64,000 nt of DNA from Siphonodentalium dalli (Eukaryota; Mollusca; Scaphopoda; Gadilida; Siphonodentaliidae). The notes under the pieces are model-generated. The model was not told the DNA's origin. It ran no database searches and saw only the letters and a program-made list of their open reading frames with translations. Below, piece by piece: positions 1 through 64,000 of this stretch. The stretch is taken from assembly GCA_032622095.1 (NCBI GenBank), contig CP136066.1:175767164-175831163 (forward strand), in the 5' to 3' direction. A program made the translations under genes and the position numbers. Each line of letters begins with the position of its first letter. Within the stretch, counting starts at the first letter, position 1.

Positions 1-134
1 TCCAAAATACTCATGTTTCAATTATGAAATGCACGTACACTTTATGGTTCTTCAAAAGCTCCCGTCATATTAACCACATAATGTTCTGCCATGATAATTT
101 TATTGACACATAATGAGCTATATAGTTATAACAC

Positions 135-629
135 ATGAAGACCACGGTATTACGTGATATGTTACATAAGTCACGTGCTGACAGTCGCGTGGGCAGCAAT
201 CAATGCGAGGGAAAAATCGACAGAATGTGCAATAAAATTACAAAAGAGTTGCTAACGTTTGCAGTCGGGCACATCGAAAAGTTCAGTTATCCTCTATATA
301 ATGACACCTATTCAATGCGACCGGAGCCAGTCGGTGACTTTATGACAAACATTACCGCATTGGATATTATTATCGAGAGAATGTTCCTTAACATCGAGTA
401 CGCTCTCCTTGTGCGCGCTCGGATCAAGGTGTCTCGTGGATCAAATGGTTTGATAGGAATGTTAATGCAAACGACAAATCCGGAAAGTATAGAATATCAG
501 AGTTTCATGGCGTTATATGCAGTCAGTGATGTGCTAACTGATTTTAGCAATTTGTGCATGGCGTCAGAAAAGCATCAAGGTTGGATGGAATTCATGGCCG
601 ATACATTCCGCCGAGATCAATGTTCCTAA
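135..629 (+). pseudogene. C-terminal fragment of a cGAS-like receptor (Mab-21/cGLR) gene
   Basis: A 164-residue open frame matches only the last ~165 residues of the two intact cGLR proteins at 12,740 and 43,256. Shared blocks include KITKELLTFA, FSYPL, NDTYS, RPxPVGDF, ERMFLN and GWMEF near the end. The N-terminal nucleotidyltransferase core is absent. Positions 1-134 hold in-frame stops and no recognisable coding sequence or convincing splice acceptor, so this is either a truncated 3' copy or a last exon whose remainder lies upstream of the window. The frame has stayed open, so loss was recent or the piece is still used. It is closer to the 43,256 gene than to the 12,740 gene (ERMF, SRGS, TFRR near the C-terminus, and the 3' flank). 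The true start is unknown, because the ATG at 135 lies at the junction with unrelated sequence. Confidence 0.7.
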
Positions 630-1180
630 ACTGTACGTCATTGAAGCTGAATGCGTAACATCAATATAATATATATAGCATATTCCACCGTTGTTAGTTC
701 CCTGTAACCTCCGGCACAACAATTACCATGCATACACACTGTATCGATGTGAACAACCATGTCCATCAACAGGCATCAAAGATGGATGAAACTCATGTTT
801 CACATGTCATGGCCCGATACCATAAACACCGTTCGTAAATGTTACATCTTAGAAGATAGATAAGATACATGATCACAAACGAAGCAAGTAAACATACACT
901 CTATTCAACAAGGTGGATAACACAATTCAGTAATAACAACGATGGGCGGAACTGAATGCAAGGCAACGTGACCATAAACACCATTCGTAAACTGTTCGTC
1001 AATACGGGGGGGGGGGTGTAAAAATAGCAGGAAGGTATGCGTTTTTTTTGCATCTGGCATTTTCGGGAACCAATCACCTCCAAACCTGCAAATTTCACTA
1101 ATGTTGGTCCGAAACCGCATAAAACACTACTTATTTTGCTCATACAACTGGGAACTTTAGTCCAAATGACAGTTTATCCA
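630..1180 (+). other. 3' flank of the cGLR fragment, no gene
   Basis: The first ~35 bases (ACGTCATTGAAGCTGAATGC) are shared with the 3' flank of the 43,256 gene. Around 825-850 the stretch CATAAACACCGTTCGTAAA is repeated near-exactly in the 3' flanks of all three cGLR copies (about 14,795 and 45,812), so this is probably common 3' UTR. An 11-G run lies at 1,006-1,016. Two short minus-strand frames here lack any family resemblance. Confidence 0.5.
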
Positions 1181-1230
1181 ATATTAACAGCTGTGTTTTG
1201 ATAAAAACTTAACCAGTTATGACGATATAT

Positions 1231-1336
1231 CAACAAATGTGCCAGTGTGTGCACGCAGCCTTAGGAGCCTCTGTTCATCGGAGTCGAGATCTCTAGACAA
1301 ACTTAGAACTCGCGTGTATTCAGCGTAACTATTATT
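1231..1336. repeat. ~105-bp direct repeat, copy 1
   Basis: Shares the stretch from CAAATGTGCCAGT to GTGTATTCAGCGTAACT with 2,004-2,110, with scattered substitutions. The pair brackets about 0.7 kb of unrelated sequence. Confidence 0.7.
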
Positions 1337-1359
1337 ATATTATTACATTCACATTCAAT

Positions 1360-1500
1360 AACGAATACTACACATATTAGTTGCAATGTTCTGTTGAATA
1401 ATAAATACCTTTCGCACAATGAACACGTACCGATAACGATTACAAATGGCTAATAATAGTCGTAAGTGTGTTGGACGGTCAAAACATAATTCTCAGAATA
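1360..1500. repeat. Dispersed repeat, copy 1 (partner at 4,895-5,050)
   Basis: CATTCAATAACGAA through TAATAGTCGTAA and TTGGACGGTCAAAA recurs at 4,895-5,050 with about one difference per ten bases. No coding capacity. Class unknown. Confidence 0.7.
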
Positions 1501-1572
1501 AACTCAAAAATGCTTTTAAAATGCATCTGTACATCAGCTAACTATGTGAGCAGTAAAAACTTTGTGAAAGAA

Positions 1573-1679
1573 GTTGATATTATTTAGACAAAATCACACG
1601 ACGGCGTTCAAATAACAATGATTGTTATTTGTGTGTTTATCCGAATGCCATCATGTGATTCTGTCTGAATAATGTCAAC
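1573..1679. repeat. Imperfect inverted repeat with a perfect inner palindrome
   Basis: The arms at 1,573-1,605 and 1,647-1,679 are inverted copies of each other with several mismatches. Inside, 1,609-1,631 is an 11+1+11 palindrome around CAATGATTG. Just downstream (1,680-1,705) is GAAGAAGGCCTAAGGCCGAA, a short stem-loop of the kind often seen at ends of invertebrate retroelements. It may be a decayed element end. Confidence 0.5.
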
Positions 1680-2003
1680 CGAAGAAGGCCTAAGGCCGAA
1701 AGCTTTTAAAGAGCGACTTATTTAATTTGTCAGCCTACATGGTCCCTCATCTCGTGGACCATTTTTACACTTCTAAAAACTTCGTAGTTCCACCCGTAAC
1801 GGTGTGACCGAAATTTGCCTATACATAGCATTACATTATCTCACAAGAATACACCATAAAGTTAGTTGCACCATTACATGGGGAAGTACAGGAATTTTAC
1901 TTATCTTTGTGGTAGCTTTGATACAGATGCATTTTATGCGCAATATTGTCCTTTATATTCTGACACCAGGTAGTTATCTATGACGATTTGCCTTTAAAAA
2001 TAT

Positions 2004-2110
2004 ACCAAACAAATGTGCCAGTTTGTGCACCAGCCTTATGAGCCTCTGTTCATCGTAGTCGTGATCTCTAGACGAACTTAAGTCTTATGACGTGTATTCA
2101 GCGTAACTGT
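2004..2110. repeat. ~105-bp direct repeat, copy 2
   Basis: Partner of 1,231-1,336 in the same orientation. Confidence 0.7.
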
Positions 2111-3100
2111 TAATTTGATCACACGCAAGCGTAATAAATGAACCAGAGCTAAAACAATAACATAGGGGTGTCTACATGTAGCGTTTAAAACAATTATTGT
2201 TAAAATCACTTTATAGATGGGGTTATTATCAATAGTTATATATGTTGTCGAGAGTGTATGGAACTGAAACTAATCAGTATACTATTTGGCGTACTGGGGA
2301 AGCTCTCCGCTTCAGATACGCAGGATGTTCATTTCACTCATAACATGCATCATGTCGATTTCAACGATAGTCGACAAACAACGTCATCGTGTAACTTTCA
2401 CCATTGAACGAATTCGCGTGGAACTGAATGTATCTTCTGCTTTGTTCATAAGTATGTGTTTTCATTCTATATGGATTATCAGATGCATATAAGTATGCAG
2501 ACTTATGATAACAATCAAATCCATATTAAATATTATCTTATTTCCTTTCGCACGGTATATTCTCTACAGAACCATGCAGTATTGATCAACTGCTGTGAAT
2601 CAGTTGGAAAATAAAGCTTTGAGATACACGTAGATCGTGTTGAGTTGTGGTGATTTTAGCTTATTTAAAAATATATTAAAACTTCTTTGGGTCCAATGAT
2701 TTGATCCAGTAGAGTGTCGGAGTAGACCCGTTAGAAATTCAGTATGAACCTACTTTGCCTTATAAATAAAAACAAATAAATGATTGTATGACGTTTATAT
2801 AAATAGGAGAATGTTGCACGTCGACTGATTTTGATTGGCCTCTTGGCAGCCGATTACGACATTAATGCTTTATGCCCACCGATCTACTGTGCGACATTCG
2901 TGCTCCCCAAATTCAAAACAACAGCGTCGTATTAGATAACAAGAATATATTTCTCCATTCGACCATGAGTCTATACAGATCTGAACACCAAAAATGTTGT
3001 CAGTTTTGTATTGTCTGCAGCGAACTCGACGCGTTGAAGCAAAAGTTACAAAAGATAAAATGTGTATGTGACGAGACTATAATACAAATGAAAATATAAA
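2111..3100. other. AT-rich intergenic DNA with one shared 50-bp block
   Basis: No gene recognised. The short open frames here (2,286-2,492 and 2,872-3,099) have no domain resemblance. A 50-bp block at 2,941-2,990 recurs without a visible mismatch at 4,753-4,802. Confidence 0.5.
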
Positions 3101-3830
3101 TTGAGGGAGGGGTGGGCGATACAGGGAACTAAGGGTTGAACCGATATAAATTTGTAGAGCGATAACGACCATTGTTGACATATTATGCATATCAACTCTA
3201 CTGTTGCAACAAGGCTATAAAATAGGGGGTGTCAGAATCTTAGTCATCTCTATATAGTGCCAGAATAGTCATTTATGGAGTTCTATAAGATGTTGGGTTG
3301 GTTATATGGACTCGGAGAAAAGGGGTTTGTACCGATGAACTGACATAAATTAGTGGATCAATGTTGCCATGTAATGCATCGCGACTGTACTAAATCAGCA
3401 ATGATATAAAATTGAGGGGGGGGTGTCTGAAATTATCTCTATAGATGGCACCAGGATTATATAGAAAGGAAAAGCAATTGATATACGTATACAGTATACT
3501 ATAGTAATACCATAGACATATAAGTACAAGTATCACGAAATAAAATATTACGTAACATGACTATATACATGTACCGATGAAAGAAATAAATAAATTGGAC
3601 CGGGATTAGAGGTTGGGTTGGTTATATGTGGATAATTGGATATGGAATTCATACCGATGAAACGATACAAACTAGTGGAGCGATAAAGACCAATGTTGAC
3701 ACTTAGTCAGGCTACGCGGGGGAAATAGGGCTTGATACGATAGACCGAAATAAATTTGTCGAGTGATAATGACCAATGTTGACGTATAAAGTAACGCGAC
3801 TGTACTGTCACACAATTATCAGGGTGAACC
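3100..3830. repeat. Degenerate tandem repeat, ~100-230-bp spacing
   Basis: A motif of the form ACCGATRNANNGATANAAA, followed by GAGCGATAA and CAATGTTGAC, appears around 3,135, 3,330, 3,650 and 3,740 with variable spacers containing G-runs (AGGGGGGG). This looks like a strongly decayed tandem array. Confidence 0.5.
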
Positions 3831-3924
3831 GGTCAAATATGGACTCTAGTGCCCAATATCGAACAGCTCAGAAAACATTTGCAGGGCCATAAAATTTATT
3901 TAACATGGCATCTGCCATATACAA

Positions 3925-4272
3925 ATCCATTTATGTCGATAAATCTCTTATTTTTCAAAAATTTAAGCTCAGACTCGGTGTCTGTGTTTGGGATACTTAA
4001 ATATTCCTAAAATGACAGGGTACAGCACGTAATTATTTTTTAGATCGAAGAAATGATTTTTTTTTCGATGATAAAATTTAACACACTGTTAGTGTTACAC
4101 AGGATTTCCCATTACAATCGATTTATGTCTATAAAACTGTCATTTTTCAAACATTTTGAGCTGAAACTTGGTGTATATGTGTGTAATACTACTATATTCT
4201 TAAAATGACAGAGTTCAGCGCGTAATTATGTTTTAGATGGAAGAAATTGAATTTGTTTTCGATATTAAATTT
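3925..4272. repeat. Two-copy direct repeat, ~150-bp unit
   Basis: 3,932-4,080 and 4,122-4,272 share TTTATGTC, TTTTTCAAA, GAGCTNANACTNGGTGT, AAAATGACAG and GTAATTATNTTTTAGAT in the same order. No coding content. Confidence 0.65.
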
Positions 4273-4752
4273 GCAGCGTGGACGGGTCATCGAGTGCGCT
4301 CAATTTGTAAACAAAGTTTTGTCAATAGTCGTTTTGGTCAAACTATCCATTTTTAGACCGGGACAGCAGATCCGAATAGTAGCTAAGATGTATTTAGATA
4401 GAATTATCAAAAGAATTTGACCGATCAGGGTAGATTTTAAGAGAATCAAGTGGAGAAATCTTGGTGATAATTCCAGAAAATAAAAATGGAGGAGAAACAC
4501 AATTAAACTACCACAATGCACTTCACTAAACTAGGGGTTCCCAATGGGTTACACATTATTTTCAGTCTATCAGATTATTTATATTTTCAACAACAAGTGA
4601 CTTTAAGTTTACAATTTCAGCCTGTCCTGACCCTATGGATACGATTTATCATATTTTCAAAAACGTATTATACACCAGTGCCGTTAACTTTACAATTTCA
4701 GCATATACGTGATTCTATTGGTACGATTGAGTAAGGTACAAAAAAAATTTCC

Positions 4753-5512
4753 AAGAATATATTTCTCCATTCGACCATGAGTCTATACAGATCTGAACAC
4801 CAGTGTACACCCACTTCGTGGCGGTAATAATTGGTGACGTCATAAAATCAGATATAGTCTATATACGACCCAAAGCGTCCGGCTTTGGTTCGTTATTATA
4901 TTTACATTCAATAACGAACTCTACACTTCTTAGTTTCAATGTGCTGTTCAATAATAGACACCTTTCGCACAATGAACACGTGACTGATAACGATTACAAA
5001 TGGCTAATAATAGTCGTAAATTTGTTGGACGGTCAAAATATTTTCGCAGAATTGACTATATACTAGTCCATATGTGTCAACTTTGTGAGAAAATCGTTTC
5101 GTTCAAATTTCTTGCCACTCACCGTAAGTTGATATGATTTTGTTTGCCGTGATTATTTTGTACTTAATTATGTTGTTATCGGGTCATAGTCAGTGGTAAG
5201 ATCGATGTGCTATTAAAGTCACATGACGATTTGGTTTCCAAAATACACATGATATTAGTAGCTTTTGATTGTTCCCAGTATGGAAATAGGTCGATACATA
5301 CCTGAACTACTTTTCTTCTAGAATTCTATAACCCCCAAAAAACACGAATAGTAGTTATGAAAAATACAACTATGATCATGGTGTTTGGGTCCCAAACAAA
5401 AACAGCCATTTTCACGACATAGAACAAAAAAGAGCGTTCTATGTCTATTCCTGATATTGTAGTAATAAAGAGCGTTCTGTGTCTATTCCTGATATGGTAG
5501 TAATAAAGAGCG
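4753..5512. repeat. Mosaic of dispersed repeats
   Basis: Contains the second 50-bp block (4,753-4,802), the second copy of the 1,360-1,500 repeat (4,895-5,050), and a 38-bp tandem repeat at 5,431-5,512 carrying the motif AATAAAGAGCGTT. That motif is also internal to the TTAA-flanked MITE family at 48,147. No gene. Confidence 0.6.
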
Positions 5513-6700
5513 TTTGTCTGACTTCTGGCGAAAATTTGAAAACAGCATTGAAAATGGTATGTGAGCATATGAAGCCGGTATATCAATATTTGGTGCATTT
5601 ATCTACTTCTGGTAACCACCCCTTCGAATTACGTAGACACAATTTGGCTGTTCCAATGAGCCATGTCCGTTTAATTAATAACATAAACATAAATAAACAT
5701 ACAACCGATTAACATATTCTACTGATAATACATGCAGGTGCCAGGGGGATTTTCCGGGCACGTATGGCGAGGTGGGTGGGCGGTCGATAGGACCAACACA
5801 CAATTATTTCCGCAACTCAAACTTTTCATTCCTGCAAGTTTGTTGACTGTTTTTGCAATGAGTTTGGTTTAAAACACCTTAGGATAAGAGAAATAATGCA
5901 ATTATAACTGCTAAACTGACTACAGGCAGTTATCGTGCTGTATTTTGTTGCAAATTTTGAAATTCAAGATGGCCGCTGGCAGCCATGTTTTTTGGCCTAA
6001 TGACCCCAAAACGACTGTTTACATGTCAATGTATACCATCCATGACAAAAAGTATGCACATAAAATTCATATACAGCTGTTTACAGTGAATTACCCCGCA
6101 AATATCTGTGTTAGTGTTAACAGGGGGTGGGTGTCCAAAAATGGTCGGAAAAAATCAGCCGAAAACGGAAAAAAATTGAACGCGGGGGTGGGTGGGTCCC
6201 AATAAGGGTCGAAAGGGAAAAAAAATCATCATACGTGCCTGAAAATTTATTCCGGGACTCACACCCCTCAACTTTGGTTAACATTTTCAACAGTTGGAAA
6301 TTTTATACCTGACAAAACATTATAGCTGGAACATTCACACCAGCAATACATTGAAATTGTTCTCGTAGTTTGATTTTCAGGCAGTTAATTAGAGGGGATT
6401 GTGTTGTTTTTTGACTAAAATTTGCACATTTTCCTACTTTTGGTCAAATATTGAAAGGGAAATGGCCATCAGTTGGAAATTGTCCAAGCTTAGGGATGCA
6501 GGGTGTCAGGTTGGAAATTTTCAACAATTTGACAGCTTGAGGCCTGTCTAGATGCTAATCATTGGCAATTTTCATGTTCATATTTCAAAAAGATGAAGTA
6601 TAGCGTGTGTTTTTCGTGCCTGTGTATCAGATACTAACACATTATATATTTCTGGATGAAATTATATTCTGGAGAATATTATATGGATGAACATGGCACA

Positions 6701-6772
<72 letters not shown>

Positions 6773-7870
6773 ACACACGCTCTCTTCTGGTTAACACCAA
6801 CAATAATAACAAACGCTATATCTATGGAACTCGTTTAAAAGAAGGTTTGCATGAGTATTCTTAGGAGAACCACCTAATTCGTTATTTAAATGATTGGTCT
6901 TTAAAGAAATTCTTTTTATTATTAATTTATGATTATCTCCGTTATATTTAGTAAATATAATCATTCCAAAAGGAAGTTTATTTAGTATTGGCTTGTTGGC
7001 TCCGGTTATTCCCCTTCCGAATAAATAAGGATAAACATTTTAACCACGTGTTATTCAGATTGAATACTAATCGCTATCTGATCGTGAATCCCTATTAGAT
7101 ATTGTTTTAAATACTGACTTCAGTATGGCATGTTTCGTGATTCACTTACGAGATCGCTGCCCCATATTGCATGGACTTCGTTTGGAAATAGAACATAGCT
7201 ATCTGACCATGCACATGGTGTACTGGATAATATATTCCAGCCTCGGAGCTTGTCATGTGACGTTAGAAGTTGTTCGATCTTAACTTCCTTATATTAATCC
7301 ATGAAATCGGACCAGGATGTAACACATTTATAGTGATTTCCTCAGATACTCAACGTTGTATCCACATTCTTGATCTTTCTGTGTGGAACCAGGACTGGGG
7401 GTCCTATATATTATCGTGTCTAGCATCAACGCACCCGTGCTCAACCGTGGTGATAATGGCCGTTTGACATCCTCTGCCGAGCTGTTTAGAAGTGACAACT
7501 TTTACTTCTTCGACATAGGAAACGGGTAAGCCCGTTATGATATAAATTAAAAGATATGTCACAAAAATAAGAAAATACATAAAAAATCAGCGCTAGGTTC
7601 TTGTTACGATCCGTGGATTATGGATACAAGACTGTCTGACACTTTATGTTAAACGGGACACACAAGTTACTGAACACCTTGTATAGTGTAGAATCTTGGA
7701 TCCATCTTTGCTTGCACATATCATAAACCCTCGATTTGGCTTTATATATTGATAGCAGAATGGTTTGTAATTGATTTTTATCTAGACTATTATTTTGGAA
7801 AAATTCACCGTGTTTTACTTAATCGGTAAAATGTGCCGTCACTATACGGATGCACTATCCGACATTTGGC
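5513..7870. other. Intergenic DNA with a TC microsatellite
   Basis: A nearly pure (TC)n tract lies at 6,703-6,770. A G-rich, A-rich stretch at 6,115-6,235 resembles similar stretches near 47,700 and 50,200. The open frames crossing it are low-complexity or short. I see no gene. Confidence 0.6.
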
Positions 7871-7879
7871 TAACTGCAT

Positions 7880-9018
7880 ACATATAATATGCTATGGTTT
7901 ATAGAAAATTACATACGAAGCAATGACTTATGAAGAAGATAAAAAAGAATTTGATAATTGTTCACAAATTTGCTCTTTATTCACATGGAGTACATTCAAT
8001 TTATCTTTCTTTTCGTATTTCAGAAGATGCGACCGATCTGTAATATATGATTGTATTCTCTGGTCAGGCAAAACTGATCCTTGTTATTTTTCACAATTAT
8101 TGGCATTTGGATGATTGTTCACAACTACATTGTTCACGAAGTAACATAAATCTGAATTACTAATTTTATGAGTTGAGAGAAAATATAAATTAGTGGGGAT
8201 AATTCCATACATTACAGTCAATGGAGCGATAAGCTTTCGGACCGAGGAAAGGTACGGTTCAAGTATAATACCAGAGGTAAACCCGAAGAGCCATATGGAG
8301 TCTGGGATTAATCAGATTAAAAATAATAATGTTGACTGCATAGAGCATGTCGGAGTATTTAGTAATGCAAAGAGTTAAATTCAAGATAGCTGCCAACAGC
8401 CATGTTATTTTTATCAAACCCATTTATAGGTGATCATAAACATGCCTGTAAATTTTCTAAATAGTTTCCGATAAATGCGGGCTGCGGAGTGTGTACATGG
8501 ATTCGAATTTCAAATCAAATGATGGCCGTTTTTTAACGAATTTCGGAAAAATCGATGTCTCCCATCTAGTTGTCACCCAATGATACATATGGAGTTTAGT
8601 GACGATGAGTTCAGGGTGTAACCTGCTTGGTGTGCTGAAGGTTTTAGTCATGCAAGGAATAAAATCCATGATGGCCGGGGTGGCGGCCATATCTAAAGAA
8701 AAATTCGTAAACAATGTAAAACTCCCATCTGGTGGTCACCCGGATACGGGAAGTGGTCTGTATGGTGTGCTAAAGCATTTAGTCGTGCACATTATAAAAG
8801 CTAAGATGGCTGCCGGCGGCCATGCATTTCGTCGAAAATCCTTCAATGCTCCCATCTTGTGGTAATCCTAAACTTGTCTGCTCAAATTTCAAAACATTTC
8901 TCCAATAAATGCGGGGTACACTGTGTGAGCATTGATTAAAATTTGAAATCCAAGATGGGTGGTTGTGGCTATATGTTTTTAAACAGAATTTCGGAAAAAA
9001 TCGACTGCTCCCATTTAG
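7880..9018. repeat. Dispersed repeat block, copy 1 (partner 16,495-18,060)
   Basis: The block is shared in order with 16,495-18,060, from AAGAAATAATGACTTATGAAG-type sequence through repeated CAAGATGGCNGCC boxes. Internally it is a decayed tandem repeat of about 150 bp. Each unit has CTCCCATCT, GGTNGTCACCC, a GTGCTGAAG or GTGCTAAAG motif, TTTAGTCNTGCA and AAGATGGCTGCCGGCGGCCA. It is cut at 9,018 by the left edge of segment A. The open frames inside (8,599-8,865 and minus-strand 8,779-9,189) follow repeat units and are not credible genes. Confidence 0.65.
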
Positions 9019-9190
9019 ACACGCTCCTCCAAGTCCTTTACATATTATCTGAGATCCTTGTTCACGAGAGACTCCGGGGTATATAGCCAGATATTCAAAC
9101 ATTTCCTGACCGCCATGCAAACTTGACTTCGTCACGTTGAGCCTTAAAATAATGTATAGGGACGAGAGGAGATAAGAGGGTCGGATCACA
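9019..9190 (+). pseudogene. Decayed LINE reverse-transcriptase fragment
   Basis: On the plus strand a broken frame gives a leucine-rich STLLQVLYILSE-like segment followed by a HERL-like motif. This resembles the early RT region of LINEs (R-x-ITLLP-V-x-x-LxE). Copies recur at 30,385-30,600 and 59,530-59,760. Short, frameshifted and non-functional. Confidence 0.45.
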
Positions 9191-9767
9191 CGTTATACCA
9201 CATACAGTACTGTAGCTCTATAATTAATATAACTAATTGATATAACTAGAAACAAGAGCCATTTCTCTGTTAAGATAATTGGAATAGGGACGATTTTCTT
9301 TGTGGAGCTGTCGCGCATGTTATACAATCACATAGCAAACAGTTATCAAAAGCCACCAATACACCGCTATGTTGCGAACGATTAAGGCCGGACACCGGAT
9401 GAAATATATACGAAGAGCGACAAATATGACCGAACTAATCAGCTGAACTGATAATGATAATAAATGTCCACATGTAAGTGTATACGCGAATGCTTGGTTT
9501 TCGTTCGATCAACGAGCATACATTGTCACGTGATTATGTTTTCAGATGTTGCTGGAATGAATCATTCATCAACTTGCATCGCTGCTTTTAAATCATCAAT
9601 TGGATTTCCCATTTGATTGAATAAAAGTTTGAGTATACATATATATCGCCATGCATGTTCCATAAAATATTTCAGCTACTTTACAAGTGTTTAAAAATAC
9701 TAAATCGTGGATATAATTGAGACTATACTATTCTTCTTTCTCTCTAAAATCTAGTGGCAACGCAATT

Positions 9768-10792
9768 AGTATAAACATATTTTTATTTTCAAATCAAACA
9801 TAGTATAATATACAGATGATACAAATATGCAAAATACAAGAGATAATGTACGGAAATGAGGATCAGACTGATGATGATTCAGACAACAAGCCCGAGGGCT
9901 TATATGAAGTCTTCGCCTCTTTGGTGACGTGCCCCATCCACAATACGTGAGGGAGGGGTATCGATCAGACGGTAACGGATTGTAATAATGTTATTAGGAG
10001 AAATGGAGATATATATCTAAGTTTGAGTTAGGGATGGAAACAGGGAGAAGATAGTGTTAGGGATAGCAAGAGGCAGTGGGAGGGAGGGAGTTAGAGAGAG
10101 AGGGCGGGGAGAGGTGTGAGAAAGTAGAAGACAGGAGATGAATCGTGAAATGATGACAATGGTGGGGAGTTTTCAATAATTGAGTGTTGCGTGATAAAAA
10201 TGATGCTCATCTATAGTAATATGCATGCGTCAGGCTCCATTGGAGGGGTCAAACGTAATGGCCAATTCCTATTTCAATGGTGTTCACTGTGAATATCGCA
10301 GCATCCTTTATATGGAATCATTTCACGTATATACAGAATAGTTACAAGTAAGTAACATACAAAGTAATCGTTACCGGAAGACATTTAGTAGTACATATAT
10401 AATGGGGAATATCGAGCTGCAGCATAACGCGGCCGGAATCCAAAGCAATTTGTTACCCGTGCCAATCATGGAAATCTTTTTGTTCTCATAATTTATGTCT
10501 GTACTGCACTAAATATGTTTTTGTTTTCGCGCTGGCTAAGCTCCCTTGATTCCCGCATTATATTCTCAGATATGGCTACATTGGGTAGGGGGTCATATAG
10601 TTCTCTTCTGAAGTTCTGGGCTCTTGATAAACTGTTAATTCAAAGAGATCGTGGTAAGTTTTCTCAAGTTCCCCACATAAACAGAAAGGGAACATTTTTA
10701 CATGATTATATGTCAGGTCATAACAGGTGGCTGCATTTCAATCTTAACCGGGTATGAATGATACGGCATTTACTATGATAAAAAAATCGGCA
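9768..10792. mobile_element. 1-kb insertion flanked by a 12-bp duplication
   Basis: GGCAACGCAATT occurs at both edges (9,756-9,767 and 10,793-10,804). Segment C has a single GGCAAATTGAG at the equivalent place (about 60,328), so C looks like the empty site. Segment B carries the same insertion (31,061-32,080). The variable-length duplication, and an A-rich end if read on the minus strand, suggest a retroposon. A deletion in C between short repeats is the alternative. The class is not recognised. Confidence 0.5.
10515..10757 (+). CDS. Small ORF of unknown function inside the 1-kb insertion
   Basis: An 80-aa frame whose last 61 residues (from MATLGRGSYSS to the stop) are also open in segment B at 31,853-32,038. 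It is preceded by a TTCTCAG-like acceptor and ends at CGG|GTATGA, which could be a splice donor. The differences between copies are mostly amino-acid changing (G/C, KL/NM, V/D, M/L), arguing against purifying selection. No domain recognised. It may be a decayed exon or a chance frame. Confidence 0.2.
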   Translation: MFLFSRWLSSLDSRIIFSDMATLGRGSYSSLLKFWALDKLLIQRDRGKFSQVPHINRKGTFLHDYMSGHNRWLHFNLNRV

Positions 10793-11421
10793 GGCAACGC
10801 AATTGAGTTCATCCAGCATTATAATATGTAGTTGTTTGAGTTTCATTTGTCTCATTCCGCCCACATGTAGTAGGTTGACTTGCTAAGATTTCAATTTAAT
10901 TAATCTAGAAGTGAGAGTATTACATTTTTCCACAATCAACTTCTACCAAACTATTTGGTTAAAAAAATAGATGAACAATATAATTTACATAAGCGCCAAA
11001 CATAGGACATAATTATGTGTGTATTTTATTGAAGAGTGAAAGACTTGGGTCAGAATTTGTTCTTGATTTCCATGCATCCGCGTGTGATGTTTCCATCCCT
11101 ATATGTTAAAAAATGGTTTCCATGAGTTTTTGTCTGGAAAACAAGACGCTGTGGCAAAATGGTAAAAGTAATTCAATAAGTCATATTGATCAAGTATTTG
11201 CATAATGTCACAGAAGTATTTTTTTGAACAAGATAAACGGGATTCAGTGGTAGAAAAAAAGCGTATATTCATACAATCTGTGAAGTAAAACTTGTTTAAC
11301 AATTTTGTTATTTTTGCATTCAACATTACACAAGGATGATAATAATGACACTTTTTTTTTATTTATGCAGAATTCTATTGAATGAATACCATGTAAGCCC
11401 AGAGAGATATCGGCCCGGATC

Positions 11422-11451
11422 CTGGGTTCGAATCCCAGTATCTTTTTTTTT
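11422..11451 (+). other. tRNA T-arm-like B-box with T-run
   Basis: CTGGGTTCGAATCCCAG (11,422-11,438) is a perfect T-stem/loop and contains a pol III B-box. It is followed by a T-run at 11,443-11,451. There is no matching acceptor stem or A-box about 70 bases upstream, so this is not a complete tRNA gene. A tRNA-derived SINE remnant is plausible. The same sequence is at 32,711-32,727 in segment B. Confidence 0.35.
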
Positions 11452-11583
11452 GTAAAATCTATGAGTCCTTTCTAATTTAAGAATTTCATTTTGGTTTGTA
11501 TTCCATAATAGCGAGTTTGCGATTTCGAATCGTTACGTATACGGGTACGTCTACGGATAGCTACCCGTACCGGTACAAGTTTT

Positions 11584-11587
11584 TTAA
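11584..11587. other. Empty TTAA target site of the MITE present in copy B
   Basis: The uninterrupted sequence TTTTTTAATCGCAAACTG here corresponds to the point where copy B contains the MITE plus palindrome (32,874-42,098). It shows that the MITE inserted at TTAA. Confidence 0.8.
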
Positions 11588-12599
11588 TCGCAAACTGTTT
11601 CATGGGTAGAATTCAGCACATGGACTGGTAATCTATGGTGAGACAACTACAAACAAATCCATATGTACAAAATATATAGAGAAAATGTTATTCGCATTCG
11701 CTTTATTGGCCGACATTATACTTACCGTTATGAAGACAATAAATTATTGGCCTCTGGATAACCAATTTCCTTCATCAGGGACGAGGCGACAATGCATTGT
11801 TAGGGGTTGGGGATGGGGGTTTCTTTCACTCATTGTGGTCACATTTTCAATTGAGTTTCACTACGGATTTTATTTCATCGCTTGGTGACTAAAATAATTG
11901 GAATTTTCAGAATGACATGGTTGTGATAGATCTTTAAGTGTATTGTTTTTAGACCCAGGTTCCAAAACAAGACCGAATTTCCCCTGATATTAGTCGAAGA
12001 ATATTTAGTCATATTAACTGTTGGGTTGGACTTTTACAACATATCGTAGAGTCGGGACACAAAAATGTGAACGTTTATTCAAAAAATTGGGATTTTGGTC
12101 TGGATCCACCCGGATGTAGGTTGACAAGTTCAACTTGGAAACGACACAGAGCGTTGAATGATATTCTTTTCATTATATGGTCTTAATAAAGAGCGTTTTC
12201 TTCACTTCTGTATTAACTTCAGGAAACAAATGAAACTTGCTCAGACTATGATAAGATGTTGGACATAGTATAAATTATATTATTTAATATGTCGGTACTT
12301 CGTGTTCTTGGTGCCTGAGAACAGTGAAGTTAAAAATAACTTTCATGTTAACAAAGTTTAGGAAATTGGGTTATAATTTCAAACAGGTTGATAGTTATTC
12401 AATATCGTGTCACAGTAATCGATATTATTTAATTAAAAACAAATAAATTACAGACAGATGTTATATATTATTTTTATTCCACCCCGATTTATAATAGACC
12501 ATCGCTAACACCCCTCAAGTAATCTAATTTATTTCCACGTACGCTATATATTCTACCCGTCATATAAAAAAAAACCAAATAACATTTTTATGTTCATTT

Positions 12600-12609
12600 T
12601 TTGTTTCAG
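12600..12609 (+). promoter_or_regulatory. Predicted 3' splice site of a 5'-UTR intron
   Basis: A T-rich tract ending TTGTTTCAG|A lies 130 bases before the cGLR start codon. It is conserved at 43,116-43,125 in segment B. This suggests a non-coding first exon farther upstream. The donor was not located. Confidence 0.4.
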
Positions 12610-12739
12610 AAAAACGTCACGTGAATTGAACAAACTCTTGGATCTCCAACATTGACACGTGGATTAATAATGACACCATCGTATTAAAATCGACACATGT
12701 ACAAAGGGTTGGCCAGCATAAGGTGTCCGTTTATTAATT

Positions 12740-14686
12740 ATGGCGTCCTCGTCACGAAGTCGGTGCAGTGAGGACTCACGTGAGCTATCTCGGTGTTATA
12801 ATCGGATTCTGCTACAAGGGTTTAGCAGCAGACAAATGGCTCGTCAGCCGACTGATCGTTATAAAATGACATTAGTGGGGAGCATGGCGAGCGGTGTGGA
12901 TATTGATGGAAGTGATCTAGATACTCTGATTGAACATCGAAACATAATAATAGATGAATCCAGTTTGAGATACCGACATGACCTCCCTTGTTATGTCCGG
13001 ATATCTACTGAGGGGTTAGCTGGGCTCGTACCAAGCATCCTCTTGGGTGACGGTAAATACGTGCTGGCTGATCCTATCAGAGACATGTGTGAAGAGATCT
13101 TTGGAAAAACTATGCATACTGATGGATTATCAAAGGTTGGTAAGGTACGCAATGGTCAACGCACCACCATTGACGTTGTTCCACAACTAAGAATAAGTAG
13201 AATACCACAGAAAGCACGTTTATTTTTCACACGAGACCGGTTATGGCCATCAGACGACATTATATCGCTAATTAGATCCGGTGAATTTCACATTACGGCA
13301 CGACCGGCTCCATCAGACCCGGACAGTGAGCACGATTTCTGTCTGTCTTTCGCTAAGACAGAAGTCGTGCTGTTGGGAACAATGTCAATTTACCAGATAC
13401 TCAGTATAAAGATTTTGAAGGGAATCGGACGCGTCATCGATATTGACCTGGGGGTGTTGACGTCCTACCATCTGAAGACGTCAGCTTTCTGGCATTTCGA
13501 GAAGACGGACGCTCGATTCTGGGAAAATGACTTGTCAGTAGTGGATATATTAAAGAGACTTGATTGGTATTTAAAAGAAAGATTCCTTCCTCATTATTTT
13601 GTTCCTGAAATGAACTTGCTGACTGGTGTCTCGGAATCTGATCTGATATATCTCCGCAGGCGTCTGTGGTCTTTTCTTGGGTTGTGTCTCATCACTGATG
13701 ATATCGCGGGAGTGACATCAACAAGGCTGCAATTCTCTGAAACATTAACAAACAGTCTACTCTCTGAATCAAACCCGGCTAGTGCGCAGACGGGTCATAT
13801 GTCTAACATTGGGAACATCCTAGACGCAGCAGAGGTCATGTATGGAACCGGGATTGTATCTCATGGCATGATACAACGAGTCTCCGCAGCTGTAAAGGCG
13901 AGGTGTTCAATCGATGGAGTCAGCCGCACGCATATAGACGCAGTTACACCATTGCTTACGTCATTTAATAAGATGGTTGATCTTTGGATGGGTTTTAGAC
14001 AACATGAATATATTCCATATGACATCTTTGTTAAATATATGTCAATAATTATGGATTCAAATAATGACCCTTTAGAAGAGTTCTTTGTGAGAACAGCGAC
14101 AGGTAAAAATAAAGGGGGCCAACGTGCTATCACAAGAGTGCGAAAATCAGAAAAATTAATTAATAAATGGTTGGATTTTGTCGATGATATCATTACCAAG
14201 TTAAAACAATACGGGAACACTGTTGTATGTGATATGTCGCATAAGTCACGCGTGAGCGGCAATCGGTGCGAGGAAAACGTCGACAAACTTCTCTATAAAA
14301 TTACCAAAGAGTTGCTAACGTTTGCAGTCGATCATATTGAAACGTTCAGTTATCCTCTCGATAATAATGACACCTATTCATTCAGGCCGGTGCCAGTCGG
14401 CCACTATCGGGCAAACATTCTCATATTGGAAAGCGTTGTCGATAGACTGTTCCTTAACGTCGAGTACGCTCTCATTACGAGCGGTCGGATCAATGCATCT
14501 CGTGTACCAGGTGATCAGACGGAAAGAATAAGGCGATCGATGCATGCTGCGAGTATTGAATATCGATGTGACGTGGCCCTCCACGCTTTAGAAGAGGTGA
14601 TTATTAAATTCGCTGTGTTGTGTTCTAAGTCAAGTGAGCATCAAGGATGGATGGACTTCATGGATATGAATCTCGATCACTCATAA
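12740..14686 (+). CDS. cGAS-like receptor (Mab-21-type nucleotidyltransferase), intact copy 1
   Basis: A single-exon 648-aa protein. Residues ~43-65 hold the nucleotidyltransferase signature LVGSMASG...GSDLD: the GS pair at 47-48 and acidic D59/D61. The third catalytic acid is D145 in TIDVVPQL. The Mab-21 helical lobe follows: SFAKTEVVLL (203-212), SYHLKTSAFWHFE (242-254), FLPHYFVPEMNLL (282-294). Known family members synthesise cyclic di- or oligonucleotide second messengers after sensing foreign nucleic acid and signal through STING. The ligand here cannot be read. All three acids are kept, so activity is plausible. The C-terminal ~320 residues have no recognised domain and make the protein longer than typical cGAS cores. 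The start is chosen from the long open frame and from the identical N-terminus (MASSSRSRCS) in the second gene. It is likely an innate immune sensor in a tandem family. Confidence 0.85.
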   Translation: MASSSRSRCSEDSRELSRCYNRILLQGFSSRQMARQPTDRYKMTLVGSMASGVDIDGSDLDTLIEHRNIIIDESSLRYRHDLPCYVRISTEGLAGLVPSILLGDGKYVLADPIRDMCEEIFGKTMHTDGLSKVGKVRNGQRTTIDVVPQLRISRIPQKARLFFTRDRLWPSDDIISLIRSGEFHITARPAPSDPDSEHDFCLSFAKTEVVLLGTMSIYQILSIKILKGIGRVIDIDLGVLTSYHLKTSAFWHFEKTDARFWENDLSVVDILKRLDWYLKERFLPHYFVPEMNLLTGVSESDLIYLRRRLWSFLGLCLITDDIAGVTSTRLQFSETLTNSLLSESNPASAQTGHMSNIGNILDAAEVMYGTGIVSHGMIQRVSAAVKARCSIDGVSRTHIDAVTPLLTSFNKMVDLWMGFRQHEYIPYDIFVKYMSIIMDSNNDPLEEFFVRTATGKNKGGQRAITRVRKSEKLINKWLDFVDDIITKLKQYGNTVVCDMSHKSRVSGNRCEENVDKLLYKITKELLTFAVDHIETFSYPLDNNDTYSFRPVPVGHYRANILILESVVDRLFLNVEYALITSGRINASRVPGDQTERIRRSMHAASIEYRCDVALHALEEVIIKFAVLCSKSSEHQGWMDFMDMNLDHS

Positions 14687-14689
14687 ACG

Positions 14690-16075
14690 AAGTGAGTAAG
14701 CACAGACTCGATGTGACGAGTTGGATATCTCTATTCAACGACACATATAAGAGACTGATGGAACTTATGGTTTCAAAGTTGTGACAGCCGCGATCATAAA
14801 CGCCGTTCGTAAACGTTATACGTCAATAGGGAAGTTTAGATTGAAAGAAATAATTCAAACTTCACACGTAAGCCATGACAGACTATACAATTCTAGAATT
14901 CCCCAGTAAGCTACATATTATTTTCCAACAAAGTCCGTGCGACATAACATAGCGTTTTCGTTAGTTATCAATGAGACACGAAACGTGTCGTACTATAGTC
15001 AGCATTAAATAAAATCTACACTCGGTGATATACGGAGTTTATCAGCAGACTATAGTTGGTCTATCACTGGCCACGATCTCCCGCCGCGAGGAATAGTATA
15101 ATCTGATATTGCTTGACTGGTGCAGCGATAAGTGTTCAATCTAAACCTCCATATTGAAGCTGTTGTGGGACCTGATTACTCACACACGAAGAGACAGGTA
15201 TATTATATACATGGTATATATACTTGGCTTGATCATTGCATGTCACGAATCTCTACTCTGATTACGTCCGTGGAGATCACAATCCACCAGTTCAAATCAT
15301 AGGAACATGTTCATGTTCTGACAGGGAAGTTTATAACATTGCCAAAAATTGCAGCTATAATATATTTTCAAACGTGGCAAAACATGCAATTTGGATTTGG
15401 TACCATAGCCCCTATATATACTGTGAAATAGATTATTAAGGAACCATATACTGACAAGTAAATATATGCCCTGCTTTGTGTGTTGAATGCTATACAGTTC
15501 CCCGACAGAACATAACAAAATTCCCATATTTTAAAAAGATGGAATATAATTTCTACGTGCGTAGCCAGAGAAGAAATTCACGACATGATATAATACTTGT
15601 CGACCCATTCCAATATTCAATAAGAGAGAGAAATATATTCAGCACATGTTTTGGAAACAGACAATCGTACATTTTACTAATATATATATAGGCTTGAAAT
15701 ACAAAGGCATCTGAACATAATGATTTATTATTATATTATTATTATCATTATTAAAAACCTGTACTATAAATGCAATTTTAAAATAACCACCAAGTTATTG
15801 TCAACATGTACGGACCATTATTCTCACAGGGAAAAATAAGATCCAACGGAAACGCCGTATCACGCATCGCAAAAGACAGCGACGCTGGAAAAGCTTGCGG
15901 GACAAATGCGTCATATCGAAATGGCGGCGCTTCGGGTCGAAATGAGCGAATAACTTATTATGTGGCTATCGCGGATGTATGGAATCCATGGCCTCGGACA
16001 TACCATCGTAGATACACCTTTGATGTGACCGTCTACTGAATTGCATACAATCCCTTGTAGGCTGCATCGTCCACT
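14690..16075. other. 3' flank and AT-rich intergenic DNA with a dispersed repeat
   Basis: 14,790-14,850 contains the 3'-flank motif CATAAACGCCGTTCGTAAA shared by all cGLR copies. 14,985-15,190 is a dispersed repeat matching 53,390-53,640, with its tail (TCTAAACCTCC...TATTGA) again at 50,495-50,560. 15,200-15,790 is very AT-rich. A GC-richer 77-codon frame at 15,806-16,039 has no recognised family and I do not call it a gene. Confidence 0.5.
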
Positions 16076-16079
16076 GTTC

Positions 16080-16480
16080 GGGAAGTAGTGGATCCAATAT
16101 ATTGTTCAGAACCTGCTGCTTTACAAATTGGTTTCATCATGTCTAACGAAAAATCGTGTTCAGAACCAACTGGTTACACATACGGGACAAAGTTTCAGAG
16201 CCATCTGTTCTAGCATTTGGGCACGAACGAAGTATCAGTTGGTTCCCAAATAGATCTACACAAGTAACCAAAAGTAGTGTTCAGAACATATTGGTTCACA
16301 AATTGGTTCATCAAGGAAAACCAAGATAAGAATCAATTTGTTCTATGTTGGTTCCAATTGTTAAGGAGCCATCTGGTACTGTACGTGGCTACCAAGAACC
16401 AAATGGTTCCATACTTTGGTTACAAATACGGGCAAGCTGAAGAACCAGTGAAAAACCAATTGGTTACAAGTAATTAATAA
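16080..16480. repeat. Cluster of AACCAATTGGTT-like dyads
   Basis: About ten copies of AACCA or TGGTT half-sites, several arranged as inward-facing dyads: GAACCAACTGGTTAC (16,163), GAACATATTGGTTCAC (16,283), GAACCAAATGGTTCC (16,395) and a perfect AACCAATTGGTT (16,454-16,465). Spacing is irregular. It could be a decayed short tandem repeat or a binding-site cluster. Confidence 0.5.
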
Positions 16481-16494
16481 GAGTGTATTATTGC

Positions 16495-18060
16495 ACTAAC
16501 TGCATACATATAATAAGCTATGTTTTACAGAAAAATACATAAGAAACAATGACTTATGAAGAAAACAAATTTGATAGTTATTCACAAACTTTATTCTTTA
16601 TTCAAATAGGGGTACATTCAAGTTTTATTTATTTTCGTATCCCAGAAGAAGCGACCGATCTATAATATATAAAGAATACCTACAGTGTTTGTTTGAATAC
16701 CGAAATATATCATGCAAGCGGCGAGTGCAAAATCGATTTTTCATTATATGCCCCTTATTAATGTTCAAAGTTGCTAAATGATCTCTTATTTAATGAAATT
16801 ATTAACTCTACAGTGTTACAAACAGGAAATAGACTAAGCCTAAATTTTAAATCGACACGTGTAGAATTATCGATTGATCAAGTGGCGTCATGAATTCGTC
16901 GCGTTTGATTTGCTAGTGAACATTATACACGCACTGATCACTTGGTCCACCTTGGCGGCGCGTGTATTTCTGGTAGTTGTTAGCTTCAAGTCAGCGAGCT
17001 ACAGTGAAATATAGGATCATACAGTGAAAACCAATAACATTGTATAGCCCAGAAGAGATAGATACGACGTGAATGTAATTTTCCGCTGTTGTATAGGCAA
17101 GCATATAATAAATGTTTGTATTCTCTGGTCAATCAAAACTGAACCTTATTATTTTAAAAAATTTGGGCATTTGGATGATTGTTCCTAACTACATTGTTCA
17201 TGTAGTAACACAAATCTGAATTACTAATTTTATGAGTTGAGAGAAAATATAAATGAGTGGGGATAATTCAATGCAATACAGTCAATGGGGCGATAAGGAC
17301 GGAGGAAAGATAATGTTCAAGTATAATACCAGATGTCAAACCGAAGATCCATATGGAGTTTGGGACCAATCAGATTTAAAATAATTATGATGACACTAAA
17401 GTCATGTCGAAGTATTTAGTAATGCAAAGAGTTAAATCCAAGATGGCTTCCAGCAGCCATTTTTTTATCAAACCCATTTAGAGGTGATCATAAACATGCC
17501 TGTAAATTTTAAAAATAGTTTCCTATAAATGCAGGCTGCAGAGTGTGTCCATGGATTCAAATTTCAAATCAAAGATGTCTGCTTTTTAACGAATTTCGGA
17601 AAAATCGATGTCTCCCATCTAGAGGTCACCCAAAGATCCAAATGAAGTTTAGTGACGATGAGTTCAGGGGGTGTAACCTGCTTGGTGTGCTGAAGGATTT
17701 AGTCATGCAAGGAGTAAAATCCATGATGGCCGGTGACGGCCATATTAAAAAAAAATTCTTAAAAAATGTAAAACTCCCATCTGGTTGTCACCCGGATACG
17801 GGATGTGGTCTGCATGATGTGCCAAAGCATTTAGTCATGCACATTATACAAGCTAAGATGGCTGCCGGCGGCCATGTATTTCATCGAAAATCAATGCTCC
17901 CATCTTGACGTGGTAATCCTAAACTTGTCTGCACATTTTCAAAACATTTCTCCTATAAATGCATTGTGTGAGCATGGATTCAAATTTGAAATCCAAGATG
18001 AATGCTTGTGGCTATATGTTTTAAAACAGAATTTCGGAAAACATCGACCGCTGCCATTTG
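16495..18060. repeat. Dispersed repeat block, copy 2 (partner 7,880-9,018)
   Basis: Collinear with 7,880-9,018 but interrupted by about 0.43 kb of extra sequence (roughly 16,680-17,110), so copy 1 gives the uninterrupted form. It contains the same ~150-bp internal units with CAAGATGGCNNCC boxes. The 121-codon frame at 17,543-17,908 follows the repeat and is not credible as a gene. Confidence 0.65.
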
Positions 18061-18561
18061 GAGATCACAAGGAAGACCCGTATGACGTTTGTGACGATCG
18101 GACGAGAGGTGTGATACGCGCAGTGTGCTAAAGGAAATTGTTGATGTATCACGTACTGGTCAGAGTATAGTTGTGGGGTGACCGCACTGGTCAGATAATA
18201 CTTGTGGGTTGCGATCTTTTGTTTGAGTAATTTGTGGAGTGCAACCCACAACTGACGATTTTTTAAAGAGCGTATTTTTTAAGATTTCGAAGGGGGTCAG
18301 CTCCTACATGAGCTTTAATACGGGGCAGTAGGTTGCCCGAAGTGTCCCATAATGCGTAGACTAATGTGCCGAGACGATGAGCTGAAATAAAGAGCGGCGC
18401 TCCTGATGGTTTACTGGGTTTATGCACACAATTGACTGGGAAATTAATAAACAATTCATGTTGCCAGAATATAATACAAAGCCAATTCTGTTTTGGTTGT
18501 ATAACTTTGGAAGCGTTATTTTGTTCATTTACATGCTGGCAGTATGCCTTTAAGAATGAAT

Positions 18562-18691
18562 GTAGTGGCTGTGTGTGTGTTATTGCGGATACGGCGTTGT
18601 GGTCGTCGTGTTACATTCGCGGTTTAAACTAAATGTGCCCCTGTCGACCACAGCGCCGTACCCCACAATAGCACACACCCACCACATTAAT
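18562..18691. mobile_element. Imperfect inverted-repeat (MITE-like) element
   Basis: AATGTAGTGGCTGTGTGTGT...TTGTGGTCG on the left is matched by CGACCACAGC...CACACACCCACCACATT on the right. The arms are roughly 45-50 bases with several mismatches and a loop of ~35 bases. No target duplication is evident. Confidence 0.5.
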
Positions 18692-19019
18692 TTCTTATAT
18701 TATTAACGCTTTTAGTGATTAGGTCAACAATTTGTAACTTCCTGTTAATGATACACCCGTGAGACCTCTGCATTGTTGGAATGTAAACCGGGTGACCCAG
18801 TGGGCAGTTGACCAATCACCAAACAGGATTTAGTGAAACACAGACAGGCAAAATGTAAATATTTAATGTTATCTTGCCTTTCCAGACAGCAGTTAACGGG
18901 GCGTTACTCTATATTATATTCAATGCCGATTTGTTTGCATTTTGTACAGTTGTTGTTGAAAAGATTGGTTGTATGGCTTTGAAAGTATTATTTTGTTTAT
19001 TTGCATGCTGATGGTATGG

Positions 19020-19339
19020 CTGAAGGGGTCACTGTCACCAAAAAAAGTGCGGAAGGGTACACAGGATTTTAAAAATGTGCTGAAGGGTACACAGGGTTTG
19101 AAATGTCGTTCTAAAGGCATTCAGTTTTCGTATGCCATGATTTCTGTTAGAGAGTAATTGTTTACGTTCCAATGAATATTAAAATGTATTGAAAACAAAC
19201 TGCTAATGGGCGCCAGACTTTCATAAACACAATTTAAGTAATGGTGTTTGTGCCGATCACAAATCCTGTGTACCCTTCAGCACATTTTCAAACCCTGTGT
19301 ACCCTTCAGAACTTTTTTTGGTGAGAGTGACCCCTTCAG
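19020..19339. mobile_element. Foldback element, GGTCACTGTCACC-end family, member 1
   Basis: Inverted ends CTGAAGGGGTCACTGTCACC / GGTGAGAGTGACCCCTTCAG, with arms ~85 bp. Each arm carries two ~30-bp subrepeats built on GAAGGGTACACAGG. The flanks GATGGTATG (19,010-19,018) and GATAGTATG (19,341-19,349) are a probable target duplication with one change. The uninterrupted site at 18,532-18,553 supports insertion. It shares its terminal ~20 bases with 49,520-49,997. No coding capacity. Confidence 0.75.
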
Positions 19340-19649
19340 CGATAGTATGCCTTTAATGTCATCCTGCTTTTCCAGACAACAGTTAACGGGACGTTACTCT
19401 ATACACCAGTATAATATATGTCTGATTTCTTCTATTCAATGTCGCCTTGTTTGCATTCTGTATACTGGTTGTAATAGTTGAACAGATTCTTTTATTTGCC
19501 CAACAATGTATTGTGAAGACGTGTAGTAAAAACAGTGTAAACTAAAAGAGACTCGCGGTATCAACACAGGATTCCGGGCGTTAAATTGTGGCCATAACTC
19601 TGTGAACCAAAAACATACATTGGAAAGTACATGCGAAGGTAAGTAGGTA

Positions 19650-20650
19650 ATGACCTACTATATTTTACATAAGCAAGAGCCTGATTGTGTGACAGAAGAC
19701 AGCACAGTGTTACTGGCTAATCACACACAAATTATATAAGCGCTCTTTATTAGTTCCATATCAGGAATTCAGCAACAAAGAACGCTCTTTGTGTTTACCA
19801 TCATAATATAAACAAACACCAGGAAAGTAACTTTTTATGCTTTTGTTTACACAACAATGGTCAAACATATGACAATAACATACTGTTTATGCGATATTTC
19901 TTATTTGTATACGGCCAAAGTCTGTCTACATTTTAATATTCTTTCTGTTTGTGGCGGTTTTTGACGGGTGGAAATATTTTCAAAGCATACCCAACGCCAA
20001 GGCCTCCCGTACGTACCTTTAAAACGCATACAGTTTCGTTCATATATACCATGACAATAGCATAAACAGCATGATATCATAAAGATCTACTATATTTTAC
20101 CTAAGCAAGCTGAAGCAAGAGCCTGATTGGGTCACAGAGGACAGCACAATGCTATTGGCTAATCACACACAAATGATATAAACGCTCTTTATTAGTTCCA
20201 TATTAGGAATGCAGCAACAAATAACGTTCTTTATGTTTACCATCATAATATAAACACACACCTGGAAAGTAACGTTTTATGCTTTTGTTTACATAACAAT
20301 GGTCAACAACATGACAATAACATACTGTTTATGTTATATTTCTTATTTGTATACGAACAAAGTATATCTACATTTTAAAGACACGGGAGGCCGTGGAGGT
20401 GGGTATTCTGTTAAAATATTCATCTCCGTCAAAAACCGCCATAAACAGAAGGAATATTAAGATATAGACAGACTTTGTTCTTATGCCAATCAGAAATATG
20501 GCATAAACAGTATGTTATTGTCACGCCCCCCCCCCCCCCCAAGTTACATTTCCTGGCTTTTGTTTAGATCCGGATATGGGAAACATAAAGATCGTTATTT
20601 GTTACTGTTTTCCTGATATGGAAATAATAAAGAGCGTTTGTGTCATTTTA
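19650..20650. mobile_element. Nest of partial TTAA-type MITE copies
   Basis: Compared with the full copy at 48,147-48,640: 19,650-20,028 is a 5'-truncated forward copy ending ...CGTACCT|TTAA. 20,033-20,376 is a second forward piece that begins at the family's internal TTAAAACGCATAC point. 20,377-20,650 is an inverted piece. Both junctions lie at TTAA motifs. A 15-C run interrupts the inverted piece at 20,526-20,540. Confidence 0.7.
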
Positions 20651-21730
20651 GTGTAATTAACCAATAGAATTGCGCTGCGTTATGTAAACAGAAGCACATG
20701 TTCCGTAATTCGGGTTTTACACAAGTTATGACCACTTACCTCACGGTTACATCTCCATAAAAACAGTCCACATGACAGATAATCCTCATTTATATAGTAA
20801 ATTCAATGTTCATATGTGTAAGATTGTGTGTGGCGGACGTTAATGACGAACACGAGCAGTCTCTTGTTTAAGTACACCAGCGTACGTCTTGACGACAATA
20901 TACTATTTACGCGCTGGCATATGAGTGGAACTCTATATATTTTGGTGTTCCTTCTGTTGAGGGCGATTTGAAAAAAATTAAATATTTCTGCAACGAATGC
21001 CGCCCGTGCCTTTAATATTCTTTCCGTTTGTGGCGGTTTTTGACGGGTGAAAATATATATATATATATATACATACATATAATATACATATAATGGCTGT
21101 CCCCTTAATGGAGGGGTAAAACAAATGTTCCGGGCACGTATGTTGGAGTCGGTTGGGGTATAAGTCCCTTCACACTTAACACTCGTGGACAAAATTGCAA
21201 ACTAGTGCAGCGGTCAATCGCCAAAAGTGGCCCGGTACCCCTACACACTGTAGAACAAGTTGAAACCATATTTTTTTTATAAATATATACTGTTCACGAA
21301 AGTGATAGTGAAAAAGAACGGAATTGTTGGTGTCTATTGTCGACGATGAAGGATACCCACCAGTGACTTATCCCAGAAATTGACTATTTTGGTAAAGCGA
21401 GCCCTGCGGCTACATGTATGTCCTAACTTATCTGCCAATATTGTTGGTGTTAAAATAACAACAACATACACTATCGTCTATAGCGGACTTCAAACGTAAA
21501 GTACCGCTCACATATATAATATCGAATAAATGATGGTAATACTTCAGAAAAGTGGTCAACTGAAGCCAACAACATAATGTGAACAAATAATAAATCAGAA
21601 GAAAATAATTTGACCTCGCGACTTCGTAACAGTCGAGTCTTCTCTGAGCCTACACAGACACAAATTAAAAGTGGGTTATTCCTCATTGCATTACATAATA
21701 TGTGCATAATTTAACATAAATGCTAGATTA
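20651..21730. other. Intergenic DNA with a MITE scrap and an AT microsatellite
   Basis: 20,999-21,048 is the right-hand internal part of the MITE (TTAATATTCTTTCCGTTTGTGG onward), followed by an AT/ACAT tract at about 21,048-21,095. A 129-codon minus-strand frame (20,803-21,192) runs through this and has no recognisable domain. Nothing else seen to 21,730. Confidence 0.5.
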
Positions 21731-21769
21731 TAATTAAGATAAGATAATATAAGATAAGTGGGGTCACGA

Positions 21770-22500
21770 TTTGACCAGTCCAAAACACTGCCCGGACAAA
21801 AGTACCCGACAAACGTGACCGTCGAAATCCATCCGGTTTTATCAGATTTGACATCGAATTGATGATTTTGAAGGTCAAGGTCAGGTCGGGGTCCCGATTT
21901 GACCCTTCCAAAACACTGAGTGGACAAAAGTAACCCTATGTATCAAATTTCGTGGAAATCCCATCAAAATTCGCGATTTGACCTTGAATTGGCCCGATTT
22001 CAAGGTCACGTCGCACGGGCAAATGAATATGCTTATGAGACTCTCCACACGAAAGTATCCCTAGACACCAAGTTTCATCGAAATCCCGTGATATTCGGGC
22101 GTTTGACCTTGAAATGACCCGATTTCAAGGTCAAGGTCATGTTGCACGGGCAAATTAATAGGCCTATGCCACTCCCCGGCCGAAAATACCCCCACATACC
22201 AAGTTTCATCGAAATCTCGTAATATTCGGGCGTTTGACCTTGAAATTACCCGATTTCAAGGTCAAGGTCACGTCGCACGGGCAAATTAATAGGCCTATGT
22301 CATTTCCCGGCCAAAAATACCCCCACATACCAAGTTTCATCGAAATCCCGTGATATTCGGGCGTTTGACCTTGAAATTACCCGATTTCAAGGTCAAGGTC
22401 ACGTCGCACGGGCAAATTAATAGGCCTATGTCACTTTCCGGCCGAAAATACCCCCACATACCAAGTTTCATCGAAATCGGCTCGGCCGTTTTCGAGTCCA
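21770..22500. repeat. 131-bp minisatellite rich in AGGTCA half-sites
   Basis: About five units. The GTTTGACC phase recurs at 22,101, 22,232 and 22,363 (period 131), and an older, more divergent unit precedes at about 21,976. Each mature unit has TTTGACCTTGAAA, then TTTCAAGGTCAAGGTCA, then GTCGCACGGGCAAATTAATA and a CCCCCACATACCAAGTTTCA box. I count 13 AGGTCA/TGACCT hexamers between 21,865 and 22,425. Confidence 0.85.
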
Positions 22501-22580
22501 TCGCGAACACACACACACACACACACACCCCTCTCCCTCACACGCACACCCTCACACACACACCCCACACACACAGACAG
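22500..22580. repeat. CA/CTCA microsatellite
   Basis: The minisatellite ends with TCGCGAACACACAC, a type of tail common after AAGTTTCATCGAAATCGG in marine invertebrate repeats, and passes into an impure (CA)n tract. Confidence 0.8.
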
Positions 22581-23897
22581 ATCTTCCAAAAATATATAAC
22601 AGATATATATCTATATCTTTACATCTATTAAATTAACACCATTTCCGCTTTATTTTGTTTTTAAAATGTTGAAGACCAATCAGTAAACAGTTCAATGTCA
22701 AATAATATAGCGACATTCATCATCATTGAAATTCAGACTTTCTCAACTATAAAGAGTTGTCTGGGGAGTCATAAATTTGATTTGATGGTATTATTATTTT
22801 TTTGTGTTTTACAAATTACACAAGTACCAGCCTAACCCATACGCGGGAGTTATCATTGTCTTTGATAAATCAATTCGCCACTCAGTAATATCAGTATACA
22901 GCGGAATAGTTTAATATTCGCTTTGAGGGATGCTCAGGAAAGTGAAGCAGGCAATAGACAGCATACATGATAATACAAGTACAGAAGGGTTCGTATTGAT
23001 TGGCGAGATAACATGGTGAATATATTATCTGAACTACTTGTCAATGTGGTAAAGAAATTGTTAAATAAAAACTACATCAATACAGGCTAGATATTTTACT
23101 CGATTACAATTAGTCTATGCAATTTAACAAAGAATTTTACATAGAAATATGGCCCAAGTTAGGTCAATAATTCATCAACCGAAAAAATAAAGTTCATGAA
23201 CACCTTATCAAAATTAAGGAAAAAATGGAAGACTATGCAACATTCTAATGGACTAAACTATCATAACATATAGTGTGACTTTATTGGACCATAATTTCGA
23301 TGGGAAACTTATATGTGTTTCGTGACTTCATACACTAATACCTCCAGTTGGCAAGAGCTTTCATTCCATTTATTTAATACGGCAAATATGCTGGTGTGGT
23401 AGTCAATGTTTAATGGTATAGTCTAAAAGAATACACAAAACTCCTGGTTTCGCCAACTCACAAACTTAAAAGCGTTCCAGGAAATTGACGATTCGAGTTT
23501 TTTTTTTAGTAAATCAAAAATAGTCATGGCGCGGTGCTGAAAAATATAATAGCACCACGGCAGTATAACAGGTTCACACTTCTAGGGCTGAATACCGATA
23601 TCTACATCCATATGTATGTTTTCTAGCAATACAGTCATTGAATAATTTTCGGTATTGACATATACATGTATTTGATTTAGACCCGCATAATTATTCAACA
23701 CTTTACAAATATAGATATAGATACACCATTGGCGTGACCTTTTTATGTCATGCTTGTGTCCAGTGTCAGAAGATTATGAGTAAAGCTACTGCATGTACAT
23801 GCGAGATAACATGGGACGAATATATTTACGCTGGTTGACGATGAGATAAATCACTATCTGATATTGACGCGGCCACCTGTTGTGTGTAATACATTAA

Positions 23898-25725
23898 GGG
23901 TATCCTAAACGTGACAAAGATGGCAGAATGAGATTTTATACCCCTCTCTCCGATAAATGCCAGCCATTGCAAGACTATGTTTCCAATTTACATGAAATTT
24001 CACAAGGATATAGGAATATGATTGAACAATTTTTTGGCATCACATCCATATTTTTAAAAGATATATTTGACTGAGAAAATTAACTGGAAAGTGAGCGAAA
24101 TTATGCCAATCACCAGAAGTCAAAACTAATAAAGCAAACAGTTATAATTATTGTGGCATCCTATAGATTAGGATTCCATGATGTGGAGAGGGACCATCAT
24201 TTTATAAAATAACTCACTATTTTAGCTACAAATCCATTGAGTTGAAGGCACCCTCCATCAGATGAACACAAATATGTGGCCATTTGCTTTTTGGGACTAT
24301 TTTTTGGTATGGGAAGCCAAGTTGGCAATGATGTGAGCTGGATCATAAGGATGTATAAGGCTGTCTATGTTGCCCCTATTTCAACAATACCTCATGCACA
24401 ATTGATACTGTATAACATATTTAAACAAAAAAATACACTGTAAGCTATATTTCCAACATTCCCTACGAAAATCAGATGCATCATATTTTGTGATACTGGT
24501 GCATTTTGACACAAATGGCCTGGCATACATTCATACTTCAGAGATTTTCTAACAGAAATTACCCCAGACAGTTGAAAAACAACATCAAGAAGCTAGCATA
24601 TATTGTAATTTGCTACAATTCTAGTTTAATTACCCCTAATATTGTTTTAATCAATATTTTGAACTCATTTAGTCAGCCATTAAAACGAAACCAAAACGAG
24701 ATTTCGACATGTTTTTCTTTTTCTGAGAAAGTTGATCAAACAATACAACAGCCCTAAAAAATAACTTGGATGACCGATTGCGCAGTTATCTATACCTGCA
24801 TGAATTACATTTGTTGTGGATTATGTCCGCTGTGTATGATGCGTGTAACCTTGTTTTGATTGCTTTTAATAAGAATAGTTTGCATCTGCAAAGAGGGAAA
24901 CTCGTGCAACACTAAACATAGATTTGGGAATCCGTACCCTCTAACAAAATAATACTTGATAGATATACACATTATTTAATAAATTATGTTTATATATGAA
25001 TACCGTGTTTTTGGATGTTAATCTAATGCATATTCCGGTGTTTTGCCATGTTTAACAACAAAAATTATTTAAAGAGTGAATTATTTCATACTTGTGAGAA
25101 ATTTCGTTCTGAGGGTATTCCAAGTTTTTAGTCACGTGATGTTTACAATCCATTTTGTCAAAGTTTGCCTTCAAATATCTTTTTTCTAGGAAATTGTCAT
25201 TTAAATCAGCGATATTCTAAGGTTAGTTTTGGTCATAAAGTACTTAAGTAGGCTAATTAGTGGTGACTATATAATCTCAGATTTTATTATCTGTTAACTA
25301 CAAATTGAAGTTCCCTATTTTTCGATTGTTGTTGTGGATTTCGCATATCGAGCGGATACGACCACATTTTACACGGTGAATTTCTGACACGAGAAACATT
25401 ATAATGAAAAAGCAAGGTCCCTCTCAATATATTGGAATATCAAAGCATCTATCAGTAAACTATTATAGTAAAAACATGCAGTAATTTTACAGATATGAGT
25501 ACTGTAAGAAAGCGTAAAATTTAAAACAACAATTGTTTCATAATTTTTTTATATGGATTCCTGTGAGATGGGACAACATTTTACATTTCAAAATGATCTA
25601 TGTTTTATACTTATAATATTGTATTGGTTCATTTTGCAAACCTTATAGTGAATTCCAGCTCATTATTTTTAAAAAATTTCGGCCATATTGGAAGAAATTT
25701 CAACTCTGTCACGTTTAGGATACCC
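23898..25725. mobile_element. TTAA-flanked 1.8-kb DNA element (piggyBac-like target), non-autonomous
   Basis: Exact TTAA duplications (23,894-23,897 and 25,726-25,729) flank ends GGGTATCCTAAACGTGAC and its inverse GTCACGTTTAGGATACCC. Segment C at 57,178-57,181 reads ATAA in otherwise continuous sequence, an empty site with one substitution. The TTAA target is typical of piggyBac-class transposons. The ends start GGG rather than the usual CCC, so the superfamily is tentative. No transposase frame is visible inside. An 83-codon frame at 24,506 has no recognised domain. Confidence 0.75.
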
Positions 25726-25769
25726 TTAAGTGGTAAACGTTTGGAATATAGGATGAAGTTGTCTCCAGA

Positions 25770-25914
25770 TTTCCAATTTAGATTACACCAGATCGTAAGT
25801 ATAATATACGAGAAATAGCCAATACTTAGCTTCCAGTTGGCCTTTGATGATTTCTGATTTTCTTATTTCTGGCAGGCCTCCAGGTAGGAAATCATCAACG
25901 GCCAACTGGAAGCT
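25770..25914. mobile_element. Short foldback MITE, left part
   Basis: AGCTTCCAGTTGGCCTTTGA and TCATCAACGGCCAACTGGAA are inverted arms of ~27 bases about a ~37-base loop. The outer ends (TAGCTAATAATCAG in copy C, GATTATTAGCTAATTA at 27,309) extend the symmetry. In copy B a LINE is inserted in the right arm. Copy C (57,730-57,835) has the arms without the LINE but is truncated on the right. Confidence 0.6.
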
Positions 25915-27297
25915 CAAAAATGGCTAGTGAAATTTAATCCCATGAAAACAGAATCACTTTTAGTATCATGGAAAAATAACATAATCGTCCACCCTCCCCT
26001 GCAGATGTCGGACAAGGATATTGTAGAAGTCGAAACCCACAAACATTTAGGTCTTACTTTTAACAGAGACGATACGTGGAAAGATCATGTCACTGATATT
26101 GAAAATCGAGCCGCAAGTCGAATGTATATACTGAGGAAATATAAATTCATTCTGGACAGGAGAACACTTGAGCGTATATACTTGTCATACATCCGTCCAG
26201 TGTTGGAATATGCCTCCTCGGTATGGGGTAATTGCTCAGTTGAAAATTCAACCTCTCTGGAAGATATCCAATACGAGGCTGCTAGATTAGTCACGGGAGC
26301 AACTAGAAGCTGCAGCAAACAATCACTATTACGGGAAACCGGTTGGGACTCACTATCTAGCAGGAGAGAAAAAACTAAACTTGTGCAATTTTTTAAAATG
26401 ATTAGGAGAACCACGCCTCCTTACTTATATACTCTAGTTCCTATTGAATCTGGAAGTTTAACCAATTATAATTTCAGACAAAAGGGTCTCAGAACTCCCA
26501 GAGTTTACGCGACAAGATACGAAAATTCATTTCTTCCAGCTACCGTCAAGTTATGGAACAACCTTCCGCCAAAGGCGAAAGAATGTGAATCTGTCTCTGA
26601 CTTTAAGAATTTTCTTTTAACCGATCGAATTATCATACCGTCATATTATTATATAGCGCACCGAAGACCAAGCCAAATATACCACTGTCGCCTGCGAACA
26701 AACTGCAGTAACCTGAAATATGACCTGTTTTGCAATCATTTGAATAATAATCCATTTTGCGACTGTGGAGAATTAGAAACTGCTGAGCACTTCTTACTCC
26801 ACTGTCCAATATTCGAGCGTGAAAGAGTCCGTTATTTAGCCAATCTGAATGTGAACTTGGAAGTCAAAATATTACTGCATGGGTCCGTAGATATATCTTA
26901 TACCAAAAATGCCGACATATTCATTGCCGTTCAAAAGTTCATCGACGATACCAAACGATTTAACTGACATAAAATGGTTATGAACTGTAAAGCGTGAACC
27001 AAAAGCCTACATAAAACAAAAATATTGTGCTCTCGTATACTCAAGCATGCCAGAGGTGTGATTGTGGGTGAGGGGTTGACTCGCAGCGATTGGCAACGGG
27101 ATAGGTTGCGGTGCTTGTGGAACAGGCAATTCATCATTGAGACCCAATCAAACCATGATGCAATATATATACTAAGGAAATGGCCACCTATAAGCATTTG
27201 GCTTACTGCCAAATCCTTTTCTCTAATGTTAAATTGTTATCGTCCTTATATTATGTATTATATGTGCAATTCTTGAGAATAAAATATTGTTTACACT
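25915..27297 (+). mobile_element. 5'-truncated LINE insertion
   Basis: An 11-bp target duplication AACTGGAAGCT (25,904-25,914 and 27,298-27,308) brackets 1,383 bp that is absent from segment C. It begins within the RT domain and ends ...ATAAAATATTGTTTACACT without a long poly-A. This is a typical target-primed, 5'-truncated non-LTR retrotransposon. Confidence 0.85.
25921..26967 (+). pseudogene. LINE ORF2 C-terminal part (RT thumb plus zinc motif)
   Basis: The frame opens with WLVKFNPMKTE, the conserved W-x-x-KFNP-x-K block just after the catalytic FADD/YADD box of non-LTR RTs, followed by HKHLGLTF and a YIRPVLEYASSVW thumb block. A C-terminal cysteine-histidine motif follows: C-x-C-x8-H-x4-C in CDCGELETAEHFLLHCP. 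About 347 codons remain open, so insertion was recent. The catalytic palm, endonuclease and ORF1 are missing, so it cannot move by itself. There is no true initiation codon, because the frame starts at the truncation point. Confidence 0.85.
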
Positions 27298-27441
27298 AAC
27301 TGGAAGCTGATTATTAGCTAATTAACGGGAAAATGAATTATATCGATAGTAGTTAATTTTTCGTTTGCATTTTATCATCCCTGGTCAAGTGGTCCTGCTA
27401 ATTTTCTATGATGTTGGTATGGCAAAAAACACATATTAGAG

Positions 27442-28804
27442 TAGTCCAAGTCTTCTCGTACTAAAGCCGGCTAAGATATTGGGATGGAGGTGCCGGTCTT
27501 TAGTCCGAGTTCCAGGCCCATGCATTTCTATGACACGAGTTACGCCCAGGATCTGTAGCGGGAATCTGTGGTGTATTTTACTCGATTTACATAACAAAGC
27601 AATACATGATGCTATATACGTCGGAAAGAGTGACATCTTATGGTCAGAATGGTGTATAATAATCTAACTTTAATGTTAAATTACACATAGAATATTCCGG
27701 TTGATTGCCACAAACATCGTTGTTTTTTCTGTTTGTTTACTTAACGGAAAGCCGAACTCAGGTTCCGAAGAACTTCGGCATTGTCCGGTGTTTGTTCTGA
27801 GTATTCTAGTTTCCGTTTCTATATATAGCGCGGGGTTTTCCGAACAAAATGGAGAAAACCGATCGCCGCAAAGTCCAGTTTCCAATGTGCTTTGAGAACA
27901 ATTCCCGCACTAAAAACTTAATGACATAATGGAGGATCAGAAAGGTAGTTTTGTTGACAATTTTCGCAAGCAACTTGTCAAAATTGGGGCAAATTAGAAC
28001 TCTTGTGTCTGACTTGCCATGCGTGTGATTTTCATCCATGTGCATTTTGACTTTTGTGTTGATAAAATAATCGGAGAACCGAATCACAGTTTCGAAATAT
28101 AGTTCTTCCGTTTTAGTGGGACTTTTCAAACTTAAGGTTAAAAATTTATACAAATTTTGTTTGATTTTTTGTGTGCTTAACAAGAGCAGTATATTGCTCT
28201 GTTCGCTTAGTATATATCTTAATTTCGCTGAAGTCCACCAAATGTGGGAAATGTAGCACCATATTATTTATTCTAATGCTCGTTGTGTTTACACTGTTTT
28301 AAACTTTGAGAGGGTTGTAATTCCCCGTAATTTATTTAATGTATTACATTTATATCTTCAATGTTTAATTAATCTATTTATTTTTTATTTATTGACACAC
28401 ATAATTACGATTACAATGGAGAATTCATCGTAATTTGCGTTGTCAGTCGAAAATCTACGTAATATTTTCAACGGAAAATGCCGAACACAGTTCGCGAGGT
28501 CAACTGAGTTCGCATACTTTTAAAAATTTGTAAACATTGCGGTAAATGTCTCTTTTCGCATTAAATTACCGCTTTCAATTCACAACTGATGTGGGTTTCA
28601 GATCAAATAGCATGTCTTCTGCGGAAAATATCCGTTTATTGTCGCAATTGTGATATTTTATTTCATATAATTGTGGTTTTATTTGAGCGGGTCACTAACG
28701 CTTAACTCGTGTCATAGGAAATGCATGGGCCTGGAACTCGGACTAAAGACCGGCACCTCCATCCCAATATCTTAGCCGGCTTTAGTACGAGAAGACTTGG
28801 ACTA
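27442..28804. mobile_element. MULE-like non-autonomous DNA element with ~100-bp TIRs
   Basis: TIRs at 27,442-27,540 and 28,706-28,804 (TAGTCCAAGTCTTCTCGTAC...) match almost perfectly, with one indel near the inner end. Identical 9-bp duplications ATATTAGAG (27,433-27,441 and 28,805-28,813) flank it. The long TIR plus 9-bp duplication are typical of Mutator-like elements. Segment C reads TAAATTAGAGAAAC at about 58,013, an empty site. Internal frames (27,701-27,895; minus 27,806-28,183) show no transposase. Confidence 0.75.
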
Positions 28805-29639
28805 ATATTAGAGAAGCTATTCAAAAACTAGATGTGTATTGTGATATATATTTAAATTTAAATAGTAGCTGTGTTGGTTGTCGAAAGCCGGTCATATAGT
28901 TGAGATGTTAATCCCAGTCGTTTTACACAGACACCAGCGCCACCATTATTAACATATTTAAAAGTGTATAATGTTTTCAATTTTTCGCATAGACACTGGC
29001 TTTTGCTCAAATCGCTCGGAATAGCCAAGCACCGCAAAATGACCGATTGTTTTATTTAACCAGCAGAAGGAAAGATCAAGAATATTATAAAGTTGCTATG
29101 GATGCGAATCGAAGATGGCCTCGTCGATTTGTGGCCCAAAAGAGTAACTATGTCAGAAAAGGATTGCAAATTGGTTGACATTTGTTATTGATCTATCGAT
29201 CTTATAAGTAAATTAATCGGATGTTATTGGTTGAGCTAGACCATTTGCCGATGTTACTTGTCTCATGAACACTAACTCTGATCTACACACATTAGACTCG
29301 TCGGTATATTACGACTTGCTGAAAATCAGAGAATTGGTTGATAAGTGGATAGTCAAATTCAATAAAATCTAAAAGCCCCACATAAGTCTCCACTGTTTCG
29401 GAAATGCACTTTAATAGTAAAATGTGCAGAGATCCATGTCATATAGCTCAAGGTTGGTAGCATTACTTTGTCTCGTTGTAAAAACGTATACACCTCATTC
29501 AAATCCGAACTTTGAACAGTATGTTAACACCCAAGTTAACAACCTACTCAGCAGTAGCCACCCTGATTGTGATGGAACTACTCTCATGTGTGCAGTCTCC
29601 ATAGGCGAATTAACCGATCCATTTTGACTATTGTTTTAA

Positions 29640-29860
29640 TCGCGAAACTCGTATATTGCATGCCCGTTTAAAACTCAAACGCAGTAGTCCTTATCGAGAC
29701 CTTCATTGAAACCACTAACGCGATTCTGACAAATGATAATGCGGGGAAGTAGAAAGCGGAGAACACTTTCTATTATTCTGTCCAAGAATACTCAACTCAG
29801 ATATGACCCATTCTCAACTATTGAGCGACTTTCTTAAATACCAAGATCTTACTTATAGGT
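29640..29860 (+). pseudogene. Decayed LINE C-terminus
   Basis: A broken frame reads CGEVESGEHFLLFCP at about 29,745-29,790, matching the Cys/His motif of LINE ORF2 C-termini (compare the intact one near 26,770). Preceding codons resemble the R-L-K-x-x-x-SSLYRDL block. Copy C has the same remnant at 58,860-59,050. Stops and frameshifts throughout. Confidence 0.5.
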
Positions 29861-30330
29861 ATACTATTGCTATCATCCGAAATAAATGATAAGATATTCA
29901 GAGCTACGAATACTCTATCAAACACAGCTGTCGTTTCAAACAATATACTAACAATTCAACGGCACAGCACCGATATCCCATGGAGTTCTTATCCAGAATA
30001 GTTCGTTTCACAACCGTTTCATAACCGTTCGTTTAAAAATTGTCAGAACAGTGGACCGACTTTTCTTTCACATAAACACTCTTTATCTCTCTCCCCTCTA
30101 CCTTTCTCTGTTTCGTATTCCTCGTGAATATACCCCTCTCATTATGACTTGTATAAGCTTATCATTTCAACACAAATTGTAAACTCGTCTGTATAATTAC
30201 ATAATATAACAGCATTTGTTAAACCTATTGTTTCTCGAACTCGGCCACTTGTCACTGGCGCTTTCTTTATTTCTACAACATTTCTACTTTACTGAGAATT
30301 GGGGAAATAAATATTTAAATTAATTAACCG

Positions 30331-30627
30331 ATGCTCTTAAAGATCTCAAACGCAACAAAGCTGTTGGAAATAAAATATACCTGTATCCCTCCCGATATAA
30401 AGAAGGGCATGATCTTATACCTGTATTCAAAGGCGACACAAAGCCAGCACACGCCCCGAATATTATCCGCACAAGCACGCTCCTCCAAGTCCTTTACATA
30501 TTATCTGAGATCCTTGTTCACGAGAGACTCCGGGGTAGCCAGATATTCAAACATTTCCCGACCGCCATGCAAACTTGACTTCGTCACGTTGAGCCTTAAA
30601 ATGATGTATAGGGACGAGAGGAGATAA
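30331..30627 (+). pseudogene. Decayed LINE reverse-transcriptase start
   Basis: In a broken frame the region gives IPVFKGDTKPA then STLLQVLYILSE and HERL, matching IVPIYKG...ITLLPV...LRRL in the LINE at 46,187. The 98-codon frame starting at 30,331 is an off-frame shadow. Copies lie at 9,019-9,190 and 59,530-59,760. Confidence 0.5.
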
Positions 30628-31060
30628 GAGGGTCGGATCACACGTTATACCACATGCAGTACTGTAGCTCTATAATTAATATAACTAATTGATACCGGAT
30701 GAAATATATACGAAGAGCGACAAATATGACCGAACTAATCAGCTGAACTAATAATGATAATAAATGTCCACATGTAAGTGTATACGCGAATGCTTGGTTT
30801 TCGTTCGATCAACGAGCATTCATTGTCACGTGATTATGTTTTCAGATGTTGCTGGAATGAATCATTCATTGCATCGCTCCTTTTAAATCATCAATTGGAT
30901 TTCCCATTTGATTGAATAAAAGTTTGAGTATACATATATCGCCATGCAGGTTCCATAAAATATTTCAGCTACTTTACAAGTGTTTAAAAATACTAAATCG
31001 TGGATATAATTGAGACTATTCTATACTTCTTTCTCTCTAAAATCTAGTGGCAACGCAATT

Positions 31061-32080
31061 AGTATAAACATAGTTTTATTTTCAAATCAAACATAGCATG
31101 ATATACTGACGATACAAATATGCAAAATAGAAGAGATAATGTATGGAAATGAGAATCAGACAACAAGCCCGAGAGCTTATATGAAGTCTTCGCCTCTTTG
31201 GTGACGTGCCCCATCCCCAATAATAAGTGAGGGAGGGGTATCGATCAGACGGTAAAGGAATGTAATACTGTTTTTAGGAGAAATGGAGATAGATATCTAA
31301 GTTTGAGTTAGGGATGGAAACAGGGAGAAGATAGTGTTAGGGATAGCAAGAGGCAGGGAGAGGGAGAGAGTTAGAGAGAGGGAGGGGAGAGGGTGAGAAA
31401 GTAGAAGACAGGAGATGAATCGTGAAATGATGACAGTGGTGGGGAGTTTTCAATAATTGAGTTGTTGCGTGATCAAAATGATGCTCGTCTATAGTAATAT
31501 GCATGCTTCAGGCTCCATTGGAGGGGTCAAACGCAATGGCCAATTCCTATTTCAATGGTGTTCACTGTGAATATCGCAAAATCCTTTATATGTAATCATT
31601 TCACGTATATGCAGAATAGTTACAAGTAAGTAAAATACAAAGTAATCGTTACCGGAAGACATTTAGTACTACATATATAATGGGGAATATCGAACTGCCG
31701 AATAACGCGGTCGGAATCAAAGCAATTTGTTACCCGTGCAAATCATGGAAATCTTTTTGTTCTCATAATTTATGTCTGTACTGCACTAAATATTTTTTTT
31801 GTTTTCACGCTGACTAAGCTCCCTTGATTCCCGCATTATAGTATTCTCAGATATGGCTACATTATGTAGGGGGTCATATAGTTCTCTTTTGAAGTTCTGG
31901 GCTCTTGATAACATGTTAATTCAAAGAGATCGTGGTAAGTTTTCTCAAGATCCCCACATAAACAGAAAGGGAACATTTTTACATGATTATCTGTCAGGTC
32001 ATAACAGGTGGCTGCATTTCAATCTTAACCGGGTATGAATGATATGAGAACTACGGCATTTACTATGATAAAAATCGGCA
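31061..32080. mobile_element. Copy B of the 1-kb insertion, with small ORF 31,853-32,038
   Basis: Matches 9,768-10,792. The flanking duplication is GGCAACGCAATT on the left (31,049-31,060) and GGCAATGCATT on the right (32,081-32,091), already diverged. It contains the 61-codon frame homologous to 10,572-10,757. Confidence 0.5.
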
Positions 32081-32990
32081 GGCAATGCATTTGAGTTCAT
32101 CCAGCATTATAATATGTAGTTGTTTGAGTTGCACTTGTCTCATTCCGCCCACATGCAGTAGGTTGACTTGCTAAGATTTCAATTTAATTAACCTAGAAGT
32201 GAGAGTATTACATTTTTCCACAATCAACTTCTACCAAACTATTTGGTTAAAAAAAATAGATGAACAATATAATTTACATAGGCGCCAAACATAGGACATA
32301 ATTATGTGTGTATTTTATTGAAGAGTGAAAAACTTGGGTCAGAATTTGTTCTTGATTTCCATGCATCCGCGTGTGATGTTTCCATTCCTATATGTTAAAA
32401 AATGGTTTCCATGAGTTTTTGTCTGGAAAACAAGACGCTGTGGCAAAATGGTAAAAGTAATTCGATTAGTCATATTGATCAAGTATTTGCATAATGTCAC
32501 AGAACTATTTTTTTGAACAAGATAAACGGGATTCAGTGGTAGAAAAAACGCGTATATTCATACAATCTGTGAAGTAAAACTTGTTTAACAATTTTGTTAT
32601 TTTAGCGTTCAACATTACACAAGGATGATAATAATGACACTTTCTTTTTATTTATGCAGAATTCTATTGAATGAATACCATGTAAGCCCAGAGAGATATC
32701 GGCCCGGATCCTGGGTTCGAATCCCAGTATCGTTTTTATGTAAAATCTATGAGTCCTTTCTAATTTAAGAATTTCATTTTGGTTTGTATTCCATAATAGC
32801 GAGTTTACGATTTCGAATTGTTACGTATGGGGTACGTCTAAGGATAGCTACCCGTAACGATACACGTTTTTAAAGGCACGTGCAGCCTTAATTGTCGAAA
32901 ATATTCATATTTGTTCCAAACACCGTAAACAGAAAAACATTAAAACGCATACAGTTTCGTTCATATATACCATGACCATCGCGTAAACAG

Positions 32991-32996
32991 CATGTT
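32991..32996. repeat. Target-site duplication, left (CATGTT)
   Basis: CATGTT directly precedes the palindrome. The same six bases follow it at 41,729-41,734. Uninterrupted MITE copies read AAACAGCATGTTATCATAAA (63,960s) or CATGCTATCAT (48,265), giving the empty site. Confidence 0.9.
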
Positions 32997-33019
32997 AGAA
33001 GAATAGCCGCCTCGTTACC

Positions 33020-33345
33020 TTCACATCTAAAAATAGAATCTTTGGGTCTAAAATTGGTTGTGGGTGTCTCGTTCGCGTCACATCTAAAAATAGAATCTTT
33101 GGGGGTCTAAAATTGGTTGTACTAAAATATTCCCAAAATTTCAAAACCCAAAAATTATTTTTCCAAAAAAAAAATTTCAAAACTTCCAAAATTTATTTTT
33201 CCAAAAAATTAAAAAACCCTAAAATTATTTTTCCAAAAAAAAAATTTTAAAACCCCAAAATTTCAAAAGAAAAAATTTCAAAACCCTCAAAATTATTTCT
33301 CTAAAAAAAAAAGTTTAAATAAAAAATTTATAACGAGTTTTCGGT
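33020..33345. repeat. Subterminal repeats of the left arm
   Basis: TCTAAAAATAGAATCTTTGG plus TCTAAAATTGGTTGT is present twice (33,025-33,121), followed by A/T-rich units of the type CCAAAATTATTTTTCCAAAA to 33,345. Mirrored at about 41,380-41,700. The minus-strand 64-codon frame here is built from these units and is not a gene. Confidence 0.7.
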
Positions 33346-33496
33346 TTCTGATAATCTCGATATTAAAAAATGTCGAATGTTAAATTATTTGCGTGTAATA
33401 TCTTTCGTTATTTTTTTTGTTCAACCAATGTTTCAATGTATTTATTAATCGATGTTTAGAAAATAGCTTTATTGGACATTGTGACCATCGATATGA

Positions 33497-33888
33497 ATGC
33501 ATACATTCCAGTGTTTATCGGACGCAGTTCATATAATTGTCATACCTGAAAATAGACACCATTAATTTTACATAAATAATAAAGAGCGTTTATTCTTTAC
33601 ACTCTCTACCCCAGAGGAAGTTATTGAGTATATGACAGGTGTGTATTATCGTGAATTATTGGAAGTATTGAGATGTACTATGTTGAATCACTAACGGTCG
33701 AAAATGGTAATGTGAAATTACAACCCTCCAGAATGAATTGTCATATTCGATGGAACATATTATGTACACGTAATCACACACGCGACATTGGTGGTAACAA
33801 TGTGTCTTTCACACCTTTGCTTTACCAAATGAATTCTATTATTTCCCCGGTCACAGTTATATGCTATTCAGAAAACATATCGATTTAA
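33497..33888 (+). pseudogene. Two overlapping small frames near the left end, first one stopped
   Basis: The left-arm counterpart of 40,837-41,228. The first frame begins at ATG 33,497 but meets TAA at 33,563-33,565, where the right arm has TAC. The second frame, 33,673-33,888 (71 codons), is open. They may be remnants of one gene with a frameshift or two small genes of the parental element. No family is recognised. Transcription would run toward the centre, convergent with the ATPase gene. Confidence 0.35.
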
Positions 33889-34104
33889 TGTCTGAACAAA
33901 CGGGTTAGTATCAATTAAGGTTGATAAACTGTGTCATTCACACGATAATTAGTTATCCAAAACATGCATACGACCAGGTCACTCAATAATAGAAATTGAT
34001 TCGGTGTCATTGTTATAACAACATTACGTAATAACCACTTATCACTCTATTCACACTTACGCTCATTTTGTATACCAAAAATTTCAATATAATGAAGATG
34101 ACGA

Positions 34105-34162
34105 AAAGTTACCTATAATTCTGCTGTGGTTAAGCCACAACAACAACAACAACAACAACACC

Positions 34163-34193
<31 letters not shown>

Positions 34194-34340
34194 GTCACCA
34201 AGCGACATAACATCCTGTTTTGATGATCCAATGGCCAATGTCCATGAAGATTTTATTTCCGATGCAAGTCATATTTCAGACTAACTCCTGAAAAGTTACC
34301 TATAATTCTGCTGAGGTTAAGCAGTCCATTATTTAGGGCA
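34105..34340 (+). pseudogene. Decayed partial duplicate of the ATPase gene 5' region (left arm)
   Basis: A CAA/CAC repeat (34,138-34,195) runs directly into sequence for the post-polyQ segment (PSDITSCFDDPMANVHEDF), then breaks at ATTTCCGATGCAAGTC. It is flanked by direct repeats of GAAAAGTTACCTATAATTCT (34,107 and 34,292), which also occur beside the central loop (37,262 inverse; 37,482). Orientation is opposite to the main ATPase gene of this arm. Mirrored at about 40,385-40,620. Confidence 0.7.
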
Positions 34341-34513
34341 TACCTGTATGTAGGCCTACCAGTGGATGAATAGTCTGCCGGAGAAGTACTGTGTAGACAG
34401 GTCTTGTCGGTAAGAGAGTCAGACGAGTAGTGAAGGCTCGGCTATTAAAACATAGTAATGCGATAGCGAACATCAAACGAGTCTGCGCACGCATATCTGT
34501 CAAATGATACAAG

Positions 34514-34646
34514 GGCAGTCATTGGTCAATTTATCCCCGGTGTCAGATCAGTACAATGGCAGTCATTGGTCAATTTATCCCCCGGTGTCAGCTCAGTACA
34601 ATAGCAGTCATTGGTCAATTTATCCCCGGTGTCAGCTCAGTACACA
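34514..34646. repeat. 44-45-bp tandem triplicate (left arm)
   Basis: GGCAGTCATTGGTCAATTTA...CAGTACAAT starts at 34,514, 34,558 and 34,602. Mirrored at about 40,080-40,212. Confidence 0.85.
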
Positions 34647-34681
34647 ATCGGCACGAAGCCGGAGGTCATAATTACTCTTAC

Positions 34682-35092
34682 GAATGAAGAGCGTTGAACA
34701 TATACGAAATTATTACACGAATGAACTGAAATTTATATTTCACATCTTACCAACAACAGATACAGACATAGTCATAGTGTTATACTATCTTACATGTACC
34801 CATGCTATGACATCATTCGAAGGGGCAATACACTCAAGGAGTTAAAGTGACACGAAACAAGGGACGTGATGTAATATTGGTGTATGAATCTTAAAGGAAC
34901 ACAAGACACTCTAAAGGGACACTCATTATGAAGGAATGTTAACAATACAAGCGCACGAATGAAGAGCGTTGAACATATACGAAATTACTACACGAATGAA
35001 CTGAAATTTATATTTCACATCTTACCAACAACAGATACAGACATAGTCATAGTGTTATATTATCTTACATGTACCCATGCTATGACATACTT
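34682..35092. repeat. Direct repeat, ~130-bp unit with 280-bp offset (left arm)
   Basis: GAATGAAGAGCGTTGAACAT through CATGCTATGACAT occurs at 34,684-34,812 and again at 34,964-35,092. Each copy is followed by a TTAAAGTGACACGA-type flank. Mirrored in the right arm at about 39,633-40,043. Confidence 0.85.
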
Positions 35093-35267
35093 AAAGGGGG
35101 ATAATGCACACACGGAGTGTGGAATGTTAAAGTGACACGAGGTAAGGGACGTTATGTAATATTGGTGTGTGAATATTAAAGGAGCATTCTCGCTATACAA
35201 ACCCCCCTCCCCACTTATAGATATATAACGAAGACGAGAATAACATGTTGATGAAGTTTATTGAAAT

Positions 35268-36807
35268 TTAATCATTGTCTGAATCTTCGACCGTTAGATT
35301 TACTTCTAAGAGTTTCTTGAATTTTCTCATCGCTTCATCTGCAGCCCATTCATTATTATATCCGCGTTTGGTCAGTTTGACCATTTTCTTCATGATCGTG
35401 TTATGTATGGGTGATGTTTTCAATCGATACTGGTATTCTATTAATCGTCTATAACTTTTGAGAAACAGAACAAACTCTGTGTCGATGGTATCCTCTTTTC
35501 CCGACATGCTCTCATCTCCCGAAATGCTCTCTTCTTCTTTCACATCATTGGTGACGCGTTTCATCATACTTTTGAATGTGTCCATCTCGTTGACACATCG
35601 CGCAGCTTTCTTAAGACCGAATACCGTTCTACTACCGACGACATTACCATCTTTTGAATCTGATAGCGTTCCCCGTTCATCTTCATCTGTATCTTCTCCG
35701 AAGAGAGTTGTTTTTGTCTCGGACATAGCTCCGTGTTCATCCGGGTCCTCAGTTAATTTTCGTTTTAACTTATTTTCTTGACACCAGTTTTTTACGTGTC
35801 TCTGAACATCATAATGATCTGCGAACAAAAGCCCGCATTCATTACAAGGGTACGACATGTCTTCTCGAATGTTTTGACGGTTCTTCTTATTAATTTCATC
35901 GAGCTCACCAGGTGGCCGTATGTCGTTAGTATAGTCATTATGTTGACCCTGGGGCACAATATAATTATATGTTATGCCCTTCTGTTGACCAGGGAGTTCT
36001 CTGTCATCGTATTTCATCGCATTCTGTTGACCCTGGGTCTCAGTGTCTTTTGTATGTTTTTTCATCCCATTCTGTTCATCTGGGTGTTCTCTGTCTTTTT
36101 GGAGATTATATTTCATGCCATTCCATTCACCCCTATGTTGGTTCGTGTCCTCTTTTAGTACATTCTGTCGCAGACGTAATGTGTCCGGTGTTGCGGCTTT
36201 TAAATCCACCAGTAGGTAACCGTACGGTTCACTCGTCGCTTCCGAAAACTCTCGAACCATACGCTGAGGACATTCAGGATACATCTGTCTTGATAATGTT
36301 GAAATTAATCCCTTGTCGATTGGGTTATTGAACAATACCAAATATTGACAATTTCGTCGTTGCGTTGGATCTTTGTTGTAGTAGAAATTCTGGTTCAAAC
36401 TTATCAAAGATAAGTTCAAATGGTGACTTCCTTCGGAATGCAAATCATTAACTCTCTGGTCTTTTGATGAAGTTTGCATCAAGTCATCGAGTATAACTAG
36501 ATTTTTATACCGGGGGTTGATAAGCGAATCCAAGTTTGCTGGTATTCCTCGTATAAAGTTGACCTGAGGGGTGACGGTATACTTTAATTCGTCATATAGG
36601 GGCTGCCAATATTTATAAAACCATATTATTCTGTCAGGTGCGGGTGATATTTTTGAGGCAGACTTTTGTAGTAAGGTTTTCACGAAGTATGTCTTACCAC
36701 AAGATGTCGGTCCACTTACACATGCCGTGAATGGATGCTTGAAAATAAAATCTTCATGGACATTGGCCATTGGATCATCAAAGCAGGATGTTATGTCGCT
36801 TGGTGGC

Positions 36808-36868
<61 letters not shown>

Positions 36869-36921
36869 GGGGGTGATGATACTGTTGTTGTTGTTGTTGT
36901 TGTTGTTGTGGCTGATGATAC

Positions 36922-36955
<34 letters not shown>

Positions 36956-37043
36956 CTGAAGGCGTGTGTTTAACTTTGATATGACGCTTCAAACTATCTT
37001 GCCAAGCATAGACACTTAAGCACTCTTCACATTGATACTTCAT
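35268..37043 (-). CDS. Zinc finger / polyglutamine / P-loop packaging-type ATPase, intact (left arm)
   Basis: 591 aa, starting near the centre and read outward. A C2H2 finger is at residues 5-26 (C5, C8, H21, H26). Interrupted polyglutamine follows at ~31-80. The ATPase domain is ~98-300, with Walker A GPTSCGKT (~111-118) and Walker B LVILDD (~182-187). Downstream blocks DRIIWFYKYWQPLYDEL, YLVLFNNP, RQMYP and PYGYLLVDLK match the FtsK/HerA-like packaging ATPase family of Polinton/adintovirus-type elements. A second finger of C2HC type (CNEC...H...C) is at about 400-425, then an acidic linker and a helical C-terminus with an HNTIMKKM...GYNNEWAADEA pattern. Such ATPases normally translocate DNA into capsids, but no capsid gene is seen here. 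The fusion of zinc fingers to the ATPase is notable. The start codon is supported by the identical start in the other arm. Confidence 0.8.
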
Positions 37044-37353
37044 TTAACTAGTTCAGGCTGTCGTTCACAACGTCTCTTAGTGTTGTTTGTACTGGATACA
37101 AATTTATCACATTAGCTACAATACAACCTACCTATCCAAATGTCAATGCAATTATGAGTGATTTCAATATGAACACTCTATTATATAGATATGTGTAACC
37201 TGGTGACTGACATGATGATACAGTTATGCACTAAATAATGGACTGCTTAACCACAGCAGAATTATAGGTAACTTTTCAGGAGTTATTCGGAAATATGGCT
37301 TGTTGCCATTCATCGGAAAGCTCTCGCCGCCGGCGGATGTTGTTGGCGGCGGC
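37044..37353. promoter_or_regulatory. Inner left arm: probable divergent promoter region
   Basis: About 310 bp between the ATPase start codon and the central loop, mirrored at 37,405-37,714. Both ATPase genes point outward, so their promoters must lie here or in the loop. No TATA box is assigned with confidence. Confidence 0.35.
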
Positions 37354-37460
37354 ATTGCGGTATTTTACTGCGGCGGCGGTGCCGCCGCCGCCGCCGCCGG
37401 CGCCGCCGCCGCCAACAACATCCGCCTGCGGCGAGAGCTTTCCGATGAATGGCAACAAGC
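37310..37460. repeat. Central GCC-rich hairpin core
   Basis: GCCATTCATCGGAAAGCTCT and its inverse bracket a GCC/GGC-rich centre. The unpaired loop is 37,354-37,404, itself containing GGCGGCGGTGCCGCCGCC, so the tip can pair further. This is the only strongly GC-rich stretch of the element. The proline/alanine/glycine-rich frames crossing it are artefacts of the repeat. Confidence 0.85.
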
Positions 37461-37714
37461 CATATTTCCGACTAACTCCTGAAAAGTTACCTATAATTCT
37501 GCTGTGGTTAAGCAGTCCATTATTTAGTGCATAACTGTATCATCATGTCAGTCACCAGGTTACACATATCTATATAATAGAGTGTTCATATTGAAATCAC
37601 TCATAATTGCATTGACATTTGGATAGGTAGGTTGTATTGTAGCTAATGTGATAAATTTGTATCCAGTACAAACAACACTAAGAGACGTTGTGAACGACAG
37701 CCTGAACTAGTTAA

Positions 37715-37877
37715 ATGAAGTATCAATGTGAAGAGTGCTTAAGTGTCTATGCTTGGCAAGATAGTTTGAAGCGTCATATCAAAGTTAAACACACGCCTTC
37801 AGAACAACAACAACAACAACAACAACAGTATCATCAGCCACAACAACAACAACAACAACAACAGTATCATCACCCCC

Positions 37878-37920
<43 letters not shown>

Positions 37921-39460
37921 GCCACCAAGCGACATAACATCCTGCTTTGATGATCCAATGGCCAATGTCCATGAAGATTTTATTTTCAAGCATCCATTCA
38001 CGGCATGTGTAAGTGGACCGACATCTTGTGGTAAGACATACTTCGTGAAAACCTTACTACAAAAGTCTGCCTCAAAAATATCACCCGCACCTGACAGAAT
38101 AATATGGTTTTATAAATATTGGCAGCCCCTATATGACGAATTAAAGTATACCGTCACCCCTCAGGTCAACTTTATACGAGGAATACCAGCAAACTTGGAT
38201 TCGCTTATCAACCCCCGGTATAAAAATCTAGTTATACTCGATGACTTGATGCAAACTTCATCAAAAGACCAGAGAGTTAATGATTTGCATTCCGAAGGAA
38301 GTCACCATTTGAACTTATCTTTGATAAGTTTGAACCAGAATTTCTACTACAACACAGATCCAACGCAACGACGAAATTGTCAATATTTGGTATTGTTCAA
38401 TAACCCAATCGACAAGGGATTAATTTCAACATTATCAAGACAGATGTATCCTGAATGTCCTCAGCGTATGGTTCGAGAGTTTTCGGAAGCGACGAGTGAA
38501 CCGTACGGTTACCTACTGGTGGATTTAAAAGCCGCAACACCGGACACATTACGTCTGCGACAGAATGTACTAAAAGAGGACACGAACTAACATAGGGGTG
38601 AATGGAATGGCATGAAATATAATCTCCAAAAAGACAGAGAACACCCAGATGAACAGAATGGGATGAAAAAACATACAAAAGACACTGAGACCCAGGGTCA
38701 ACAGAATGCGATGAAATACGATGACAGAGAACTCCCTGGTCAACAGAAGGGCATAACATATAATTATATTGTGCCCCAGGGTCAACATAATGACTATACT
38801 AACGACATACGGCCACCTGGTGAGCTCGATGAAATTAATAAGAAGAACCGTCAAAACATTCGAGAAGACATGTCGTACCCTTGTAATGAATGCGGGCTTT
38901 TGTTCGCAGATCATTATGATGTTCAGAGACACGTAAAAAACTGGTGTCAAGAAAATAAGTTAAAACGAAAATTAACTGAGGACCCGGATGAACACGGAGC
39001 TATGTCCGAGACAAAAACAACTCTCTTCGGAGAAGATACAGATGAAGATGAACGGGGAACGCTATCAGATTCAAAAGATGGTAATGTCGTCGGTAGTAGA
39101 ACGGTATTCGGTCTTAAGAAAGCTGCGCGATGTGTCAACGAGATGGACACATTCAAAAGTATGATGAAACGCGTCACCAATGATGTGAAAGAAGAAGAGA
39201 GCATTTCGGGAGATGAGAGCATGTCGGGAAAAGAGGATACCATCGACACAGAGTTTGTTCTGTTTCTCAAAAGTTATAGACGATTAATAGAATACCAGTA
39301 TCGATTGAAAACATCACCCATACATAACACGATCATGAAGAAAATGGTCAAACTGACCAAACGCGGATATAATAATGAATGGGCTGCAGATGAAGCGATG
39401 AGAAAATTCAAGAAACACTTAGAAGTAAATCTAACGGTCGAAGATTCAGACAATGATTAA
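37715..39460 (+). pseudogene. Right-arm copy of the zinc finger / ATPase gene, with a nonsense codon
   Basis: Mirror copy of the 591-aa gene. It is open from 37,715 to a TAA at 38,588-38,590 where the left arm has CAA, a single C-to-T change after codon 291. The frame then continues to 39,460. The break falls just after the ATPase domain, so a truncated protein would keep the N-terminal finger, a shorter polyglutamine tract and a complete P-loop domain. It would lose the second finger and C-terminal helices, which remain encoded downstream. Other differences from the left copy are few (K/T near DPTQRR, L/H near the C-terminus). Confidence 0.85.
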
Positions 39461-40534
39461 ATTTCAATAAACTTCATCAACATGTTATTCTCGTCTTCGT
39501 TATATATCTATAAGTGGGGAGGGGGGTTTGTATAGCGAGAATGCTCCTTTAATATTCACACACCAATATTACATAACGTCCCTTACCTCGTGTCACTTTA
39601 ACATTCCACACTCCGTGTGTGCATTATCCCCCTTTAAGTATGTCATAGCATGGGTACATGTAAGATAATATAACACTATGACTATGTCTGTATCTGTTGT
39701 TGGTAAGATGTGAAATATAAATTTCAGTTCATTCGTGTAGTAATTTCGTATATGTTCAACGCTCTTCATTCGTGCGCTTGTATTGTTAACATTCCTTCAT
39801 AATGAGTGTCCCTTTAGAGTGTCTTGTGTTCCTTTAAGATTCATACACCAATATTACATCACGTCCCTTGTTTCGTGTCACTTTAACTCCTTGAGTGTAT
39901 TGCCCCTTCGAATGATGTCATAGCATGGGTACATGTAAGATAGTATAACACTATGACTATGTCTGTATCTGTTGTTGGTAAGATGTGAAATATAAATTTC
40001 AGTTCATTCGTGTAATAATTTCGTATATGTTGAACGCTCTTCATTCGTAAGAGTAATTATGACCTCCGGCTTCGTGCCGATTGTGTACTGAGCTGACACC
40101 GGGGATAAATTGACCAATGACTGCTATTGTACTGAGCTGACACCGGGGGATAAATTGACCAATGACTGCCATTGTACTGATCTGACACCGGGGATAAATT
40201 GACCAATGACTGCCCTTGTATCCTTTGACAGATATGCGTGCGCAGACTCGTTTGATGTTCGCTATCGCATTACTATGTTTTAATAGCCGAGCCTTCACTA
40301 CTCGTCTGACTCTCTTACCGACAAGACCTGTCTACACAGTACTTCTCCGGCAGACTATTCATCCACTGGTAGGCCTACATACAGGTATGCCCTAAATAAT
40401 GGACTGCTTAACCTCAGCAGAATTATAGGTAACTTTTCAGGAGTTAGTCTGAAATGTGACTTGCATCGGAAATAAAATCTTCATGGACATTGGCCATTGG
40501 ATCATCAAAACAGGATGTTATGTCGCTTGGTGAC

Positions 40535-40566
<32 letters not shown>

Positions 40567-40836
40567 GTGTTGTTGTTGTTGTTGTTGTGGCTTAACCACA
40601 GCAGAATTATAGGTAACTTTTCGTCATCTTCATTATATTGAAATTTTTGGTATACAAAATGAGCGTAAGTGTGAATGGAGTGATAAGTGGTTATTACGTA
40701 ATGTTGTTATAACAATGACACCGAATCAATTTCTATTATTGAGTGACCTGGTCGTATGCATGTTTTGGATAACTAATTATCGTGTGAATGACACAGTTTA
40801 TCAACCTTAATTGATACTAACCCGTTTGTTCAGACA
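39461..40836. repeat. Right-arm non-coding repeats (mirror of 33,889-35,267)
   Basis: In order: direct repeats of the ~130-bp unit (39,633-39,763 and 39,913-40,043), the 44-bp triplicate (40,080-40,212), and the decayed ATPase-gene scrap with TTG repeats (40,478-40,600) between copies of the AGAATTATAGGTAACTTTTC module. The minus-strand 85-codon frame at 40,041 follows the triplicate. Confidence 0.8.
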
Positions 40837-41228
40837 TTAAATCGATATGTTTTCTGAATAGCATATAACTGTGACCGGGGAAATAATAGAATTCATTTGG
40901 TAAAGCAAAGGTGTGAAAGACACATTGTTACCACCAATGTCGCGTGTGTGATTACGTGTACATAATATGTTCCATCGAATATGACAATTCATTCTGGAGG
41001 GTTGTAATTTCACATTACCATTTTCGACCGTTAGTGATTCAACATAGTACATCTCAATACTTCCAATAATTCACGATAATACACACCTGTCATATACTCA
41101 ATAACTTCCTCTGGGGTAGAGAGTGTAAAGAATAAACGCTCTTTATTATTTATGTAAAAGTAATGGTGTCTATTTTCAGGTATGACAATTATATGAACTG
41201 CGTCCGATAAACACTGGAATGTATGCAT
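40837..41228 (-). CDS. Two overlapping small frames of unknown function (right arm)
   Basis: On the minus strand, 41,031-41,228 (65 codons) overlaps 40,837-41,052 (71 codons) by 22 bases in another frame. Both are open here, while the left arm has a stop in the first. The pair may be one frameshifted gene of the parental element. No domain is recognised, and a capsid-related origin is only a guess. Read inward, convergent with the ATPase gene. Confidence 0.35.
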
Positions 41229-41728
41229 TCATATCGATGGTCACAATGTCCAATAAAGCTATTTTCTAAACATCGATTAATAAATACATTGAAACATTGG
41301 TTGAACAAAAAAAATAACGAAAGATATTACACGCAAATAATTTAACATTCGACATTTTTTAATATCGAGATTATCAGAAACCGAAAACTCGTTATAAATT
41401 TTTTATTTAAACTTTTTTTTTTAGAGAAATAATTTTGAGGGTTTTGAAATTTTTTCTTTTGAAATTTTGGGGTTTTAAAATTTTTGTTTTGGAAAAATAA
41501 TTTTAGGGTTTTTAAATTTTTTGGAAAAATAAATTTTGGAAGTTTTGAAATTTTTTTTTTGGAAAAATAATTTTTGGGTTTTGAAATTTTGGGAATATTT
41601 TAGTACAACCAATTTTAGACCCCCAAAGATTCTATTTTTAGATGTGACGCGAACGAGACACCCACAACCAATTTTAGACCCAAAGATTCTATTTTTAGAT
41701 GTGAAGGTAACGAGGAGGCTATTCTTCT

Positions 41729-41734
41729 CATGTT
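41729..41734. repeat. Target-site duplication, right (CATGTT)
   Basis: Matches 32,991-32,996 exactly. The MITE sequence resumes at ATCATAAAGACC. Confidence 0.9.
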
Positions 41735-42102
41735 ATCATAAAGACCTACTATATTTTACCTGAGCAAGAGCCTGATTGTGTTACAGAAGACAGCACAGTG
41801 CTACTGGCTAATCACACACAAATGGCATAAACGCTCTTTATTAGTTCCATATCAGGTATTCACCAACAAAGAACGCTCTTTATGTTTACCATCATAATAT
41901 AAACAAACACCAGAAAAGTAAATTTTTATGCTTTTGTTTACATAACAATGGTCAAACAAATGACCATAACATACTGTTTATGCAATATTTCTTATTTGTA
42001 TACGACAAAGTCTATCTACATTTTGATGTATTATGTGGCGGTTTTTGACGGGTGGAGATATTTTCACAGGATACCCACCGCCAAGGAAAACCGTGTCTTT
42101 AC

Positions 42103-43255
42103 TCGCAATCTGTTTTATGGGTAGAATTCAGCACATGGACTGGTAATCTATGGTGAGACAACTACAAACAAATCCACATGTACAAAATATATAGAGAAAA
42201 TGTTATTCGCATTCGCTTTATTGGCCGACATTATATTTACCGTTATGAAGACAATAAATTATTGGCCTCTGGATAACCAATTTCCTTCATCAGGGACAAT
42301 GCATTGTTAGGGGTTGGGGAAGGGGTTTCTTTCACTCATTGTGGTCACATTTTCAATTGAATTTCACTACGGATTTTATTCCATTGCTTGGTGACTAAAA
42401 TAATTAGAATTTTCAGAATGACAAGATGGCCGGGTTATGATAGATCTTTAAGTGTATTGTTTGTTTTAGACCCAGGTTCCAAAACAAGACCGAATTTCCC
42501 CTGATATTAGTCGAAGAATATTTAGTCATATTAACTGTTGGGTTGGACTTTTACAACATATCGTAGAGTCGGGACACAAAAATGTGAACGTTTATTCCAA
42601 AGTTTGGGATTTTGGTCTGGATCAACCCGGATGTAGGTTGACAAGTTCAACTTGGAAACGACACAGAGCGTTGAATGATATTCTTTTCATTATATGGTCT
42701 TAATAAAGAGCGTTTTCTTCACTTCTGTATTAACTTCAGGAAACAAATGAAACTTGCGCAGACTATGATAAGATGTTGGACATAGTATAAATTATATTAT
42801 TTAATATGTCGGTAATTCGTGTTCTTGGTGCCTGAGAACAGTGAAGTTAAAAATTATTTTCATGTTAACAAAGTTTAGGAAATTGGGTTATAATTTCAAA
42901 CAGGTTGATAGTTCTTCAATATCGTGTCACAGTAATCGATATTATTTAATTAAAAACAAATAAATTACAGACAGATATTATATATTATTTTATCCCACCC
43001 CGATTTATAATAGACCATCGCTAACACCCCTCAAGTAATCTAATTTATTTCCACGTACGCTATATGTTCTACCCGTCATATAAAAAAAACCCAAATTACA
43101 TTTTTATGTTAATTTTTTGTTTCAGAAAAACGTCACGTGAATTGAACAAACTCTTGGATCTCCAACATTGACACGTGGATTAATAATGACACCATCGTAT
43201 TAAAATCGACACATGTACAAAGGGTTGGCCAGCATAAGTTGTCCGTTTATTAATT
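42103..43255 (+). other. Upstream region of the second cGLR gene
   Basis: Collinear with 11,588-12,739 in segment A with few differences. It contains an AATAAAGAGCGTT motif (about 42,703) and the predicted 3' splice site TTGTTTCAG at 43,117-43,125. The palindromic element ends about 1.5 kb before the start codon. Confidence 0.6.
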
Positions 43256-45232
43256 ATGGCGTCCTCGTCACGAAGTCGGTGCAGTGAGGACTCACGTGAG
43301 CTATCTCGGTGTTATAATCGGATTCTGCTACAAGGGTTTAGAAGCAGACAAACGGCACGTCAGTCGACTGATCGTTATACAATTACATTAGTGGGGAGCT
43401 TGGCGAGCGGTGTGGATATTGATGGAAGTGATAAAGATACTCTGATTGAACCTCGAAACATAATAATAGATGAATCCAGTTTGAGATACCGACATGACCT
43501 CCCGTGTTATGTCCGGATATCTACTGAGGGTTTAGCTGGGCTCGTACCAAGCATCCTCTTGGGTGACGGGGAATACGTGCTGGCTGATCCCATCAGAGAC
43601 ATGCGTGAAGAGATCTTTGGAAAAACTATAGAGGCTGATGGATTATCAAAGGTTGGTAAGATACTCGAAGGTCCATTCACCACAACCGACCTTGTTCCAC
43701 AACTAAAAATAAGTAGAATACCACAGACAGCACACTTATTTTCCACACGTGACCGGTCATGGCCGTCGGACCACATTATATCGCTAATTTGCTCTGGGGA
43801 ATTCCACCTTGCGGCACGACCTGCTCCATCAGACCCGGACAGTGGGCACGATTTCTGTCTGTCGTTCGCTAAGGCAGAAGTCGTGCTCTTGAGAACAATG
43901 TCAGTTTACCAGATACTCAGTATAAAGCTTTTGAAGATAATCGGACGCGTCATTAAGGGAGAGTTGACGTCCTACCATCTGAAAACGTCAGCTCTCTGGC
44001 ATTTCGAGCAGACGGACGCTCGATTCTGGGAAAATGACTTATCAGTGGTGGCTATATTAAAGAGACTTGATCAGTATTTAAAAGGAAGATTCCTGCCTCA
44101 TTATTTTGTTCCTGAAATGAACTTGTTGACTGGTGTCTCGGAATCTGATCTTATATATATCCGGATACGTCTGTGGTCTCTTCTCGGGTTGTTTATCATC
44201 ACTGATGATATCGCGGGAATGACACCACACACAAGGCTGAATCTCACATGTTTTATATTTGATCATTTAAGTAGACAACTCTCTGAAACAAAGCCGGCTA
44301 TCACGCAGACAGTTCATATGTCTCATATCGGGAACACCATAGAAGCAGCAGAGGTCATGTATGGGTCCGGGGTTGCATCCCATGACATGAAACAACGAGT
44401 ATCCACATCTGTATTGATGAGATTTTCAATCCATGCAATCAGACGCCAGCTTATAGACACAGTTAAATCATGGCTTACGTCAGTTAATAAGACGGTTGAT
44501 CTTTGGATGTATTCTAGACAACATAAATATATTTCATATGACGTCTTTGTTACATATATATCTATAATTATAGATTCAAATAAGAACTCTTTAGACGATT
44601 TCTTCGTGATGACATCGACAGGTTACAATACAGGGGGCCGTCGTGCTATCAGAAGAGCAGTGGGAAAATCAGAAAAAATAATGAAGAAATGGTTGGATTT
44701 TGTCGATGATATCATTACCAAGTTACAACCATACGGGAACATTGTTGCTGATCAAGTGTCACGTGATATATCACACAAGTCACGTGGTGACAGCCGCGTG
44801 AGCGGCAATCGCTGCGATGAAAATGTCGACCAACATTTCTATAAAATTACCAAAGAGTTGCTAACGTTTGCATTCGATCATATTGGAAAGTTCAGTTATC
44901 CTCTCGATAATGACACTTATTCCTTGAGACCGGTGCCAGTCGGCGACTTCGGTGGAAACATTGTCATATTAAATGATGTTATCGAGAGAATGTTCCTCAA
45001 CGTTGAGTATGCTCTTGTTATGTGCGCTCGGGTCAAGACATCTCGCGGATCATGTGATCAGACGGGAAGAATAAAGCGAACGATGAATCATGAGAGTCTA
45101 GAATATCGATGTTACTTGGCGTTGTTAGCTTTAATCGTGGTGCTGAGTGAATTCTACGTGTTGTGTTCTGTGTCAAGTGAGCATCACGGGTGGATGGAAT
45201 TCGTGGCCGCCACATTCCGCCGAGAGCATTGA
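43256..45232 (+). CDS. cGAS-like receptor (Mab-21-type nucleotidyltransferase), intact copy 2
   Basis: A single-exon 658-aa protein. The nucleotidyltransferase signature is LVGSLASG...GSDKD (GS 47-48, D59, D61), with the third acid D145 in TTTDLVPQL. The Mab-21 lobe is SFAKAEVVLL, SYHLKTSALWHFE and FLPHYFVPEMNLL. The predicted role is a cyclic-nucleotide-producing innate sensor, as for copy 1. The first ~130 residues are almost identical to copy 1. From ~330 onward the two diverge with many amino-acid changes and small indels. The last ~120 residues and the 3' flank resemble the fragment at 135-629 more than copy 1, so the gene looks recombinant. All catalytic acids are kept. Confidence 0.85.
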   Translation: MASSSRSRCSEDSRELSRCYNRILLQGFRSRQTARQSTDRYTITLVGSLASGVDIDGSDKDTLIEPRNIIIDESSLRYRHDLPCYVRISTEGLAGLVPSILLGDGEYVLADPIRDMREEIFGKTIEADGLSKVGKILEGPFTTTDLVPQLKISRIPQTAHLFSTRDRSWPSDHIISLICSGEFHLAARPAPSDPDSGHDFCLSFAKAEVVLLRTMSVYQILSIKLLKIIGRVIKGELTSYHLKTSALWHFEQTDARFWENDLSVVAILKRLDQYLKGRFLPHYFVPEMNLLTGVSESDLIYIRIRLWSLLGLFIITDDIAGMTPHTRLNLTCFIFDHLSRQLSETKPAITQTVHMSHIGNTIEAAEVMYGSGVASHDMKQRVSTSVLMRFSIHAIRRQLIDTVKSWLTSVNKTVDLWMYSRQHKYISYDVFVTYISIIIDSNKNSLDDFFVMTSTGYNTGGRRAIRRAVGKSEKIMKKWLDFVDDIITKLQPYGNIVADQVSRDISHKSRGDSRVSGNRCDENVDQHFYKITKELLTFAFDHIGKFSYPLDNDTYSLRPVPVGDFGGNIVILNDVIERMFLNVEYALVMCARVKTSRGSCDQTGRIKRTMNHESLEYRCYLALLALIVVLSEFYVLCSVSSEHHGWMEFVAATFRREH

Positions 45233-46186
45233 TAGGTAAACGTCTACGTCATTGAAGCTGAATGCGAAACATGATCACACATAAAATAGAGAAAGGAACT
45301 AACTGTTTTCCAAGGCGACAATGTTTATACCATTTGTCGATGCTGTTTAGAACATACATTATTTTGCAAAAAAATCAAAACCGCTGTATATAATACAAGT
45401 GGTTTTGCTTCGAGTCAGAACTGTTCTTGTCAAACTCAGTGATTTTGATACTGTCGTCAGATTTACACCAAATTTCACTACCAACATTCATAGGTACCAT
45501 ACAGGTATATACGATTCACAGACAACCTGAATGGACAGAATCATGACACCGTTTACAGGAATCAATAGAATATAAAGAATATTTTATTTCACCACAAATG
45601 TCTTACTCATAGTATCACCCAGTCACATGGCAGTGTTTTATGTTGGTTCGAGATACCCTGTGAATTTAATAAGGGGCATATTTCACCATATAGAGTAACC
45701 ATATAGTCACCACACACACGCACACCCACTGCATCGAGTTGGACAACTATATCCATCAACAGGTATCAAAGATGGATGGAACTCATGTCCTCACGTTTCA
45801 TGGTCCGGGAACATAAACACCGTTCATAAAGTTTACTTCTTAGAAGATAGATAAGAAGCTTCGATGTTTTATGGTGCCCACATCATAGTGAGCAATGGGT
45901 GATGCCACAGTGTCCTAGTCCCACAAAAAAGGTACCCTGACTTGCTCACCGGAAGCTATATTATGCTAATGATGAACAGATGTTCAGAGCAGTGTTAGCC
46001 ATACTGATAAAAATTGCGATTAGGGTACTATGTCACTAGAATTTGTGTTCATTCTATCAATTGTCATTTTGCCATATCCGTAGTTACGCTGTGCGCGCAA
46101 ACATCAAGCATAACATTGACTATGACCCGATAACCACATAATTAAGTACAAACTAATCACCCCAAACATAGTCATACCACCTTGCT
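45233..46186. other. 3' flank of cGLR copy 2, no gene
   Basis: 45,245-45,272 matches the 3' flank of the 135-629 fragment. 45,755-45,860 repeats the shared block (ATCAACAGGTATCAAAGATG, ACATAAACACCGTTCATAAA, AGAAGATAGATAAGA) found at about 760-860. The rest shows no recognisable feature. Confidence 0.5.
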
Positions 46187-47603
46187 ATGAAAAGGTGCAC
46201 TATTGTGCCTATCTATAAAGGAGCGCCAAAGCCCATGCAAAACCCCAACAGCTATCGTGCAATCACGCTCCTACCAGTCACATATACGTTGTTCGAAATT
46301 ATTATCCTTCGGAGACTACAGTAGAGCTGATTCTTCAAGCATTTTCCGACCATCTTTGTAGAATGGCTTCCAGGAGAGGGTTCTGTCACTGCATATGAGC
46401 TCCAACATAGTGTTTATTATGCAAAGGCAAATAACTCACGTCTCTGTGTGGCCTTTCTTGATTCCAAGAAGGCATTCGACTGTGTATGGCACGAAGGATT
46501 GATTTATAAATTATATGCAAAAGGAGTAAGAGGTCACATGCTCTTATTACTAAACAATATGTATTCTGATATAGAAAGCCAAGTACTTTACAATGGCTTC
46601 CTGTCAAATTATTTTCGCATTGAGCAAGGGACCAGACAGGGAGTTACAATATCTCCCTTTTTATATCTTATTTTCATTGATGGCCTCATAAGATCATTGT
46701 CTGATTCTCCAGATGGTATGCATGTAAGTTGTTTGTCCTGTTCGTGCCCGACGACAGCCGATGATATCACCGTTTCTTCGCTAACTGAAGGTGGTCTTCA
46801 CAGATTACTGACCATGTGCCATTTATACAGTTTGACATGGCGCTTCTCCTTCTCACATGAAAAGAGCAAAGTAGTCGTCTTTAATACATCAAGTAACCGC
46901 GAAAATATAGACTCCCAATCATGGAGCCTAGGATCGGGCCACATAAGCCAAACGAAACAAGTGACACACCTTGGTATAATCCAGGAGTCCAGCAGTTAAA
47001 ATATCCCGAATGTTGAAAGGGCATCAGATCTTATCCGCAAATGCTATTTTTCAGCTTGCCGCTCACCGATTTCCAAGGAATTTAGTCCTATGACCAACCT
47101 AAAGATTTTTAAACACGTTGTCATTCCAAAAGCCCTATATGGCGCCGAAATGTGGTGGAACATGACAGGTTCAACCTATCACAGACTCAATATATAAACC
47201 TTGAAAAGCATACAGAATGTATCTCAAAAATGTGCAGCAAATGGGTACAAGAAGCAGCACGATCCTCTCGCTCTCCTTGCTCGGGATGCAACCCATTGAG
47301 TACGTAGTCGATCGGAGGAAGTTGCTCTTTCTGGGCTCACTAATACACTTACCGAGCAAACATAGAAAAGCTTTGGAAATATTTCTGTTCAGCCTGCACA
47401 GCCTCCTAATCTATAATCGCCCAGCGACAGGTTTTCTGGAAGAAATATCTAGAATTCTCACAAAATATGGCATGTATGACATTCTTCCCAACTATGCAAG
47501 AACTGGGTCCTTTCGAAAATATGATAAAAGTAAAATTGACTCAGTTGAGTATTCTCTAGAAAACTTTAATCTCCCGTCGATACGGTCTGGAGTGAATAGT
47601 TAA
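46187..47603 (+). pseudogene. LINE reverse-transcriptase pseudogene
   Basis: RT blocks in order across several frames: IVPIYKG and SYRAITLLPV (46,190-46,280), VAFLDSKKAFDCVWH with the first catalytic aspartate (about 46,450-46,495), RQGVTISPFLY (about 46,632), and the catalytic box, which reads TADD instead of FADD/YADD (about 46,760). THLG lies at about 46,965, then a C-terminal region to 47,603. A TAG at 46,322-46,324 and frameshifts before 46,448 and after 46,999 break it. Belongs to a different LINE lineage from 25,915-27,297. Confidence 0.8.
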
Positions 47604-48142
47604 CCTCTACATACACATATTCCGGCTTTCCCCAAGTCACTAAATTCCGTTTACTCATTTACGTGATTTATCAGGAATATAATTATACAGCTTATTACTA
47701 TGATATAACCCAGGGGGGGGTCTGCAAAAAAATCTTCCGTATATAGGGCCGGGGTGGGTGGGTGGTCCAGATGCCGAAAACATTGTGCTTGTAAATTTAT
47801 TCCAAAATGGGTTTTTTTTTCAAACAATTTACAAGTACTGACCATGTAATGTTGTTTGTAAGCATGTTAGTACCATGCTTGTTGGTATAGGGCTATATAG
47901 GCAGCTAAAGTGGCTCTTTAGCCTCAGATTTAGCAACATTCTGGATTTTACAGGATCCCGGACCACTTCACAGTGGACCACCGTAATAGCGTTCAGGACA
48001 CTTATGATCATTGGAAGAAATATTTAGTAACAAAATTAATATATTACCCAGTTGTATACCTGAATAAAAGTAATAAAACAAAAAAAAACTGTATCACAAA
48101 TTGGATACTACATGGTGAATACTCAATGATGACTAGATATCA
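47604..48142. other. Intergenic DNA, G-rich stretch
   Basis: 47,708-47,830 (GGGGGGGG, GGGTGGGTGGGTGG, CCAAAATGGG) resembles 6,115-6,235 and 50,200-50,300, a decayed dispersed repeat. No gene. Confidence 0.45.
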
Positions 48143-48146
48143 TTAA

Positions 48147-48640
48147 AGGCACGTGAGGCCTTAGTTGTCGAAAATATTCATATTTGTTCCAATCTCCGAA
48201 AACATAAAAACATTAAAACGCATACAGTTTCGTTCATATATACCATGACCATCGCGTAAACAGCATGCTATCATAAAGACCTACTATATTTTACACAAGG
48301 AAGAGCCTGATTGTGTTACAGAAGACAGCACAGTGTTACTGTCTGATCACACACAAATGATATAAACGCTCTTTATTAGTTCCATGTCAGGAATTCAGCA
48401 GCAAAGAACGCTCTTTATGTTTACCATCCTAATATAAACAAACACCAGGAAAGTAACTTGTTATGCTTTTGTTTACATAACAATGGTCAAACATATGACA
48501 ATAACATACTGTTTATGCGATATTTCTTATTTGTATACGGACAAAGTCTGTCTACATTTTAATATTCTTACTGTTTGTGGCGGTTTTTGACCGGTGGAAA
48601 TATTTTCACAGCATACCCACCGCCAAGGCCAACCGTACCT
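48147..48640 (+). mobile_element. Complete TTAA-type MITE
   Basis: 494 bp between exact TTAA duplications (48,143-48,146 and 48,641-48,644). The ends AGGCACGTGAGGCCTT and the inverse of AGGTACGGTTGGCCTT match at 12 of 16 positions. It contains two ACGCTCTTTAT boxes and the CATGCTATCAT site where the palindrome is inserted in the copy at 32,874. No coding capacity. TTAA targeting suggests piggyBac-type mobilisation. Confidence 0.8.
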
Positions 48641-48644
48641 TTAA

Positions 48645-49335
48645 CCTGATTGTTGCATAACATGAAATTGAAAAGGGTATCTCATAAATGTCTAATGTCT
48701 GAAATACTGTCTTGTTCTGGCATGTAATCAAATTGATTCCTTCTGGTTATTTCTCATATTGAATGATTGCAAGTAATGTTAATTTGCAACAATTATCCAA
48801 ATAAAACTGAATTGGTTATGATGAATGACCGTTACTGTTTACTGTTCAGACAATCCCAACTGAAGGTGACGCTATTCTCATTGAATTTCAGAACTTTATC
48901 TTGGAGCTTTACTGCTCAACAAGACTAAACTAAAATACTAATTGTATACTGTTATCACTTACAAATAGATGAACTGAAATAATGTGATGCATTCAGATGC
49001 ATTGAGAAATGACATCCAATTCTTCATTCTGGTCTATCACCATACCAAACCAAATCAAAATTCGACAACCGACACTTTACTTAATTACTTATATTGCAAA
49101 AACTTTGTACGGACTGAATTTCATAAAGTCGAACAGGGCCCATAACTCTGGTAGGCATTGATGGTCACAACCCGTGATATTATGCATATTCGTCCCCCAT
49201 TTCTGGTCCGTCACCATGCCATAGGGCATCAAAATATGACAACCGACTCTTGAGTTATAATGCAAAATGTTTGTACGGACGGACGGCTCGAGACGTCAAC
49301 TATATACCCGCCGACTAATATCGGGCAGTATAATA
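48645..49335. repeat. Dispersed repeat with a GAGTTATAA...CGGACGGACGG tail
   Basis: 49,020-49,335 has two related segments (ATTCTGGTCYATCACCATNCC, ATCAAAATNNGACAACCGAC, TGCAAAANNTTTGTACGGAC) ending ACGGACGGACGG and GGGCAGTATAATAA. Such tails are common on marine invertebrate retroposons. 48,645-49,020 shows nothing recognisable. Confidence 0.5.
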
Positions 49336-49519
49336 ACCATATATCTATGTGTATACCAAACCAAAAACAATTCCCCTCCCCACCCCGTTGGATAAGACTA
49401 AAGAGTTCTTTGGTCATGCACAAATAATTGTGGAACCCCTGACCTGTGTACCACTATTTACACTGGCCAGTGTTCTCTGTCAGACACAACACACTCGATA
49501 TATTAAGGCTATAGTGGGG

Positions 49520-49997
49520 CTGAAATGGTCACTGTCACCCCCTTTCGTTCAGTTGGGTACCCAGCTTTTTAAAATTTACAGTTGGGTACCCAGCTTTTAT
49601 AAAATTTACAGTTGGGTACCCAGCTTTATGAAATCTCGCCAATGTTACACGCGATCTTTAATTCAACGTGGCCGACAACGTTTGTAGCTTATCCGTCCTT
49701 CAGGGGTTGGTTGGCAATTATCGCAATACGATAGGGGAACACTTAAGTACAGCAGTCTATCTGCAGGATCTACAATTCATTTCAGCTGTTAATATATTTC
49801 AAGCATCGTAAACTTAACAGGTTCATTTGGATAAAAAAACTAACGGCAATCAAATAATTAATAAATCACGTTATGTGTGAGATTTCATAAAGCTGGGTAC
49901 CCAACTGTAAATTTTATAAAAGCTGGGTACCCAACTGTAAATTTTAAAAAGCTGGGTACCAAACTGAACGAAAGGGGGGTGACAGTGACCATTTCAG
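49520..49997. mobile_element. Foldback element, GGTCACTGTCACC-end family, member 2
   Basis: Ends CTGAAATGGTCACTGTCACC / inverse. The arms are ~115 bp, each with three 28-bp subrepeats of the form ACAGTTGGGTACCCAGCTTT. The flanks CTATAGTGGGG (49,509-49,519) and CTATAGTCGGG (49,998-50,008) are a probable 11-bp target duplication with one change. Terminal sequence is shared with 19,020-19,339 but the subrepeats differ. The loop is unrelated AT-rich sequence with no gene. Confidence 0.8.
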
Positions 49998-50009
49998 CTA
50001 TAGTCGGGT

Positions 50010-52800
50010 CTGGGGCGATTTGTGACATATAGTGTACCTACACAATGCTTTATTATTGTTGTTAGATACTGAATACACCAGGAAACACATGGAAATACAG
50101 TTTATTTTTCGTTTTTCTGATCTGTGTTTACCAATAAGTAAGGCAGTTAACACAGTTATTGAAGAACGGCTAAAAAAAACTCTGAAATTTTGATAAAAAC
50201 ATGAGAAAGGGGGGTGTGTCCCCAAATATTTTGATTGCACAAATGGCGTGGTGGCTCCCTCGGGGTCGGAAAAAAAACTTTTTGGGCCCTATATGTGCAA
50301 TTTATTTCCAGACCCCACCTGTATAACCCACATATATTATATGATGTCACATTTTAATATTGTTTAATCAATACTACATATCTTCTGTACCACCTTTACC
50401 TACCATTGTATATTGTTTGTATATACTTCATCTCCAATAATGGAGGAATAAAAGCATATGTCTCTGTCTGACGGTAAAGTTAGAAGTTTATAATCTAAAC
50501 CTCCGTATTGAAGCGCGTGTGGAACACGATTTCTCACAAACGAAGCACTAACTCTGTATCTAGATATGTTGGGCTATCGCGCATGGCGACATTGGGTTTT
50601 GGTCTGTGATGCCCCCGCCCCCACAACTATGGTCAGAATTTTCAAGTTGAAAAAAAATAGGTTTTATTTATTTAACCAGCAGTTAGTGCGAACTTTGTTG
50701 GACAAAATGTGGCATGTTTTCTTACTTTCGGTCAATATTTGTACTGACAGGGCCGTAAATGAGGGTGTGTTTTGACGTTCTAAGTTGGAGACCCCCAAAC
50801 GGAAACCCTCTAGTCGCGTCCCAGCTTAGAAGATGAAATTGTAGTTACTCACAGATGGAACGAGTAACCCATATTACGGTATATATCAATATTTCAATTG
50901 GCGTCAAGTCGATGAAATTAATGGCCAACTTATCACATATTAAAGATGCCCTGCCGATTTGACAGCATAAAAAGACAATTTCTACTTCTTCAACATCAGA
51001 TAAAAGGCCGATTGACGGTTAACCATGCACGTCTCTCGAATACGGTGGCTTTATTTGTCCAGTGACTTTTTAGAAATGAAAAATTTGATTCTGGGAAAAA
51101 CCATTGAATCAAGCTTTGTTTCTAACTGTCTATGTTGATAACACGCATAGTTTTATTATATTAGACATCAGAATAATCAGTAAATTCTAAGTCGAGAAGG
51201 GCCACAACGCCGCTAATAATATCAAACTTGACCTTTATTGTCATGTGAGACATCCATATACCAAATTTGCAAACAATCAGATAACTAAAACTAATGTTAT
51301 CATCCGGGAAATCATTCGGAAACCATATGGGGCGGATGTACACATGGACGGGCGGACACCGGTGATTTATATAGTCCCCCGAAAAAGTGACAAAACTATC
51401 GACTTTCAAATGAGAAACAATCGTTTTGAACTTTTGTCAGCCTAGCAAAAATTCCAATAATCGCCTCGTGTAAAAAGCAACAATTTTTCCGTCGTCCAAA
51501 AGAGGTAGGTAATACAGAGCGTTTTGAATTATGATTTTGTTTATATTAAATACGTTCCAACGTAAAACTGACGGATGCTTTTGTAGATTATCGCGACGCT
51601 TGGGTCATACAAATGATGATGATTGCAAGTTGGGGTTTTCTACATTATAGCCTGGTGAGCAGAAAATAAATACTGGAAAGTTTAACTAATTTGGTGTCAA
51701 ATAGGACCGTAAATCTTTAAACTTTTCTTAACATATTTCTCAATATATAATGTAACAGATTATCGTATGGGATGGCACGTATATCAATAATTATGTTTGG
51801 CGATATTGTGAGCTGTATGTGACTATAAATAGATGCTGGCTGTAAAAGCCGTTTGTAACAGGCTTTATAAATCGGTTCACACCCCTCGGCCAATCAAATT
51901 GCTTCAATTCAAGAACAATATTTCTTGTATGAATCTGTATTTCAACGGGGCCAAAATACAGACTTGAGCTAAATATCACACAGAAATTGACATTAATTGG
52001 ATAGTAAGCTGGAAAAAGATCGGACCGGTATAGGTGTGAAATTCTAACAATGCGCCATGATAATGATCGCACCAGTCACTTGGGAAGTTAAAACACGGAT
52101 CATTCCATTATTAGCGGACATATAGGGGTGGTCTGCATGGGTTGGGGCCCAACACTTTTGGTTGAATATGTTTTTGTCTATCGAGAGGGGCGGGCGATTG
52201 GAAGTAAACTGAACGAGATCCAAACCTGTTTCGAATGTATAATCCACAATAATCACATACTGATCTTCAGAATGATACATTGAGAAAAGTTCACAACTGT
52301 TCTCATATACATGCATGTGCGCGGAAAATACAGGCACTATACACAGGTTTGCTTACGTCTTCTGTTATGAATGCCGGTGATATTTCATCAAACAAACTTC
52401 ATGCAATTAATGTGGAATAGTTTCACTTCGGAGTCCGAACACTACCGGCACATTGTCTCCTGTGTTCTGAACGGTAATTCCATTATGACAACAAGGCGAA
52501 AATAACTTAAACAGCTGAAACAGTTTATTGTCACAACGAAGAATCTGTTTTATCAAGAAACACGTTATCAGTATAAAACGTTCTCAAATTCGGACACAAA
52601 ATGATATATCAATGCTGATATATAATGCAGACCCAAGTGAGCCGATTGTCAACGAACATTTGACTAATTATTCAACAGGAATATGTAACACCACAATCCA
52701 TTCAATTAACTTTTAATTGAATGGTAATTGATAGGTAATCGTCGAATAGAATGTGGCTCAATTGTGTATGCCTTGGGGTGTGAACCGTTTTATAAATATG
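50010..52800. other. Intergenic DNA, no gene recognised
   Basis: 50,495-50,560 is a short piece of the dispersed repeat seen at 14,985 and 53,390. 51,240-51,395 ends in GGGCGGACACCGG...TATAGTCCCCC, another retroposon-like tail. The remaining open frames are short and without recognisable domains. Confidence 0.5.
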
Positions 52801-52802
52801 TC

Positions 52803-52893
52803 ATAACCCCCTTGGGTATCTGTACAAGAAATATAGACCGCGCCGCTTCGCGGCTTGGTCTATATTTCTTGTACAGATACCCAAGGGGGTTAT
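52803..52893. repeat. Near-perfect 91-bp hairpin
   Basis: A 37-bp perfect stem (ATAACCCCCTTGGGTATCTG...) is followed by a 2x2 mismatch and a GCCGC-TTC-GCGGC tip. Flanks are TATAAATATGTC and AACCTATACG. No coding capacity. Confidence 0.9.
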
Positions 52894-52974
52894 AACCTAT
52901 ACGTGCAACATTACACATTACTCGCTGTAATTACTCTGAAACATTACTCGCTGTGTAATGTCACACAGCCTCTT

Positions 52975-53165
52975 GAGGCCACGGTGGTCCAGTCGGTAGA
53001 GTGCTCAGTGCTTTACGCCGTCATATATAGGCTGTCCAGTCGGTAGAGTGCTCAGTGCATTACGCCGTCATATATAGGCTGTCAAGTCGGTAGAGCGCTC
53101 AGTGCATTACGCCGTCATATGTAGGCCGTTCAGCGTTGACAAGCGCGGATTCCTGACCATGCACG
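52975..53165 (+). repeat. tRNA-SINE-like head with a triplicated 47-bp unit
   Basis: GGCCACGGTGGTCCAGTCGG TAGAGTGCTCAGTG resembles the 5' half of tRNA-derived SINEs, including a TGGTCCAGTCGG pol III A-box. The 47-bp unit starting TCCAGTCGGTAGAG occurs at 52,988, 53,035 and 53,082. The expected B-box (GGTTCGAATCC) is replaced by a GCGGATTCCTGACC-like remnant, so it is not a functional tRNA. Confidence 0.6.
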
Positions 53166-53640
53166 CTAAGGGAGTGTAATCAGATCCTGTATCTGGGTAA
53201 GTTTGTCATTTGCTTTCCGAGAGTCAGTGGTTTCTACGTGCGGTAAATGACCATTTTCGTGGTCTTTCCCGCACCCGTAAAACTGACTACGTCGTGATAT
53301 GGCATACCGACTGTAACGACGATTACCCCCCCCCCCCCCGCAAATAACCAACCAATAAACGTAGTGAGTTTGTTAGTCGTCAGTGATAAACGAAATGTGT
53401 CATATTAAAGTCATCATTAAATAAGACTGTGTCTCGTGTGTAACACTTCACACTCGGTGTTATGTGGAGTTTATCAACATACTCTTAATGTAGTTGTTCC
53501 ACCATTGACGATCTCACACCAAACCGTGGATCAAAGTATCGTTTTATATCGCTGGACGGGCAGGCTTTTATATCTAAACCTCCCTATTGATGCTGGGCGT
53601 GGGACGGACACGGTTACTCACAAACGAATCATACAATAAC
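53166..53640. repeat. Dispersed repeat and C-run
   Basis: 53,326-53,339 is a 14-C run. 53,390-53,640 matches 14,985-15,190 (CATTAAATAA, CACTCGGTG, GGAGTTTATCA, TCTAAACCTCC, TACTCACA). Confidence 0.55.
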
Positions 53641-55694
53641 GGGTTATGAAGGTCATGTCGTCAAATTTCTTTTAAAATCGATTGTCGACAATTTGGGAGA
53701 TAAATATTACCTACATTTTATCAAGTTAATCGTTAATTATATCTAAATAAATCTCAAATAATGATAGCAGTAAATTTCCTTTTTGCACAGATTTTATTTT
53801 ACAATCAGCGATAAATGTGTGAACTCTAAAACTAAGGTAAATGTTGGGGTATGTTTAAAGGGACGGATGGCCCTCGTTACAGATTATAATTTAGAAATAA
53901 CAGTTACCACATTATGAAAAATTTCCCCAAGAATATAACAATAGTATTGTATAATGCTATAGTATGAATGCGATCATATCCACAAAACACTCCTTGTGTG
54001 AGCCGAGCGTTTGGTTATATACATCACGTACATAATGAGTGATAAGCAACACACTCAACACCGTGGTAATATTTAGGAGAGTGATTCACGTTGGTCCATT
54101 CAACATTGAAATTATGAGGGCGAAGATTAGCGAGCGCTATTCCGGTATGTTGTAAACAACTTGGTGGCATTTTTAACCAAAATTCAATAGTAGGGTCCCC
54201 GGTGTTGAGTGTTCTGCTTATCGAATACTCTTTACGTACTGCTTGTTTACATAACATGGTGTTTGTTTACATAACATCGACTACAAACATGACAATAACA
54301 TGCAATTTACGCGATACTTATGATTGGTATAAGAACAAAATTTGTGACTTTTAACAGCAGTACCCACCACCAACGCTTACCGTATATGTAAAGAAACATC
54401 CGCAGAGAGAGAGTCGACAAAACGCTTGTAAACTGTTATTATTGGCTTTTCACAGATTTTCAGTCCAAAATTTATAAGAAATCTCATAGTATCCGTATTT
54501 TTAGAATCATCTTTGTTTATTGTCGTTAATGGTATAACTACAGCAATATGGTGAATTTTACACGAACAGACTCATCCGATCATCATAAAACGTTTTATGT
54601 TCGGGGTGACTTTTAGATGACAGCTATCATTTTTTTTCCCGAAATTCGTTTCAAAACATGACCGTCAGCATCCATCTTTGATTTCAAATTTGAATCCTTC
54701 GGCCAACAGTGAGTTGATTGATGCTCCTTCGATAAAAAAAAAAGAAGAAGAGTTAGAATTGCGTGTGTGTAACTTTTATTCTAAACCACCGTATTTCATT
54801 CTTGATTTCTGGCGAAAACCATCTATGAGCAGAAAAAATAAGCCCAAACAGTCTCAGAGTCACAAAATCTCAGTTGAATAATTGAATGACTTCACTAAAC
54901 CAGAAATCGAACACAAACTACCAAGGGATTAAAAGAAAATTCTATAATGATGTGCATGTATATGTTGTAAAATCACAATTGGAATCTGTCCCAATATATA
55001 CATAAACTAGCATATTTGTTCTGTTGATGGTGTCTTTTAAAAATACTAACTCAGAGAAAAGAGCAGTCATTTGAAAGTACAACATATTTTAAATAAATAT
55101 TTTTCTTCATTTAGTTCATTCATTGTTTGATATTCACGGTTAACGAGACACGAATCAGCATTTTGAGGCTCCAGTGTAATGATTTGAGTAAAACAGATTT
55201 CAGTGCCATTCTATTAATCCTATAGCTTATACTCCCAAAAGCAAAGTTCCTTAATGGTTTGAAAAGACTTAATTTATGATAAAACATATTGTAACTTGCA
55301 CCCATGAAAAGGGACCCAATCTTCAACCACCACAATTTATAATCTGTTTTGTTCTATGAGCTATCAATCGCAGGATATTATGCACAACAACTGGGTTGAA
55401 ACTACTGTACTTGACGACGGAGAGGAACAAATAAATCCGATACGTAGGAATAATGCACACTAGAGTAGAAGTGGCGTGTGCTCTCTAGTTTATCCACGAT
55501 TAACACAAAAGTAAATTGGAATGTCATGATTCGGCATAAATGCAATTCGTTGAACAATCTGGGTAAAATACCGACCATGAGGTAGTGATTGGTATTCATC
55601 GGACCATGTTTGTTAGACTGACCACACATTTAATTGGTAACAGAAACTCATCACTGATTGTAAGTTTCTCGGGCTGATTGGGTGTCATAAATAT
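53641..55694. other. Intergenic DNA with a MITE scrap
   Basis: 54,245-54,390 is a diverged piece of the TTAA MITE (GTTTACATAACA, CATGACAATAACATGC, CAGTACCCACCACCAA). No gene recognised in the rest. Short frames at 54,678, 55,120 and 55,402 have no family resemblance. Confidence 0.5.
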
Positions 55695-55799
55695 GTTATA
55701 AGCACGGCGTCCGATTTATAAGTGAAATAAACTCCACGTGCGCCATCCGCGCGCTTGTGATCTTTATTTCATTTATAAATCGGACGCCGTGCTTATAAC
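55695..55799. repeat. Near-perfect 105-bp hairpin
   Basis: A 37-bp stem (GTTATAAGCACGGCGTCCGA...) with one mismatch is capped by a GC-rich tip that pairs as CAC-GT-GCGC / GCGC-TT-GTG. The left flank CATAAATAT resembles that of the 52,803 hairpin. Confidence 0.9.
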
Positions 55800-57260
55800 G
55801 TATATATAGAAACCAGATATTAAAATAATGATTGGCGTCGATATGAAGCAAGTTCAATCAATAAACAGTTCAATGTCAAATAATATAGTTTCTTTCATCA
55901 TCTTTGAAATTCAGACTGTTTCAACTATAAAGAGTTGCCTGGGGAGACATACATTTGATTTGATGGCATTAATATTTTTTTTCTAACAAAATAATGTTGT
56001 GTTTTGCAAATTACACAGGTATCTGCCTAACACAGACGCGGGCGTTATCATTGATTTTAATTAATAAATTCGCCACTCAGTAATATCAGTATACATCGGA
56101 ATGGTTTAATATTCGCTTTGAGGGATGATCAGGAAAGTGAAGCAGACAACAGACAGCATACATGATAATACAAGTACAGAAGGGTTCGTATTGATTGGTG
56201 AGATAACATGGTGAATATATTATCTGAACTACTTGTCAATGTGGTAAAGAAATTGTTAAAAAAAACTATCTAAATACAGGCACGATATTTACAATTAGTC
56301 TGTGCAATTTAAGAAAGAACTTTACATAGAACAATGGCCCAAGTTAGATCAACATTTCATCAACATAAAATCAAAACCTTATCAAAATTACACTACCCAC
56401 CTATCCTTCATTTGTGTCCATTGTTAGTGGAAACAGTATTTTGAGGGCTTATATATAAGGAAAAGCTCTATGAATATGCAACATTCTAATTGACTAAACT
56501 ATCACACCACACTGTGTGACTTTATTGGACCATAATGTCGGATGGGAAACTTTTCCATGTTTCGTGACTTCATACACCAAAAGTACACCTCCAACTAACA
56601 AGAGCATTGGTTCCATTTATTTAATATGACAAATACGCTGATGTGGTAGTCAATATTTAATGGCAGTATGGCACGTCTATAAAAATACACAAAACTAGTG
56701 TTTTCTGAAACAAAATACAAAAGAACAATAGGTATCACAACTCATGGTTTGACCAACTCACAAACTTAAAAGCGTTCCCGGAAATAGAGGATTCGAGTTT
56801 TTTAGTGAATCAATTACGTCATGGCGCAGTGCTGAACATATAATAACATCACGGCAGAGCTGAATACCGATATGTACATGCATATGTCTGTTTGCGTTTC
56901 CATGTACGTTCGTGGCTAGCAATGCAGTCATTACGTAATCTTCGGTATTGACACATATACATTTATTTGATTTAGACCTGCATAATTATTCAACACTTTA
57001 TAAATCTAGATATATACATCGTTGGCGTGACCTTATTAATGCCGGTATATGTCCAATGTCACAAGATTATTATGAGTAATATCGAGATAACATGGGACGA
57101 ATATATTTACGCTTGTTGACAATGCGATAAATCACTATCTGATATTGACACCGGCCACCTGTTGTGTGTGTAATACAATAAGTGATAGACGTTTGGAATA
57201 TAGGATGAAGTTATCTCCAGATTTCCAATTTAGATTACATCAGATCGTAAGTATTATATA

Positions 57261-57720
57261 TGTGACCCGCCATATCAAATCCAGTCGTAAGTCGGGATTG
57301 TTTTTACCCTGTGCCAATGCATTCTCTTATATATGCGAGTCGACCACAGGTCGCCTCGCATATATAAGAGAATGCATTGGCCTAACAATTTTTTACAATT
57401 TTAATAATTTGTTCGTGTATTCTTTAACAATTTTATAATTTCACCCATACAGAGCCCCAGACAAACACGAGCAGACGACACTCTTCTATATGCTTCTATA
57501 CATGTGTGGGGCTCCCTGCAGGGTAATGAATGTTTTTTATTTTATGTCCTAAAAATTGTAAGAAACATTTATTTAAAAAACATGATAAAAAATTGTTAGG
57601 CCAATGCATTCTCTTATATATGCGAGGCGACCTATGGTCGACTCGCATATATAAGAGAATACATTGGCACAGGGTAAAAAAAATCCCGACTTACGACTGG
57701 ATTTGATATGGCGGGTCACA
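57261..57720. mobile_element. TGTGACCCGCC-ended foldback element
   Basis: 460 bp with ~40-bp inverted ends (TGTGACCCGCCATATCAAAT...). Just inside each end sits a hairpin of GCCAATGCATTCTCTTATAT with 27-bp arms around a short GTCGACC/GGTCGCC-type tip. Flanked by TATA (57,257-57,260 and 57,721-57,724). Segment B lacks it (about 25,800). No transposase. Confidence 0.85.
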
Positions 57721-58839
57721 TATAGTATACGGATAATTAGCTAATAATCAGCTTCCAGTTGGACTTTAATGTTTTCTGATTTTCTTATTTCTGGCAGGCC
57801 TCCAGGTCGGAAATCATCAAAGGCCAACTCTTAACAGAGAAATGAATAATATCGATAGTATTTAGTGTTTCGTTAGCATTTTATCACCCCTGATCAAGTG
57901 GTCCTGCTAATTTGCTATGATGTTTGTATGGGGCAAAGTGGAGCTGTTCAGAAAAAGCACCGTTATTTTATATAAAGTTGTCATTATCGTGATGTTTGGC
58001 TGATCTGTATAAATTAGAGAAACAATTTAAAACATGCATCACGTGTATTGTGAAATATATTTAAATTTATATAATAGCTGTGTTGGTTGCCGCAAACCGG
58101 CCATATTTAAGATGTAAATCCCTGTCGTTTTATATACCGACACCAGCGCCACCATTATTAAAAAAAATATTTAAAACTATATTATGTTTTCAATGTTTCG
58201 CATAGACACTGGCTTTTGGTCAAATCGCTCGGAATAGCCAAGCACCGCAAATTGACTACTTGGCCGAATGTTTTATATAACCAGCAGAAGGAAAGATCAA
58301 GATTATTATAAAGTTGCTATGGATAAGAATCCAGGGTCGCCTCGTCTATTTTTAGTCCAAAAGAGTAACTCTGTCAGAAAAGGACTTCAAATTGGTTGAC
58401 ATTTGTGATTGATCTATCTATATTACAAGTGAATTAATCGGATGTTATTGGTTGAGCTAGACAATTTGCCGATGTTACTTGTCTCATGAACACTAACGCT
58501 GATCTATACACACATAATAATCGTCGGCATATTACGACTTGCTGAAAATCAGCGAATGGGTTAATAAGAGGATAGTCAAATTCAATAAAATCTAAAAGCC
58601 CCACATACGTCTCCCCTGTTTCGGCAATACACATTGATGGTAACATGAGATCCATTTGATATAGCTCAATGTTTGTAGCATTTATACTTTATCTCGTTGT
58701 CAAAACATACACCTCATTCAAATCCGAAGTTTGAACATATGCTAACACCCATGTTGACAGCCTACTCAGCAGTAGCCACCCTGATATTGTGATAACACTA
58801 CTCTCACGGGTTAACCGATCCATTTTGACTATTGTTTTA

Positions 58840-59760
58840 ATCGCGAAACTCAAATATTGCATGCCCGTTTAAAACTTAAACGGAGTAATCTTTATCGAGA
58901 CCTTCATGGAAACCACTAACGCAATTCTGACAAAAGATAATGCGGAGAAGTAGAAAGCGCAGAACACTTTATATTATTCTGTCCAAGATAAACTCAACTC
59001 AGATCTGACTCATTCTCAAATATTGACCCGACTTTCTTAAATACCAAGATCTTACGCAAAACGTTATTAAACAAAGCTGTCATTTCAAACAATATACTAA
59101 CAATTCAACGGCACACTGCACCGATATCCCATGGAGTTCTTATCGTTCGTTTCAAAACAACCCATTCCAGAGTAGTTCGTTTCATAACCGTTCGTTTCAA
59201 AATTGTCAGAACAGTCGACCGATTTTTCTTTCACATACACACGTTATCTCTCTCCCTTCTACCTTTCTCTGTCTCGTATTCCTCGTGAATATACCATTCT
59301 CACAATGACCTTCATAGGCCTATCATTTCATTTCAACACATATTGTAAATTCGTCTGTATAATTACATACTATACCATCATTTGTTAAACATATTGTTTC
59401 TCGAACTCGGCCACTTACCATTGTGGCTTTCTTTATTTCTACAACATTTCTACTTTACTGAGAATTGGGGAAATAAATATTGTTTGAAGTAATTAACCGA
59501 TGTTATTAAAGATTTCAAACGCAACAAAGCTGCTGGAATTAAAATATACCTTTATCCCTCCCGATATGAATAAGGGCATTATCGTATATCTGTATTCAAA
59601 GGTGACACAATCCAACACACGCCCCGAATAGTATCCACACAAGCACGCTCCTCCCAGTCCTTTACAAGCTATTGGAGATCGTTGTTTTCGAGAGACTCCG
59701 GGGTAGTCAGATATTCAAACATTTCCTGACCGCCATGCAAACTGGACTTCGTCACGTTGA
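58840..59760 (+). pseudogene. Decayed LINE remnants in segment C
   Basis: 58,860-59,050 corresponds to the C-terminal Cys/His remnant at 29,640-29,860. 59,530-59,760 corresponds to the RT-start remnant at 30,385-30,600. Multiple stops and frameshifts. Confidence 0.45.
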
Positions 59761-60740
59761 GCCGTAAAATGATGTATAAGGATGAGAGGAGATAAGGGGG
59801 TCGGAACACAAGTTATACCACTTACAGAATCTCTATAATTGATAAAACTAATTGGTATAACTAGAAACAAGAGCCATTACTCTGTTAAGATAATTAGGAT
59901 AGGGGCAATTTTCTTTTTGGAACTGTCGCACATATTATACAATACAATCACATACCAAACAGTTATCAAAAGCCGCTATGTTACGGACGATTAAGGCAGG
60001 ACACCGGATGAAAAGTGTACGAATAGCGACAGATAAATGTCCACATGTAAGTGTATACGCGAATGCTTGGTTCTCGTTCTATCAATGAGCACCGTCATTG
60101 CCACGTGATTATGTTTCCAGATGTGTCTGGAATGAATCACTCATCAACTTGTGTCGCTTCATTGAAATCATCAACTGGATTTCCCATTTGATTGAATACA
60201 AATGTGAGTATACGAAAATCGCCATGCATGTTCCATAAAATATTTCAGCCACTTTACAAGTGTTTACAAATACTAAATCGTGGATATAATTGAGACTATA
60301 CTATTCTTCTTTCTAGCTAAAATCTATTGGCAAATTGAGTTCAAACAGCATATATGTAGTTGTTTGAGTTGCACTGGCCTCATTCAGCCTACATGCAGTT
60401 GGTTGACTTGCTAAGATTTCAATTTATTAATCTAGAATTGAGAGTATTACATTTTTCAACAATCAACGTCTACCAAACTATATTGGTTTAGAAAAAAGAT
60501 GAACAATATAATTTACATAGACAACAAACATAGGACATACATAATGCTGTGTGTATTCTATTTTAAGAGTGAAAAACTTGGATCAGAATTCCTTCTTGAT
60601 TTCCATGCATCCGCGGGTGATGTTTCTATTCCTATATGTTAAAAAATTGTTTCCATGAGTTTTTGTCCGGAAAACAAGACGCTGTGGCAATTTGGTAAAG
60701 GTAAATCGATAAGTCATATTGATCAAGTATTTGCATAAAA

Positions 60741-62290
60741 GCCAGAATTCGACAGAATAAGAAAAGTGCTTCTCAGTTTGTCACATACATGTGCGATAAA
60801 CTACTTGTTTGTTTATACTTAGCAATTGTGATTCCCTTGGAACTGTACCTTCCACATATTTAAAGTTTTCAGACCCCATGATTCATTAGAGTTTACACTT
60901 ATCGGCTAGTGTCTTTGTCTCAATAAGCACCATTATAACATATTTAGACGAATTATACACGTAACGCCATGTATAGCTATAACTCAAACACATTAATAAG
61001 TGAATTCAAACCACGTTCAGTTAGTGATAGAAGTAATGTGTCATCTGCGTGGGTTGGGCATGTGCAATGAATTGGTTCCATGTGAAAGCCATACATTGAC
61101 TTTGGTAGTAATGTGATCAGTCAACGTAGACCATGTAACATTTCGGGGAACATATTTCTCCGTGCCTTGTTCCTTAGTCATTTTTTATTAATCTGGATGT
61201 AACATTATATCTCACAGTACAATAGACACCGGAGAGCAGTTCTCGCACAAATTTGAACGCAATTCCAGTTAGGACCCTCCGGTACCCTTTATACATAAGT
61301 CCGTCTATCCAAACCGCATAAAAAGGCCTTCAATACACCTAACAAACAACAGTACAATTTTTGGTTTCTTTCAGCGTTAAATTTATGTATTATATATATA
61401 AGAAGTCATGGTAGAACTTATATGTTTTTGAAAACCGTGTTGGAGGGGCTTAACTGATAGCATATGCGGTGCATGTAACTCAATTCGATTCTGCAATATT
61501 TATTTCCAGTAATTTGTATAATGTAGGCATTTGAGTTATGGTCATGTAGCCGTCGAACGAGTGTTTAGGTCTAGACCATCCTTTATGTAATGTGATTATG
61601 ACACATCGTTTGACAGTCCCATGTACATGTATACAGCCATGCCACAATATAGCTGAGAATAATTCATAGAGGCTATATATCAACCAGACAATCATCGCCA
61701 TATATAATATTCTCGTTGTAAATATCATCATAACCCGGCAATATATTGCGACTGAGAGTACTCACTGCTGGCAATAATTCATCTCGACTAACTGGAAATA
61801 ATAAAACATCATCGGTTCTAGTATGATCATCATGTGCAGACCATAGCTTTTCTTGTACAACAATTGCGACGCTTTCAAAGTGGTCCGTGTCAAAATGTTC
61901 ACTTGTCAGTGGTGAATATAGATTTTACCCATACAACCTGTCGACACTTCCATGACGACATGATATTCTACATGTACCAGACAATTCCCAAGGTAAATAA
62001 AGTGTTCATGGTTATATTTTGATTGGCGGATTATAGTAATTATTCTTCCGCTGTTGTGTCTTAACTCAGAGTACATCATTGGCAAATGTGTAATTCACCA
62101 GCTTTGTCCTCTAACCTGTACACCTTCTGTAGGTCAGGTTCCGGTCAACGTCTTGTTGTCCGGTTTATTCGACTGATGAAACAATGGACGTAATTTGAAG
62201 TGATACAAATAATCGCGTGCACGTCATTTTTCTTCAAATGTGAATCGTTTTTTTTTCGCAAATGTGTTGCTACACAGAGCTCATATTCAA
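60741..62290. other. Intergenic DNA, nothing recognised
   Basis: Unique-looking AT-rich sequence. The open frames at 61,480-61,731 (minus) and 61,834-62,022 are short and without domains. Confidence 0.5.
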
Positions 62291-62296
62291 GATGCA

Positions 62297-63844
62297 AGAG
62301 ATAACTCATCACAATTATGATAATGAGAAACAATGAGACCTACACAGTACTTAATAAGAGATAACTCATCACAATTATGATAATGAGAATCAATGAGACC
62401 TACACAGTACTTAATAAGAGATAACTCGTCACAATTATGATAATGAGAATCAATGAGACATACACAATACTTAATAAGAGATTACTCGTCACAATTATTA
62501 TGATAGGAATCAATGAGACCTACACAATACTTAATAAGAGATAACTCATCACAATTATAATAATGAGAATCAATGAGACCTACACAATACTTAATAAGAG
62601 ATAACTCATCACATTATGATAATGAGAATCAATGAGACCAACACAATACTTAATAAAAAATAACTCGTCACAATTATTATGATAGGAATCAATGAGACTT
62701 ACACAATACTTAATAAGAGATAACTCATCACAATTATGATAATGAGAATCAATGAGACATACACAATACTTAATAAGAGATAACTCGTCACAATTATAAT
62801 AATGGGAATCAACAAGACCTACACAATACTTAATAAGAGATCACTCATCACAATTATGATAATGAGAATCAATGAGATATACAAAATACTTAATAAGAGT
62901 TAACTCATCACAATTATGATAACGAGAATCAATGAGACCTACATAATACTTAATAAGAGAGATAACTCATCACAATTATGATAATGAGAATCAATCAGAC
63001 ATACACAATACTTAATAAGAGATAACTCATCACAATTATGATAATGATAATCAATGAGACATACACAATACTTAATAAGAGATAACTCATCACAATTATG
63101 ATAACGAGAATCAATGAGACCTACATAATACTTAATAAGAGATAACTCATCACAATTATGATAATGAGAAGCAATGAGATCTACACAATACTTAATAAGA
63201 GACAACTCATCACAATTATAATAATGAGAATCAATGAAACCAACACAATACTTAATAAGAGATAACTCATCACAATTATGATAATGAGAATCAATGAGAC
63301 ATACACAATACTCAATAAGAGATAACTCGTCACAATTATGATAATGGGAATAAACCAGACATACACAATACTTAATAAGAGATAACTCATCACAATTATG
63401 ATAATGAGAATCAATGAGACCTACACAATACTTACTAAGAGATAACTCGTCACAATTATAATAATGGGAATCAACAAGACCTACACAATACTTAATAAGA
63501 GATAACTCATCACAATTATGAGAATCAATGAGACCTACATAATACTTAATAAGAGATAACTCGTCACAATTATGATAATGAGAATCAATGAGACCTACAC
63601 AATACTTAATAAGAGATAACTCATCACAATTATGATAATGGGAATCAACCAGACCTACACAATACTTAATAGAGGTAACTCGTCACAATTATGATAATGA
63701 GAATCAATGAGACCCACACAATACTTAATAAGAGATAACTCATCACAATTATAATAATGGGAATCAACAAGACCTACACAATACTTAATAAGAGATAACT
63801 CGACACAATTATGATAATGGGAATCAACCAGACCTACACAATAC
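62297..63844. repeat. 60-bp minisatellite, ~26 units
   Basis: Unit AATAAGAGATAACTCATCAC AATTATGATAATGAGAATCA ATGAGACCTACACAATACTT, with point variants and a few shortened units. There are no non-repeat spacers, so it is not a CRISPR-like array. Open frames through it on the minus strand are a product of the period being a multiple of three. Confidence 0.95.
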
Positions 63845-63848
63845 TTAA

Positions 63849-64000
63849 AGGCACGTGAGGCCTTAGTTGTCGAAAATATTCATATTTGTTCTAATCACCG
63901 TAAACAGAAAAACATTAAAAGGCATACAGTTTCGTTAAAATATACCATGACCATCACGTAAACAGCATGTTATCATAAAGACCTACTATATTTTACCTAA
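63849..64000 (+). mobile_element. TTAA-type MITE, cut by the window end
   Basis: Begins AGGCACGTGAGGCCTTAG immediately after a TTAA (63,845-63,848) that belongs to the minisatellite unit. Collinear with 48,147-48,300. It carries the intact CATGTTATCAT site. Confidence 0.85.

Follow-up and report, generated by a model that had tools for sequence, protein, structure and literature searches.

The window, a stretch of 64,000 nucleotides from Siphonodentalium dalli, carries an 8.7-kb palindromic insertion that we place, with a probability of roughly three in four, in a family of satellites of Polintons: non-autonomous elements, each a single long inverted repeat, that pass through a helper-driven hairpin cycle. 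In its ends, 6-bp duplication and terminal repeat the element agrees with full-length Polintons of the same genome; its palindromic layout, in many copies accompanied by a central hairpin module, is common to many independent insertions. It is best regarded as a new Polinton variant that is non-autonomous.

Organization of the window element

The element lies at C6:175800154-175808897 of the assembly. Its features and those of its insertion site are as follows (window positions).

32991..32996, unstranded: target-site duplication, left copy, CATGTT
32997..37353, + strand: left arm, 4,357 nt
32997..34061, + strand: left Polinton terminal inverted repeat (arm bases 1-1065), starting AGAAGAATAG; 94% identity to the terminal repeat of the 17-kb Polinton at C5:48339249-48356317
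34103..34349, - strand: composite inverted relic in the left arm, of three centre-proximal pieces (arm 4249-4281, 3747-3868 and 4222-4306)
34680..35186, + strand: direct duplication of about 230 nt (arm 1684-1905 and 1959-2190, 88%), in both arms
35268..37043, - strand: A32-type packaging ATPase, intact 591-aa frame, Walker A GPTSCGKT at residues 111-118
37044..37336, - strand: centre-proximal 293 nt, upstream of the ATPase frame
37354..37404, unstranded: GC-rich central loop, 51 nt, a truncated copy of the family's central hairpin module
37405..41728, - strand: right arm, inverted copy, 4,324 nt; 14 substitutions against the left arm, indels in triplet runs only
37715..39460, + strand: mirror ATPase copy in the right arm, broken by an in-frame stop ending at 38590
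40664..41728, - strand: right Polinton terminal inverted repeat; position from the arm alignment, with a direct match for the outer 294 nt as well
41729..41734, unstranded: target-site duplication, right copy, CATGTT
48143..48469, + strand: empty site in an uninterrupted host-repeat copy, 92% match, site CATGCT
63845..63998, + strand: empty site in an uninterrupted host-repeat copy, 94% match, site an exact CATGTT

MAFFT alignment of the two arms gave 4,310 matches, 14 substitutions and 33 gap columns, all of the latter in CAA/TTG triplet runs, and the resulting 99.7% identity bears out the near-identical inverted arms around a 51-nt loop claimed in the preliminary description. Its further claim that the terminal repeat is the whole element holds for the inverted repeat and fails for the Polinton repeat, which is confined to the outermost 1,065 nt of the arms. 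Thus each arm consists of about 1.07 kb of Polinton repeat followed by about 3.3 kb of payload that is mirrored too, the payload in the window being a zinc-finger packaging ATPase. The composite relic, mirrored in the right arm, is an old rearrangement copied to both arms. The segment 37044..37336 shows 0.7-1.4% mismatch to seven other right arms, namely those among the 14 examined that hold at least 70% of it. Of the module, the loop retains hairpin B and one half of stem A; the second half and hairpin C are missing.

When the flanks of the element are joined, they align to uninterrupted host-repeat copies elsewhere in the window, confirming the CATGTT flanks and the empty site in uninterrupted MITE copies that had been noted from the sequence; a third host-repeat copy (20019-20285) matches at 87% over the part that is present.

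A family of palindromic insertions in the same assembly

As predicted in that description, further palindromic copies with different 6-bp duplications exist: in the 2.23-Gb assembly we located 19 further insertions that could be read at both ends, besides the window element. All 20 have perfect 6-bp duplications, all different as written, as well as AGAAGAATAG-type tips, and 15 of them are palindromes from near one end to the other. Related insertions in such number, with perfect duplications, exclude chance as the source of the window palindrome. They also bear on the idea of an assembly or sequencing artefact, such as a palindromic read with a missed adapter. Long palindromes are a known type of artefact, but here the flanks on the two sides differ, the duplications are perfect, an empty site exists, the arms differ at 14 positions and the insertions are 20 and independent, which leaves this explanation with next to no probability.

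The median element length is 8,645 nt (19 elements), with a shorter, 5.4-kb form (L021) whose centre lies inside the ATPase gene. One element, found through the central module alone, proved to be an 8,628-bp palindrome with the duplication GTTGTA. Since only 40 of 1,807 candidate places were scored in the family search, the family is larger than counted. Copies in the genome probably number in the hundreds by extrapolation: 100 listed places, all mismatch-free and on two contigs, yield a rough figure of about 550 loci, 246 of them with a facing pair.

Full-length Polintons as likely helpers

The same assembly contains two Polintons of 16-17 kb, both with polymerase B and integrase, in agreement with the prediction of a full-length relative with the same ends and these two genes. 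Both share the palindrome's 1.07-kb terminal repeat at 94%, and one also shares the 295-nt tip at 98-99%. The helper encodes a polymerase B (PF03175, E=1.6e-51) and an rve integrase (E=4.1e-15) with a chromodomain, and its adenovirus-type protease match (E 6e-4) is just below the cut-off; it is flanked by the duplication ATAATT, and its own two terminal repeats are 98-99% alike. The second copy, about 99% identical over 8 kb, has the duplication TACAAC and an integrase region that forms two frames. It is likely that these two Polintons are the helpers of the palindromes.

Searching the loci L010-L036 and the window element by tblastn with the L024 polymerase B returned matches in the full-length pieces only. 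Likewise, the window element and the palindromic loci among L010-L035 gave no match to polymerase, integrase, protease or presumed major capsid. The capsid query was a 420-aa frame that we take to be the major capsid from its position and from recall; it had no Pfam match. The non-autonomous 'hairpin Polinton' of the preliminary description is upheld by these missing matches, and its Polinton/Maverick assignment by the ends, the 6-bp duplication and the terminal repeat common to the full-length Polintons.

These data speak against a cut-and-paste foldback transposon of the Tc4/FB type that captured a Polinton ATPase. Foldback elements are indeed known as whole-element palindromes with short loops, but the 1,065-nt repeat is 94% alike to that of a Polinton with polymerase B and integrase (98-99% in the 295-nt tip), the duplications are of 6 bp in 20 of 20 insertions, and no transposase domain was found by Pfam in the three window frames scanned. 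This reading fails already on the Polinton ends, and we regard it as very improbable.

The packaging ATPase payload

The 591-aa protein carries C2H2-like zinc fingers, one N-terminal and one internal, together with a poly-Q stretch. It is an A32/FtsK-type packaging ATPase, as expected of the Polinton/Maverick group. By the testimony of its relatives, the window ATPase is a Polinton gene, because gene models of those relatives run into rve, chromodomain or C5 protease, and because a polymerase B adjoins an ATPase relative on a mussel contig. The ATPases of the helper and the palindrome are only 31% identical, which suggests that the payload came from another Polinton lineage.

Among the viral contigs of IMG/VR, queries with a single sequence and with an alignment yielded no confirmed ATPase relative, and the terminal 26-mer was without a match. 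In one scan of prokaryote genome contigs, one of 29 pattern matches was confirmed, and this was a mussel contig within a symbiont MAG. Solved structures gave 12 matches up to E 1, to zinc fingers or low-complexity stretches and none to the ATPase domain.

Strong selection on the ATPase was also considered and found only partial support. Seven of the eight frames compared are open and the eighth has two stops, the right-arm copy of the window lying outside these eight. Between elements, dN/dS ranges from 0.15 to 0.63. L019 is a mosaic, its ATPase core lying 0.5% from the window and other blocks up to 7.4%, so the ratio of the L019-window pair mixes histories; the arm-against-arm ratio of 1.5 in L022 comes from seven changes and is uninformative.

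The central hairpin module

A complete module of 85-109 nt occupies the centre in eight of 19 elements, and is predicted to fold into a three-way hairpin with A as the stem and B and C as the arms; two of the complete modules gave fold z values of -8.6 and -10.5. The module is truncated in six elements, including the window, reduced to a B/C-like part in L033 and absent from L012, L013, L021 and L029, so the elements either can do without it or lose it readily. In the window, L034 and L035 the centre is truncated in a like manner, between flanks of the same kind.

Across the assembly the half-site of the module was counted 1,023 times and the reversed pattern 0 times; of the half-sites listed, the first 100 form 54 clusters, 30 of which lack a facing pair. 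A free-standing repeat was not supported: all 20 sampled complete modules (those with both half-sites) lie in family sequence, and 17 are palindromic over at least 1,485 of 1,601 nt, filling the 1.6 kb read. Special constraint on the module was not supported either, as the mean column identity of 91% is about that of the terminal repeats and covariation is slight (3 of 39 pairs changed on both sides in seven sequences, that is, seven of the eight complete modules, with L014 left out).

The predicted fold has the T shape of a parvovirus-like replicon's hairpin, placed centrally instead of terminally and truncated in the window copy. One could imagine a parvovirus-type rolling hairpin, with a Rep-like nickase cutting at this central T and the palindrome as its head-to-head dimer form. 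The module does have the A-B-C layout of AAV ends, as these are described in part of PMC11575299. Against this, Pfam showed no Rep/NS1 domain in any of the three window frames scanned, the element resembles Polintons in its ends and its insertion, and, according to the available portion of PMC4061559, hairpin ends are lacking in the bidnaviruses, described as hybrids of parvovirus and Polinton. We consider this mechanism very unlikely.

Arm likeness and descent of the palindromes

Within an element, the two arms differ by a median of 0.40% (n=15), whereas left arms of different elements differ by a median of 3.01% (105 pairs; least 0.85%), in sequence as well as in segment make-up. Over whole arms, an element's own other arm was closer than the arms of other elements in all 15 elements measured. 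In line with this, the terminal-repeat tree never places another insertion between the two arms of one element, with several pairs unresolved. Two short inner segments gave exceptions, in that an element's own arm missed being the nearest by a single base in 3 of 14 rows of one segment and 4 of 26 rows of the other. Taken with the shared centre, the closeness of each element's own arms argues that the palindromes propagate as palindromes.

Alternatively, each palindrome might be new, an asymmetric Polinton having folded back or formed an inverted dimer just before insertion, and would then be a dead-end by-product without a lineage. Such products are expected of protein-primed replicons, and both the near-identical arms within each element and the L021 centre within the ATPase gene would fit; a deletion in an existing palindrome, however, explains the L021 centre equally well. 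Fresh fold-back is further opposed by the complete and partial modules common to so many elements, by the truncated centre that three of them share, and by the helper pieces L024, L025 and L026, which have neither payload nor central module, as well as by L036, which lacks the module, the feature checked there. The centre is inherited and common to the family, so present copies descend mainly as palindromes and not by repeated fold-backs of a full-length Polinton; we consider the alternative improbable.

The arms could also be kept alike by gene conversion that acts, once the element is inserted, between inverted repeats in the chromosome, as in the large palindromes of sex chromosomes, and this likewise predicts arms that are closer within than between elements. 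Yet the 14 arm differences of the window appear scattered along the arm, structural rearrangements are mirrored in both arms (the repeated blocks of L010 and the relics of the window), and an ordinary Polinton of this genome has terminal repeats that are equally alike (98-99%). As the main cause of arm likeness, conversion therefore seems as improbable as fresh fold-back.

A proposed hairpin cycle

Under the reading that we prefer, of helper-driven satellites, replication probably runs through a self-annealed strand. The helper Polinton would supply in trans both integrase and a polymerase B that is protein-primed at the terminal repeat. Protein-primed strand displacement would free a single strand, and this strand, being self-complementary, would snap into a hairpin of about 4.3 kb with the central module as its turn. 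The open end of the hairpin would rebuild a double-stranded replication origin, from which synthesis round the turn would restore the 8.7-kb palindrome for insertion by the integrase. Arms paired in the hairpin would be made identical in each cycle by mismatch repair or by copying of one arm; if so, the arms would have begun to diverge only once inserted, like a pair of LTRs.

The founder probably dates from a fold-back of a nascent or displaced strand at inverted runs of GGC/GCC, after which the strand used its own arm as template; the fold-back birth suggested in the preliminary description is plausible. Later losses of the centre would have produced shorter forms such as L021. More tentatively, these may be satellite replicons with a self-complementary 'hairpin genome' that has a Polinton origin at its open end and an AAV-like three-way hairpin as the turn-around at its closed end, present in probably hundreds of copies, propagated and perhaps packaged by the helper Polinton. 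The median length is about half that of a 17-kb helper, which would fit a capsid holding two copies or one unfolded dimer.

Comparison with known systems

What is known of Polinton replication has come mostly from the gene content of the elements. A large family of natural palindromes that have Polinton ends would record a single-stranded, self-annealing stage and make a replication model testable in an animal, and the arm-against-arm distance would date such insertions in the manner of an LTR clock. In this one genome, near-perfect palindromes of 8-9 kb persist at 20 examined places and, by extrapolation, probably at hundreds, although long near-perfect palindromes are a sequence kind known for instability (PMC7999016, in part). 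No palindromic Polinton appears among the matches listed in the literature searched, subscription journals and Repbase being outside its scope; parts of PMC2836005, PMC2871265, PMC4938981 and PMC6431247 served as general background.

The family resembles Polintons/Mavericks in its 6-bp duplication, AG-beginning ends, long terminal repeat, packaging ATPase and the 16-17 kb helper in the same genome. Vertebrate Mavericks, in the sections of PMC8097293 available, measure 12.7-24.6 kb, have terminal repeats of 46-1,447 bp (mean 402), 6-bp duplications and (AG)3 or (AGT)2 ends. Unlike autonomous Polintons, the palindrome has no polymerase, integrase, protease or presumed major capsid, its inverted repeat spans everything and it has a central hairpin module. 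With Tc4/FB foldback elements it shares two long arms, a short loop, the lack of autonomy and an inverted repeat that covers the whole element; unlike them, it has Polinton ends, 6-bp duplications and a coding payload. It is also about five times as long as Tc4.

Adenovirus and similar protein-primed replicons form palindromic defective genomes with the same terminal origin at both ends and a self-complementary strand; those are passing by-products, whereas the window family is inherited and integrates. Parvoviruses form head-to-head duplex dimers joined at the hairpin, to which the palindrome bears a likeness. The three-way hairpin, with its stem A and its two arms B and C, likewise recalls AAV (PMC11575299, in part), but here it lies mid-element and integrated, the outer ends are Polinton repeats and no Rep was found in the three window frames scanned. 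Bidnaviruses similarly link a Polinton polymerase with small single-strand replicons and, unlike the palindrome, have no hairpins and possess their own polymerase B and capsid genes, as far as the accessible text of PMC4061559 describes them. The family would be a natural parallel to self-complementary AAV genomes and, if the 'hairpin genome' reading is true, its satellites would be the Polinton counterpart of AAV and its adenovirus helper, reached from the protein-primed side.

The palindromic element and its insertion site

The mobile element, 8,732 bp long and bounded by two copies of CATGTT, is as a whole a single inverted repeat, in which 51 nt separate two arms that differ by 14 substitutions per 4,324 bases compared and by 33 gap columns, every one of them in CAA/TTG runs. 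The sequence flanking it is part of a dispersed host repeat, uninterrupted copies of which provide the empty sites:

32991-41734, mobile element with its two CATGTT copies
32997-37353, left arm (inverted-repeat half)
37405-41728, right arm (inverted-repeat half)
35268-37043, minus strand, open ATPase frame of 591 aa in the left arm
48143-48469, uninterrupted host repeat, insertion point CATGCT
63845-63998, uninterrupted host repeat, insertion point CATGTT
20019-20285, uninterrupted host repeat, in part
12740-14686 and 43256-45232, mutually related long frames of 648 and 658 aa

One host-repeat copy is abutted by 26 copies of a 60-nt tandem repeat (62296-63848). The two long frames, a third fragment of which type lies at 135-629, are presumed to encode proteins resembling the Mab-21/cGLR type, and the frames at 25927-26967 and 46448-46999 resemble reverse transcriptase gene pieces.

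The single gene of each arm

Each arm of the window element contains one gene, the right-arm mirror copy of the ATPase being interrupted by an in-frame stop that ends at 38590. Pfam analysis of the window frames identified Pox_A32 (E 1.2e-05, 25.4 bits, cut-off 22.8), together with C2H2 fingers in the ATPase frame slightly under cut-off (E 4.8e-05). A search of 5.8 billion proteins found 191 relatives; among the 120 listed, those with animal names are from bivalves, e.g. Pecten, Mizuhopecten, Mytilus, Pinctada, Mya and Solemya, which makes a mollusc the probable host of the element. When ten relatives were scanned with Pfam, the ATPase gene model continued into an integrase core in P0064, a chromodomain in P0049, P0056, P0086 and P0104, and an adenovirus-type protease in P0069, with none of these joins in the remaining four. 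Furthermore, polymerase B adjoins the ATPase on a mussel contig inside a symbiont MAG. Because of these fusions and this neighbouring polymerase, the arm gene is, on sequence grounds, a Polinton packaging ATPase. The mussel contig (L001, JACCHT010000018.1), catalogued as belonging to a bacterial symbiont of Bathymodiolus, contains pieces of Polinton polymerase B and ATPase and is probably host DNA within the symbiont MAG. ATPase frames are open in 7 of 8 copies compared and between-element dN/dS is below 1, which weakly favours selection in the past. In insertion L010 the ATPase is reduced to a short remnant.

A family of insertions and their probable helper Polintons

We then searched the assembly (2.23 Gb, 9 contigs; the window is C6:175767164-175831163) with the terminal 300 nt, scoring 40 of 1,807 first-look candidates. 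Three scored ends came from two full-length Polintons, one from a partial tandem copy and 36 from 21 places of palindromic type. Taking L017 and L018 as a single insertion and setting aside L034, read at its right end only, left 19 insertions with both ends: the window element, L010-L017, L019-L023, L027, L028/L030, L029, L033 and L035. Their lengths range from 4,921 to 9,896 bp (median 8,645; 7.4-9.9 kb in 16 of 19); a twentieth, L057 (8,628 bp), was retrieved via its central module. All 20 have perfect 6-bp duplications, each different as written (CATGTT, GCAAAG, GTTATT, TATGTA, GATAGC, ACTACT, GTTAAT, CGCAGG, GTCATG, GTTGAC, TACGGT, CACATG, TAGAAA, TCTGTG, TCCATC, AATTAG, GGCGTT, AACATG, TCCATG and GTTGTA); those of the window and L033 are mutual reverse complements with differing flanks. 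The right tip misses a few bases in L035 and has a single changed base in L020.

Near-complete arm pairing across the element was found in 15 of the 20, with 199, 283 and 501 gap columns in L014, L027 and L035, and central spacers of 342, 195 and 134 nt in L013, L028 and L033; in L011, L012, L015, L019 and L029 part of one arm or the centre is lost or changed. L011 (C5:167930485-167936275) has a complete module and a full left arm, its right arm barely exceeding the terminal repeat. Such a one-sided form may have arisen by deletion or may represent an earlier state. L017 (C1:221900759-221910046) and L018 (C1:221939133-221948424) lie about 29 kb apart and present the same insertion twice, mirrored and with their flanks exchanged, reflecting either a larger inverted chromosome duplication or an assembly fault. 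L032 (C3:168698536), a partial tandem copy, immediately precedes the full L020 (C3:168703534) and has the left flank in common with it.

The first full-length Polinton, a probable helper (C5:48339249-48356317, about 17 kb, duplication ATAATT), encodes a PolB frame of 917 aa (PF03175, E 1.6e-51), an integrase that combines rve (E 4.1e-15) with a chromodomain, a protease of adenovirus type slightly under cut-off (E 6e-4), an ATPase frame with weak Pfam matches, all under cut-off, and further frames that, from position, we presume to be capsid genes. Its terminal repeats measure 965 + 178 nt and are 98-99% alike; an insert interrupts the left repeat. In the second (C2:79678743-79694893, duplication TACAAC) the integrase region lies in two frames. 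Bases 1-1,065 of the palindrome arm match the first helper's terminal repeat at 94%, and its 295-nt tips match the palindrome tip at 98-99%; the second helper's repeat matches at 94% from base 72 onward, its outer part being of a different subfamily (71%). Past the terminal repeat, the arm had no match in the helper pieces L024, L025 and L026, and neither the window element nor any palindromic locus among L010-L035 matched PolB, integrase, protease or presumed major capsid. L013, L016, L017/L018, L028/L030 and L033 carry a relative (64-72%) of a 110-aa frame adjoining the helper's presumed capsid genes, accompanied in L028/L030 and L033 by a short piece of the neighbouring frame.

Arm symmetry and mosaic structure

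Arms differ within elements by a median of 0.40% (0.18-0.92, 15 elements; the 0.92% of L014 reflects a partial alignment, MAFFT giving 16 differences in 4,472), and left arms between elements by 3.01% (0.85-5.66, 105 pairs), with matching blocks covering a median of half the longer arm. In a terminal-repeat tree of 37 rows, in which L013 and L016 are unsettled and many inner forks weak, no insertion falls between another's two arms; both arms of L015 are identical, and the rows of L017 and L018 intermix, the two being a single insertion. In comparisons of two short inner segments, 11 of 14 and 22 of 26 rows had their own element's other arm as closest match or in a tie for it, and each exception fell short by a single base. 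The arms are mosaics, in which shared blocks vary in number and place and divergence from the window varies block by block, yet the arrangements are mirrored between both arms, so a rearrangement starts in one arm and the second arm acquires a copy of it no later than at insertion. In L010 both arms mirror each other in their tandem repeats and in a block that occurs as several near-identical copies.

A central module with a predicted hairpin fold

Comparison of 19 centres identified a complete module of 85-109 nt in eight (L011, L014, L015, L016, L017, L019, L023, L027), consisting of stem A (CATTGCGGTATTTTACTGC...), hairpin B (GGCGGCGGTG...) and hairpin C (GGGGTCCGCC...) with GGC/GCC runs on both flanks. 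Six centres (window, L010, L020, L022, L028, L035) have a partial module, L033 has B/C-like sequence only, and L012, L013, L021 and L029 have none. Fold prediction gives a three-way junction, with z of -8.6 and -10.5 in the two complete modules examined and -2.6 in the truncated copy of the window element; L014's longer module in isolation has a different predicted fold. When seven of the eight complete modules are compared, pairing is kept in 97.1% of the 273 pair cells (reached by 27 of 500 shuffles), with both-side changes at three pairs (7 of 500).

Allowing at most two mismatches, the assembly contains 1,023 occurrences of a 22-nt half-site and none of its reversed control. The first 100 listed occurrences form 54 clusters, 24 with a facing pair and 30 without. 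From the 24 with a facing pair, the first 20 were sampled, each with 1.6 kb of surrounding sequence. In 17 of them the palindrome extends over 1,485 or more of 1,601 bases, in L042, L049 and L050 over 361-753 only, and all 20 match family arms over 750-1,574 bases.

A non-autonomous Polinton derivative

These data establish that the palindromes have the ends and insertion of Polintons, no polymerase or integrase of their own, an inherited palindromic layout and symmetry within elements. They are a non-autonomous Polinton derivative, and none of palindromic form was found in the literature searched, which comprised part of the matching papers. Membership tests ruled out an autonomous Polinton, there being no own polymerase or integrase, and a cut-and-paste foldback transposon.

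Helper enzymes would act on the palindrome in trans; its displaced strand could self-anneal, the hairpin would be refilled starting at the open end, and arm-arm pairing would permit repair or copying to equalise the arms. We conjecture that the first palindrome was born by fold-back at the GGC/GCC runs, which would fit. The same pairing and equalisation would also explain the near-identical terminal repeats of an ordinary Polinton, confined there to 1 kb. Finally, the predicted fold of the module has the same A-B-C layout as the hairpins described for AAV ends (PMC11575299), a likeness of form from which descent does not follow.
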